Of a stretch of DNA of 44,744 nt, positions 1 to 44,744 are shown in pieces. The stretch comes from Propionibacteriaceae bacterium (GTDB taxonomy: Bacteria > Actinomycetota > Actinomycetes > Propionibacteriales > Propionibacteriaceae), in NCBI GenBank assembly GCA_025965155.1, contig JAOPXN010000007.1, positions 1 through 44,744 on the forward strand, in the 5' to 3' direction. The translations under genes were made by a program, and so were the position numbers. Positions within the stretch are counted from its first letter, which is position 1. The number at the start of each line of letters is the position of its first letter. The notes beneath the pieces were generated by a model, which saw nothing but the letters and a program-made list of their open reading frames with translations, searched no databases and was not told where the DNA came from.

Positions 1-829
1 CGGGGAGTATGCGTCCGGGCGTGATGTCGCGGTCGGCGGCGATGCCGTCGCGGGTCTCCCAGATCTCGCGCACGATGCCGAGCGCGCGGCGGCCGCGGGC
101 CTTGTGGATGCCGGAGGTGCGGCGCCAGGGTTCCTTGCGCTCGGGTGGTCCGGCGAACGTCAGCAGCGCCTCGAACTCCTCGGCGGCCCACTCCCGCTTG
201 CCCGCCTCCTGGAGGTCGGCATCGATCAGATTGCGCAGCTCGATCAACACCTCGACATCGAGGGCGGCGTAGACGAGCCACGGATCGGGCAGCGGTCTTG
301 TCGACCAGTCGGCCGCGGAGAACTCCTTGGCAAGGCTCAGCCCGAGGTAGTGCTCGACGAGAGCGGCGAGCCCGACTCGCGGGAGGTTGAGCAGGCGGCC
401 GGCGAGCTCGGTGTCGAACAACGCCTCGGGATAGAGGCCGACCTCCGCGAGGCACATCAGGTCCTGGGTGGCTGCGTGCAGGATCCATTCCGCGCCGTCG
501 AAGGCCGTGTCGAGCGGGACGAGGCTGTCGAAGGCGATCGGGTCGACGAGGTGGCTGCCGGATCCTTCCCGGCGGATCTGGACGAGATAGGCCCGTTGGG
601 AATAGCGGTAGCCCGAAGCGCGCTCGGCGTCGAGCGCAATGGGTCCGGTGCCGGCGGCGATGCGCTCACACGTGGCGGCCAGAGCCTCAGATGTGTCGAC
701 GACGGGGGGCAAGGGCTCGCGGAGCTGGAGGCGGGGTGCCTCCGGTTGCACCGGCTCCGTCACCTCTTTGTCCGACTCTGTCTTGTCAGGCTCAGCGGCG
801 GTGGGCTCGGAGTTTTCGACTGAGGTCAA
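1..829 (-). CDS. rnd: Ribonuclease D (3' end outside window)
   Basis: A DEDD-family 3'-5' exoribonuclease that trims RNA 3' ends. The reading frame runs from a TTG at 829 off the left edge, giving 276 codons and no stop. An acidic low-complexity N-terminus of about 45 residues precedes the nuclease domain. The exonuclease motifs are visible: Exo I as LDAERA, Exo II as ILHAATQDL, and Exo III as WLVYAALDV with the Tyr-x3-Asp of DEDDy enzymes. After them comes the basic segment leading to the HRDC region. The TTG overlaps the TGA of the DUF3000 gene upstream (bases 826-829), so the two are probably translationally coupled. The rnd-DUF3000-hemE order is common in actinobacteria. The TTG start is inferred from this overlap. 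Confidence 0.9.
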   Translation of the reverse strand, partial: MTSVENSEPTAAEPDKTESDKEVTEPVQPEAPRLQLREPLPPVVDTSEALAATCERIAAGTGPIALDAERASGYRYSQRAYLVQIRREGSGSHLVDPIAFDSLVPLDTAFDGAEWILHAATQDLMCLAEVGLYPEALFDTELAGRLLNLPRVGLAALVEHYLGLSLAKEFSAADWSTRPLPDPWLVYAALDVEVLIELRNLIDADLQEAGKREWAAEEFEALLTFAGPPERKEPWRRTSGIHKARGRRALGIVREIWETRDGIAADRDITPGRILP

Positions 830-1404
830 CGACGACCACGCCTGCGCTGGAGGGGCACGACGCCCGGCGCCAGCGGAGGGAGTCCGGCAATGGCGCACAA
901 CAGGTGGGTCCACGCGGTGGTGTGCGGGCCCTTCTCCGACAGTGGCGTCCACGACGCGCGTACCTCGATCTGGGCGTTGGTGCCGTCGGCATCCATCTCG
1001 CCGAATCCCTCAGAACGTACGACCGTGACACTGCCGCTTGCGGCGGCGTAGTCGCTGCCCTGCGCCTCGAGTGCCTCGGTCAGCCAGCTCCACCCGACGC
1101 TCGGCAGCACCGGATCGGCGGCCATGTCGGCCTCAACCTCGGCGCGGGCAAAGGTGACGCAGCGGAACGTGCCGCCCCAGGCGTCATTGCCGGCCGGATC
1201 GTGCAGCAGGATGAATCGACCGGTGGCCAGCTCGTCGTCACCGACCAGCACGTCGCCGCTGATCGCGAACGAGAACGGAGCGATGCGTTGGGGCGCCGGC
1301 ATCTCGTCGACCACGACCTCAGGTCGGAGGACGGCTTGACGCACTTGATCCACCGCAGCCGTGAATTGCGCGGGGGTGCGGTCGATTTCACTTCGGGCTC
1401 CCAC
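826..1404 (-). CDS. DUF3000 family protein
   Basis: A 192-residue protein of unknown function, recognised as DUF3000 by its sequence style and by its conserved place between rnd and hemE in actinobacteria. It starts with GTG at 1404. A TACGAT hexamer lies on the minus strand at 1416-1411, six bases before the GTG, so the mRNA is probably leaderless. The C-terminus is Pro/Arg-rich. No catalytic motif is evident. It is divergent from hemE and overlaps the start of rnd by four bases. I cannot assign a biochemical role. Confidence 0.8.
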   Translation of the reverse strand: MGARSEIDRTPAQFTAAVDQVRQAVLRPEVVVDEMPAPQRIAPFSFAISGDVLVGDDELATGRFILLHDPAGNDAWGGTFRCVTFARAEVEADMAADPVLPSVGWSWLTEALEAQGSDYAAASGSVTVVRSEGFGEMDADGTNAQIEVRASWTPLSEKGPHTTAWTHLLCAIAGLPPLAPGVVPLQRRRGRR

Positions 1405-1519
1405 CCTGTGATCGTATGCGCGCTGGGGTCAGGGCCCTAGGCCGACACTCCGCACGTGTGGGGAGCGCTGTGGGAGAGACTGCCCCGGGCGAGAGAATGC
1501 CCACCTGAAACAATGCAGT

Positions 1520-2557
1520 GTGGATGCGACCTTGACCGACAGTGCTTTCCTGCAGGCAGCCCGTGGCGAGCGCCCTGCCCACACGCCTGTGTGGTTCATG
1601 CGTCAGGCGGGTCGTGCGCTGCCGGAGTATCTCAAGCTCCGCGAGGGCGTCCCGATGCTCGATTCGTGCTTCCGCACCGACATGGTCGTTGAGATCACGA
1701 TGCAACCGGTGCGCCGCTACGGTGTCGACGCCGCGGTCTTCTACTCCGACATCGTCGTGCCGCTCAAGGCAATCGGCGTCGACCTTGACATCGTCCCTGG
1801 CACCGGGCCGGTCGTCGCCGAGCCGATCCGCTCGCTCGCCCAGCTCGACCAGCTCCGAGACCTCGAGCCCGACGACGTCACGACCATCACGGATGCCGTC
1901 ACGGCTCTCGTCGGTGAGCTCGGCCCGACCCCGCTGATCGGCTTCGCCGGTGCGCCATTCACCCTCGCGTCCTATCTCGTCGAGGGTGGGCCGTCGCGTG
2001 ACCACCGGCTGACCAAGCAGCTGATGTATTCCGAGCCGGAGCTGTGGCACGCGCTGCTCGGCCGTATCGCGGCAATCGCGGGGCAGTTCCTGCGGCTCCA
2101 GGTCCAGGCCGGGGCTTCCGCGATCCAGCTGTTCGACTCGTGGGCCGGCGCGCTGTCGCTCGCGGACTACGAGACATACGCCAAGCCGCACTCGGCCGCC
2201 GTGCTCGCGTCAGTCGCCGATCTCGGAGTGCCGCGCATCCACTTCGGTGTCGGTACGGGCGAGCTGCTGCACGCGATGGGCGACGCGGGAGCTGACGTCG
2301 TAGGCGTCGACTGGCGCGTACCCCTCGACGAGGCCGCGCGCCGCATCGGCCCGGGCAGGGCCGTGCAGGGCAACCTCGATCCGGCGGCCGTCTTCGCACC
2401 GACTGAGTTCCTCCACGCCCGGGCGGCAGAGGTCATCGAGGCGGGACGTGCCGCCGAGGGTCACATCTTCAACCTCGGTCATGGCGTGACGCCGGCGATG
2501 GATCCCGACGCGCTCACGCGTCTCGTCGACTTCGTTCATGGCTACGAGCTGACCTGA
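1520..2557 (+). CDS. hemE: Uroporphyrinogen decarboxylase
   Basis: Converts uroporphyrinogen III to coproporphyrinogen III in the cytosol, the last step shared by the haem routes. The 345 residues match the family length. The N-terminal signature [15 protein letters not shown], which binds substrate carboxylates, is intact, and the C-terminal GHGVTP motif is present. I chose the GTG at 1520, which gives [10 protein letters not shown]; a TTG at 1532 is an alternative. It is followed after two bases by hemY and then by hemQ, so the three form one transcription unit for the coproporphyrin-dependent haem pathway. Ferrochelatase is not in the window. Confidence 0.95.
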
Positions 2558-2559
2558 TC

Positions 2560-3903
2560 GTGCGCGTCGCGGTTGTCGGCGGTGGCATGGCCGGGCTCGC
2601 CGCGGCGTATGAGCTGGCGACCTCAGGTGCAGAGGTCATCGTGCTCGAGGGATCTGACCGGCTGGGTGGCAAGCTGCGCCTCGGCGAGGTTGGCGGGCTG
2701 ACCCTCGACCTCGGTGCTGAGTCGATCCTGGCGCGTCGGCCCGAGGCGCTCGACCTGATCCACGCCATCGGCCTTGACGATCACGTGGTCAACCCGCAGA
2801 CGTCCGCCGCTTCGATCTGGACCCGCGGTGCGCTTCGTACGATGCCGCCGACCGTGATGGGCATCCCCGCCGACGTCGCCGCTCTGGCTGAGTCCGGCAT
2901 CGCCGAGGTCGATGCGCACGTCGTGGCCGTCACGGACGAAGACATCTCGGTTGCCGAGTTCGTCACGGCGCGGCTCGGCCATGAGGTGCTCGATCGGCTG
3001 GTCGAGCCATTGCTCGGCGGCGTGTATGCCGGCCACGCCGATCAGCTCTCGCTTCGTGCCACCGCCCCGCAGATCGCCGCGCTCGGACCTGACCTCCTCG
3101 CCGGCGCCACGAGCGCTCGGGCAGCGGCGACGGATTCCGGTCCCGTATTCGCTGGACTGGTCGGCGGTGTCGGACAGCTGCCGGCGGTGGTCGCCGCCAC
3201 ACCTGGCATCGAGGTACGCGTCGATGCGACGGTGCGGTCTGTCGTGCGTACGACCGACGAATGGCGGCTGTCGGTCGGCCCCACGACGGATGTGGAGACG
3301 CTCGAGGTGGACGCGGTCGTCATCGCGGCGCCGGCGCCTGCGGCGGCCAGACTCCTCGCCGAGGTCGCGCCCGAAGCTGCGTTCGCGCTGGCGGCGATCG
3401 ACTACGCGAGCGTGGCGATCGTGACGTACGTCTTTGAGGGGCAGAGCTTTGACGAACCCAGGGCGTTCGCGGGCTCGGGCTTCCTGGTCCCGCCGGTCGA
3501 TAACACGTTCATCAAGGCGGCGACGGTCTCGTCCAACAAGTGGGGCTGGGTCGGCGACCTCGGCCGCACAGTCATCCGCGCCTCGGTCGGTCGTGCGGGG
3601 GAGGCGACCCTGCTCCAGCATGATGACGCCGACATCGCCGAGCGTGCGCTCGCTGATCTTCGTGCGGCCTTCGGCGGCCTGCCCGAACCGGTCGACTCGC
3701 TCGTCCAGCGTTGGGGTGGCGGGCTCCCGCAGTACGACGTCGGGCACATCGACCGGGTCGAGACGATCGATCGTTCCATCGCTTCTGTGCCCGGACTTGA
3801 GGTCTGTGGTGCTGCCTATCGCGGCGTCGGCATACCCGCGGTGATCGCCTCCGGGCGGGCAGCCGCACGCCGTCTGCTGGACGCTGGGACAATCAAGCCA
3901 TGA
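2560..3903 (+). CDS. hemY: Coproporphyrinogen III oxidase, HemY/HemG type
   Basis: FAD-dependent oxidase of 447 residues. Actinobacterial members next to hemQ act on coproporphyrinogen III (also named CgoX). The dinucleotide-binding motif [15 protein letters not shown] is at residues 5-19, followed by the [10 protein letters not shown] acidic/FAD ribose segment. The C-terminal [15 protein letters not shown] completes the FAD site. The start is GTG at 2560, two bases after the hemE stop. The stop overlaps the hemQ start as ATGA. In many databases this gene is called hemG although it is not the E. coli HemG flavodoxin type. Confidence 0.93.
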
Positions 3904-4607
3904 GCACTGTCGCCAACAAGGGCAAGCTGGCCAAGGAGATCAACGACTCCATCCGCTACACGATGTGGTCGGTGTTCAAGCTCGAGCGCGTGCTCGGCGA
4001 CGCCGACCGCCAGAGCGAAGCGGCCGAGGTCGATGCGCTGATCGCCAAGCTGGCCGTCGACGATGTCGTGGTGCGCGGCACCTATGACGTCAGCGGACTG
4101 CGCGCCGACGCCGATCTGATGATCTGGTGGCACGCACCGACCAGCGAGGCACTGCAAGCGGCCTACAACGCGTTTCGTCGCACGGCCCTCGGCTCGCGCA
4201 TGGCGCCGGTCTGGTCACAGCTGGCCCTGCATCGCCCGGCGGAGTTCAACCGCTCGCACATTCCTGCGTTCATGGCCGAGGAGGAGACGCATCCGTACGT
4301 GTGTGTCTATCCGTTCGTGAGGTCGTACGACTGGTATCTCCTGCCCGACCAGGAACGACGCGACATCCTCAAGGAGCACGGGATGGCCGCGCGGGACTAT
4401 CCCGACGTACGCGCCAATACGGTGGCGTCGTTCGCCCTGGGTGACTACGAGTGGATCCTGGCGTTCGAGGCCGATGAGCTGCACCGCATCGTCGACCTCA
4501 TGCGTGAGCTGCGTGCCACGGAGGCTCGCCGTCATGTGCGCGAGGAGATCCCGTTCTACACCGGCAAGGCGCACACGGTCAGCGAGCTCACCAGCCTCTG
4601 GCCCTAG
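3900..4607 (+). CDS. hemQ: Coproheme decarboxylase HemQ (ChdC)
   Basis: Performs the oxidative decarboxylation of coproheme to haem b, the final step of the coproporphyrin-dependent pathway. It has 235 residues in the chlorite-dismutase-like fold. The second half holds the family signature: [13 protein letters not shown], then [17 protein letters not shown] with the expected proximal haem His, then SFALGDYEW. It overlaps hemY by four bases (ATGA). A perfect 22-bp palindrome spans its stop codon (see 4595-4616). Together with hemE and hemY this identifies the haem route used; function follows from established family knowledge. Confidence 0.93.
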
Positions 4608-4616
4608 GGCCAGAGG
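4595..4616. terminator. Perfect palindrome across the hemQ stop codon
   Basis: The 11-base arms CCTCTGGCCCT / AGGGCCAGAGG meet without a spacer, centred on the hemQ TAG. The palindrome lies between the convergent hemQ and VOC genes, two bases before the VOC stop codon. It could fold as a strong hairpin in either transcript and act as a bidirectional terminator, although no U-tract follows. Confidence 0.5.
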
Positions 4617-4617
4617 T

Positions 4618-4965
4618 TCACGCGGCAGAGACGCAGAACTCGTTGCCGTCCGGATCGGTGAGCACGGTCCAGTGGAATCCGCCGATCTCCCTGCGCTCGA
4701 CGAGCCCCGCACCGGCCCCGACGAGCCGATCGGTCTCGGCCTCGAGATCCGGCGCAGTGAGGTCGAGGTGGATGCGGTTCTTGCCCGGCGTCGGGTCAGG
4801 AACCTTCTGGAATGACACCTTCTGAGCGAGTCCGGGCAGGCCGACGATGAGGTACCAGCCGTCGTTCTCTGCCTCGATCGTGCCGCCCAACTGCGTAGCC
4901 CACCAGGTGGCGAGGGGTGCGGGATCGGTGCTGTCAATCGTGACCATGCCGAGTGTGAGAGTCAT
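4618..4965 (-). CDS. VOC (glyoxalase/bleomycin-resistance fold) protein
   Basis: A 115-residue single-domain vicinal-oxygen-chelate protein. Features of the fold are the opening LGMVTIDSTDPAPLATWW, the central NRIHLDLTAPDLEAE strand-helix, and the closing VLTDPDGNEFCV motif. Such proteins range from metal-dependent dioxygenases and lyases to drug-binding proteins; nothing here identifies the substrate. The ATG at 4965 is preceded by TAGCGT at 4977-4972 with a six-base spacer, suggesting a leaderless message. It converges on hemQ. Confidence 0.85.
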   Translation of the reverse strand: MTLTLGMVTIDSTDPAPLATWWATQLGGTIEAENDGWYLIVGLPGLAQKVSFQKVPDPTPGKNRIHLDLTAPDLEAETDRLVGAGAGLVERREIGGFHWTVLTDPDGNEFCVSAA

Positions 4966-5007
4966 ACGGCAACGCTAGTCGCGCGTGCTGACACCGCACG
5001 ATCTTGG

Positions 5008-5421
5008 TCAGGCTTGTGCGGCCGGCTCCAGCGTCAGCGCGATGCCGTTGATGCAGAAGCGCTCGTCGGTCGGGGTGTCGAAGCCCTCGCCCTTGAACAC
5101 GTGTCCGAGGTGCGATCCACAGCGTGCACAGCGGACCTCGGTGCGTACGCCGCCGAACAGTGAACGGTCCTCGATGTACTGGACGCGATCCTCCGCGAGC
5201 GGAGAGTAGAACGCCGGCCAGCCACAGTGCGCGTCGAACTTGGTGTCGCTGCGGAACAGCTCGGCACCGCATGCGCGGCATGCATAGACACCGACTGTCG
5301 GATCGGTCTCGTAGGAGGAGCTGAACGGTCGTTCGGTGCCGGCCTTGCGCAGGACGTCGTACTCAGCGGGGCTGAGCTCCGCCTTCCACTCTGCCTCGGT
5401 CTTCTCCACGTCATAAGCCAT
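5008..5421 (-). CDS. msrB: Peptide methionine-R-sulfoxide reductase MsrB
   Basis: Repairs the R-epimer of oxidised methionine in proteins. The 137-residue protein has both zinc CxxC pairs (C48-x2-C51 in ACRACGAE and C98-x2-C101 in RCARCGSH). The catalytic cysteine C123 is in RFCINGIAL, and the GWPAF and HLGHVF motifs are also present. This is the Cys-type enzyme, not a selenoprotein. A TAGGCT box at 5433-5428 lies six bases before the ATG, so leaderless transcription is likely. No msrA is adjacent. Confidence 0.95.
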   Translation of the reverse strand: MAYDVEKTEAEWKAELSPAEYDVLRKAGTERPFSSSYETDPTVGVYACRACGAELFRSDTKFDAHCGWPAFYSPLAEDRVQYIEDRSLFGGVRTEVRCARCGSHLGHVFKGEGFDTPTDERFCINGIALTLEPAAQA

Positions 5422-5447
5422 GCCCCAAGCCTACTTCGTGGGCGAAG

Positions 5448-5939
5448 TCAGCGCTGTGCGTCGAAGGGCACGTGCTCGAGCAGGTGCACGCTGGGGACGT
5501 CGAGCTTGCGCTGGGCGCGTGAGGTCCAGTCGAGCTGGAGGAATTCCTTCACGATGTGCGGCTCGGTCAGGATGATGACTTCATCCGATCCGGTGTCCTT
5601 GACCAGCTCGACGAGGGCATCGATCGGGTCGTCCTCGGTGAGCTTGGCGGTGACGTCGACCTTGCGGGCTCGCAGCAGCGCAGCACTCGCGTCGAGCTCG
5701 GCCTCGCCCGCGCTCGCGATCTCCTTCTGAATGTCCTCGATGGCTTCCGGCTCGGTGACGGGGACGATCTGGCCACCGCCCAATGAGCTCATCGAACTGG
5801 CCAGGATCGCGTTGGATCCCTCGACAGGGAGCAGCAGGTGATAGGCGACGGTGTCATCCAGGCCCTCGTGGAGGGCGATGATCTGGTCGGCGTCGAGTTC
5901 GTTGAGCTGGCGTTCGATCAGGAGTGCGACGTCATACAT
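5448..5939 (-). CDS. Conserved hypothetical protein
   Basis: About 163 residues with alternating hydrophobic beta strands and acidic helices, reminiscent of a Rossmann-like or universal-stress-like domain (DEVIILTEPHIVKEFL near the C-terminus). I recognise no defined family. The frame is open from ATG 5945 (MSMYD), but I prefer the ATG at 5939. The hexamer TAGGGT at 5951-5946 would direct a leaderless transcript to that codon with a six-base spacer. The first three bases of that hexamer are also the TAG stop of the upstream reductase gene. Confidence 0.7.
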   Translation of the reverse strand: MYDVALLIERQLNELDADQIIALHEGLDDTVAYHLLLPVEGSNAILASSMSSLGGGQIVPVTEPEAIEDIQKEIASAGEAELDASAALLRARKVDVTAKLTEDDPIDALVELVKDTGSDEVIILTEPHIVKEFLQLDWTSRAQRKLDVPSVHLLEHVPFDAQR

Positions 5940-5948
5940 GCTCATACC

Positions 5949-6650
5949 CTACGGCCGGGTGCGAACCCACCGCGTCAGCAGGACCCCGTCGGCATCGAAG
6001 ACGTGTCCCAGCTGCATCGCATGCTCGACGAACGACGGCGAGTGGGCGATGCGTGGAGCCGCTCCGGAGCTCATGACGGGAGCGATCGTGAGGCACAGCT
6101 CGTCGACGAGATCGAGGCCAACCAGCTCGCCATGCAGGGATGGGCCGCCCTCACACAGCACGCGGTTGAGGCCCCTGGATGACAGCTCGGCCAAGACCGC
6201 CGGCCAGTCGACCTGACCCTCGCCGAAGGCCAGGACGTCGACCGTGTCGCGAAGCATCTCGAGAGCTGCCGGGGGAGCGTCAGCGCTGGTGATCACGAAC
6301 TGTCCGGGGCTCACCAACGCGTCGGGGATGTCGAGCCGGCGGCTCACGACGGCGATCGGGGGTACGGGAGCGAGCCCAAGCCGCGAGCGCAGATCGGCAT
6401 CGACGTCTTCGGGCTGCACGGGCTCATACCCCTCGGTGCGCGCAGTGCCCGCACCGACGATGATGACGTCCGCCAACGAACGCATGAGGGCGAAGATCTC
6501 CTTGTCGACCGGCCCGCCCAGTGATCCGGACTTGCCGTCACCGGCATAGGCGGCACCGTCGAGGGTCGACACGAAGTTCGTACGCACCCAAGGTCGGTCC
6601 GTGACGGGGTAGGCGTAGAAGCGCTCCAGCTCGGCGCGGTCAGGAACCAT
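5949..6650 (-). CDS. RibD C-terminal-domain pyrimidine reductase family protein
   Basis: A 233-residue stand-alone reductase domain related to the C-terminal half of RibD and to dihydrofolate reductase. Family hallmarks are RTNFVSTLDGAAY near residue 23, the DVIIVGAGTARTEGY nucleotide-binding segment, and LCEGGPSLHGEL in the C-terminal half. The deaminase half of RibD is absent, so it may complement a separate deaminase in riboflavin synthesis or reduce another pyrimidine-like substrate. TAGGCT at 6663-6658, seven bases from the ATG, overlaps the TAG stop of the response-regulator gene upstream. Confidence 0.85.
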   Translation of the reverse strand: MVPDRAELERFYAYPVTDRPWVRTNFVSTLDGAAYAGDGKSGSLGGPVDKEIFALMRSLADVIIVGAGTARTEGYEPVQPEDVDADLRSRLGLAPVPPIAVVSRRLDIPDALVSPGQFVITSADAPPAALEMLRDTVDVLAFGEGQVDWPAVLAELSSRGLNRVLCEGGPSLHGELVGLDLVDELCLTIAPVMSSGAAPRIAHSPSFVEHAMQLGHVFDADGVLLTRWVRTRP

Positions 6651-6660
6651 GCCCTGCAGC

Positions 6661-7332
6661 CTAGGGGCCAGTCACGAGTCCGTGCTCGTGGGCGAACACC
6701 ACGACCTGGACGCGGTCGCGCAGCTCGAGCTTGCGCAGGATCGCACCGACGTGGGTCTTGACGGTCGACTCGCTGGCGAACACCTCGTCGGCGACCTCGG
6801 CGTTGCTCAAACCCCTTGCCACGGCCGACAGGATCTCGCGTTCCTTCTGGGTCAGCTTGTCGTAGCCGGCCGGCACCGGTTGCCGGCTCTTGAACGTGTC
6901 CTCGAGCAGGGCGTTGAGGTCTTGCGGGGCGAGAACGGCATTGCCGGAGTGCACCGTGCGGATCGCGTCGCGCAGCATGACCGGCGTCGCATCCTTCAGC
7001 AGGAAACCGCTGGCACCCTGCAGGATTGCCGTCGCCGCGCGATCGTCAAGGTTGAAGGTCGTCAGCACGACAACCCGCACCTGGTGCTCTCTGCGGGACA
7101 CCCGATCGGCCGAGAAGATCAGCCGGGTTGCCTCCACCCCGTCCATCTCAGGCATCCGGATGTCCATCAGCACCACGTCCGGCGCGAGCTCGTCGACCAG
7201 ACGTACGGCCTCTCGGCCGTCGGCGGCCTCACCGACGACCTCCATGTCGGGTTGGGCGCCGACGATCACGGCCACACCCGCGCGAAACAGTTCCTGATCG
7301 TCGACGAGCAGGACGCGGATCGCCTCGGTCAT
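6661..7332 (-). CDS. NarL/LuxR-family response regulator
   Basis: A 223-residue DNA-binding regulator. The receiver domain starts IRVLLVDDQELFRAG; the phospho-acceptor is D57 in VVLMDIRMPEMDG. The C-terminal LuxR-type helix-turn-helix reads LTQKEREILSAVARGLSNAE. I place the start at ATG 7332 because it overlaps the TGA of the kinase gene as ATGA; the frame also extends to an ATG at 7359, nine codons upstream. It is the output partner of the adjacent histidine kinase. The target genes cannot be deduced; ddl-alr upstream on the same strand are only neighbours. Confidence 0.92.
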   Translation of the reverse strand: MTEAIRVLLVDDQELFRAGVAVIVGAQPDMEVVGEAADGREAVRLVDELAPDVVLMDIRMPEMDGVEATRLIFSADRVSRREHQVRVVVLTTFNLDDRAATAILQGASGFLLKDATPVMLRDAIRTVHSGNAVLAPQDLNALLEDTFKSRQPVPAGYDKLTQKEREILSAVARGLSNAEVADEVFASESTVKTHVGAILRKLELRDRVQVVVFAHEHGLVTGP

Positions 7333-8600
7333 GTAGTCACCGTACGCAGCGGGATCCACGCAGTGGCGGTGAACGATGATCCGCTCTCGGGGTCGTCGCG
7401 GCGGCGTACGTCCAGCCGCCCGCCCACCGCTTCAACGCGGCGGCGCATACCCTCGAGTCCCGTGCTGGGTGCCGTGACCGGCTGGGTGTCATCCGTGGCG
7501 ATGTCGCTGGGCGGTCCGTCGGCGTCGGCGTCGATCGTGTTGCGCACCTCGATCCGCAGCTCGCCCTCCCAGTGCCGCTCGACGTGGACCGCCGTGCCAC
7601 GGCTGCCGTGTCGAAGGGCGTTGGTCAACATCTCCTGGAGCACGCGGAAGGCGACGACATCGAGCTCCGGTGGCAAGGGGCGCGGGTCTCCGAACACCGC
7701 AGACCGGATGTCATTGCCGGCCGTCCTCAGGCCGTCGACCAGGCTGTCCATGCCGGCCGTCGTGGAGCTCCCGGCCGACAGGGCATCGCTCCCGGACAGC
7801 ACGGAACGTACGTCCTGGAGCGACTGGCGCGCGGAGGTGGCGACATTCTCGAGAGTCTTGCGGATGCGCTCGGGATCGTCATCGGGAAGGAACTGGGCCG
7901 ACTCGGCCTGCGCCAGGATCACTGCGAGTGAATGACCGACGACATCGTGGACATCATGGGCGAGGCGGGTCTGCTCGGCACGCAGGTCAGCGATCTCCTG
8001 GGCCTGTGCGCGGCCTGCCTCGGCCTCGAGTCGCAGCTCCTGCGCGACATCGCGATCCTGTCGTGACACCTCGGTCTGCGCCTGGCTCCGCACGACAAGA
8101 CCGACCAGCCACGGCACCGCGAGCACCATCGTGCCGATCGTCAGGAATGTGACCGGTCCGACACCACCGTCGTAGACCGAGCGGACGGGCGAGTAGAAGC
8201 GCCCGAGCACGATGGTGCCGTTGGCGTTGATGACGTAGATCGCCGCGAGCGCACCGAACGGGATGGACAGACCGCTCAACCAGACGATGGTGGTGTTGCC
8301 ATAGCGGGCAGTGCCGTAGGCCACCAGGGCGACGACGGCCTGGACCGGGAGGAGCTGGTCGGACGAGAGCACAAGCAGGGTGCTGGACACCCACACGACC
8401 AGCAGCGCCCCGCCCGGAGCGCGTCGAAACAGGCCGGCGGCGAGGGCGAAGCCCAACGTCACGAACCACTCGGCTCCGGGGGACCTACCCCACCAGCTGA
8501 ACCCAGCGGTCAGGTCGGCGATGCCGAGAAATGCGACGACGGCGCCGACCAGGGCATCGGGCCACCACTCCCGCTTCCACGGGGCCTCGAGCACACTCAT
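7329..8600 (-). CDS. HisKA_3-family sensor histidine kinase
   Basis: A membrane sensor kinase of about 423 residues. The N-terminal third contains several hydrophobic membrane segments. The dimerisation and phosphoacceptor box RLAHDVHDVVGHSLAV has its His near residue 218. The C-terminal part is a GHKL ATPase domain (LTNALRHGSRG as the N box, then GTGLEGMRRRVEAVGG-like features read as STGLEGMRRRVEA). The start is placed at ATG 8600, which has GAGG about nine bases upstream; ATG 8639 is an in-frame alternative. It overlaps the response regulator by four bases. The signal sensed is unknown. Confidence 0.88.
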   Translation of the reverse strand: MSVLEAPWKREWWPDALVGAVVAFLGIADLTAGFSWWGRSPGAEWFVTLGFALAAGLFRRAPGGALLVVWVSSTLLVLSSDQLLPVQAVVALVAYGTARYGNTTIVWLSGLSIPFGALAAIYVINANGTIVLGRFYSPVRSVYDGGVGPVTFLTIGTMVLAVPWLVGLVVRSQAQTEVSRQDRDVAQELRLEAEAGRAQAQEIADLRAEQTRLAHDVHDVVGHSLAVILAQAESAQFLPDDDPERIRKTLENVATSARQSLQDVRSVLSGSDALSAGSSTTAGMDSLVDGLRTAGNDIRSAVFGDPRPLPPELDVVAFRVLQEMLTNALRHGSRGTAVHVERHWEGELRIEVRNTIDADADGPPSDIATDDTQPVTAPSTGLEGMRRRVEAVGGRLDVRRRDDPESGSSFTATAWIPLRTVTT

Positions 8601-8661
8601 GCGGGCTGCCTCGTCATCACGGTTTCGAGGATGGCACATGCCCGGACCCGTCTGACGATGG

Positions 8662-9648
8662 TCACTGGTTCCGGTGGCGGGCGAGGGCGCCCTGGATCAG
8701 TTCACCGAGCAGCGCTGCGTACGGGATGCCGGCGGCCTCGAACATCCTCGGCACCTGCGACAGCGCCGTCATGCCAGGTGTCGTGTTGACCTCGTTGAGT
8801 ACGGGGCCGACCGACGTCATGAAGAAGTCGAATCGTGCGACGCCGCGGCAGCCCAGCGCCTCGAACAGCACGAGGGCAGCGTCGGTGATCTCCTTGCGCT
8901 CGACATCGTCCAGCGCAGCCGGGAGACGGAAGTCGGCGGTGCCGTCGTACTTCGTGGTGGCGTCGAAGATCTCGTCGTCGGCTGTCACGATCTCGAGCGC
9001 AGGGCTGACCAGGCGGCTGCCGTCGGCGCGTTCGAGCACAGCGACATCGACTTCGCGCCCGATGACGAGATCTTCGATGAGAGCTCGGGAGTCCAGCGCC
9101 AGCGCCTTGGAGATGGCGGGCGCCAACGCCCTCGAGTTGCGTACGAGGGTGACTCCCGCACTCGATCCGACGGCGACCGGTTTCACGACCACGGGATGGT
9201 CGTAGCTGATCCGGTCGGCGTCGTGCCCGGTCACGAGCACGCCCGGCGCGGTGCGGATGTCCAGCTCGTCGGCGATCAGCTTCGTTACCCACTTGTCCAT
9301 CGCGAGGGCGCCGCCGCGGACGCCGGAGCCGACGTACGGCACGCCGGCAAGCTCGCACAGCGCCGCGAGCGTGCCGTCCTCCCCGGTGGGCCCGTGGACG
9401 ATCGGCAGCACGACATCGCACCGCGCCAGCACGGCGACGGCCCGGGCCAGGCTCAATGCCGTCGTCGCTCCGAGGGGTCGGCGTGCTCCGTCCTGCCAGG
9501 TGCCGTCCTCGGCGATCGTCAGGTTGACCACCTTGCGTACGTTCGGTTCGATCGCCGCCGCCACCGCCGCGGCGGAGGCAATCGACACTTCGTGCTCGCA
9601 GTTCTGGCCACCGCCGATCACCGCGACCCGCAAGGACGAGGAGTTCAT
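8662..9648 (-). CDS. ddl: D-alanine--D-alanine ligase
   Basis: ATP-grasp ligase that makes the D-Ala-D-Ala dipeptide for peptidoglycan. It has 328 residues. The N-terminal VAVIGGGQNCEHEVS, the HGPTGEDGTLAALCELAGV segment and the C-terminal FDFFMTSVGPVLNEVNTTPGMT (metal and nucleotide ligands E and N) are typical. The ATG at 9648 overlaps the TGA of alr, so alanine racemase and ligase are translationally coupled and make consecutive products of the same pathway. This start removes a long in-frame N-terminal extension that is only a shadow of alr. Confidence 0.92.
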   Translation of the reverse strand: MNSSSLRVAVIGGGQNCEHEVSIASAAAVAAAIEPNVRKVVNLTIAEDGTWQDGARRPLGATTALSLARAVAVLARCDVVLPIVHGPTGEDGTLAALCELAGVPYVGSGVRGGALAMDKWVTKLIADELDIRTAPGVLVTGHDADRISYDHPVVVKPVAVGSSAGVTLVRNSRALAPAISKALALDSRALIEDLVIGREVDVAVLERADGSRLVSPALEIVTADDEIFDATTKYDGTADFRLPAALDDVERKEITDAALVLFEALGCRGVARFDFFMTSVGPVLNEVNTTPGMTALSQVPRMFEAAGIPYAALLGELIQGALARHRNQ

Positions 9649-10832
9649 CGCAGGCTCCGCAGACGCGCCGGGGGTCGTCCCACCGCGGGCACCTGAGCCG
9701 CCGGGGCCGTCACGCGGGTGATGCGCTGGCCGAGACCGGTCACGATTTCGTGCGGTATGGATCCGGACCACTGCGCCCAGTCGCCGACGGTCGGCTCGCC
9801 ATGCTGTCCGGGGCCCATCACGATCGCGGTGTCTCCGGGCGTCACGTTGATCGAGCCGACGTCGACGACGAGCTGATCCATCGAGATGAGACCGGCGACG
9901 GGTCGCCGGGCGCCGGCGATCAGGACTTCGGCGAGCCCCGAGGCTGCTCGCGGCATCCCGTCGGCGTACCCGAGGGGTAGCAGTGCCAGGCGGGTCGCCC
10001 GATCGGTGACGAAGGTATGTCCGTAGCCCACGCTGGTGCCGGCCGGCACATCGCGGACGCTGATGACCGGGGCCGAGAGGGTCATCGCACCTCGAAGGGC
10101 TGTCGTTCCCGACGGGTCGATGCCGACGAGTCCGGCGCCGACGCGGCACAGGTCGTGGTGTGCGAGTGGGTCGGTGAGGGTTGCCGACGTGGCGGCCAGG
10201 TGCAGCATGGACGGCCGCAGCCCGGCGCGTCGCGCAGTCCTGACGAATTCCGCAAACGCGCTCCGGGCTCGGGCGTTGGCGTTGTCGTCCGGGGTGTCTG
10301 CACATCCGAGATGCCCCATCAGGCCGACGACTCGTACGAGACCTTGCGCCTCTTCGGCGACCGCTCGGCGGCACAGCGCATCCCATTCGGCCGCAGGCGC
10401 ACCATCGCGTGCCATTCCGGTGTCGGCGTGCAGGTGGATCTGGGCAACCCGGCCGAGTGTCGTTGCGGCAGTCGCCACGGCGGCCAGGTGCTCCACCGAC
10501 GGCACGGCAAGATCAATGCGTTGGCGTATGGCGCCCTCGAAGTCGGCGTCGAGTCCGTTGAGCCAGCTCAGGGTAGGGGCGACGATGCCGGCCCTACGAA
10601 GGGTCAGCGCCTCGTCGATCGAGGTGACTCCCAACCACCTCGCACCGTGGGCGAGTGCCGTGCAGGCAACGGCAACTGCGCCGTGTCCGAATCCGTCGGC
10701 CTTCACCACGGCCATCAGGTCGCCGGTGGCACGTGCGGCAAACAGGCGGGAGTTCGCCGCGACGGCTTCGAGGTCGATCTCCAGGCGGGGGACCGTGAGG
10801 CGTCTTTCGGCGGTTGCGAGCTGCATCGTCAT
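9645..10832 (-). CDS. alr: Alanine racemase
   Basis: PLP-dependent racemase supplying D-alanine to the following ddl. The 395 residues contain the PLP lysine motif as VVKADGFGHG (K44; the usual form is VKADAYGHG). They also contain HLHADTGMARDG and VGYGHTF with the second catalytic base Tyr. The ATG at 10832 is favoured because TAGCGT at 10845-10840 lies seven bases upstream, fitting a leaderless transcript; ATG 10826 is an alternative. It diverges from ppk2 across a 126-base intergenic region that carries a direct repeat. Confidence 0.92.
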   Translation of the reverse strand: MTMQLATAERRLTVPRLEIDLEAVAANSRLFAARATGDLMAVVKADGFGHGAVAVACTALAHGARWLGVTSIDEALTLRRAGIVAPTLSWLNGLDADFEGAIRQRIDLAVPSVEHLAAVATAATTLGRVAQIHLHADTGMARDGAPAAEWDALCRRAVAEEAQGLVRVVGLMGHLGCADTPDDNANARARSAFAEFVRTARRAGLRPSMLHLAATSATLTDPLAHHDLCRVGAGLVGIDPSGTTALRGAMTLSAPVISVRDVPAGTSVGYGHTFVTDRATRLALLPLGYADGMPRAASGLAEVLIAGARRPVAGLISMDQLVVDVGSINVTPGDTAIVMGPGQHGEPTVGDWAQWSGSIPHEIVTGLGQRITRVTAPAAQVPAVGRPPARLRSLR

Positions 10833-10871
10833 GACATCGACGCTAGATTTCGCCAACCTCGGGGTCGTCGG

Positions 10872-10909
10872 CCTCAGGTACCGATCGTTGGTCCTCAGGT
10901 GCCGAATCG
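10872..10909. repeat. Direct repeat CCTCAGGTRCCGA in the alr/ppk2 intergenic region
   Basis: Two copies start at 10872 and 10893, exactly 21 bases (two helical turns) apart, between the divergent alr and ppk2 promoters. The spacing would suit a regulator binding one face of the helix. A shorter match, CCTCAGGTACG, occurs at 12940-12950 upstream of ribH. The binding protein is unknown. Confidence 0.4.
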
Positions 10910-10946
10910 GTGGCCCGTGAGGACGAGCCTCTTGCGGGGGCACAGG

Positions 10947-10958
10947 CATACTTTCGGC
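10947..10958 (+). promoter_or_regulatory. Probable leaderless promoter of ppk2
   Basis: CATACT at 10947-10952 stands six bases before the ATG at 10959, matching the pattern seen at other genes of the window. There is no convincing -35 element and no Shine-Dalgarno sequence. Confidence 0.45.
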
Positions 10959-11798
10959 ATGGCCACATCGCTGGATTCCTCGCTGACCGTCTCCGGGCCG
11001 ATCGACCTCGCCGACTACGACTCGCGTGCCACGACCGGCTTCGACGGTGACAAGGACGACTCGGCCAAGGGGCTCACGGTCTTGGCCGAACAGCTCAGCG
11101 ACCTGCAGGAGCGACTCTTCGCTGGGGGACGTACTGAAAGCACCCAGGCCAAGGTATTGCTGGTGCTGCAGGGCATGGACACATCGGGCAAGGGCGGGAT
11201 CGTTCGCCACGTCGCCGGGCTGGTCGACCCGCAAGGCCTGGCCATCACGTCGTTCAAGAAGCCGACTCCGGCCGAGCTCAAGCACGACTTCCTGTGGCGG
11301 ATCGAGAAGGCTCTTCCAGAGCCCGGCATGATCGGGGTGTTCGACCGCTCGCACTACGAAGACGTACTGATCGGACGGGTACGCCAGCTGGCCGAGCCCG
11401 CCGAGATCGAACGTCGTTACGACGCGATCAACGCGTTCGAGAAGGCCTTCACCGGCGGCGGCGGTGTGCTGATCAAGTGCTTCCTGCACATCAGCGCTGA
11501 CGACCAGAAGGCTCGCCTCGAGGCTCGCCTCGACGACCCCACAAAGCTGTGGAAGTACAACCCCGGCGACCTCGACGAGCGGATGCTCTGGGACGACTAC
11601 CAGCGGGCCTACGCCATCGCGCTCGAACGGTGCTCAACGGAGACGGCGCCGTGGCACATCGTGCCGAGCGGTCGCAAGTGGTACCGCAACTGGGCTGTCG
11701 CGTCGTTGCTGACCGAGCAGCTTCGCGCCCTCGGCCTCGACTGGCCTGCCGCCGACTTCGATGTCGCTGCCGAGAAAGCCCGCCTCGCCAGTCTGTAG
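10959..11798 (+). CDS. Polyphosphate kinase 2 family protein
   Basis: A 279-residue PPK2-family polyphosphate:nucleotide phosphotransferase. It has a P-loop-like Walker A in LQGMDTSGKGGIVRH and a Walker B-like GVFDRSHYEDVLIGRV. The lid region reads DDPTKLWKYNPGDLDERMLWDDY, followed by WHIVPSGRKWYRNW. The single-domain form and the length match the PPK2-related group that uses polyphosphate to phosphorylate nucleotides; whether it prefers AMP, ADP or GDP cannot be told. The start ATG at 10959 is supported by the -10 box described above. It stands alone, divergent from alr. Confidence 0.92.
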   Translation: MATSLDSSLTVSGPIDLADYDSRATTGFDGDKDDSAKGLTVLAEQLSDLQERLFAGGRTESTQAKVLLVLQGMDTSGKGGIVRHVAGLVDPQGLAITSFKKPTPAELKHDFLWRIEKALPEPGMIGVFDRSHYEDVLIGRVRQLAEPAEIERRYDAINAFEKAFTGGGGVLIKCFLHISADDQKARLEARLDDPTKLWKYNPGDLDERMLWDDYQRAYAIALERCSTETAPWHIVPSGRKWYRNWAVASLLTEQLRALGLDWPAADFDVAAEKARLASL

Positions 11799-11816
11799 AG
11801 GGCACAGCGTGACGGT

Positions 11817-12878
11817 CTAGACGAACGCGCGCCGGCGCGGACGAAATGGCTCGAACAACCGGCCGAGACCGCAGCGCATCAGCAGGCGATGCAGGATCAG
11901 GCAGGCCGTGATCACCAGCACCGTGAGGAGTGCCGGCTCGACCGCTGCGAGGACCGCGGCGTGCGGTTCGAGCACGGTCAATGGTCCGCGCAACAGCCCA
12001 TCGATCACCGCCAGCAGCGGCAGGTGGATGACATAGATCGGCAGGGTACGTACTCCGAGTCCGCTCAACATCCGGGTGACCGGCGCCGGGTTGCGACCGA
12101 GCAGCACCGCCGCGGTCACCCCGAACCACGTGGCGAGGATCGAGACCGTCGGCCACACACCGAACCAGCGCTGTGCGTCCAGCAATGCCATCACGGCGAG
12201 CGCTGTCACGTACGTGATGGCGGCCGCCAACAGGCGGCGCCGATTCGCGCTCGCCGCGTACGCCTCGATCGTCGGCCGGAGCCGCAGGCCGGCCAGGAAG
12301 AAGAACAGATTCTGATAGACCTGCCCGCGGTTGCCGGGCTCGGGCAACAGGTGGGCCGCCGCGACCGCCGACAACAGGAATGCCGCCGAGAGGAGCCATC
12401 CGGTCGGAACCCGTGATGCCAGTCGGGCGATGAGGAAGTAGACGGCGAGTGCGTACAGGTACCACAGGTTGGTTGGCGTGATCGTGAGCTCTTCGATCAG
12501 CTGGACCGGCCCGCGCGCGTGAGCGGTGTTGACGTGGGGAGTGAACCACATGACGGCGGTATGGATCAGGACCCACACGGCATACAGACACGCGAACTTG
12601 CCGATCCGTGTGCGAACCAGCGTCGACCAGGGTCGGCCGATCGCGCTGACCGCGAACAGACCCGAGATCGTGAAGAACAGCGGCATGCGCAGCGGCAGCA
12701 GTTGCTCATCCACAGCACCCCAGCCTGCCGAGAACGGGAGTGAGGTGTCCCAGTCCACCCGCTGGTAGTGCTTCGTGATGACGTGCCACAGGACGACCAG
12801 GATGATGCACACGCCCTTGGCGACGTCGGGCCAGATCTCGCGAGGTCGTACTGCCGTGAGGGCGCGGTTGTCCTGCAT
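11817..12878 (-). CDS. Acyltransferase 3 family membrane protein
   Basis: An integral membrane protein of 353 residues with about ten hydrophobic segments. The opening REIWPDVAKGVCIILVVLWHV contains the D-x3-KG...H arrangement typical of acyltransferase family 3, enzymes that acylate sugars or cell-wall polymers. RMPLFFTISGLF and the C-terminal YVIHLPLL also fit. The substrate is unknown. The ATG at 12878 follows TACGTT at 12891-12886 by seven bases, again suggesting a leaderless message. It converges on ppk2 with only 18 bases between stops. Confidence 0.85.
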   Translation of the reverse strand: MQDNRALTAVRPREIWPDVAKGVCIILVVLWHVITKHYQRVDWDTSLPFSAGWGAVDEQLLPLRMPLFFTISGLFAVSAIGRPWSTLVRTRIGKFACLYAVWVLIHTAVMWFTPHVNTAHARGPVQLIEELTITPTNLWYLYALAVYFLIARLASRVPTGWLLSAAFLLSAVAAAHLLPEPGNRGQVYQNLFFFLAGLRLRPTIEAYAASANRRRLLAAAITYVTALAVMALLDAQRWFGVWPTVSILATWFGVTAAVLLGRNPAPVTRMLSGLGVRTLPIYVIHLPLLAVIDGLLRGPLTVLEPHAAVLAAVEPALLTVLVITACLILHRLLMRCGLGRLFEPFRPRRRAFV

Positions 12879-13000
12879 GTCGTCGAACGTAGGTGTCGAC
12901 CGCCGGCGGGGGATCAGCCTGAGGGACAGATCGTCTCCGCCTCAGGTACGACCTTTCGACAAGCGCAGGGGTCGGTGGCTGCTAGCGTTGGAACGTACGT

Positions 13001-13147
13001 TCTCAGGGCGGGGTGAAACTCCCCACCGGCGGTGATGGTTGCTCCACGACGGAGCGGCATGAGCCCGCGAGCGCCTCCTTCACTGGAGGGTCAGCAGATT
13101 CGGTGTGACTCCGGAGCCGACGGTCATAGTCCGGATGAGAGAGAACG
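13001..13147 (+). ncRNA. FMN (RFN element) riboswitch
   Basis: The conserved RFN blocks are present in order: AGGGCGGGGTGAAACTCCCC, ACCGGCGGTGATGG, a variable stem, GAGCCCGCGAGCG, GCAGATTCGGTGTGA, and GCCGACGGTCATAGTCCGGATGAGAGAGA (split here only for naming). It lies 75 bases before ribH. CCTCC at 13175-13179 could pair with the ribH Shine-Dalgarno GGAGG at 13214-13218, so FMN probably controls translation initiation. A TAGCGT hexamer at 12983-12988 is a plausible -10. Confidence 0.95.
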
Positions 13148-13222
13148 CGACGGTCAGTTGTCGGCCCCCGCCGCCCTCCGATGCGTCGTCGCCCTGGGTG
13201 ACCACGCAACCAAGGAGGAAAT

Positions 13223-13669
13223 ATGACCCAGTCACCCATCATCGCCGTCGTCGCCGCGCGCTGGCACGCGGACATCGTCGATCAGGCCGTCGAAGGCTTC
13301 CGCCAAGGTCTCGTCGACCGCGGCTCGTACGAGCTCGAGGTCCACGAGGTGCCCGGCGCCTTCGAGATACCGCTGCTCGCGAAACGGCTGGCGATGTCAG
13401 GCCGCTATGCCGCAGTCGCCGCCTGCGCATTGGTCGTCGACGGCGGGATCTATCGTCACGATTTCGTCGCCGGCTCGGTGGTTGATGCCCTGATGCGCGT
13501 GCAGCTGGAGACCGACGTCCCGGTCTTCTCCGCCGTGCTGACGCCGCACCAGTTCCACGAGCATGCCGAGCATCGCGATTACTTCACCCGCCACTTCGCG
13601 GTGAAGGGCCAGGAGCTCGCAAACGCCGTGGCCTCAACCCTCGAGGGCCTCGACCACATTCTGGTCTGA
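13223..13669 (+). CDS. ribH: 6,7-dimethyl-8-ribityllumazine synthase, RibH2-like
   Basis: Condenses the pyrimidine amine with dihydroxybutanone phosphate in riboflavin synthesis. The 148-residue protein resembles the type-2 (Brucella/Mesorhizobium RibH2) branch: CALVVDGGIYRHDFVAGSV and VPVFSAVLTPHQFHEH stand where icosahedral RibH enzymes have GAVIRGxTxHFDYV. The start ATG has a strong AAGGAGGAA five bases upstream. It is a single gene under an FMN riboswitch, with no ribA, ribD or ribE beside it. A 15-bp hairpin terminates it. Confidence 0.9.
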   Translation: MTQSPIIAVVAARWHADIVDQAVEGFRQGLVDRGSYELEVHEVPGAFEIPLLAKRLAMSGRYAAVAACALVVDGGIYRHDFVAGSVVDALMRVQLETDVPVFSAVLTPHQFHEHAEHRDYFTRHFAVKGQELANAVASTLEGLDHILV

Positions 13670-13691
13670 ACAAGCCCGGCCTGGATGAGCT

Positions 13692-13725
13692 CTGCCTGAG
13701 CACAGCGCGGGCTGTGCTCAGGCAG
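13692..13725. terminator. Bidirectional terminator between ribH and the chelatase gene
   Basis: A perfect 15-bp stem (CTGCCTGAGCACAGC pairing with GCTGTGCTCAGGCAG) closes a four-base loop GCGG. It sits in the 64-base gap between two convergent genes. No U-run follows on either strand, as is common in high-GC actinobacteria. Confidence 0.75.
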
Positions 13726-13733
13726 GGACTCAC

Positions 13734-14492
13734 TCAGGCGAAGAGCTGCTCGAGCGGTACGAGGTCGACGGCACCGACGGCGTAGCGAGCCAGGATGACC
13801 CGGGCCACCTCGACATCGACACCCAACGGCTCAGCCACGGCAACGGCACCGGCTTCGAGCGCCAGCTCGGCGACCCGGTCCGGGAGCACGCCCGGCGCGA
13901 GGAACAGCATGCCGACCGCGATGTGACGGCGGCCGTCCGCACGATGCGAGCGCACCGCTTCACCGGCCGCCGGTGGAACGCTCGACGCGAACGCGGCGAT
14001 CGTCGGCAGCTTGTGGCGTGCACCCCAGGCGCGGGCAGCCCGCGAGATCGCCGCGTTGGCGATCGGGTCGGACGAGCCGGCACCCGCGAGCACGAGGGCA
14101 TCGAGCTCACGTACGCGGTTCTTCGACAACGCCTCGCGGAGCCGCTTGTCGAGCACGTGGAAGAACGCGCCCTCGACACCCAGCACCTTGGTCGCGTGGA
14201 TCTTGATGCCGTCGTGACGCTTCAGTGCCGCGTCGATGACCGCCGGCACGTCGACCATCGCGTGATAGGCCTCGGTGAGCAGCAGCGGCACCACGACGAT
14301 TTCCTGGTGCCCCTCGGCGACGAGGCGGTCGACGACCTCGTCGAAGCCAGGCTCCGACAGATCGAGGAATGCGGTCTCCACCCGGAGGTCGGGACGCATG
14401 CACGTGACCAACTCCGTGAGGGCGTTGACGGTTTCGGCAGAGCGTGGGTCGCGGCTGCCATGCGCAAGAGCAATGAGTGCTGGTGCGGTCAT
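13734..14492 (-). CDS. Sirohydrochlorin chelatase (CbiX/SirB family)
   Basis: Inserts iron into sirohydrochlorin to make siroheme, or cobalt in related enzymes. The 252 residues hold two chelatase-like repeats: the first opens LIALAHGSRDPRS with the metal-binding His, followed by VVVPLLLTEAYHAMVDVP with a second His. The second half opens LVLAGAGSSDPIANAAI. Iron is the likely metal because it is the last gene of an operon with a siroheme-dependent reductase. Its ATG overlaps the TGA of the zinc-ribbon gene. Confidence 0.9.
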   Translation of the reverse strand: MTAPALIALAHGSRDPRSAETVNALTELVTCMRPDLRVETAFLDLSEPGFDEVVDRLVAEGHQEIVVVPLLLTEAYHAMVDVPAVIDAALKRHDGIKIHATKVLGVEGAFFHVLDKRLREALSKNRVRELDALVLAGAGSSDPIANAAISRAARAWGARHKLPTIAAFASSVPPAAGEAVRSHRADGRRHIAVGMLFLAPGVLPDRVAELALEAGAVAVAEPLGVDVEVARVILARYAVGAVDLVPLEQLFA

Positions 14493-14704
14493 GATGCGTG
14501 CCTCCTTTCAGGTAGTGCGTTGGTGGTGATGGTTGGGCTGGTGGCCGACTGTTTGAGAGCCGGGGGTGCGAGCTGGCCGATGAAGCCGAGGCGGAATGCC
14601 CTCAAACAGGAGCGACATTCCCACTCGCCGTGCTTCTCGCCGTGGGGACGCAGGTCCTCGTCGGCGCAGTACGGGCAGTGGAATGGCACGGCGTGACCAC
14701 TCAT
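14489..14704 (-). CDS. Small zinc-ribbon protein of the sulfite reductase operon
   Basis: A 71-residue protein with two CxxC knuckles, FHCPYCADEDL and WECRSCLRAF, predicted to bind one zinc. Similar small proteins sit beside sir/nirA in sulfate-assimilation clusters of many actinobacteria; a specific role has not been shown as far as I know. It could be a redox partner or an assembly factor for the reductase. The start at ATG 14704 overlaps the stop of the 30-codon ORF upstream, and its stop overlaps the chelatase start, both as ATGA. Confidence 0.85.
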   Translation of the reverse strand: MSGHAVPFHCPYCADEDLRPHGEKHGEWECRSCLRAFRLGFIGQLAPPALKQSATSPTITTNALPERRHAS

Positions 14705-14793
14705 GACGTCACGCTCCCTCGTCCTGACCGGGGCGAAAGCGCCGAATGGTTGAGCGCGCCAGCGAGACGAGCCTTGGACTGTGGGTCCTTCAT
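14701..14793 (-). CDS. Small ORF (30 codons) coupled between sir and the zinc-ribbon gene
   Basis: An ATG at 14793-14791 overlaps the TGA of sir, and the ORF's own TGA overlaps the ATG of the zinc-ribbon gene. Four-base ATGA overlaps at both ends would let ribosomes pass through it. The product begins MKDPQSKARLAGALNHSAF and ends with SGRGSVTS; it is basic, with no membrane segment or cysteine. It is too short to identify. It may be a real microprotein, a coupling device, or the remnant of a lost gene: cysH often lies near here in relatives. Confidence 0.5.
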   Translation of the reverse strand: MKDPQSKARLAGALNHSALSPRSGRGSVTS

Positions 14794-16472
14794 CGGAGCA
14801 CCTCCTCATCGACGCGGGCGACCCAGCGGGCGAAGGACTCCGTGTCCTCGCGCTGCTCGAGATAGGTGCGCGAAAGCTTCTCGACGTAGTCGGGGAGGTG
14901 GTCGGCGGTGACCTTGTGGGCGCGGAGCTTGCGACCGAATCCGGCCTCGAGTCCCAGTGCGCCACCGAGATGCACCTGGAAGCCTTCGACCTGGTCACCG
15001 TTCTCGTCGAGGACGAGCATCCCCTTGAGGCCGATGTCGGCGGTCTGGATGCGGGCGCAGGAGTTGGGGCAGCCGTTGACGTTCACGGTGATGGGTGTGT
15101 CGAGCTCCGGCACACGCTTCTCCATCTCGTCGATGAGATCGGCCGCACGCACCTTCGTCTCGACGATTGCGAGCTTGCAGAACTCGATGCCGGTGCAGGC
15201 CATCGTGTGCTGGCGCCAGGCCGAGGGCCGCGCCTCGAGGCCGATTGCCGCCAGGTCGGCGACCGCGGCCTCGACATCAGCCTCGGCGATGTCGAGCAGG
15301 ACCAGCTTCTGGTGCGCTGTCGTACGGATGCGGTCCGTGCCGAAGCGCTCGGCGACATCCGCGAGCTGTGACAGCAAGGTGCCGGAGACACGCCCCACGA
15401 CCGGAGCGACACCGATGTAGAACTTGCCGTCCTTCTGCTCGTGCACGCCGACGTGATCGCCCGGGGTTTCTGGCAGCTCGGGTGAGGGGCCGTCGATCAG
15501 CGGACGCTTGAGGTACTCGGTCTCCATGACCTCGCGGAATTTCTCGACACCCCAGTCGGCGATCAGGAACTTGATGCGGGCGCGGGCGCGCAGTCGGCGA
15601 TAGCCGTAGTCACGGAACGTGCTGGCGACGGCACCCCACACCTCGGGCACTTCTGCGTCAGGGATCCAGGCCCCCACCCGCTGGGCCAGCATCGGGTTGG
15701 TGGACAGACCTCCGCCGACCCAGAGGTCCCAACCGGGACCGTGCTCGGGATGGACGACGCCGACGAAGGCGATGTCGTTGATCTGCGGCACGGTGTCGTG
15801 GCTGGGATGGCCGGTGATGGAGGTCTTGAACTTGCGCGGCAGGTTGGAGTACGCCGGGTCGCCGATGTATTCGCGCTCGATCCGCTCGATCGCACTCGTG
15901 CCGTCGATGATCTCGTCAACCGCGATGCCGGCGACGGGGGAGCCGAGGATGACCCGAGGGCAGTCGCCACAGGCCTCCTGGGTGTGCAGGCCGACGGCCT
16001 CGAGGCGCTCCCAGATCGCGGGCATGTCCTCGACCCGAATCCAGTGATACTGCACGTTCTGCCGGTCGGTCATGTCCGCGGTGTCGCGGGCGTACGTCGT
16101 GGAGAGCTCACCGATTGCGCGCAGCTGCTCGACGGTGAGCTGGCCACCGTCAATGCGTACGCGCAGCATGAAGTACGAATCCTCGAGGTCTTCGGGCTCC
16201 AGGGTTGCGGTCTTGCCGCCGTCGATGCCCGGCTTGCGCTGGGTGTAGAGGCCCCACCAGCGGAATCGTCCGCGCAGGTCGCTCTTGTCGATCGAGTCGA
16301 AGCCGCGGTGCGCGTAGACGTTCTCGATGCGCGCGCGAACGTTCAGCGGATTGTCGTCCTTCTTGGACTGCTCATTGGCGTTCAGTGGCTCGCGGTAGCC
16401 CAACGCCCACTGACCCTCGCCGCGCTTGGGGCGCGGTCGACGGGCGGTGTCGTTGCCTGCTGCTGGTGCCAT
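14790..16472 (-). CDS. sir: Ferredoxin-dependent sulfite/nitrite reductase (siroheme, [4Fe-4S])
   Basis: Reduces sulfite to sulfide by six electrons, or nitrite to ammonia in close relatives. The 560 residues carry the double reductase repeat and the cluster/siroheme cysteines C426-x5-C432 (ACTGIEFCKLA) and C468-x3-C472 (NGCPNSCAR). The Tyr in GLYTQRKPG and the ACGDCPR cysteines resemble those cross-linked in mycobacterial NirA. The start at ATG 16472 has AAGGAAG just upstream; the frame extends eight codons further. Company with a siroheme chelatase and an HVDL leader peptide favours sulfite. No cysH or cysDN is in the window. Confidence 0.92.
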   Translation of the reverse strand: MAPAAGNDTARRPRPKRGEGQWALGYREPLNANEQSKKDDNPLNVRARIENVYAHRGFDSIDKSDLRGRFRWWGLYTQRKPGIDGGKTATLEPEDLEDSYFMLRVRIDGGQLTVEQLRAIGELSTTYARDTADMTDRQNVQYHWIRVEDMPAIWERLEAVGLHTQEACGDCPRVILGSPVAGIAVDEIIDGTSAIERIEREYIGDPAYSNLPRKFKTSITGHPSHDTVPQINDIAFVGVVHPEHGPGWDLWVGGGLSTNPMLAQRVGAWIPDAEVPEVWGAVASTFRDYGYRRLRARARIKFLIADWGVEKFREVMETEYLKRPLIDGPSPELPETPGDHVGVHEQKDGKFYIGVAPVVGRVSGTLLSQLADVAERFGTDRIRTTAHQKLVLLDIAEADVEAAVADLAAIGLEARPSAWRQHTMACTGIEFCKLAIVETKVRAADLIDEMEKRVPELDTPITVNVNGCPNSCARIQTADIGLKGMLVLDENGDQVEGFQVHLGGALGLEAGFGRKLRAHKVTADHLPDYVEKLSRTYLEQREDTESFARWVARVDEEVLR

Positions 16473-16566
16473 GAACTTCCTTTGGAGGAGGGGCACACGG
16501 CGATCCGGGACGCTGGTCTCAGGTGAGTCGCCGCGCGCCGTCAGAGATGCAAGAGGGTGCGCTTGG

Positions 16567-16647
16567 TCAGCGACACATCATGTTGCGGGCACGACCGAGG
16601 TCTACGTGGAGTCGTCCCACGAGCCAGAGGGTCTGTGCAGAAAGCAT
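16567..16647 (-). CDS. HVDL-type leader peptide upstream of sir
   Basis: A 26-codon ORF ending LVGRLHVDLGRARNMMCR. The core R-x-HVDLxR followed by a Cys near the C-terminus is the hallmark of the short 'putative leader peptides' found before sulfur-assimilation genes in actinobacteria. The Cys penultimate to the end would let translation report on charged tRNA-Cys. It lies 94 bases before sir. A possible promoter is TTGTCG at 16684-16679, a 17-base spacer, and CACACT, which would place transcription within a few bases of the ATG. An upstream in-frame Met would lengthen the peptide. Confidence 0.7.
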   Translation of the reverse strand: MLSAQTLWLVGRLHVDLGRARNMMCR

Positions 16648-16688
16648 GCGTTCAGTGTGCTGATCGCGGTCCCGTACGACAACTGTGC

Positions 16689-16725
16689 GTCCCAAGATGT
16701 GGGACACCTGTCCGTATCGTGGGAC
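16689..16725. promoter_or_regulatory. GTCCCA inverted/direct repeats upstream of the sulfur operon
   Basis: GTCCCA-AGATG-TGGGAC forms a perfect 6-bp-arm inverted repeat at 16689-16705, and a further GTGGGAC lies at 16719-16725. A fourth copy (GTCCCAC) is at 16614-16620 inside the leader ORF. The cluster is directly upstream of the likely leader-peptide promoter and could bind a sulfur regulator. The regulator is unknown. Confidence 0.45.
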
Positions 16726-16772
16726 CAGCGGTGCAGCGTGCCGCGGAATTCGTGCGACACGTGTGGCCTGCG

Positions 16773-17396
16773 TCACTCCGACCCAGCAATGACCGGCATC
16801 GTGTAGGCGCCGATGACCGCGCCGATCAAACCGGCTCCAGCGGCGATGAGCGCAACGCTCCACGGCACGAGACTCGCGGTGGCGATGCCGATGATGACCG
16901 CTGGATTGAGCGCCGTGGTGAAGCCGAGCGGCAGTGCGGCAGCGGTGAGGATCGGTGGAACTGCGGCATACGCCTCATTGACCGCCCCGTCGATCGCGAA
17001 CAGCACCCACGTGCTGATGATCGCCAAAACGCCGACGACGATTCCGGTCACCAGGCGTGCGGGCTGGGTGAAGACGAGCGTGTCACCGAGCCGGCTGTCG
17101 AGACCGTTGGCGGCCAGACCGCCGATCACCGCACCGACAACCTGAGCTGCGACGAGCGGCAGGATTGCGGCGCGATTGGCGCGACCCACGAGGGTGAGGG
17201 CAAGTGCCGCGGCGGGGCTGGTCAGCGCGAGCCCGGACTCCTCCTCTGTGGTGTGCAGCCCGGCGAGCCAGGTGACCACGACCGCCATCGCCGCAACTGC
17301 CAGGACGGCGACCGTCGCATCGGGCGCACGCAGGGCGAGCGCGGCGACGAACGTCGTGAGAGCAGCAAGGATCGCTGCGACGGACAAGGTACGCAT
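16773..17396 (-). CDS. Divergent aquaporin-like (MIP) membrane protein
   Basis: A 207-residue, very hydrophobic protein with about six membrane segments. The segment SGLALTSPAAALALTLVGR followed by PLVAAQVVGAVIGGL lines up with the first MIP half (SGAHLNPAVT...AQ..GA), with NPA replaced by SPA. The second half contains TALNPAVIIGIA with NPA intact but lacking the NPA-R arginine. I infer a MIP-fold channel with altered selectivity; the assignment rests on this pattern only. It starts directly after the AidB-like gene's stop (TGAATG), so the two form an operon. Confidence 0.6.
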   Translation of the reverse strand: MRTLSVAAILAALTTFVAALALRAPDATVAVLAVAAMAVVVTWLAGLHTTEEESGLALTSPAAALALTLVGRANRAAILPLVAAQVVGAVIGGLAANGLDSRLGDTLVFTQPARLVTGIVVGVLAIISTWVLFAIDGAVNEAYAAVPPILTAAALPLGFTTALNPAVIIGIATASLVPWSVALIAAGAGLIGAVIGAYTMPVIAGSE

Positions 17397-19046
17397 TCAG
17401 GACTCCAGGTGAGGGGTGGTGCGAGCGACGATGCCGGCGAGGTCGAGTCCACGGGGGAGCGTGCCGAACGTGCCGCCCCAGTCGCCGGCCAGACGCGATG
17501 CGCAGAACGCGTCGGCAACGGCCGGATCTCCGTGCTTGATCAGCACGGCTCCCTGCAAGCACGTGGCCATGCTGGCCGCGGTGCGCCTGGCCCGCATCTC
17601 GACATCAGTGAAGTCGGCGAGCTCGTTGAGCACGCCTTCGACGGCGGTGTCGAGGCGCGGGTCCTCACCGCGTACGTCCGCCATCTCGGTGATCCAGGCG
17701 TCCAGCGTCTCGGGCTCGCGGCCAAGGGCGCGCAGCACGTCGAGCGCATTGACGTTGCCGCTGCCCTCCCAGATCGAGTTGAGCGGCGACTCGCGGAACA
17801 TCAACGGCATACCGGACTCTTCGACGAAGCCATTGCCACCGAGACACTCGAGTGCTTCGGCCACCATCATCGGGGTGCGCTTGCACACCCAGAATTTCTC
17901 GAGTGCGAGCCCGATGCGGCGCAGCGCCTGCTCGTGCGGATCGTTGGGTTTGTCGACTGCCGCGGCAAGGCGGATCGCGACGAATGTCGCGGCCTCGGTC
18001 TCGACCGCGAGGTCAGCCAGCACATTGATCATGGCCGGCTGGTCGGCGAGGGTGGCGCCGAATGCCGCGCGGTGGGAGGTGTGCCACGCCGCCTCGGCCA
18101 GCGCCTTGCGCATCAGTGCGGCCGAGCCGAGGATGCAATCCATCCGGGTCGCAGAGACCATCTCGATGATCGTGCGGATGCCGCGGCCCTCGTCGCCGAG
18201 CCGGGTCGCGTACGTGTCGTTGAACTCCAGCTCGCTCGAGGCATTCGACCGGTTGCCGAGCTTGTCCTTGAGCCGGACTATCGACAGCGTGTTGCGGGTG
18301 CCATCGGGGCGTACGCGTGGCACGACGAAGCAGGTCATCCCCTCAGGCGCCTGGGCGAGCACCAGGAAGACGTCATTCATGGGCGCGGAGGTGAACCACT
18401 TGTGGCCGGTCAACAGATAGTCGCCATGCGTCTCGGTGGGTCGCGCGATCGTCGAGTTGGTTCGCAGGTCTGAACCACCCTGCTTCTCGGTCATCCCCAT
18501 CCCGGCGAGCAGTCCTGCCTTCTCCTCCGGCGGTCGTAGCCCGAAGTCGTACGTCCGCGAGGCGAGCCCCGCTGTCCATTGCTTGGCGAGGGCATCATCG
18601 GCTCGCAGGGCTGGCACGACGGCGTACGTCATCGTGATGGGGCACATGTGTCCGCCTTCGGACTGTCCCCAGGTGAAGAATCCGGCCGCGCGCTTGAGGT
18701 GCGCGACCGGGCTCTGTGAGATCCAGGGCTCGGCAGTGAGCCCGAAGCCGACGCCCTGGGTCATCAACCAGTGCCACGACGGGTGGAACTCGACCTCGTC
18801 GATGCGCTTGCCATAGCGGTCATTGGTTCGCAGGATCGGCTCGTTCTCGTTGGCGAGGTGCCAGTGCTCGCGCGCCTCTGCAGAACCGGCCAGGTGGCCC
18901 ATCGGCGTGATGGCCTCGACGATCTCGTCGGTGTGCGTGCCGCCGAAGGCGCGAACGGCCTGCATCAGCGCGTTGTCGCTGGTGGCGATGTTGTATCCGA
19001 CGAGAGGCGTGGCCTGATTCTCAGGTACGCGTTGCAGGGGATCCAT
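17397..19046 (-). CDS. Acyl-CoA dehydrogenase family protein, AidB-like
   Basis: A flavoprotein of 549 residues, longer than standard acyl-CoA dehydrogenases and like E. coli AidB. AidB is induced by alkylation stress, but its substrate is unsettled. Visible features are TYAVVPALR, the FAD-contacting GMGMTEKQGGSDLRTN and HKWFTSAPMNDVFLVLAQ, and the C-terminal ECLGGNGFVEESGMPLMFRE with SIWEGSGNVNALDVLRAL. The start at ATG 19046 is set by a TACCGT hexamer six bases upstream that it shares with the divergent gene at 19064. The downstream partner is the aquaporin-like gene. Confidence 0.88.
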   Translation of the reverse strand: MDPLQRVPENQATPLVGYNIATSDNALMQAVRAFGGTHTDEIVEAITPMGHLAGSAEAREHWHLANENEPILRTNDRYGKRIDEVEFHPSWHWLMTQGVGFGLTAEPWISQSPVAHLKRAAGFFTWGQSEGGHMCPITMTYAVVPALRADDALAKQWTAGLASRTYDFGLRPPEEKAGLLAGMGMTEKQGGSDLRTNSTIARPTETHGDYLLTGHKWFTSAPMNDVFLVLAQAPEGMTCFVVPRVRPDGTRNTLSIVRLKDKLGNRSNASSELEFNDTYATRLGDEGRGIRTIIEMVSATRMDCILGSAALMRKALAEAAWHTSHRAAFGATLADQPAMINVLADLAVETEAATFVAIRLAAAVDKPNDPHEQALRRIGLALEKFWVCKRTPMMVAEALECLGGNGFVEESGMPLMFRESPLNSIWEGSGNVNALDVLRALGREPETLDAWITEMADVRGEDPRLDTAVEGVLNELADFTDVEMRARRTAASMATCLQGAVLIKHGDPAVADAFCASRLAGDWGGTFGTLPRGLDLAGIVARTTPHLES

Positions 19047-19063
19047 GTCGCTACGGTAGAGCC
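19047..19063. promoter_or_regulatory. Divergent promoter with overlapping -10 hexamers
   Basis: The whole region between the two start codons is 17 bases. TACGGT (plus, 19052-19057) is six bases from the ATG at 19064, and TACCGT (minus, 19058-19053) is six bases from the ATG at 19046. The two hexamers share five base pairs. Both messages would be leaderless, and polymerase could occupy only one direction at a time. Confidence 0.65.
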
Positions 19064-19951
19064 ATGGTGGTCGAACCGGTAGACCGACCGGGCGTCCCAA
19101 CGCTGGTCAAGAAGGTCGTCACCCGCACCGTCAGCAGCTGTTTTCGCTATCGAGTGACGGGCCTCGCCGCTGAGGCCGCATTCTTTGCGATCCTGTCGCT
19201 GCCCCCGTTGGTGTTCGGTCTCGCCGGCACGATCGGCTTCATCGCGAACCGCTACAACGTCGACCAGGTCGACGTTGTCAGGACCCGCATCCTCGACATC
19301 GCCTCCAAGGCACTGACGCCCAGCACGGTCGACTCCGTGGTCAAACCCACGCTCAACGACGTGCTCGGCAACGGACGTATTGACGTCATCTCGATCGGCT
19401 TCGTCCTGGCGCTGTGGTCGGGGTCGCGGGCGCTCAACGTCTTCATCGACACCATCACGATCATCTACGGCTTCGCCGGCCATCGTGGCGTCGTCAAGAC
19501 CCGCGCACTGTCCTTCGCGCTGTACGTCGTGGCGCTTCTTGTCGGCATCGTCGTGGTGCCGCTCGTGCTTGCCGGTCCCGAGGTGGCAGCCGATGTCATC
19601 CCGCAACGTTTCCATTTCCTCAAACACATCTATTGGCCCGCCGTGCTGCTGCTGTCGATCGGATTCCTGACGACGCTCTATCACCTGGCCCTCCCGGTCC
19701 GTCGACGGTGGCGCGTCGGTCTGCCGGGTGCGATCTTCACGCTGTCCCTGTGGATCTTCGGCAGCTATTTCCTCCGGTGGGCGCTGAGCCTCTCCACCGG
19801 TGGCACCTCGATCTACGGACCGTTGGCGGCACCGATCGCCGTACTGCTGTGGCTGTATGTCCTCTCGATCGCCGTGCTGATCGGCGCCGCGATCAACGCT
19901 GCCTTTGATGAAGACGTGAGCGCTGGTCAGGCCGCCAACGAGCCCCATTAG
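19064..19951 (+). CDS. YihY/BrkB family membrane protein (copy 1)
   Basis: A 295-residue inner-membrane protein with about six membrane segments. It is recognised by EAAFFAILSLPPLVFGLAG, the central ALWSGSRALNVFIDTIT, and the C-terminal TGGTSIYGPLAAPIAVLLWLY. The family was once called ribonuclease BN, but it is not a nuclease, and its role in transport or envelope function is unresolved. The ATG at 19064 is fixed by the leaderless -10. Its stop codon TAG forms the first half of the -10 hexamer of the next gene. A second member lies at 41720. Confidence 0.9.
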   Translation: MVVEPVDRPGVPTLVKKVVTRTVSSCFRYRVTGLAAEAAFFAILSLPPLVFGLAGTIGFIANRYNVDQVDVVRTRILDIASKALTPSTVDSVVKPTLNDVLGNGRIDVISIGFVLALWSGSRALNVFIDTITIIYGFAGHRGVVKTRALSFALYVVALLVGIVVVPLVLAGPEVAADVIPQRFHFLKHIYWPAVLLLSIGFLTTLYHLALPVRRRWRVGLPGAIFTLSLWIFGSYFLRWALSLSTGGTSIYGPLAAPIAVLLWLYVLSIAVLIGAAINAAFDEDVSAGQAANEPH

Positions 19952-19961
19952 GCTTCCGGGC

Positions 19962-20354
19962 ATGAGAAGACTGCCGTACGTCATCGCGTACGTGATCGCG
20001 ACGGCGCTGATCATCACGGGGCTGATCTACGGACTTCGCAGCCGCGGTGGCGATGACGACAAACCATCCGCTGCCACGCCGAGCGCCAAGGCCACTCCGG
20101 TGAAGTACATGTCCTCCGACGGCGTCATCGAGAACATCGAGCGACGGTTGACCGAGCATCAGGGACGCCAGATGAAGGCGTCCTGCCCGAAGCGGGTGGC
20201 CATGACGGTGGGCAGCACGTTCACCTGCGATGTCTACTTCGCCGATCGCAAGGACGCGATCGGCATCGCGCAGGTGAAGATCGACGGACCGAATGGCGAG
20301 TTCAGCTGGAAGTCCAAGCCCATCGCGAAGAGCACGTCCACGCCGACGAGCTGA
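19962..20354 (+). CDS. DUF4333-like secreted or membrane-anchored protein
   Basis: A 130-residue protein with one N-terminal membrane segment (YVIAYVIATALIITGLIYGL), a Ser/Thr/Pro/Ala linker, and an outside domain. That domain has two cysteines in ASCPKRVAMTVGSTFTCDV, the DUF4333 pattern with a probable disulfide. The function is unknown. TAGGCT at 19949-19954 lies seven bases before the ATG and uses the stop codon of the YihY gene as its first three bases. The downstream gene converges with three bases between stops. Confidence 0.7.
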   Translation: MRRLPYVIAYVIATALIITGLIYGLRSRGGDDDKPSAATPSAKATPVKYMSSDGVIENIERRLTEHQGRQMKASCPKRVAMTVGSTFTCDVYFADRKDAIGIAQVKIDGPNGEFSWKSKPIAKSTSTPTS

Positions 20355-20357
20355 CGG

Positions 20358-21197
20358 CTATCGCAGGACTGAGTACGCGATGACGCTCGGCACGACGAGC
20401 CAGATCGCCAGCAGCAGGATCGAGGCGATCACGGCAAACATCCGGGCCTGATCCTTGGGCGGGCTGCCGGCGTCACCGATGACCTCCCACAACGCCTGGA
20501 ATGACGCGTCGATCGCGATGCGTCCGCGGCTGCGGGCAATTCCGGCGGCCTTGAGCACGCACCAGAACACCCCGAGGCCCACGATCAGGAATCCGGCGGA
20601 AAAGCAGAACCGGCCGATGTCGCTGGTCAGACTGTCGCCGACAAATGACAGCGTGCCGGAGATGGCGGCACCTCCGACCAGGAACGCCGGCAGCGGAAGG
20701 CTCGTCTTGTTGAGATCCGGCGCGATCGCGTCGACCTGGATTCGTGCGGTCGCCAGCAGCTGATATTCGTCGGATCCCACCGGGGAGTTGGCCTCGCGCA
20801 GCGCATACAGCTGACGCAGGTGGCTGACCAGTCTCTTCTGGAAGCTTCGTACGATCACCGTGATCAGGAGCTGCACGATCTGGTTGGCGACGGGCTTGAT
20901 CAGCTTGGGGACCTTGAGCGCTGAGGGCGGGCGCGGACCGTTGCGATCGAACACCTCGAGGGCCCGCATTGCGCGGCGATGGGCCTCGTCGAAGCGACTC
21001 GTGTGGAGCAGGGGCACCTTGCTGCTGAGCTCTTTCAGCATCTGGTTCTCGATCTGACCGCTGCTGCCGAAGGCTTCAAGCAGGGCTTCGGTCTGCGCAC
21101 TGTCGCCGCCGCGCAGCATCTGCAGCGACTCGAGCCGGTCGCTGAGGTCGTCGATGAGCAACTTCTCCTCAGGCTTGACCTCATGCTCGATGGACAT
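20358..21197 (-). CDS. Unknown membrane protein
   Basis: About 279 residues: a hydrophilic helical N-terminal half rich in charged residues, then three or four hydrophobic segments in the C-terminal half (AFLVGGAAISGTLSFVG, FCFSAGFLIVGLGVFWCVL, and FAVIASILLLAIWLVVPSV at the end). I do not recognise the family. TACTGT at 21210-21205 is seven bases before ATG 21197, which is why I prefer this start to the ATG seven codons upstream. The layout suggests a cytoplasmic domain tethered to the membrane. Confidence 0.65.
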   Translation of the reverse strand: MSIEHEVKPEEKLLIDDLSDRLESLQMLRGGDSAQTEALLEAFGSSGQIENQMLKELSSKVPLLHTSRFDEAHRRAMRALEVFDRNGPRPPSALKVPKLIKPVANQIVQLLITVIVRSFQKRLVSHLRQLYALREANSPVGSDEYQLLATARIQVDAIAPDLNKTSLPLPAFLVGGAAISGTLSFVGDSLTSDIGRFCFSAGFLIVGLGVFWCVLKAAGIARSRGRIAIDASFQALWEVIGDAGSPPKDQARMFAVIASILLLAIWLVVPSVIAYSVLR

Positions 21198-21271
21198 AAT
21201 CCGAACAGTAGGACTCAACGCCGCCGGTTGTCAGGCAAACGGACAGGTGGTGACCTCGTTCACCGGCCCGC

Positions 21272-22309
21272 TCAGTGAGCGGCGACGGTGAGATGAAATG
21301 TCTTGGCGAAGTCGGGCGCGGTCGCCTGCTTTCCGAGACGTGCCGTGTGGCCGATGTCGGCGAGGAAACCACCGAGGGAGAACAGATCCACCGGCGCATT
21401 GGTCGAGTAGTGGGAAAGCGCCGGATGGATCACGATCATCGGGATGTCGTTGACGCCCTTCTTGTCGTCCTCATCCGCCGTGACCACGATCATCAGGTGT
21501 CCGCTCTTCCAGTCCGGCCCGGACTGCAGGACTTGGACCTGGTCGGCGATCCAGTCGTCCGCCTGCTTGACCTGTGTCGGGGCAGTGCCCTTGCAGTCAT
21601 CGTGGGCGTTGTGACACTGATCGGGGATCAGTCCACCGACGTTCGGCAGATCTCCACTGGCCACATCCGCCGCGAGCGTGCTGGCGTTGACCGTGTAGCG
21701 CTCGAAGTTGGCTTGCTTCGTCGGTGTTGCCACGAAGGGCACGGTGAACACGTGCCGAGGCACGTACTTCCCGATCTTCTTGCGCCGGTCGCCAACCGAG
21801 GACGGCAGGCCGTCGACGTACATCTTCATCGTGCGGCCCGCGGCCAGGGTGTTGTTCCAGATGTCTGGCTGGGACAGCGTCTTGACTCCGTCGGACGTGA
21901 TGTATCTGCCCCCGGCGCTGAGGCACACGTAGTTGGGCAGGGATGGGTGGCCACAAGGCGCCAGGGCGTTGGGGGCGGACCCGTACTTGTCCGCCAATGC
22001 GGTGAGCCGCGGCGCCTCGGTCCTGATCTGCGCGGACGAATGGTTCTCCAGGACGATCACGATCGCCTTGTCGACCTGGGTCGACGGTTCCTTCGGTGTG
22101 GGAGTTGGCGTAGGTGTCGCCGTTGGCGTTGGCGTCTGGGTCGAACCGTGCGACGGTCGGGTGGTGCTCGGCGTTGTGGCGTTGTCGTCCGAAACCAGCT
22201 TGTACACCAGCGCGCCCGACCCCACGAGGGCGATGAGCATGAATCCCACGACGACAACCAAACGCCGCCGACGTCGGGCCGCTCTGCGGCCGCGATGGTT
22301 TGAGACCAT
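21272..22309 (-). CDS. Exported phosphoesterase (acid phosphatase / phospholipase C-like)
   Basis: A protein of about 345 residues, anchored by one N-terminal membrane segment (VVVVGFMLIALVGSGALVY) after an Arg-rich head. A Thr-Pro repeat linker of about 30 residues leads to the phosphoesterase domain outside the cell. The domain shows AIVIVLENHSSAQI with the catalytic Thr/Asn-type N-terminus of the PF04185 family, GHPSLPNYVCLSAG, and VVTADEDD. It probably hydrolyses phosphate mono- or diesters. I choose ATG 22309 because AGAGG lies six bases upstream; ATG 22315 is two codons earlier. Confidence 0.8.
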   Translation of the reverse strand: MVSNHRGRRAARRRRRLVVVVGFMLIALVGSGALVYKLVSDDNATTPSTTRPSHGSTQTPTPTATPTPTPTPKEPSTQVDKAIVIVLENHSSAQIRTEAPRLTALADKYGSAPNALAPCGHPSLPNYVCLSAGGRYITSDGVKTLSQPDIWNNTLAAGRTMKMYVDGLPSSVGDRRKKIGKYVPRHVFTVPFVATPTKQANFERYTVNASTLAADVASGDLPNVGGLIPDQCHNAHDDCKGTAPTQVKQADDWIADQVQVLQSGPDWKSGHLMIVVTADEDDKKGVNDIPMIVIHPALSHYSTNAPVDLFSLGGFLADIGHTARLGKQATAPDFAKTFHLTVAAH

Positions 22310-22480
22310 GTTCATCCTCTGATTCCCGAGTCACATCGCGACTATTGCGCCGACTTCCTGCGCGCGAGACTATCAACGGAAGCGGTCTCATGCCTGCGTA
22401 TCTGCGCCGTCGGGTGTCGCGACCGGAGCGGGCGCGGGTTGGGCCGGCATGTCTGCCTTCGGGCTGGCCTGCCGACCCCG

Positions 22481-22510
22481 AAAACCAGAAAATCCCCGGT
22501 TTCCCGGGGA
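22481..22510 (-). terminator. Intrinsic terminator of the tRNA operon
   Basis: On the minus strand, TCCCCGG-GAAA-CCGGGGA forms a 7-bp stem with a GNRA tetraloop (22510-22493), followed directly by TTTTCTGGTTTT. It lies ten bases after the tRNA-Val 3' end. This is the clearest canonical Rho-independent terminator in the window. Confidence 0.85.
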
Positions 22511-22519
22511 CAAACTGTG

Positions 22520-22591
22520 TGGGCGATACCGGGATTGAACCGATGACCTCTTCCGTGTCAGGGAAGCGCGCTACCGCTGCGCCAATCGCCC
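22520..22591 (-). tRNA. tRNA-Val (GAC)
   Basis: A 72-base cloverleaf. The acceptor arm GGGCGAT pairs with ATCGCCC, the discriminator is A, the anticodon loop CTGACAC reads GAC, and the T arm has TTCAATC. CCA is not encoded. It is the last gene of a Gly-Cys-Val operon. It is very similar to the tRNA-Val(CAC) gene on the other strand at 24027. Confidence 0.95.
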
Positions 22592-22641
22592 CTATGGGGG
22601 TAGTGCCGTGCGTGGTGCCCGTACGTATGAAGTTGTGTTTG

Positions 22642-22712
22642 AGGTGGGTACGGGATTTGAACCCGTGTACACGGATTTGCAGTCCGTTGCCTCGCCTCTC
22701 GGCCACTCCACC
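22642..22712 (-). tRNA. tRNA-Cys (GCA) with mismatched acceptor stem
   Basis: A 71-base gene with anticodon GCA in CTGCAAA, intact anticodon, D and T arms, and discriminator U as expected for Cys. The 5' acceptor strand is GGTGGAG but the 3' strand is ACCCACC, so pairs 6-67 (A-C) and 7-66 (G-A) fail. The 3' strand would pair perfectly with GGTGGGT, and the 5' strand with CTCCACC. The gene therefore looks like a hybrid of two alleles. See findings. Confidence 0.9.
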
Positions 22713-22758
22713 TTGGCTGGGGAGAACCTCCCCTGTGGTGTGGGCGAGACTCGCTCCG

Positions 22759-22831
<73 letters not shown>

Positions 22832-22888
22832 ATGCATTCGGCCGTTCCGGATCCCTCGCGGTTTCCCTCTGGCTGACTGCGCTCGAAA

Positions 22889-22918
22889 ACCATAGCCGAG
22901 CCGGGCGCAGGTGTCCAA
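22889..22918 (-). promoter_or_regulatory. Promoter of the tRNA Gly-Cys-Val operon
   Basis: On the minus strand, TTGGAC (22918-22913) and TATGGT (22894-22889) are separated by 18 bases. The first tRNA begins about 58 bases downstream. The same TATGGT hexamer precedes tRNA-Val(CAC) at 23988-23993 and pabC at 23025-23030. Confidence 0.6.
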
Positions 22919-23027
22919 ACCAGGGTCGCCAGTGTCCACGGGTGGAGCGCGACGCCTGGCGTGTTGCCACCTGCGGTATGGAGCGGACCGCGAGCCGCGC
23001 GAAGGCGGCCCAGGCACCCGCCCTTAT

Positions 23028-23052
23028 GGTGGTGGTCGTGACGACCACCACC
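23028..23052. repeat. 25-base palindrome over the start of the aminotransferase gene
   Basis: The arms GGTGGTGGTCGT and ACGACCACCACC are perfectly complementary around a single central G at 23040. The palindrome overlaps the last base of a putative ATG (23026), the -10 TATGGT and the preferred GTG start at 23038. It could be an operator or, in a longer transcript, a hairpin hiding the start codon. Confidence 0.6.
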
Positions 23053-23910
23053 AACAGACCTACCTCTGAGCTGACTGACCAGTTGAGGATCTGGATCGAC
23101 GGGACCGTCTACGCAGACCCGGAGCGGGCCCGCGTGGCCGCGGTTGACCACGGTCTCGTCGTGGGCGACGGCGTCTTCGAGGCGCTCAAGGTCACCGTGG
23201 ACGGCCCCTTCACGGTCGGCCGGCACCTAGCGAGGCTGACCCGTTCCGCCCGTGCCATGGGTCTGCCGGACCCCGACCATGGGCTGATCCGGGAGGCCAT
23301 CGCCGCCGTCCTCGCGGACCGTACCTTCACCGACGGCAAGATCCGGATCACCTACACCGGTGGACGGGGCCCGCTCGGCTCCCACGCCGCCTTCGGACCG
23401 CCGACCCTGGTGGTCGCTGCCGACAGCCGTACGGTGTCGGATTCCTCCGTGGCGATCGTCACCGCGCCGTGGAGCCGGAACGAGAAGGGCGCGCTGGCCG
23501 GGGTCAAGTCCACCTCGTACGGCGAGAACGTCCGCGCTCTTGCCTACGCGGAAGAACGACAAGCCGCTGAGTCGATCCTGCTGAACACCGTCGGCCACGT
23601 CTGCGAGGGCACCGGGTCCAACATCTTCTGCGTCTTCGGCTCCCAGATCGTCACGCCACCGCTGTCCGCCGGTCCGCTGGCAGGTATCACCCGCGAGCTC
23701 GTCCTGGAGTGGGCGGACGTCTCCGAGGAAAACCTCACGCTGACCGAGGCCCAGTCGGCGGATGAGGTCTTCATCACGTCATCCCTGCGTGACGTCCAAG
23801 CCGTGCACCGCTGGGACGAGGTCGACTACACCACCGAAGGGATCGGCCCCCGGACCCAGGAGGTGGCCGAGATCTTCGCCCGGCAGACCGCGGAGTCCCT
23901 GGAACCCTGA
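23038..23910 (+). CDS. pabC: Aminodeoxychorismate lyase / branched-chain aminotransferase family (PabC-like)
   Basis: A fold-type IV PLP enzyme of about 290 residues. Family features are [30 protein letters not shown], the PLP lysine K157 in [11 protein letters not shown], and [10 protein letters not shown] with [15 protein letters not shown] near the end. These suit 4-amino-4-deoxychorismate lyase for folate synthesis, but D-amino-acid or branched-chain aminotransferase activity is not excluded. The GTG at 23038 is preferred because TATGGT (23025-23030) would give a leaderless mRNA beginning there; an ATG at 23026 lies inside that hexamer. An upstream open frame through the tRNAs is spurious. 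Confidence 0.85.
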
Positions 23911-24026
23911 CAACCCGTACCAGCCGACGAGGCCTGGTGGACGCGCGCAAGACACTAATGCGGTGCGATCGGGGTCCGACAATGAGATATGGTTGGCGTC
24001 GCGTCTCGCACGGAAGCGGCGCAAGC

Positions 24027-24098
24027 GGGCGATTGGCGCAGTGGTAGCGCGCTTCGTTCACACCGAAGAGGTCACTGGTTCGAACCCAGTATCGCCCA
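24027..24098 (+). tRNA. tRNA-Val (CAC)
   Basis: A 72-base cloverleaf: acceptor GGGCGAT/ATCGCCC, discriminator A, anticodon loop TTCACAC reading CAC, T arm CTGGTTCGAACCCAG. TATGGT at 23988-23993 is a likely -10. It lies alone between pabC and thrS. Confidence 0.95.
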
Positions 24099-24187
24099 CC
24101 CGCCTGAGCCCTCGTTCGCCACAAGCCAACGGGGGTTCAGTTGTTTTCCGCAGGTCTCATGCTTGTTGTTGGAGGAAGGAGAAAGCC

Positions 24188-26155
24188 GTGTCCAGTTCGC
24201 TCACCGTGGTTCGCGCAGGCTCGTCGCACCAGCAGGTGATCGAGGAGACGACCACCGGCCTGGACCTCTTCTCCGACGACCGCACGGTGGTGGCGGTACG
24301 GGTCAACGGCGAGATCCGTGACCTGCACCGGCCGTTGGCCGCCGGTGATGTGGTGGAGCCGGTGGAGAACTCCTCGCCCGAGGGCCTGTCGATCCTGCGG
24401 CACTCCGCCGCCCACGTCCTGGCCCAGGCCGTTCAGGCCAGCCGGGACGCCAAACTCGGCATCGGCCCGCCGATCACCGACGGCTTCTACTACGACTTCG
24501 ACGTGGCGGAGCCCTTCACCCCAGACGACCTCCGGGCCCTGGAAAAGGGCATGTCCAAGATCATCAAGGAGCGCCAGCGGTTCGTCCGCCGTGCCGTCTC
24601 CGAGGACGACGCTCGTGCCGAGCTTGCCGACGAGCCGTACAAGCTGGAGCTGATCGGTCTCAAGGGCGGCTCCAGCGCAGACGACGGCTCGAACGTCGAG
24701 GTGGGTGCCGGCGAGCTGACCATCTACGACAACCTACGGCGCGACGGCTCGGTGGCCTGGAAAGACCTGTGCCGCGGCCCGCACGTCCCACACACCGGCT
24801 ACATCCCGGCGTTCGCGCTGATGCGCAACGCTGCCGCGTACTGGCGGGGGAGCGAGAAGAACAAGCAGCTCCAGCGGGTCTACGGCACCGCCTGGGCCAC
24901 CCGGGACGACCTGAAGGCCTACCAGACCCGGCTGGAGGAGGCGGCCCGCCGCGACCACCGCAAGCTGGGCGCCGAGCTTGACCTCTTCTCCTTCCCGGAG
25001 GAGCTCGGGTCAGGTCTCGCGGTGTTCCATCCCAAGGGCGGCATCATCCGGCGCGAGATGGAGCAGTACTCCCGCCAGCGGCACCAGGACTCCGGCTACG
25101 AGGTCGTCAACACCCCGCACATCTCCAAGGGTGGGCTGTTCGAGACCTCGGGCCACCTGCCGTACTACGCCGACACCATGTTCCCGCCGATGGAGCTGGA
25201 AGGTACGGAGTACTGGCTGAAGGCGATGAACTGCCCGATGCACAACCTGATCTTCCGCTCCCGCGGCCGCTCCTACCGCGAGCTGCCGCTGCGGCTGTAC
25301 GAGTTCGGCTCGGTCTACCGGTACGAGAAGTCGGGCGTGGTTCACGGGCTGACCCGGGTCCGCGGGATGACCCAGGATGACTCGCACATCTACTGCACCC
25401 CGGAGCAGATGCAGGACGAGCTGAAGAACCTGCTCAGCTTCGTCCTCGACCTGCTGCGCGACTACGGGCTCAACGACTTCTACCTGGAGCTCTCCACCCG
25501 CGACGACTCCGACAAGTTCATCGGTGACCCGGAGGACTGGGAGACCGCTACCGAGGCCCTCCGTCAGGCGGCGACCGACTCTGGGCTTGAGCTGGTACCC
25601 GACCCGGGAGGGGCGGCCTTCTATGGTCCCAAGATCTCGGTCCAGGCTCGGGACGCGATCGGACGCGCGTGGCAGATGTCGACGATCCAGCTCGACTTCA
25701 ACCAGCCGCGCCGCTTCGGCCTCGAGTACACCGCGGCCGACGGCAGCCGGCAGCAGCCGATGATGATCCACCGTGCCCTGTTCGGTTCCATCGAACGCTT
25801 CATGGGTGTCCTCACCGAGCACTACGCCGGCGCGTTCCCGCCCTGGCTGGCACCCGTACAGGTGATCGGCATCCCGGTGGCCGACGAGTTCAACGACTAC
25901 CTGCTGGATGTGGCCACACGGCTCCGCGCGGCCGGCGTACGGGTCGAGGTCGACACCAGCGACGACCGGATGCAGAAGAAGATCCGGACGGCCCAGAAAT
26001 CCAAGGTGCCGTTCATGTTGATCGCCGGCGGTGACGACGTCGCGGCCAATGCGGTCTCGTTCCGCTACCGCGACGGCCGGCAGAACAACGGTGTCGCAGT
26101 CCAGCAGGCCATCGACGAGATCGTCCAGGCGATCGCCACCCGGCAACAGGTCTGA
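24188..26155 (+). CDS. thrS: Threonyl-tRNA synthetase
   Basis: Charges tRNA-Thr; 655 residues, complete. The order is an N-terminal TGS-like domain (about residues 1-65), then the editing/SAD domain beginning [11 protein letters not shown]. The class II catalytic core follows, with [15 protein letters not shown] (zinc-ligand Cys), [19 protein letters not shown] (motif 2) and [14 protein letters not shown] (motif 3). The anticodon-binding domain is last. The GTG start is supported by GGAGGAAGGAG just upstream. It opens an operon: the HIT gene follows after 18 bases. Confidence 0.97.
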
Positions 26156-26173
26156 AACCAAGGAGGAGCGACA

Positions 26174-26740
26174 GTGGCGGAGAACATGGAGGATGCCGAC
26201 TCACGTGCCGGCGCGCCCGACGCGTTCCAGCGACTGTGGACTCCGCACCGGATGGTGTACATCAACGGGGAGAACAAGCCACCCTCGCACGCCCCGGAGG
26301 TCTGCCCGTTCTGCACCACGCCCGACCGCGACGACGAGGAGGGGCTGATCGTGCACCGCGGCAGGTACGCGTACGTCGTGCTCAACCTCTACCCGTACTC
26401 GCCGGGGCACCTGCTGGTCTGCCCGTACCGGCACGTGGCCGACTACACCGACCTGGACACCGACGAGACGATGGAGGTCGCGACCCTGAGCCAGCAGGCG
26501 ATGCGGGTTATCCGGGCCGCCAGCGCGCCAGCCGGGTTCAACCTCGGGCTGAACCAGGGGTCAGCGGCCGGTGCCGGGATTGCGGCACACCTGCACCAGC
26601 ACGTGGTGCCGCGGTGGGCCGGCGACTCCAACTTCCTGCCGGTGATCGGCCAGACCAAAGCCCTGCCGCAGCTGCTGGGCGACACCTGGAAGTCGCTGCG
26701 GTCTGCCTGGGACGAGCTGTCCGCGTCCGATCGACGGTGA
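26174..26740 (+). CDS. HIT family hydrolase/phosphorylase
   Basis: A 188-residue histidine-triad protein of the diadenosine polyphosphate group. The nucleotide-binding histidines are in IAAHLHQHVVPRW, preceded by SPGHLLVCPYRHV, and an N-terminal CPFC pair may bind zinc. It likely cleaves Ap4A or similar nucleotides, by-products of aminoacyl-tRNA synthetases, which fits its place after thrS. The GTG start has AAGGAGGAGC upstream; an ATG four codons later is possible. The thrS-HIT-pgsA order is usual in actinobacteria. Confidence 0.9.
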   Translation: MAENMEDADSRAGAPDAFQRLWTPHRMVYINGENKPPSHAPEVCPFCTTPDRDDEEGLIVHRGRYAYVVLNLYPYSPGHLLVCPYRHVADYTDLDTDETMEVATLSQQAMRVIRAASAPAGFNLGLNQGSAAGAGIAAHLHQHVVPRWAGDSNFLPVIGQTKALPQLLGDTWKSLRSAWDELSASDRR

Positions 26741-26747
26741 ACGACTG

Positions 26748-27365
26748 ATGTTGGAACGTTTTCGCGTCCGGTGGGCCAAGATCCTCACCCCGATCGCCCG
26801 CTTCCTGCTCCGCCACGGGGTCTCACCGGACCTGGTGACCGTGATCGGTACGGCCGGGGTCGTCGTCGGGGCCCTGCTGTGCTTCCCACTGGGCTGGCTC
26901 TGGCAGGGCGTCCTGGTCGTGACGTTATTTGTCTTCTCCGACATGATCGACGGCCAGATGGCCAAGATGAGCGGCAGAGCCAGCCTCTGGGGCGCGTTCC
27001 TCGACTCGAGCCTGGACCGGTTCGGCGACGCCGCCGTCTTCGGTGGTCTGCTGCTGTGGTTCGCCGGCCCGCGGGACTCGGTGCTCTGGGCGGGGGTCAC
27101 TTTGGCAGCGCTCGTGGTTGGTCAGCTCACCTCGTACGTGAAGGCGCGAGCCGAGAGCCTCGGCTTCACCTGTCGCGGCGGTCTAGCGGCGCGCGCGGAC
27201 CGGCTGCTGCTCATCCTGGTCGGTGCAATGCTGGCCGGCCTGGGTGTCCCGTACGTGCTCGAGATTGCGGTGTCTGCGTTGGCGCTGGGCGGTGTCATTA
27301 CGGTCGGGCAGCGGATCGCGCAGGTCTATCGGCAGTCGAAGGCAGAGGATGTCCAGCCTGCGTAA
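26748..27365 (+). CDS. pgsA: Phosphatidylinositol (phosphate) synthase
   Basis: Membrane CDP-alcohol phosphatidyltransferase of 205 residues. The catalytic motif is FSDMIDGQMAKMSGRASLWG followed by FLDSSLDR, i.e. D-x2-DG-x2-A...G-x3-D-x3-D. In actinobacteria the copy between thrS-HIT and patA-pimA makes phosphatidylinositol phosphate from CDP-diacylglycerol and inositol phosphate, the base of phosphatidylinositol mannosides. That specific assignment rests on context. About five membrane segments are visible. It overlaps the next gene by 17 bases. Confidence 0.9.
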   Translation: MLERFRVRWAKILTPIARFLLRHGVSPDLVTVIGTAGVVVGALLCFPLGWLWQGVLVVTLFVFSDMIDGQMAKMSGRASLWGAFLDSSLDRFGDAAVFGGLLLWFAGPRDSVLWAGVTLAALVVGQLTSYVKARAESLGFTCRGGLAARADRLLLILVGAMLAGLGVPYVLEIAVSALALGGVITVGQRIAQVYRQSKAEDVQPA

Positions 27366-28221
27366 GGCGCTGCTGCGGCTGCTCTACCGGATCGGGTGGC
27401 GGATCGGCCCGCTGGTTCCGACTCGGCTGCAGCGGATACTGGTGCGCGCCGGAACGCACATCACGCTCCGGCAGCGACCGGCGGCGCTGGACGTGCTGCG
27501 GCAAAACCTGGCCATAGCCACCGGCGAGCCGGTCGGCGATGCGCTGGTCCGGGCGGCGGTGGAGTCGTATCTGCGCAACTTCGTCGAGGTCTTCGCGCTT
27601 CCCGGGTGGACGCCGGCGATGGTCACAGACCGGGTCGTCACCACCGGCGAGGAGTACCTCCGGAACGCGTACGCCGACGGCGGTGCTGTGGTGGCGCTGC
27701 CGCACAGCGGCAACTGGGACCTGGCCGGTGCCTGGGCGTGCCTGACCGGTATGCCGGTGTCGACCGTCGCTGAACGCCTGCCCGCCGCGGAGTTCGCCGC
27801 CTTCCTTGGCTTCCGCCGGGCACTAGGAATGGAGGTCCTCGCGCACGACGACCCGACGTCCCTGTCGCGGCTGGTGTCTGGGGCGGAGTCGGGCCGGTTG
27901 GTGTGCCTGGTCGCCGACCGCGACCTCGGCGGAACCGGACTGCCGGTGCGCTGGGGTGCCTCGGGCGCTTCGGTACGGATGCCGGCCGGACCAGCCATGG
28001 TCGCCCGACGCAGCGGGGCAGCGCTGATCCCGGCCGTCTGCAGCTTCGCCGGTCGGCGCATGTTGATCAGCTTCGGCCCACCGATCGAGGCCGAGGCGGG
28101 CCGAGACGGCCTGACCAGGATGACTCAGCAGGTAGCCGACTTCTTCGCCGAGCAGATCGCCAGCCGCCCCCAGGACTGGCACATGTTCCAACCGTTCTTC
28201 GCGCCGGCGGTCCAGCGATGA
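27349..28221 (+). CDS. patA: Phosphatidylinositol mannoside acyltransferase (LpxL/HtrB family)
   Basis: A 290-residue acyltransferase that adds a fatty acid to the mannose of phosphatidylinositol mannosides. The H-x4-D catalytic motif is ALPHSGNWDLAGAW, followed by VAERLPAAEFAAFLGFRR and VADRDLGGTGLPVRWG. The start at ATG 27349 lies inside the 3' end of pgsA; the stop overlaps the pimA start as ATGA. Gene order pgsA-patA-pimA supports the call over other lauroyl-type acyltransferases. Confidence 0.9.
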   Translation: MSSLRKALLRLLYRIGWRIGPLVPTRLQRILVRAGTHITLRQRPAALDVLRQNLAIATGEPVGDALVRAAVESYLRNFVEVFALPGWTPAMVTDRVVTTGEEYLRNAYADGGAVVALPHSGNWDLAGAWACLTGMPVSTVAERLPAAEFAAFLGFRRALGMEVLAHDDPTSLSRLVSGAESGRLVCLVADRDLGGTGLPVRWGASGASVRMPAGPAMVARRSGAALIPAVCSFAGRRMLISFGPPIEAEAGRDGLTRMTQQVADFFAEQIASRPQDWHMFQPFFAPAVQR

Positions 28222-29432
28222 GAGTCGGCCTGGTCTGTCCCTACTCCTTCGACAGCCCCGGTGGGGTGCAGAACCACGTGCTCGGCCTCGCGGCCTACCT
28301 GCGCCGGCACGGCCATGAACCATCCATCTTGGCGCCGGGCGAGCTGGACGACACCGATCCACTGCAGTCCGAGCTCCGGTCAAGCTTCACCTCGGCCGGC
28401 AGCGCGATCCCGGTGCCGTACAACGGCTCAGTGGCGCGGGTGAACTTCGGTCCGCGGAGTGCTGCTCGAGTTCGCCGGTGGCTGCGCGCAGGCGAGTTCG
28501 ACCTGGTGCATATCCACGAGCCCATCACACCCAGCGTCGCGATCCTCGCCCTCTGGGCCTGTGAGGTGCCCGTGGTAGCAACCTTCCACACCGCCACCCC
28601 ACGGTCTCGGACGATGCAGGTCGCCGGCGGCACCATGCAAAGTGCGGTCGAGAAGATCGACGCCGGCATCGCTGTGTCCGAGTCGGCTCGGCGGGTCGTA
28701 GTGCAGCACCTCGGCCGGGACGCGGTAGTCGTACCGAACGGGTTCAGCCACGCCGACTTCGCTTCGGTGGCGGACCTGCCCGGCACCGAAGCGAAGATGT
28801 CCCCCTGGCGGGGCGGCGAACGGCCACGGCTGACTTTTCTCGGCCGCGTGGATGAGCCCCGGAAGGGTTTGGACGTGCTGCTGGCTGCGCTGCCGACCAT
28901 CCGCGCCCAGGTCCCTGAGCTGGACGTTGTCGTTGCCGGCCAGGGCAGTCGCCGACTTCCTCCGGGGTGCTCCATGCCCGGGGCCATCAGCAACGACGAG
29001 CGCGCCGCCCTGCTGGCAGGTACGGACGTGTTCGTGGCGCCTCACCTGGCCCGGGAGAGCTTCGGCATCGTGCTGCTGGAGGCGATGGCGGGCGGCGCTG
29101 CGGTGGTGGCTTCCGATCTTCCCGCGTTCGTCGACATCCTTTCCGCTGGTACGGCTGGCACCGCTGGCCCGTCCGACCGGGCTGGCCGCGACGCGCTCCT
29201 TGGCAGCATCTTCCCGGCCGGGGACAGCGAGGCGCTGGCGTCCTCGGTAGCCGGGGTTCTGCTCCGGCCGGACCCGACGCGTACCGAAGCAGCAAGGTCG
29301 GCCAGCCGCCGCTATGACTGGGCGGTGGTGGGTAATGAGATCGTCGAGGTGTACCGCGCCGCCGTGTCGGCCGGTTCGCCGTCGGTCCCTGGTCGGTTGC
29401 GACCGGTGACGAGCAGGCAGGGGGCCGGATGA
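28218..29432 (+). CDS. pimA: Phosphatidyl-myo-inositol mannosyltransferase
   Basis: GT4 glycosyltransferase of 404 residues that transfers the first mannose from GDP-mannose to phosphatidylinositol at the inner leaflet. The N-terminus MRVGLVCPYSFDSPGGVQNH is the typical acceptor-side loop. FDLVHIHEPITPS and the C-terminal donor site ARESFGIVLLEAMAGGAAVV (E-x7-E) are intact. Coupled to patA by an ATGA overlap. Confidence 0.93.
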   Translation: MRVGLVCPYSFDSPGGVQNHVLGLAAYLRRHGHEPSILAPGELDDTDPLQSELRSSFTSAGSAIPVPYNGSVARVNFGPRSAARVRRWLRAGEFDLVHIHEPITPSVAILALWACEVPVVATFHTATPRSRTMQVAGGTMQSAVEKIDAGIAVSESARRVVVQHLGRDAVVVPNGFSHADFASVADLPGTEAKMSPWRGGERPRLTFLGRVDEPRKGLDVLLAALPTIRAQVPELDVVVAGQGSRRLPPGCSMPGAISNDERAALLAGTDVFVAPHLARESFGIVLLEAMAGGAAVVASDLPAFVDILSAGTAGTAGPSDRAGRDALLGSIFPAGDSEALASSVAGVLLRPDPTRTEAARSASRRYDWAVVGNEIVEVYRAAVSAGSPSVPGRLRPVTSRQGAG

Positions 29433-29445
29433 GCATGGTGCACCA

Positions 29446-29985
29446 GTGAGCGCCTGGCATCTCGACACCGCCCTGATCGTGCTCGGCTGCGTCCTGATCG
29501 TCACGCTGGCTATCGGTTGGCGGCTGTCCTGGCTGGCCACCCGGCTGGATCGTGCCCACGGCCGTGCCGAACGCACCTGGGCCGCCTTGGACGCTGCGCT
29601 TGTCCGCCGGTCGCACCGCGCCATGGAGATTGCGGCCGACCCGCGCATCGACCCAGCCACTGCCTTGCTGGTGCTGGACGCGGCGTCGCAGGCGTTGGAG
29701 GAGGAGCTCAGCCAATCTGAGAGGGAGCAGGCGGAGAGCACTCTTGGACATATTCTGTCCGTCGTCGAGCTACCCGGCATCGACCTGGAGCAGCACCGAG
29801 CCGCGCTGGCTCGGCGGCTGCACAACGATGCAGTGGTCACGGTGCAGTCACTGCGTCGTCGACGCGGCGTACGGCTGTTCCGACTCGCCGGACACGCCGG
29901 GGAGCCGACGGCCTTCGAGGTCGCCGACTTCGATCGGCTCGGGCCCGGCGACCGGACGCGGCCGGGAACTGTCCAGCCCAACTAG
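29446..29985 (+). CDS. Unknown membrane-anchored protein downstream of pimA
   Basis: A 179-residue protein with one N-terminal membrane segment (LIVLGCVLIVTLAIGW). A helical cytoplasmic region rich in Arg, Glu and Ala follows, resembling LemA-like coiled helices. A protein of this type often follows pimA in actinobacteria; no function is known to me. GTG 29446 is the only start close to the pimA stop. Its TAG stop is followed by an intergenic gap of 26 bases before pgsA2. Confidence 0.65.
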   Translation: MSAWHLDTALIVLGCVLIVTLAIGWRLSWLATRLDRAHGRAERTWAALDAALVRRSHRAMEIAADPRIDPATALLVLDAASQALEEELSQSEREQAESTLGHILSVVELPGIDLEQHRAALARRLHNDAVVTVQSLRRRRGVRLFRLAGHAGEPTAFEVADFDRLGPGDRTRPGTVQPN

Positions 29986-30011
29986 TCTGGCGCCAGTGTT
30001 AGGAGAAACTC

Positions 30012-30650
30012 GTGGAATCCGCTGAGGTGGGCCGACTCAACCCGTCGGGGTACGACACCGACCGGGTCTGGACGCTGCCCAACGTGCTCAGCCTGCTACG
30101 GCTCGCCGGCGTCCCGGTGCTGCTATGGCTGATCCTTGGACCGGAGGCTGACCTGATCGCGGTCGGTGTGCTCATGGTCGCCGGGTTCACCGACTGGCTG
30201 GACGGCCACCTGGCGCGGCGCTGGCACCAGACCTCCCGGCTCGGCCAGATGCTGGACCCGATCGCGGATCGCTTCTACATCCTCGCCACCCTGCTCGGGC
30301 TGGCAGTCCGCGGCATCATCCCGTGGTGGCTGGTCATCATCCTGGTGGCTCGGGACGTGCTGATCGCGCTGCTGGTGCCGCTGCTGAAGACCCGCGGCTA
30401 CTCCTCGCTACCGGTCCACTTCCTCGGCAAGGCGGCGACGTTCTGCCTGTTGTACGCCTTCCCGCTGGTGCTGCTCGGCGCCTCGGACGGACTTCTCGGC
30501 GAGGTTGCCCGAGTGGTTGGCTGGGCCTTCGCAGTGTGGGGGACTGCGCTCTACTGGTGGGCTGGCGGCCTCTACGTCATCCAGACCGTGAGGTTGATGC
30601 GGACCACTCCGCGGGTCGGACGCGACTCCGTGATCGCGCGGACACTATGA
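30012..30650 (+). CDS. CDP-alcohol phosphatidyltransferase (PgsA2-like)
   Basis: A second phosphatidyltransferase, 212 residues, with the motif FTDWLDGHLARRWHQTSRLG and LDPIADRFY. It resembles mycobacterial PgsA2 (Rv1822), which likewise begins the cluster DUF881-sbp-DUF881-gcvH-garA. The product may be phosphatidylglycerophosphate or cardiolipin; this cannot be decided here. The GTG start has AGGAGAA nine bases upstream. Four or five membrane segments. The stop overlaps the next ATG. Confidence 0.85.
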   Translation: MESAEVGRLNPSGYDTDRVWTLPNVLSLLRLAGVPVLLWLILGPEADLIAVGVLMVAGFTDWLDGHLARRWHQTSRLGQMLDPIADRFYILATLLGLAVRGIIPWWLVIILVARDVLIALLVPLLKTRGYSSLPVHFLGKAATFCLLYAFPLVLLGASDGLLGEVARVVGWAFAVWGTALYWWAGGLYVIQTVRLMRTTPRVGRDSVIARTL

Positions 30651-31513
30651 ACCGGTCAGGGGGTAGCACCCACTCGCCCGCTCGCGCGAGAACGGCGCCC
30701 GCGTCCACCCCGACGCAGCGTCCCGTGGACGCGAGCATGGACCTGCTCAACCAGATCATCCGCCAGCCGGTCGATCCCGACTACGCGCTGGTCAAGGCGC
30801 GTGGCGACGGCCCTACCCGGCGGGGTATCGCGTTCGCCGTGGTGGCCATTGTGATCGGAGCCATGTTCGCCGTCGCGGCCGTGCAGACCAACCGCAGCGC
30901 GCCGGTCCTGGCCGGGGAGCGAACGGAGCTGATCAGCCGGATCAAGGCGGCGGAGACCGAACAGGACCGGCTGCGGGAGCGGGCCACCGCGCTGGCCGAC
31001 GAGATCGCCACTCTCCGGGCCGGCGCATTGGGAGACGACGACACCGCTTCGGCGCTGCAGAGCCAGATCAACGCCTTGGACCCGATCGTCGGCAACGTCG
31101 CCGTCAAAGGCCCGGGACTGCTGGTGGTGGTTGATGATGCCCCGACCGGCGCCGACCAGCGGCAGGACCGGGTGCTGGACATGGACCTGCAGGTTCTGGT
31201 CAACGGGCTGTGGCAGGCCGGTAGCGAGGCGATCGCCATCAACGGCCACCGGCTGTCCACCCTGACCGCCATCCGGGGGGCCGGAGACGCGATCACGGTG
31301 GACTACCGCTCGCTCACCCGCCCGTACCGGGTGGAGGCGATCGGAGATCCCCGGACCTTGCACGCGCGCTATGTAGAGTCTTCGGGAGGCATAGCCTGGA
31401 ACGAGTTGGCCCAGAACCGTCGGATGAGGTACGAGATCAGCAGCATGGAAGAGATGACCCTGGAGGCAGATCCAGGAATGGTGCTGCGGTACGCGAAGAG
31501 AGCCAAGTCATGA
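30647..31513 (+). CDS. DUF881 membrane protein (first)
   Basis: A 288-residue protein: a Pro/Thr-rich N-terminus, one membrane segment near residues 60-80 (GIAFAVVAIVIGAMFAVAAV), a coiled coil (RIKAAETEQDRLRERATALA), and a beta-rich outer domain with KGPGLLVVVDDAP. DUF881 proteins come in pairs around the small membrane protein sbp in actinobacteria and resemble division-site proteins; the exact function is not established. ATGA overlaps join it to both neighbours. Confidence 0.85.
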   Translation: MNRSGGSTHSPARARTAPASTPTQRPVDASMDLLNQIIRQPVDPDYALVKARGDGPTRRGIAFAVVAIVIGAMFAVAAVQTNRSAPVLAGERTELISRIKAAETEQDRLRERATALADEIATLRAGALGDDDTASALQSQINALDPIVGNVAVKGPGLLVVVDDAPTGADQRQDRVLDMDLQVLVNGLWQAGSEAIAINGHRLSTLTAIRGAGDAITVDYRSLTRPYRVEAIGDPRTLHARYVESSGGIAWNELAQNRRMRYEISSMEEMTLEADPGMVLRYAKRAKS

Positions 31514-31842
31514 TCCCGCTGATCGGACTGATCGTCGGGATCCTGCTCGGCCTGTTCCTGGAGCCGACAATCCCGCTGGCTCTGCAGCCGTACCTGCCAA
31601 TCGCCATCGTGGCAGCCATGGACGCGCTCTTTGGGGCGTTCCGCGCCTACCTGGACGGCAACTTCACCGACCGCGTCTTTGTGGTGTCTTTCATCTCCAA
31701 CGTGCTGATCGCTGCCGCCATCGTCTATGTCGGTGACCAGATCGGCGTCGGGTCGCAGCTGTCAACCGGCGTTGTGGTGGTGCTGGGCATCCGTATCTTC
31801 ACCAACGCCGCCGCTATCCGTCGGGCGCTCTTCCATGCCTGA
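31510..31842 (+). CDS. sbp: Small basic protein Sbp (DUF1290)
   Basis: A 110-residue membrane protein with three hydrophobic segments. PLIGLIVGILLGLFLEPTIP at the start and YLPIAIVAAMDALFGAFRAY are characteristic of DUF1290, named small basic protein next to ftsZ-region genes in Bacillus. It is embedded between two DUF881 genes with four- and eight-base overlaps, so the three are probably made in fixed ratio and form a complex. Confidence 0.88.
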   Translation: MIPLIGLIVGILLGLFLEPTIPLALQPYLPIAIVAAMDALFGAFRAYLDGNFTDRVFVVSFISNVLIAAAIVYVGDQIGVGSQLSTGVVVVLGIRIFTNAAAIRRALFHA

Positions 31843-32827
31843 GCCCCGTCCGTCCGGCCGGCCCCGCCGAGCAGCCGCCCACCGCAGCCTGGGTCTGAGC
31901 CCGCGCCACCGCGCCCAGCGCCGGGCACAGCAGGCGGCGGCCCAAGAGCCGGAGCCTCTGCAGCCGGAGACTCCGCAACTCCAGACGCCCGATCAAGAGC
32001 CTTCGGCGCCGGCAGAGAACCTCCAGGACGGTTCGGTAGCCGAGGCCTCCAATCCAGACCGATCCCAGCAAGACCAGTCCCCGCCCGCCCCGGACGCCCG
32101 CCGGCGACTCTGGCACTCACTCGCCAGCCCCGGCCGGGGGCAGCTGATCGCCGCGGTCATCTTGTTCGTCGTCGGGCTGGGTGGAGTGATGCAGGTCCGG
32201 ATCAACAACGCCGACGACACCTACACCAACGCCCGCCGGGAAGATCTGGTGCAGCTGCTAGACGGTCTTGGTTCGGAGTCCCGCCGGCTTGAGGGGGAGA
32301 TCGCGGACCTGGAGAGGACGAAGACGAGCCTCCAGTCGGGCGCCGACACCCAGCGGGTAGCCCGCGAAGAGGCCGAAAAGCGGGTCGAGGTCTTGTCACT
32401 ATTGGCCGGCACCGTACCCGCCGAGGGCCCGGGCATCCGGCTGCGGATCGCCGACCCCAGCGGCAAGGTCGACGCGGACGTCATCCTAGATGCGGTGGAG
32501 GAGATGCGGGACGCTGGTGCGGAGGTGATCGAGGTCAACAACGCGATCCGAGTCGTCGCCTCCAGCTGGTTCGCGACAGGCCCCGACGGGCTGCTGATTG
32601 ACGACAGCCCGGTCAGTAACCCGATCACCATCGAGGTGATCGGTGACCCCCATAGCCTGGAGGAGGCAGCCCGGTTCCGAGGCGGGATCGTCAGCGAGAT
32701 CACCGGCCCCACCATCGGCGGTCAGGTCCAGATCGAGCAGCTCGATCGGGTCGTGGTGGAGTCCTTGCACAGCCCCGTCCCCAATCAGTACGCTCAGCCC
32801 GCGTCCCCGCCGCCGACCCCCCGATGA
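31835..32827 (+). CDS. DUF881 membrane protein (second)
   Basis: A 330-residue paralogue of the gene at 30647. It has a long charged N-terminal tail rich in Pro, Gln and Glu, then a membrane segment (QLIAAVILFVVGLGGVMQV). A coiled coil follows (SESRRLEGEIADLERTKTSL), and then the DUF881 domain (EGPGIRLRIADPSG; INNAIRVVASSWF-like region read as VNNAIRVVASSWF). The start at ATG 31835 overlaps sbp by eight bases. The tail of about 90 residues has no counterpart in the first copy. Confidence 0.85.
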   Translation: MPEPRPSGRPRRAAAHRSLGLSPRHRAQRRAQQAAAQEPEPLQPETPQLQTPDQEPSAPAENLQDGSVAEASNPDRSQQDQSPPAPDARRRLWHSLASPGRGQLIAAVILFVVGLGGVMQVRINNADDTYTNARREDLVQLLDGLGSESRRLEGEIADLERTKTSLQSGADTQRVAREEAEKRVEVLSLLAGTVPAEGPGIRLRIADPSGKVDADVILDAVEEMRDAGAEVIEVNNAIRVVASSWFATGPDGLLIDDSPVSNPITIEVIGDPHSLEEAARFRGGIVSEITGPTIGGQVQIEQLDRVVVESLHSPVPNQYAQPASPPPTPR

Positions 32828-32846
32828 TCATTTTCTAGGAGCAGTT

Positions 32847-33233
32847 GTGTCCAACTTTCCCGAAGACCTGAAGTACACGCCCGAGCACGAATGGGTCCGC
32901 AGCGGCAACGGCAGGACGGTCCGGATCGGTGTCACCGAGTACGCCGCCGACCAGCTCGGGGACATCGTCTATGTGTCGCTTCCCACGGTGGGTGAGGAGG
33001 TCGCGGCCGGGGATGCCTGCGGCGAGCTGGAGTCAACCAAGAGTGTGTCCGATCTGTTCTGCCCGGTTGACGGGACAGTCACGGCGGTGAACGAGCAGCT
33101 GACCAGTAACCCGGAGATCATCAACTCCGACCCGTACGGCGACGGCTGGCTGTTTCAGGTCGAGGTCAGTGAGGACGCCGACCTCGACGCGCTGCTGGAC
33201 GCCGACGCCTACGCCGAGGAAGTCACCGCCTAG
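32847..33233 (+). CDS. gcvH: Glycine cleavage system H protein
   Basis: Lipoyl-carrier protein of the glycine cleavage complex, 128 residues. The lipoylated lysine is K65 in ELESTKSVSDL; the downstream NSDPYGDGWL motif is typical. The GTG start has TAGGAG nine bases upstream. gcvP lies 3.1 kb downstream under its own glycine riboswitch, while gcvH appears to be transcribed with the lipid-mannoside operon. gcvT is not in the window. Confidence 0.95.
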   Translation: MSNFPEDLKYTPEHEWVRSGNGRTVRIGVTEYAADQLGDIVYVSLPTVGEEVAAGDACGELESTKSVSDLFCPVDGTVTAVNEQLTSNPEIINSDPYGDGWLFQVEVSEDADLDALLDADAYAEEVTA

Positions 33234-33294
33234 GCGGGCAGCCGCTTCATGCACAACCTGCGGTGCTGCTTCCCAACCGAATACTGTAAGGGCC

Positions 33295-33330
33295 TAAACT
33301 CTCCATCACACCTCGAGTAGTCCTCGAGGT
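33295..33330 (+). promoter_or_regulatory. Promoter-like hexamer and inverted repeat before the FHA gene
   Basis: TAAACT at 33295-33300 is a good -10 candidate. Ten bases downstream, ACCTCGAG-TAGTC-CTCGAGGT (33310-33330) is a perfect inverted repeat with 8-bp arms, in the 5' leader 23 bases before the start codon. It may be an operator or a leader hairpin. Confidence 0.5.
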
Positions 33331-33352
33331 CTGGACCCGAAAGCCGACCTAT

Positions 33353-33877
33353 ATGCCGTTCTGCACCAACTGTGGCCACGACAACCCCGAGGGGAGCAAC
33401 TTCTGTGGCCAGTGCGGTGCGCCGCTGACCGGTGGCACTGCGGCGACCGGCCAGCCCGCCGACCGGGTGCCCACGGGCGACACCACGAAGACGATTCCGG
33501 CGGTGGTCGAGGAGCGCGAAGGCGCGAAGCTGAGCGCCGAGGACGAGGCGGCGGTGAGCGCGCTTCCGCAAGGCTCGGCCCTGCTGATTGTTCAGCGCGG
33601 GCCGAATGCAGGCAGCCGGTTCCTGCTGAACACCGACGTAGTCACGGTCGGGCGGCACCAGGAGTCCGACATCTTCCTCGACGACATCTCGGTGTCCCGC
33701 CGGCACGCGAAGTTCATCCGTCAGGCCGACGGCACTCTGGTCAAGGACCAGGGCAGCCTGAACGGCACCTACGTCAACCGGGCCCTGGTGGACGAGTGTC
33801 TGCTCCGGCACGGCGACGAGGTCCAGATCGGCAAGTTCCGCCTGGTCTACTTCGCGAGCGCTCAGGGCGTCGAGTAA
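33353..33877 (+). CDS. garA: FHA-domain regulator, GarA/OdhI type, with zinc ribbon
   Basis: GarA/OdhI proteins inhibit 2-oxoglutarate dehydrogenase and steer glutamate metabolism under control of PknG-type kinases. This 174-residue version begins with a zinc ribbon (FCTNCGHDN...FCGQCGAPL), followed by GDTTKTIP in the place of the usual phosphorylated ETTS motif. The FHA domain then reads TVGRHQESDIFLDDISVSRRH and GSLNGTYVNR. The context gcvH-garA-merR-DUF151-merR-gcvP is as in Mycobacterium (Rv1826-Rv1832). Which threonine is phosphorylated is an inference. Confidence 0.88.
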   Translation: MPFCTNCGHDNPEGSNFCGQCGAPLTGGTAATGQPADRVPTGDTTKTIPAVVEEREGAKLSAEDEAAVSALPQGSALLIVQRGPNAGSRFLLNTDVVTVGRHQESDIFLDDISVSRRHAKFIRQADGTLVKDQGSLNGTYVNRALVDECLLRHGDEVQIGKFRLVYFASAQGVE

Positions 33878-33891
33878 GCGGCCGCGCGTTC

Positions 33892-34641
33892 ATGTCAGCT
33901 CAGTCGAACCTGCGTAGCATCGGACAGGTCCTGGCGTCGCTCAAGGGCGAGTTCGCCGACGTGTCGATCTCGAAGATCCGGTTTCTCGAGACCGAAGGCC
34001 TGCTGTCTCCACAACGTGCACCGTCGGGCTACCGCCGGTACTCCACCGATGACGTGGACCGGCTCAGATACATCTTGTCCGTCCAGCGCGACCACTACTT
34101 GCCGCTGAAGGTGATCCGCGAGCACCTCGAGATGATGGACCGGGGCATGGCGCCGCCCACCATGGACTCGATCCGGCCGGTGGCGAACCCGGCGGTCGAG
34201 CCGTCCCGGCCGACCAACGGGACAACACTCTCCAGCCAGGTCCCGGCGGCGCCGGGCCGGCAGCCGCAACCTCCACAGCAGCCGCCGCGGAAGCCACTGC
34301 GGCTGTCCCGCCAGGACCTGCTGGAGGCGAGTGGGCTGTCCGAGCCGGCGCTCGCTGACCTGGAACGGACCCAGATCGTCGTCCCCAAGCGCGGCACCAC
34401 CTATTACGGTCGGGAAGCGCTGACGCTGGCCATCGCGGCCCGCAAGATGGCCGAGTATGGCATTGACGGGCGCCATCTCCGCGCCTTCAAGATGTCCGCC
34501 GACCGCGAGGTCGGGCTGGTGGAGCAGGCCATCGCCCCGCATGTACGACGCGCCGGAGGTAACCGCGACGTGTCCGGTGAGGTGACTCAGCTGGTAATCA
34601 GTTTTCATGCCGCGCTGGTCCGTACCGCGATGGAACGCTGA
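33892..34641 (+). CDS. MerR-family regulator (Rv1828-like)
   Basis: A 249-residue protein with an N-terminal MerR winged helix: ISKIRFLETEGLLSPQRAPS and GYRRYSTDDVDRLRYI. A Pro/Gln-rich linker (about residues 95-145) and a helical C-terminal domain follow; the latter again contains a helix-turn-helix-like LLEASGLSEPALADLE. It matches the MerR between garA and DUF151 in actinobacteria. The ligand and targets are unknown; MerR sites could be the repeats near 33310 or 35406. Confidence 0.85.
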   Translation: MSAQSNLRSIGQVLASLKGEFADVSISKIRFLETEGLLSPQRAPSGYRRYSTDDVDRLRYILSVQRDHYLPLKVIREHLEMMDRGMAPPTMDSIRPVANPAVEPSRPTNGTTLSSQVPAAPGRQPQPPQQPPRKPLRLSRQDLLEASGLSEPALADLERTQIVVPKRGTTYYGREALTLAIAARKMAEYGIDGRHLRAFKMSADREVGLVEQAIAPHVRRAGGNRDVSGEVTQLVISFHAALVRTAMER

Positions 34642-34702
34642 GCAGATTTCACCGCCGCGGTAACGGATGAGGTGTCGCTCAGAGATTCGGCACCCTCAAC
34701 AC

Positions 34703-34737
34703 TTGTGGCCGGGCCGCACCGAAGTAGTGTTGCCCTT
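34703..34737 (+). promoter_or_regulatory. Leaderless promoter of the DUF151 gene
   Basis: TTGTGG (34703-34708), a 16-base spacer and TAGTGT (34725-34730) stand seven bases before the ATG at 34738. No Shine-Dalgarno sequence is present. This is among the best-formed leaderless promoters here. Confidence 0.65.
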
Positions 34738-35217
34738 ATGCGTGAACTCGATGTGGTGGGCGTACGGGTTGAGATGCCCTCCAATGCGCCTATGGTGCTG
34801 CTGAGAGAAGTCGGCGGCACTCGATACCTCCCGATCTGGATCGGTGCCGGGGAGGCGTCGGCAATCGCCAACGCCCAGGAGGGTGTGGTGCCGCCGCGGC
34901 CGCTCACTCACGATTTGATGGTTGACACGTTGGCCACCCTCGGTCACCGGCTGACCGAAATCCACATCACCGAACTGGACGGCGGCACGTTCTACGCAGT
35001 GCTGCTGGTGGACGGGATCGAGGTCAGCGCGCGTCCCTCCGACGCGATCGCGTTGGCCCTGCGAGTGGGCTCAGAGATCTACTGCGCCGAGGACGTCCTG
35101 GACGAAGCCGGCATCGAGATTCCAGAAGCCGAAGAGGACGAAGTAGAGAAGTTCCGTGAGTTCCTCGATCAGGTCAACCCGGACGACTTCGTCACCGGCG
35201 AGGAGCCGAAGTCCTGA
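34738..35217 (+). CDS. DUF151 bifunctional nuclease-family protein
   Basis: A 159-residue protein with the DUF151 signature: LREVGGTRYLPIWIGAGEA, RPLTHDLMVDTL and RPSDAIALALR. Members are described as bifunctional nucleases in plants, but the bacterial role is unclear. The C-terminus is acidic. The start at ATG 34738 is set by the promoter above; the open frame extends 22 codons upstream without a ribosome-binding site. It lies between two MerR genes, as in mycobacteria. Confidence 0.85.
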   Translation: MRELDVVGVRVEMPSNAPMVLLREVGGTRYLPIWIGAGEASAIANAQEGVVPPRPLTHDLMVDTLATLGHRLTEIHITELDGGTFYAVLLVDGIEVSARPSDAIALALRVGSEIYCAEDVLDEAGIEIPEAEEDEVEKFREFLDQVNPDDFVTGEEPKS

Positions 35218-35368
35218 GTTGTGCTGGCAGCTGGATCAGTAGAACCGCTGGTCAGAGGCGAGTCTCAGGGTGATCTTCAGCCTTCCATCTGCTTCGGCCC
35301 GACCGCTGCGAAGCCTTGAGCACCGGTTGAGACCCAGCAGAAACTCCACCGCCCCTTACGGCGTGTCG

Positions 35369-35427
35369 TTGACCCTTCCCGAAGTTGAGTCGTAGCGTTT
35401 CAACCGTAATTCCGCCCGTGGAATTAC
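35369..35427 (+). promoter_or_regulatory. Promoter and palindromic element upstream of the second MerR gene
   Basis: TTGACC (35369-35374), an 18-base spacer and TAGCGT (35393-35398) form a strong promoter. Right at the expected transcription start, GTAATTCC-GCCCGT-GGAATTAC (35406-35427) is a perfect inverted repeat with 8-bp, AT-rich arms, unusual in this GC-rich DNA. It is a good candidate operator, possibly for one of the two MerR proteins. The rest of the 256-base gap shows nothing I can name. Confidence 0.7.
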
Positions 35428-35473
35428 GCGCAAGGAGTTCCGCGCTTGTGGTCTTGGACACTCGGAGGCGTAC

Positions 35474-36067
35474 GTGAGCAGCACAGATCATCAACCAGCA
35501 CAGGGTGCCGGGTCCGCCGCGCCCGCACCGGTCGATACCCAAGGTCTGCTCTTCGAGGGTGATTTCTCCCCGATGCCGCACGACGTCGGTTTCCGTGGTC
35601 CGATCGCATGCAGCGCCGCCGGGATCACCTACCGCCAGCTCGACTACTGGGCCCGAACCGGCCTGGTCGAGCCCACGGTCCGCAACGCCACCGGATCCGG
35701 CACCCAGCGGCTCTACAGCTTCCGCGACATCTTGATCCTCAAGGTCATCAAGCGACTGATCGACGCCGGCATCTCGCTGCAGCAGATCCGGGCCGCGATC
35801 GAGCACCTCCGCGCCCGCGGCGTCGACGACCTGACCCAGGTGACCTTGATGAGCGACGGCGTCTCGGTCTTCGAATGCACCTCCGACGACGAAGTGATCG
35901 ACCTGCTCCGGGGTGGCCAAGGCGTTTTCGGTATCGCACTGGGCGGCGTCTGGCGCGACATCGAAGGCACCCTGTCGAAACTGCCGGCCGAGCGGGCCAC
36001 CGCCGCCGAGGTGGCTGTGAACGACGACGAGTTGGCGAAGCGTCGACGCAGCCGCGTCGCTGGGTAG
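35474..36067 (+). CDS. MerR-family regulator (Rv1830-like)
   Basis: A 197-residue MerR protein. The DNA-binding domain reads GITYRQLDYWARTGLVEPTV followed by RLYSFRDILILKVIKRLIDA, and a helical C-terminal part follows. It has GTG 35474 with GGAGG upstream. In mycobacteria the homologue sits just before gcvP-like genes and is linked to cell growth and division. Its last eight codons lie inside the first unit of a 26-bp tandem repeat, so the C-terminus RRRSRVAG may vary between strains. Confidence 0.87.
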   Translation: MSSTDHQPAQGAGSAAPAPVDTQGLLFEGDFSPMPHDVGFRGPIACSAAGITYRQLDYWARTGLVEPTVRNATGSGTQRLYSFRDILILKVIKRLIDAGISLQQIRAAIEHLRARGVDDLTQVTLMSDGVSVFECTSDDEVIDLLRGGQGVFGIALGGVWRDIEGTLSKLPAERATAAEVAVNDDELAKRRRSRVAG

Positions 36068-36148
36068 GGGGACGCAGCCGCGTCGCTGGGTAGGGGGACG
36101 CAGCCGCGTCGCTGGGTAGGGGGACGCAGCCGCGTCGCTGGGTCGGGG
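36045..36148 (+). repeat. Four tandem 26-bp repeats over the MerR stop codon
   Basis: Units begin at 36045, 36071, 36097 and 36123. Each starts GACGCAGCCGCGTCGCTGGG and ends TAGGGG. The first three are identical; the fourth has one change (TCGGGG). Each unit contains a small hairpin, GACGC-AGCC-GCGTC. The stop codon of the MerR gene is the TAG in the first unit. Repeated hairpins may serve as a terminator array before the gcvP riboswitch. Confidence 0.9.
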
Positions 36149-36165
36149 GATCTAGCTGGCTCGGG

Positions 36166-36317
36166 TAGGCTGATGCCTGCTGCAAAAGCGACGCGGGAGA
36201 GTCCACCGCCTCAGGGTTGAGGATGGTGGCGCCGAAGGGGCAACATCCCCGGAACCTCTCAGGCACCAGAACCGCGTTCCGCTGGCAACTCTGAAGCCGA
36301 GGGCGACAGAGGGGGAG
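36166..36317 (+). ncRNA. Glycine riboswitch upstream of gcvP
   Basis: Conserved blocks are GCGGGAGAGTCCACCGCC, GGCGCCGAAGGGGCAACATC and CCCGGAACCTCTCAGGCACC (36194-36265). A second, reduced part follows: CTGGCAACTCTGAAG and GACAGAGGGGGAG (36281-36317). One aptamer is complete; the second half retains only the linker and closing strand of the usual tandem. A TAGGCT hexamer at 36166-36171 is the likely -10. It controls gcvP, 52 bases downstream. Confidence 0.88.
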
Positions 36318-36368
36318 TGCGTCGCAGGCTCTGAGGCGCATCTCACCGCTGCACAGGAAGTTGTCCTC

Positions 36369-39233
36369 ATGGCCGGCACCGATCCCTTCGTCACCCGCCA
36401 TCTCGGCCCCGAGCCCGATGAACGCGACAAGATGCTCGCTGCGCTGGGGCTTGGCAGCCTCGACGAGCTGGTGGACTCCTCAATGCCCCGGTCCATCCGA
36501 ATGTCGGAGCCGCTCCGCCTGCCGCCCGCTCTAAGCGAAGCCGACACACTGGTCCGGCTGCGCGAGCTGGCAGCCCAGAACAACCCGCTGACGCCGATGA
36601 TCGGCCTCGGCTACCACGGCACCGTCACGCCCTCGGTGATCCGACGCAACGTGCTCGAGGATCCCGCCTGGTACACCGCCTACACGCCGTACCAGCCCGA
36701 GATCAGCCAGGGCCGGCTGGAGGCGCTGCTGAACTTCCAGACCGTCGTGTCCGACCTGACCGGGCTACCGACCGCCGGTGCCAGCTTGTTGGATGAAGGC
36801 ACTGCCGTCGCCGAGGCGATGACCCTGGCCCGACGTTCGGTGAAGACCGGCGACGTGGTGATTTTGGACGCCGACACTCTCCCGCAGACCATCGGCGTGG
36901 TCCGGACCAGGGCTGCCGCACTCGGGCTGCAGGTCGTCGTTGCCGAAGGTTCGCTGGCGGCGGCGGTCGAGGAGCTGACGCCTTTCGCGGTCGTGGTCCA
37001 GACGCCAGGAGCCAGCGGCCGGCTGGCGAGCACCGATGAGCTGAGAGCCCTGGCCGAGCTGGCTCACTCCAAGGGTGCCCTGGTCATCGCGGCCTGTGAC
37101 CTGCTCGCCCTCACTCTGACCACCCCGCCGGGAGAGTGGGGCGCCGACGTGGCCGTCGGCTCCAGCCAGCGGTTCGGGGTGCCCCTGTTCTACGGCGGCC
37201 CGCACGCCGGGTTCATCTCGGTACGGTCCGGCCTGGAGCGGACACTGCCCGGGCGGCTCGTCGGTGTCTCGGTCGATGCCGATGGCACCCAGGCCTACCG
37301 GCTGGCGCTGCAGACCCGGGAGCAGCACATCCGCCGGGAGAAGGCCACCTCCAACATCTGCACCGCACAGGTGTTGTTGGCGGTCACCGCGAGCATGTAC
37401 GCCGTGTACCACGGCCCTCGCGGCCTGCGGGCGATCGCCGCTTCGATCCACCGAGTCGCCACCGAGCTGGCCGGCGCACTCGCGGCGGCCGGTCTCGAGG
37501 TCGTGCACGAGTCGTTCTTCGACACCTTGATGGTCACGGTGCCCGGCTCTGCGGACAAAGTCGTCGCGGCCGCACGTGCCGCAGGTGTTCATCTGCGCCG
37601 CATCGACGCCGACACGGTCGGTGTCTCGGTGGGGGAGGACGCCGGCCAGGCTGCACTGGCTGCGGTCCGTTCGGCGTTCGGCATCGGGAACGACCCGGCC
37701 GAGCCGTGGGGCGACCTCGCCGGCAGCGAACGGAACAGCTCCTACCTCACCCACCCGGTGTTCAACTCCCACCACAGCGAAACCTCGATGCTGCGCTACC
37801 TGCGAGCGCTGTCCGACCGCGACTTCGCGCTGGACCGCGGCATGATCCCGCTGGGTTCCTGCACGATGAAGCTGAACGCCACCACCGAGATGGAGCCCAT
37901 CTCCTTTGACGGCTTCGCCAACCTGCACCCGTTCGCCCCGGCCGAGGACGCCCAGGGCTACCACCTGCTGATCGACACGCTCGAGTCCTGGCTGGCGGAG
38001 ATCACCGGGTACGCCAAGGTCTCGATCCAGCCGAATGCCGGCAGCCAGGGCGAGCTGGCCGGACTGCTGGCGATTCGGGCGTACCACGACGCTCGCGGCG
38101 ACGTCGACCGCCGGATCTGCTTGATCCCGTCCTCGGCCCACGGCACTAATGCCGCCTCCGCCGTGATGGCCGGGATGAAGGTTGTGGTGGTCAAAGCGAC
38201 ACCCGACGGATCCGTCGACCTCTCCGATCTGGAGGCGCAGATCGCCAAGCACCGCGACGACCTCGCGGCGATCATGGTCACCTACCCCTCGACCCACGGT
38301 GTCTTCGAGGAAGGCATCACCGAGCTGTGCGCGATGGTTCATGAGGCCGGTGGCCAGGTGTACGTCGACGGGGCCAACCTGAACGCTCTGCTCGGCCTGG
38401 CCCAGCCCGGGAAGTTCGGCGCCGACGTCAGCCATCTCAACCTGCACAAGACGTTCTGCATTCCGCACGGTGGCGGTGGTCCCGGGGTCGGGCCGGTGGG
38501 CGTCGGCGCGCACCTGGCTGCGTACCTGCCGAATCATCCCTTGCTTACCGGGGCCGGCCCTGCCACCGGTGTCGGTCCCATCTCTGCTGCGCCGTACGGA
38601 TCGGCCGGGATTCTCCCGATCAGCTACGCCTACATCGCCATGATGGGTGCCGACGGTCTGACCCAGGCCACCCAGCATGCGCTGCTGGCGGCGAACTACG
38701 TCGCCGAACGGCTCGGCGCCCACTACCCGGTGCTGTACGCGGGCCGAAACGGTCACGTTGCCCACGAGTGCATCCTGGACCTGCGGCCGCTGACCAAGGC
38801 CAGCAGGATCACCGTCGACGACGTCGCCAAGCGACTCATCGACTACGGGTTCCACGCCCCCACCATGAGCTTCCCGGTAGCCGGGACGTTGATGGTGGAG
38901 CCGACCGAGTCGGAGAACCTCGACGAGCTCGACCGGTTCTGCGACGCCATGATCGCCATTCGCGAGGAGATCGCCAAGGTCGAGAACGGGGAATGGCCGG
39001 CTGACGACAACCCGCTGGTGCATGCGCCGCATACCCAGGGCCGGGTCACCGCCGACGAATGGAGCCATCCGTACTCACGACAGCTCGCGGCATTCCCCAC
39101 CGGACTGCACCGCGGACCGGTCGGAAGCCATGGCGCCGACAAGTACTGGCCGGCTGTTGCTCGCATTGACGGCGTGTACGGCGACCGGAACCTGGTGTGC
39201 TCCTGCCCCCCGCCGGAGGCGTTCGAGCAGTAA
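36369..39233 (+). CDS. gcvP: Glycine dehydrogenase (aminomethyl-transferring), P protein
   Basis: PLP-dependent decarboxylase of the glycine cleavage system, 954 residues, the full fused form. The N-terminal half starts [20 protein letters not shown]; the C-terminal half holds the PLP lysine K694 in [17 protein letters not shown] and [15 protein letters not shown]. The ATG has CAGGAAG upstream. It is controlled by the glycine riboswitch, so it should be made when glycine is abundant. It works with the H protein encoded at 32847; T and L proteins lie elsewhere. Confidence 0.97.
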
Positions 39234-39240
39234 CGCCGGG

Positions 39241-39537
39241 TCAGCGGCTCTCGTCGCTGATCTGGTGCGCCAGCTCGATGTCGGCCTGGGTCAGGCCACC
39301 CTCCGAATGGGTCGACAGGACCAGCGTGACCTGATTCCAGCGGATGTCGATGTCGGGATGGTGCTGCGCAGCCTCGGCCAGCCGACCGACAGCGTTGACG
39401 AAGGCCAGTGCAGCCGCAAAGTCGGCCAGCTGGAAGGTGGCGGTGATGGCCGTGTCGCCGTCGGACTCAGCTCTGCTCCAGTCGGCAAGCCCGTCGACCT
39501 GCCGGTCAATCTCTTCATCCTTCAGTAGCCGGCTCAT
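39241..39537 (-). CDS. 4a-hydroxytetrahydrobiopterin dehydratase (PCD/DCoH)
   Basis: A 98-residue pterin-4a-carbinolamine dehydratase. The signature is complete: EAAQHHPDIDIRWNQVTLVL followed by STHSEGGLTQADIELAH, with the catalytic histidines. It recycles pterin cofactor or has a related role in folate metabolism; no pterin-dependent hydroxylase is nearby. It converges on gcvP with seven bases between stops. ATG 39537 gives the normal family length; the open frame upstream is not needed. Confidence 0.92.
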   Translation of the reverse strand: MSRLLKDEEIDRQVDGLADWSRAESDGDTAITATFQLADFAAALAFVNAVGRLAEAAQHHPDIDIRWNQVTLVLSTHSEGGLTQADIELAHQISDESR

Positions 39538-39622
39538 GGTCCAACTCAAGGGCGCTGGCCAGGACCGTGTCAAGGGCGGCGTCGCCATGATCCCGGTGCG
39601 CCCGGGCACTACTGTGTCCTGC

Positions 39623-40705
39623 GTGCACCTCGAGGACCTTCTCTTCCGCGTGGGTCCCATCCTCGGGTTCTTGGTGTGCATCACCGTTGTCGCGGAGCTG
39701 GCGGATGGTATCGGTGTCTTCCAGGTGGCTGCTCGCGGCGCTTCCCAGGTTGCGGGTGGTTCTGTCTTCCGCTTGTGGGGGATGGTCGTAGTGGTTGCGG
39801 TGCTCTGCACTGCGGTGCTCTCCCTGGACACGACTGCCGTGCTACTGACGCCGCTGGTCCTGGCAATGGCCAAGGAGCTCGACCTCAATCGAGAGCTGTT
39901 CGCCTTCACGGCGGTCTGGCTGGCTAACACTGCGTCGCTTTTCCTGCCCGTGTCCAACCTAACCAACCTGCTCGCCTACGGTCGACTGTCGACCAGTACC
40001 GTCGGCTTCGCCGCGCTGATGTGGCCCGCCGCGGTCACCTCCGTGGTGGTAACGGTGCTGATGCTGATGATCATCTTCCGACGCTCGCTGCGCGGCCGCT
40101 TCCGGCTCGGCCCGGTCGAGCCGCCCGCGGATCGGACGTTGTTGATCATTGGGATGGTGGTCTGCGCCGGGCTCGGCCCTGCCTTCCTGCTCGGCGTCGA
40201 CGTCCTGGCCGCCGCCGCAGCAGCAGCGCTGGTGCTGACCCTCGCGTGCGTCGTGCGGGCACGCCGACTGCTGCGTTGGAACCTACTGCCCTGGAAGCTG
40301 GTGCTGGGTGTGGCGGTCCTGTTCGTAGCGGTGCAGGTTGCCCACGACTATGGCCTTGGCACTGCGCTCACGGTGGCGGCCGGACACGGCGACCGATGGC
40401 TGGACCTGCTTCACCTCGGCGCGGTGGCGGCGATGGGGGCCAACCTGGTCGACAACCTGCCGACCTATCTGGCCATGGAGCCCACAGCCGCCGGCTCGGC
40501 TCAGCGGACAGCTGCGCTGTTGGTCGGTGTCAATGCAGGACCACTGATCACACCCTGGGCCAGTCTTGCCACACTGCTCTGGGCGGCCCGCTGCCGTACG
40601 GCCGGAGTCGAGGTCAGCTGGCTGCGCTTTGGCCGGCGCGGGCTGCTGCTGGTGCCGCTGCTGTTGGCGGCGTCGCTGGCCGCGTTGGTGCTGGTGCACG
40701 GATGA
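39623..40705 (+). CDS. ArsB/NhaD-like ion permease
   Basis: A membrane permease of about 360 residues with ten or more hydrophobic segments, from the ion transporter superfamily that includes ArsB and NhaD. Typical segments are LGFLVCITVVAELADGIGVF, LDTTAVLLTPLVLAMAK, VWLANTASLFLPVSNLTNLL and ANLVDNLPTYLAM. The ion is unknown; there is no arsenic gene nearby. GTG 39623 is preferred since TACTGT at 39610-39615 would give a leaderless message; ATG 39587 is a possible alternative. Coupled to the next gene by ATGA. Confidence 0.85.
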   Translation: MHLEDLLFRVGPILGFLVCITVVAELADGIGVFQVAARGASQVAGGSVFRLWGMVVVVAVLCTAVLSLDTTAVLLTPLVLAMAKELDLNRELFAFTAVWLANTASLFLPVSNLTNLLAYGRLSTSTVGFAALMWPAAVTSVVVTVLMLMIIFRRSLRGRFRLGPVEPPADRTLLIIGMVVCAGLGPAFLLGVDVLAAAAAAALVLTLACVVRARRLLRWNLLPWKLVLGVAVLFVAVQVAHDYGLGTALTVAAGHGDRWLDLLHLGAVAAMGANLVDNLPTYLAMEPTAAGSAQRTAALLVGVNAGPLITPWASLATLLWAARCRTAGVEVSWLRFGRRGLLLVPLLLAASLAALVLVHG

Positions 40706-41688
40706 ACGGTCCGGGCCGCCGGCCGTACAGCCGATCCGCCGGGGTGCTGCTGTGCTGCGCTTCCGCGCTCTGCTTCGGTCTGCTCGGGCCGTTCGCGGTG
40801 AAGGCGTTCGCCCGCGGCCTGAGCATCAACACGGTGATCGGTTGGCGGTTCGGGATGGCGGCGGCCGCGCTCTGGTTGGTGGTGCTTGTGTCCCGCCGTA
40901 CCGTCGGCCGGGGCCGGGCACTGTGGCAGCCGTTGTTGATGGGCGCTGTCCTCTACGCCGGCCAGACAACCCTTTACTTCTCGGCCTTGCAGCGGCTCCC
41001 GGTGGGACTCACCGCCCTGCTCCTGTACACGATGCCGGTGATGGTGGTCGTGGTCGCAATGCTTACGGGTCGGGAGTCGCCGCGGTTGTTGACCTTCCTC
41101 GCCCTGGGGCTGTCAGTCGGAGGTGTGGCAGTAGCACTGATCGGACCGAGCGGAGCTGTCTCGGTCACAGGCGTGCTCTTCGGGCTCGGTTCCGCTGTGG
41201 TGTACACGCTCTACTACTTCGGGATGGACTCGCTACCCGACCATACCGACCGGCTCGCCGCCAGCGCGCTGATCTGCAGTGGCGCCGCGCTGGCCCACGT
41301 CGGCGTCGGCGTGCTCCGGGGCCGGTTCGACCCCTCGCCGGACTTGGAAGCCCTGACCTGGGTAGTGGCGATGGCACTGATCTGCACGGTGGCCGCCATC
41401 AGCCTGCTGATGGTCGGTATCCAGGCCTCCGGCGCCACCAGCGCCTCCGTGGTGTCGTGCCTGGAGCCGATCAGCGCGGTCGTGCTTGGGGCAGTTTTCT
41501 TCGCCGACCCGTTCGGCCTTCCGCAACAGATCGGCACCGCCGCAGTGGTGGCTGCCGTGGTGATCCTGGGCGCCCGTTCGCTGCCGGACCGGAATCTCCA
41601 TCCCGAGGTCGGTAGCCCTGAACTCGACGCGGGCGGGCCGGTTCGGCCGCATGGGTCGATGCGGGAACGGCCTGGTCCACCCGGCTGA
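40702..41688 (+). CDS. EamA/DMT-family transporter
   Basis: A 328-residue drug/metabolite transporter with ten predicted membrane segments in two EamA repeats: the first from LLCCASALCFGLLGPFAVKA, the second from VTGVLFGLGSAVVYTLYYFG, ending at PISAVVLGAVFFADPFG. Such proteins usually export amino acids or related metabolites. The hydrophilic C-terminal tail of about 35 residues is unremarkable. It overlaps the permease gene by four bases, so both are probably expressed together. Confidence 0.88.
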   Translation: MNGPGRRPYSRSAGVLLCCASALCFGLLGPFAVKAFARGLSINTVIGWRFGMAAAALWLVVLVSRRTVGRGRALWQPLLMGAVLYAGQTTLYFSALQRLPVGLTALLLYTMPVMVVVVAMLTGRESPRLLTFLALGLSVGGVAVALIGPSGAVSVTGVLFGLGSAVVYTLYYFGMDSLPDHTDRLAASALICSGAALAHVGVGVLRGRFDPSPDLEALTWVVAMALICTVAAISLLMVGIQASGATSASVVSCLEPISAVVLGAVFFADPFGLPQQIGTAAVVAAVVILGARSLPDRNLHPEVGSPELDAGGPVRPHGSMRERPGPPG

Positions 41689-41719
41689 CTGTCGTGAATC
41701 CACCGTGGGAGAGTGCACT

Positions 41720-42805
41720 GTGAAGGAATGGCTGAGCAGACTCACCCGGCGGCCTGCGGTTGCGCACCTGTTGCGTGCCTACGAGCGTTACACCATCCGT
41801 CTCGGTGACCAGTTCGCCGGCGCTATCACCTACTTCTCTGTCCTGGCTCTGGTCCCGATCGCCATGTTTGTCTTCTCGGTGCTGGGCTTCATCCTGGTCG
41901 AGGTGCGGCCGGATCTCATCGACGCTCTTGCCCGGCGGGTGAGCGACCTGCTCGGGGGAGGTGGAAAGGAAACCCAGGACAAGATCATCGGGCTGGTCAA
42001 CGGTGCGTTGCAGAATTATGCCGCTGTCGGTGTCATCGGCCTCCTCTCGGCGATGTACGCGGGAGCGAGCTGGGCTAACAACCTGAAGAAGGCGGTACGA
42101 GCCCAGTGGCGCCCCACGTTCGACCAGGTGGATGACAAGCAGAACTTCCTCCTCAACATCCTGGCCAATCTCGGCATCCTGCTGGGCCTGCTCGTGGCCA
42201 TGGTCGTCACCTTCGGGCTGGCATCCGTATCGACCTCACTGAGCAGCGACGTGGTCCAATGGCTCGGGCTCAACGAAGTCCGATGGCTGGCGCCCGCACT
42301 CAAGATTGTGCCGGTGATCTTCTCCGTGGCCGCCGGCTGGCTGCTCTTCATGTACCTGTTCACAGTCCTGCCAGCCGCCAGGGAGCCGTGGTCCGCTGTC
42401 CGTCGTGGCGCCCTCATCGGGGCGTGCGGGCTGGCCCTGTTGCAGTACCTGACCAGTTCCTTGCTGTCCAAGTTCACCAGCAACGCTGCAGTCGCAGTGT
42501 TCGGACCGGTGATTGCGGTGATGCTCTTCTTGAACCTGTTTGCCCGGCTGGTGTTGGTCGTGGCCGCCTGGATAGCGGTCACCGATCGTCCGGCCGTTGC
42601 CGAGGAGGAGGTGGGGGAGCGGGTCCGGTTCGTCCTCTCTGCACCAGGGCCAGCGGCGGAGCCAGCCACCGTGCACCGAGACGTGGCGGCCAGGTCGGTG
42701 CAGGTGGGGATGGGAGCGGGCTACGTCACGGGCGCGGCCACCGGTGTCGGTGTCGGTGCTGCACTCGCTGTGCTGGCCTCTCGGCTACGACGCACACCTG
42801 ACTAA
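41720..42805 (+). CDS. YihY/BrkB family membrane protein (copy 2)
   Basis: A 361-residue member of the same family as the gene at 19064. It has about six membrane segments (AGAITYFSVLALVPIAMFVF; SAMYAGASWANNLKKAV; TSNAAVAVFGPVIAVMLF) and an extra C-terminal part with a Gly/Ala-rich stretch (GYVTGAATGVGVGAALAVL). The start at GTG 41720 gives the usual N-terminus just before LRAYERY. The two copies differ strongly in sequence and codon choice. It ends before a terminator hairpin shared with the convergent phosphofructokinase gene. Confidence 0.9.
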   Translation: MKEWLSRLTRRPAVAHLLRAYERYTIRLGDQFAGAITYFSVLALVPIAMFVFSVLGFILVEVRPDLIDALARRVSDLLGGGGKETQDKIIGLVNGALQNYAAVGVIGLLSAMYAGASWANNLKKAVRAQWRPTFDQVDDKQNFLLNILANLGILLGLLVAMVVTFGLASVSTSLSSDVVQWLGLNEVRWLAPALKIVPVIFSVAAGWLLFMYLFTVLPAAREPWSAVRRGALIGACGLALLQYLTSSLLSKFTSNAAVAVFGPVIAVMLFLNLFARLVLVVAAWIAVTDRPAVAEEEVGERVRFVLSAPGPAAEPATVHRDVAARSVQVGMGAGYVTGAATGVGVGAALAVLASRLRRTPD

Positions 42806-42835
42806 GAGCCGGCTTCGCCGGGGGCACATTGGGCG

Positions 42836-42857
42836 GGCGAGGCAACGGTGCCTCGCC
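42836..42857. terminator. Bidirectional hairpin between yihY and the phosphofructokinase gene
   Basis: GGCGAGGCA and TGCCTCGCC form a perfect 9-bp stem with loop ACGG in the 108-base gap between convergent genes. No U-tract follows. Confidence 0.6.
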
Positions 42858-42913
42858 AGCCCGGACGCCTGTCCCAACTTCGGTCTACTCGGACGGCAGT
42901 GTCACCGATCGCG

Positions 42914-44134
42914 TCAGTGGGCTGCCGCAGGCTCGGGGGCGGGCTGTCCGATCCCCTTCAACATGGACACGAACCAGTCCTGGGTGATGTCGAACGGCTT
43001 GCCACCCTTGATGCGCTCGAACTCGATGGCCCGGAGCTCGTTGCCGCGTTCCTCGTCCTCGCCGATCACGCCCGGCTCACCCCGCAGTGCGCTGTCCACG
43101 GCGAGGTCAGTCATCGACTTGATCAAATCGAGATCGGCCTGGTTGGCGGCCGCTGCCCGCGAGTAGTACCCGGACTTCTGCACCATCACCTTCTCCGCCG
43201 ACAGACGCTCGGCAAACTTGCTGGCGAACCAGGCGCCAGGGTTGATCTTGTCGATTTTGACGTGCCCGAACGGATCGCGTGCCACCTCCTCGCCCGACTT
43301 CTCCAGCTCGGCGACGATGGTGTCCAGGCCCGCGCCCTCGGAGATGAACAGGTTGACCGAGCCGACCTCGTCCATCACGGCTTTGAGCCGGGACGCCTCG
43401 GCCTCCAGGTCGAACACCGCCTCCGGTAGGTAGACGCCGTGGATGTCCCATCCCTCGCGGCTCAGCCCGATCTCCGGCACCCATTCACGGGTGTCCAGCC
43501 AGTCACGGTAGGCCTGGGCGGTGGCGGCGGTCAGCCAGCCGCAGTGCCGGCCCATCACCTCGTGGACGATCAGCATGCGGGATCCGGAGTTGTGCTCACC
43601 GATGATGTTCTGCGCGAACCGGGCACCCTGCTCGGCTGCGGTCCAGGCGCCCAGCGACTGCTTGATAGGGATGATGTCGTTGTCGATCGTCTTCGGCAGG
43701 CCAACAACCGTGAGCGAGTAGTCGTTCTTCGCCAGGAAGGCGGCCAGGTCCGCGGCGGTGGTGTTGGTGTCATCGCCGCCGATGGTGTGCAAGACGTCGA
43801 CCCCGTCAGCGGTCAGCCGGTCGGCGGCCGCCTGCAGCGGGTCCACGCCTTCGGCAACCAGGCCGCGTTTCACCAGGTCCGCCGCATTGGTCAGCTTGAC
43901 CCGGGAGTTCCCGATTGGGGAGCCGCCGTACTGGTGCAGGACGCCGGCCTTGGCTCGCACCTCGGGGGTGACGACCAGGGAGTCGCCGGAGAGCAGGCCC
44001 TGGTACCCGTACCGGTAGGCGATGATCTCGACGTCGGGAGCCACCTCGGTGTACCGCTGGATCAAGCCACCGACAGCTGAAGAGAGGCACGGAGCGAAAC
44101 CACCGGCCGTAAGCAGTGCAACCTTTTTAACCAT
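42914..44134 (-). CDS. Pyrophosphate-dependent 6-phosphofructokinase
   Basis: A 406-residue enzyme that phosphorylates fructose 6-phosphate reversibly, with pyrophosphate in place of ATP. The donor-site motif is IGGDDTNTTA (G119-D122) where ATP enzymes have GGDGS, and the active-site loop is LPKTIDND with K148 where ATP enzymes have Gly. Both mark PPi dependence. MGRHCGWLTA binds the sugar phosphate. The sequence closely recalls the enzyme of Propionibacterium. TAGGAT at 44146-44141 lies six bases before ATG 44134, so the mRNA is probably leaderless. Confidence 0.93.
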   Translation of the reverse strand: MVKKVALLTAGGFAPCLSSAVGGLIQRYTEVAPDVEIIAYRYGYQGLLSGDSLVVTPEVRAKAGVLHQYGGSPIGNSRVKLTNAADLVKRGLVAEGVDPLQAAADRLTADGVDVLHTIGGDDTNTTAADLAAFLAKNDYSLTVVGLPKTIDNDIIPIKQSLGAWTAAEQGARFAQNIIGEHNSGSRMLIVHEVMGRHCGWLTAATAQAYRDWLDTREWVPEIGLSREGWDIHGVYLPEAVFDLEAEASRLKAVMDEVGSVNLFISEGAGLDTIVAELEKSGEEVARDPFGHVKIDKINPGAWFASKFAERLSAEKVMVQKSGYYSRAAAANQADLDLIKSMTDLAVDSALRGEPGVIGEDEERGNELRAIEFERIKGGKPFDITQDWFVSMLKGIGQPAPEPAAAH

Positions 44135-44205
44135 GGCTGCATCCTAGGGGAGCCCGTGGCGACACCGGGCTGGCAATCCGCGTCCGAACCAGCGTCGCCG
44201 TCGAC

Positions 44206-44234
44206 TTGACCACGACAAGTTCGTGCCCTAATGT
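44206..44234 (+). promoter_or_regulatory. rRNA operon promoter, upstream copy
   Basis: TTGACC (44206-44211), a 17-base spacer and TAATGT (44229-44234). It lies in the gene-free 610 bases at the right end that lead into the rRNA leader. Confidence 0.7.
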
Positions 44235-44394
44235 TCTATCTGCCTCGCCGAGTGAGCGGGACGCAGCGGGTAACCGATGCGGCCGTCCGGGAGGCTCCAA
44301 CCCAAGCCAACGTACGGGCTGGTGCGCGTTCTTGACCGAACCCACCACGAGGTCTACTGCGTCAAGCTGGAGTTGGGGATTGACTGCGAACGGC

Positions 44395-44423
44395 TTGACT
44401 CCGGTCAGCCAGGTGTGTAAAGT
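44395..44423 (+). promoter_or_regulatory. rRNA operon promoter, downstream copy
   Basis: TTGACT (44395-44400), a 17-base spacer and TAAAGT (44418-44423), close to consensus. Another TTGACT at 44380-44385 lacks a matching -10. Tandem promoters are usual for ribosomal RNA operons. Confidence 0.8.
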
Positions 44424-44429
44424 AGTCAA

Positions 44430-44744
44430 AGCCCTGAGGGGAGTAGGACCTAGTCGGGAAACCGGCTGAGTTCGACGCTCCGGGCAATCCAAACACAACA
44501 ACTAGTTCGGATCGGTTGTGCTCGCAATGCGGGAACAAAGATTCGGGCGGGTTTGTTGTGGGACGGAAAGCAAGGAATTGCAGTCGATTTGATTCGGCAG
44601 TGAAAACCTTGTAGGTTAGATCGAGTTGCCCCAAGCGGATGCAGTGATGCGGATGTGCGGTGTGTGCCCGAATTTTGAGAACTCAACAGCGTGCTAAAAG
44701 TCAATGCCAAATTATGCACTAATTGGATCCCGTGCCTGGCTGGT
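44430..44744 (+). ncRNA. Leader of an rRNA operon (16S starts beyond the window)
   Basis: The transcript leader holds no gene. Near its end, TTGAGAACTCAACAGCGTGC and AAAAGTCAATGCCAAATT (about 44673-44712) is the conserved pre-16S sequence of many actinobacteria. It takes part in the processing stalk around 16S rRNA. The mature 16S start is not reached. Confidence 0.75.

Follow-up and report, generated by a model that had tools for sequence, protein, structure and literature searches.

The 3' ends of tRNA genes are common attachment sites, and in integrative elements that use them the foreign DNA starts at the 3' half of the tRNA, as it does at the locus described here. Foreign sequence can also enter a genome record by another route: paths through de Bruijn graphs may match no real genome, and such misassemblies can yield chimeric genomes (PMC8172020). 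The gene at this locus closely resembles actinobacterial tRNA-Cys(GCA) genes, with which it shares anticodon, core and length. Two intact alleles occur among its relatives, GGTGGAG/CTCCACC in most Microlunatus and GGTGGGT/ACCCACC in Aeromicrobium and others, and such alleles keep pairs 6-67 and 7-66 of the acceptor stem paired. The tRNA-Cys of the window, by which we mean the whole 44,744-nucleotide stretch analysed here (contig C83), has the 5' strand of the first allele and the 3' strand of the second, a combination that leaves both pairs open.

About 22642..22712 (ARAGORN 22641-22712; Rfam 22642-22712), minus strand: hybrid tRNA-Cys(GCA)

Read 5' to 3', the gene sets GGTGGAG against ACCCACC, so that pairs 6-67 (A.C) and 7-66 (G.A) are broken, just as the original prediction had described (A6-C67 and G7-A66). 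ARAGORN and Rfam both recover the Cys anticodon and the cloverleaf. Its Rfam score of 52.2 bits is the lowest among the four tRNAs of the window, and it lacks the fully paired acceptor stem of its relatives. Computed folding gave -26.3 kcal/mol for the hybrid versus -29.4 and -30.4 kcal/mol for the parental forms, making the hybrid the less stable, in a run that returned a strict cloverleaf for none of the three predicted folds (hybrid and two parental forms). The differing bases are 22706-22707 at the Microlunatus-type 5' end and 22648-22649 at the Aeromicrobium-type 3' end. A second tRNA-Cys 3' half was not found elsewhere in the 4.49-Mb assembly at up to two mismatches, the window copy being the sole match. 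On sequence evidence, the window tRNA-Cys is best described as a mixture of two intact alleles.

Both parental forms were recovered among relatives. A pattern search of the genus Microlunatus matched a tRNA-Cys in 17 of 20 genomes, including the assembly that holds the window (G000; 4,489,009 bases in 134 contigs, completeness 100, contamination 2.28). Leaving G000 aside, 16 genomes had a match: 15 carry GGTGGAG/CTCCACC, and only G006 carries GGTGGGT/ACCCACC, which is also the allele of the Aeromicrobium genomes inspected. The perfect partners predicted for the two strands, CTCCACC and GGTGGGT, thus both exist, the former in Microlunatus genomes and the latter in G006 and Aeromicrobium. Among the matches listed, a 3' ACCCACC strand was paired with 5' GGTGGGT in all 121 tRNA-Cys genes (119 named loci) and with GGTGGAG in none. 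The family-wide search found a match in 141 of 197 genomes and none in the other 56; inspected by eye, the window gene was the only one unpaired at 6-67 and 7-66 among the matches listed for these 197 genomes. Similarly, 203 of 204 distinct gene-plus-flank sequences from the fetched loci are paired at both positions, the lone exception being the window's own. The patterns fix GGTGG and CCACC, so that breaks elsewhere in the stem would escape them. The proposed comparison with family relatives yielded no gene with the same unpaired stem among those examined, nor was a mixed-allele tRNA-Cys found in any other of these genes.

The coupled states at pairs 6-67 and 7-66 in the family genomes, among the matches listed, are AG/CT, GT/AC, GG/CC, CG/CG and AT/AT. 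GT/AC and AG/CT differ at all four bases, suggesting whole-gene exchange or fast compensation. Separately, G006 (L012 and L304, Microlunatus) stands apart from the other 15 matched genomes of the genus: its allele is the full GGTGGGT/ACCCACC, a spacer of roughly 46 bases precedes tRNA-Val, and its tRNA-Cys gene may be a real replacement.

The tRNA cluster around the hybrid gene divides the window into two arms:

1..22641: Aeromicrobium arm, collinear with Aeromicrobium chromosomes
22519..22591, minus strand: tRNA-Val(GAC), Aeromicrobium type, with no difference from L063 in its 73 bases
22592..22641, minus strand: tRNA-Cys/tRNA-Val spacer, Aeromicrobium type, starting TCAAACACAAYTTCATACG as in L063
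22650..22705, minus strand: junction interval; over these 56 bases the Microlunatus allele and an Aeromicrobium allele such as that of G410 do not differ
22706..44744: Microlunatus arm, collinear with Microlunatus genomes
22758..22831, minus strand: tRNA-Gly(GCC), Microlunatus type, within an 83-base exact match to G018

Along the minus strand, the window follows Microlunatus as far as gene base 63 and Aeromicrobium from base 64 onward. The hybrid's bases 22650-22712 are an exact match to the Microlunatus genome G018. The width of the junction depends on gene base 43 of the Aeromicrobium allele. With G at this base (G410), 56 identical bases are common to both parents; with T (L063, G311, G318), there are 35 common bases before it and 20 after, and the switch then falls within 22650-22669. 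Exact matches of at least 24 bases between L063 and either G018 contig C4 or the G008 piece were limited to 49 bases in tRNA-Val and 35 bases in tRNA-Cys. The join is thus placed in sequence identical in both parents, the tRNA-Cys core. In 12 of 15 Microlunatus genomes with the AG/CT allele, tRNA-Val abuts tRNA-Cys directly. The window's tRNA-Val(GAC) differs from that of G018 in its T arm. It was the sole match in the assembly with up to three mismatches allowed, and a native Microlunatus tRNA-Val(GAC) was not found there at the same threshold. Contigs of other assemblies break at this place too: as raw counts, they end within 160 bases of tRNA-Cys at 4 of 89 loci and within 1,400 bases at 10 of 89.

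The genes of the left arm include:

1520-2557: hemE
2560-3903: hemY-like gene
3900-4607: hemQ-like gene
5949-6650: RibD_C gene
10017-11798: ORF with a PPK2 domain
13223-13669: ribH (lumazine synthase ORF)
13734-14492: CbiX gene
14790-16496: sulfite reductase gene
17397-19100: AidB-like acyl-CoA dehydrogenase gene
19064-19951: BrkB-like gene

The left hemE protein is 95–97% identical to Aeromicrobium proteins, whereas against each of the 19 further Microlunatus genomes it reaches only 62–70%. Further examples of left-arm identities are 96% for hemE (G318), 95% for the hemQ-like protein (G410) and 92% for the acyl-CoA dehydrogenase (G410). For the left sulfite reductase, 97% identity is reached with a protein from a 212,477-base JGI contig, and a 96% hemE match lies on a JGI contig of equal size. 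Apart from genes gained or lost here and there, the whole arm is collinear with Aeromicrobium G410, G311, G318 and G393. The tRNA-Cys falls within three of the four stretches compared, always as GGTGGGT/ACCCACC; the G393 stretch began beyond the gene, which has the same allele in that genome. In L063 (Aeromicrobium sp.), 4.2 kb match 17060-21246 at 86.7% nucleotide identity; then come the tRNA-Val, with all 73 bases identical, a spacer that is almost the same, and an intact tRNA-Cys. A phosphoesterase-family ORF (21272-22315, minus strand) lies between tRNA-Val and the next gene, and a gene at another place in G429 is 73% similar to it. It is absent at the corresponding place in L063 and the four Aeromicrobium stretches, and for this reason the exact Aeromicrobium parent is not among the genomes seen. 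An FMN riboswitch (12995-13150, plus strand; 109.6 bits, Rfam) lies upstream of the ribH ORF at 13223-13669 in this arm.

An origin of the left half in another lineage of the same family was rejected, since the best hemE and sulfite reductase identities among the 197 family genomes were 70–73%. A hemE tree built without Aeromicrobium rows did set the left copy among genera of the family, on a long branch and weakly supported; the wider protein search led to Aeromicrobium. A phage link of the tRNA region was likewise discarded: none of 274 records with matches covered 80% of the query, and the best 20 of the 274 cover 10–11% each, matching at tRNA genes.

The right arm holds the following genes:

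Class IV aminotransferase ORF
24027-24100: tRNA-Val(CAC)
In ORF 23762-26155: ThrRS
HIT protein gene, CDP-alcohol phosphatidyltransferase gene and acyltransferase gene
36369-39233: gcvP

Matching right-side ORFs are collinear with the Microlunatus genome G008 from 23.7 kb to the end, and with a 6.2-kb G018 contig up to about 29 kb. Against G018, the ThrRS ORF and the HIT protein each reach 79% identity and the CDP-alcohol phosphatidyltransferase 86–87%. In a ThrRS tree, the window copy falls into a group holding G008 and G018, at an open fork. The gcvP protein is 90% identical to one protein without a species label and 82% to that of M. panaciterrae. Upstream of gcvP at 36369 lies a glycine riboswitch (36184-36284, plus strand; 61.9 bits, Rfam). 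The protein database places the gcvP protein on four contigs, the longest of 44,744 bases, and the left-arm hemE and sulfite reductase on one each; the other gcvP-bearing contigs might reveal the native neighbour. Best-hit taxonomy, a check that had been asked for on each side, gives Aeromicrobium on the left and Microlunatus on the right. The families guessed at the outset, Propionibacteriaceae and Nocardioidaceae, were right and can now be narrowed by protein matches to these two genera, which we take to belong to Propionibacteriaceae (Microlunatus) and Nocardioidaceae (Aeromicrobium).

The assembly also keeps its own versions of the left-arm genes. A second hemE lies on contig C26 with hemY- and hemQ-like genes beside it, and a second sulfite reductase on contig C73, surrounded by RibD, PPK2, CbiX and BrkB genes. 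Their neighbours repeat the left-arm content at 37–67% protein identity to that arm. Identity is 86% between the C26 hemE and that of G018, and 80.5% between the C73 sulfite reductase and that of G008. In trees, the C26 and C73 copies group with G018 (supports 100/97 and 100/98), and the left-arm copies sit on long separate branches. Among the 20 genomes of the genus, only G000 showed a second full-length hemE or sulfite reductase; the two sulfite reductase matches in G018 are fragments of one gene. The left arm reads as another genome's version of a region that Microlunatus already has, and we regard this as the strongest evidence for the origin of the contig. No other contig was found that shows which native sequence stands to the left of tRNA-Cys in this Microlunatus.

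Composition changes at the same place. In 20-kb pieces, the left arm has a 4-mer correlation of 0.72–0.74 and the right arm one of 0.89–0.90, measured against a mean profile drawn from 21 other contigs (23 pieces). These background pieces themselves range from 0.69 (C39, 12.4 kb) and 0.75 (C16) up to 0.91, so that C39 falls below the left arm. In 6-kb pieces the left arm gives 0.49–0.62, mostly inside the background spread (mean 0.69, sd 0.09). The change in codon habits claimed at the tRNA held up for Arg, Leu, Thr and Tyr codons in 14 left and 8 right hand-picked ORFs, a test that, like the 6-kb pieces, is weaker than the 20-kb comparison. C39 (L242) and C16 (L237), which have the lowest 4-mer correlations sampled, are possibly further foreign DNA or islands.

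Taken together, the states of the alleles, the taxonomy of the two sides, the second copies of native type and the junction interval, all of them shown here, point to a chimera, and contig C83 very probably arose through the false joining of an Aeromicrobium piece to a Microlunatus piece. The sample would have held both a Microlunatus and an Aeromicrobium, whose reads were assembled together. The assembly path would leave the Microlunatus chromosome inside tRNA-Cys, within a stretch of some tens of bases common to both genomes, and then run on into the Aeromicrobium chromosome. Filed with the Microlunatus genome, the resulting contig would show an apparent tRNA-Cys made of one parent's 5' strand and the other's 3' strand. 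We infer both the mixed sample and the assembler, rather than the cell, as maker of the join. The native left neighbour would have been lost or left out of the assembly, and with it the native tRNA-Val(GAC); its absence fits an assembly gap, and a true replacement would look alike. The odd tRNA-Cys is almost certainly not a real gene but the mark of an assembly join.

The original prediction had proposed a hybrid of two alleles, left by either recombination or an assembly join. The hybrid itself is supported by the two intact alleles in relatives and by flanks from two genera. Between the two origins, the assembly join is favoured because native copies of left-side core genes sit on C26 (hemE-hemY-hemQ) and C73 (CbiX, sulfite reductase, BrkB), and natural recombination is far less probable. 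A genuine inter-family transfer, in which at least 22 kb of Aeromicrobium DNA recombined at tRNA-Cys in a Microlunatus and left a partly diploid cell with a mismatched but working tRNA-Cys, is very improbable. Homologous recombination also starts at identical stretches, and the junction does lie in sequence common to both genomes. The assembly holds one tRNA-Cys of this type, so that the gene must work if the contig is real. However, had the segment replaced its counterpart, the resident hemE and sulfite reductase should be gone, yet they are present; had it been inserted, the resident tRNA-Val(GAC) should remain, yet it was not found. Moreover, the segment consists of ordinary core genes in chromosomal order, and none of the 22 left ORFs scanned has an integrase, recombinase or transposase family match. 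It is likewise very improbable that the contig is real as it stands; a Microlunatus would then carry at least 22 kb of Aeromicrobium core genes in addition to its own copies, taken up through homologous recombination within tRNA-Cys, and would live on a single tRNA-Cys with two acceptor-stem mismatches.

An integrative element with tRNA-Cys as its attachment site, bringing in the foreign 3' end, would account for foreign sequence on the 3' side only. We reject this reading as extremely improbable, since a second tRNA-Cys 3' end was not found in the window or, at up to two mismatches, in the assembly, although a far border on another contig with more than two mismatches could escape such a search. 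Nor is there an integrase family match among the 22 left-side ORFs scanned, and the gene order of the left arm is that of Aeromicrobium chromosomes rather than of a mobile element. A half-compensated tRNA, mutated in place on the 3' strand with the 5' strand yet to follow, has next to no probability: relatives change both pairs together, so that intermediates existed or whole genes were exchanged, but no other gene examined shows the intermediate, and a point mutation leaves the Aeromicrobium spacer, the tRNA-Val and the next 22 kb of genes unexplained.

As a false join, the contig has no biological significance; it is to be flagged as an artefact and not read as new biology. It places some 22 kb of core genes from a different family in a Microlunatus genome, and any claim of gene transfer or gene duplication resting on the contig, for example that of an additional hemE or sulfite reductase, would be false. 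For the present, C83 is best cut at about 22650-22705 and its left part taken out of the Microlunatus genome. The case further suggests an inexpensive check that needs no reads, as acceptor-stem strands that match different known alleles can expose a false join.

Set against the described systems, the window is unlike integrative elements at tRNA genes in that no direct repeat of the tRNA 3' end was found at up to two mismatches in the assembly, and no integrase family match among the 22 left ORFs scanned. It closely resembles the chimeric contigs of k-mer short-read assembly, in which two organisms are joined in a short identical stretch, core genes are duplicated in the bin, and composition and best-hit taxonomy change at the join. 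Unlike in the usual chimeric contig, gene order on each side is the natural order of the respective parent, and a broken tRNA acceptor stem betrays the join from the sequence itself.
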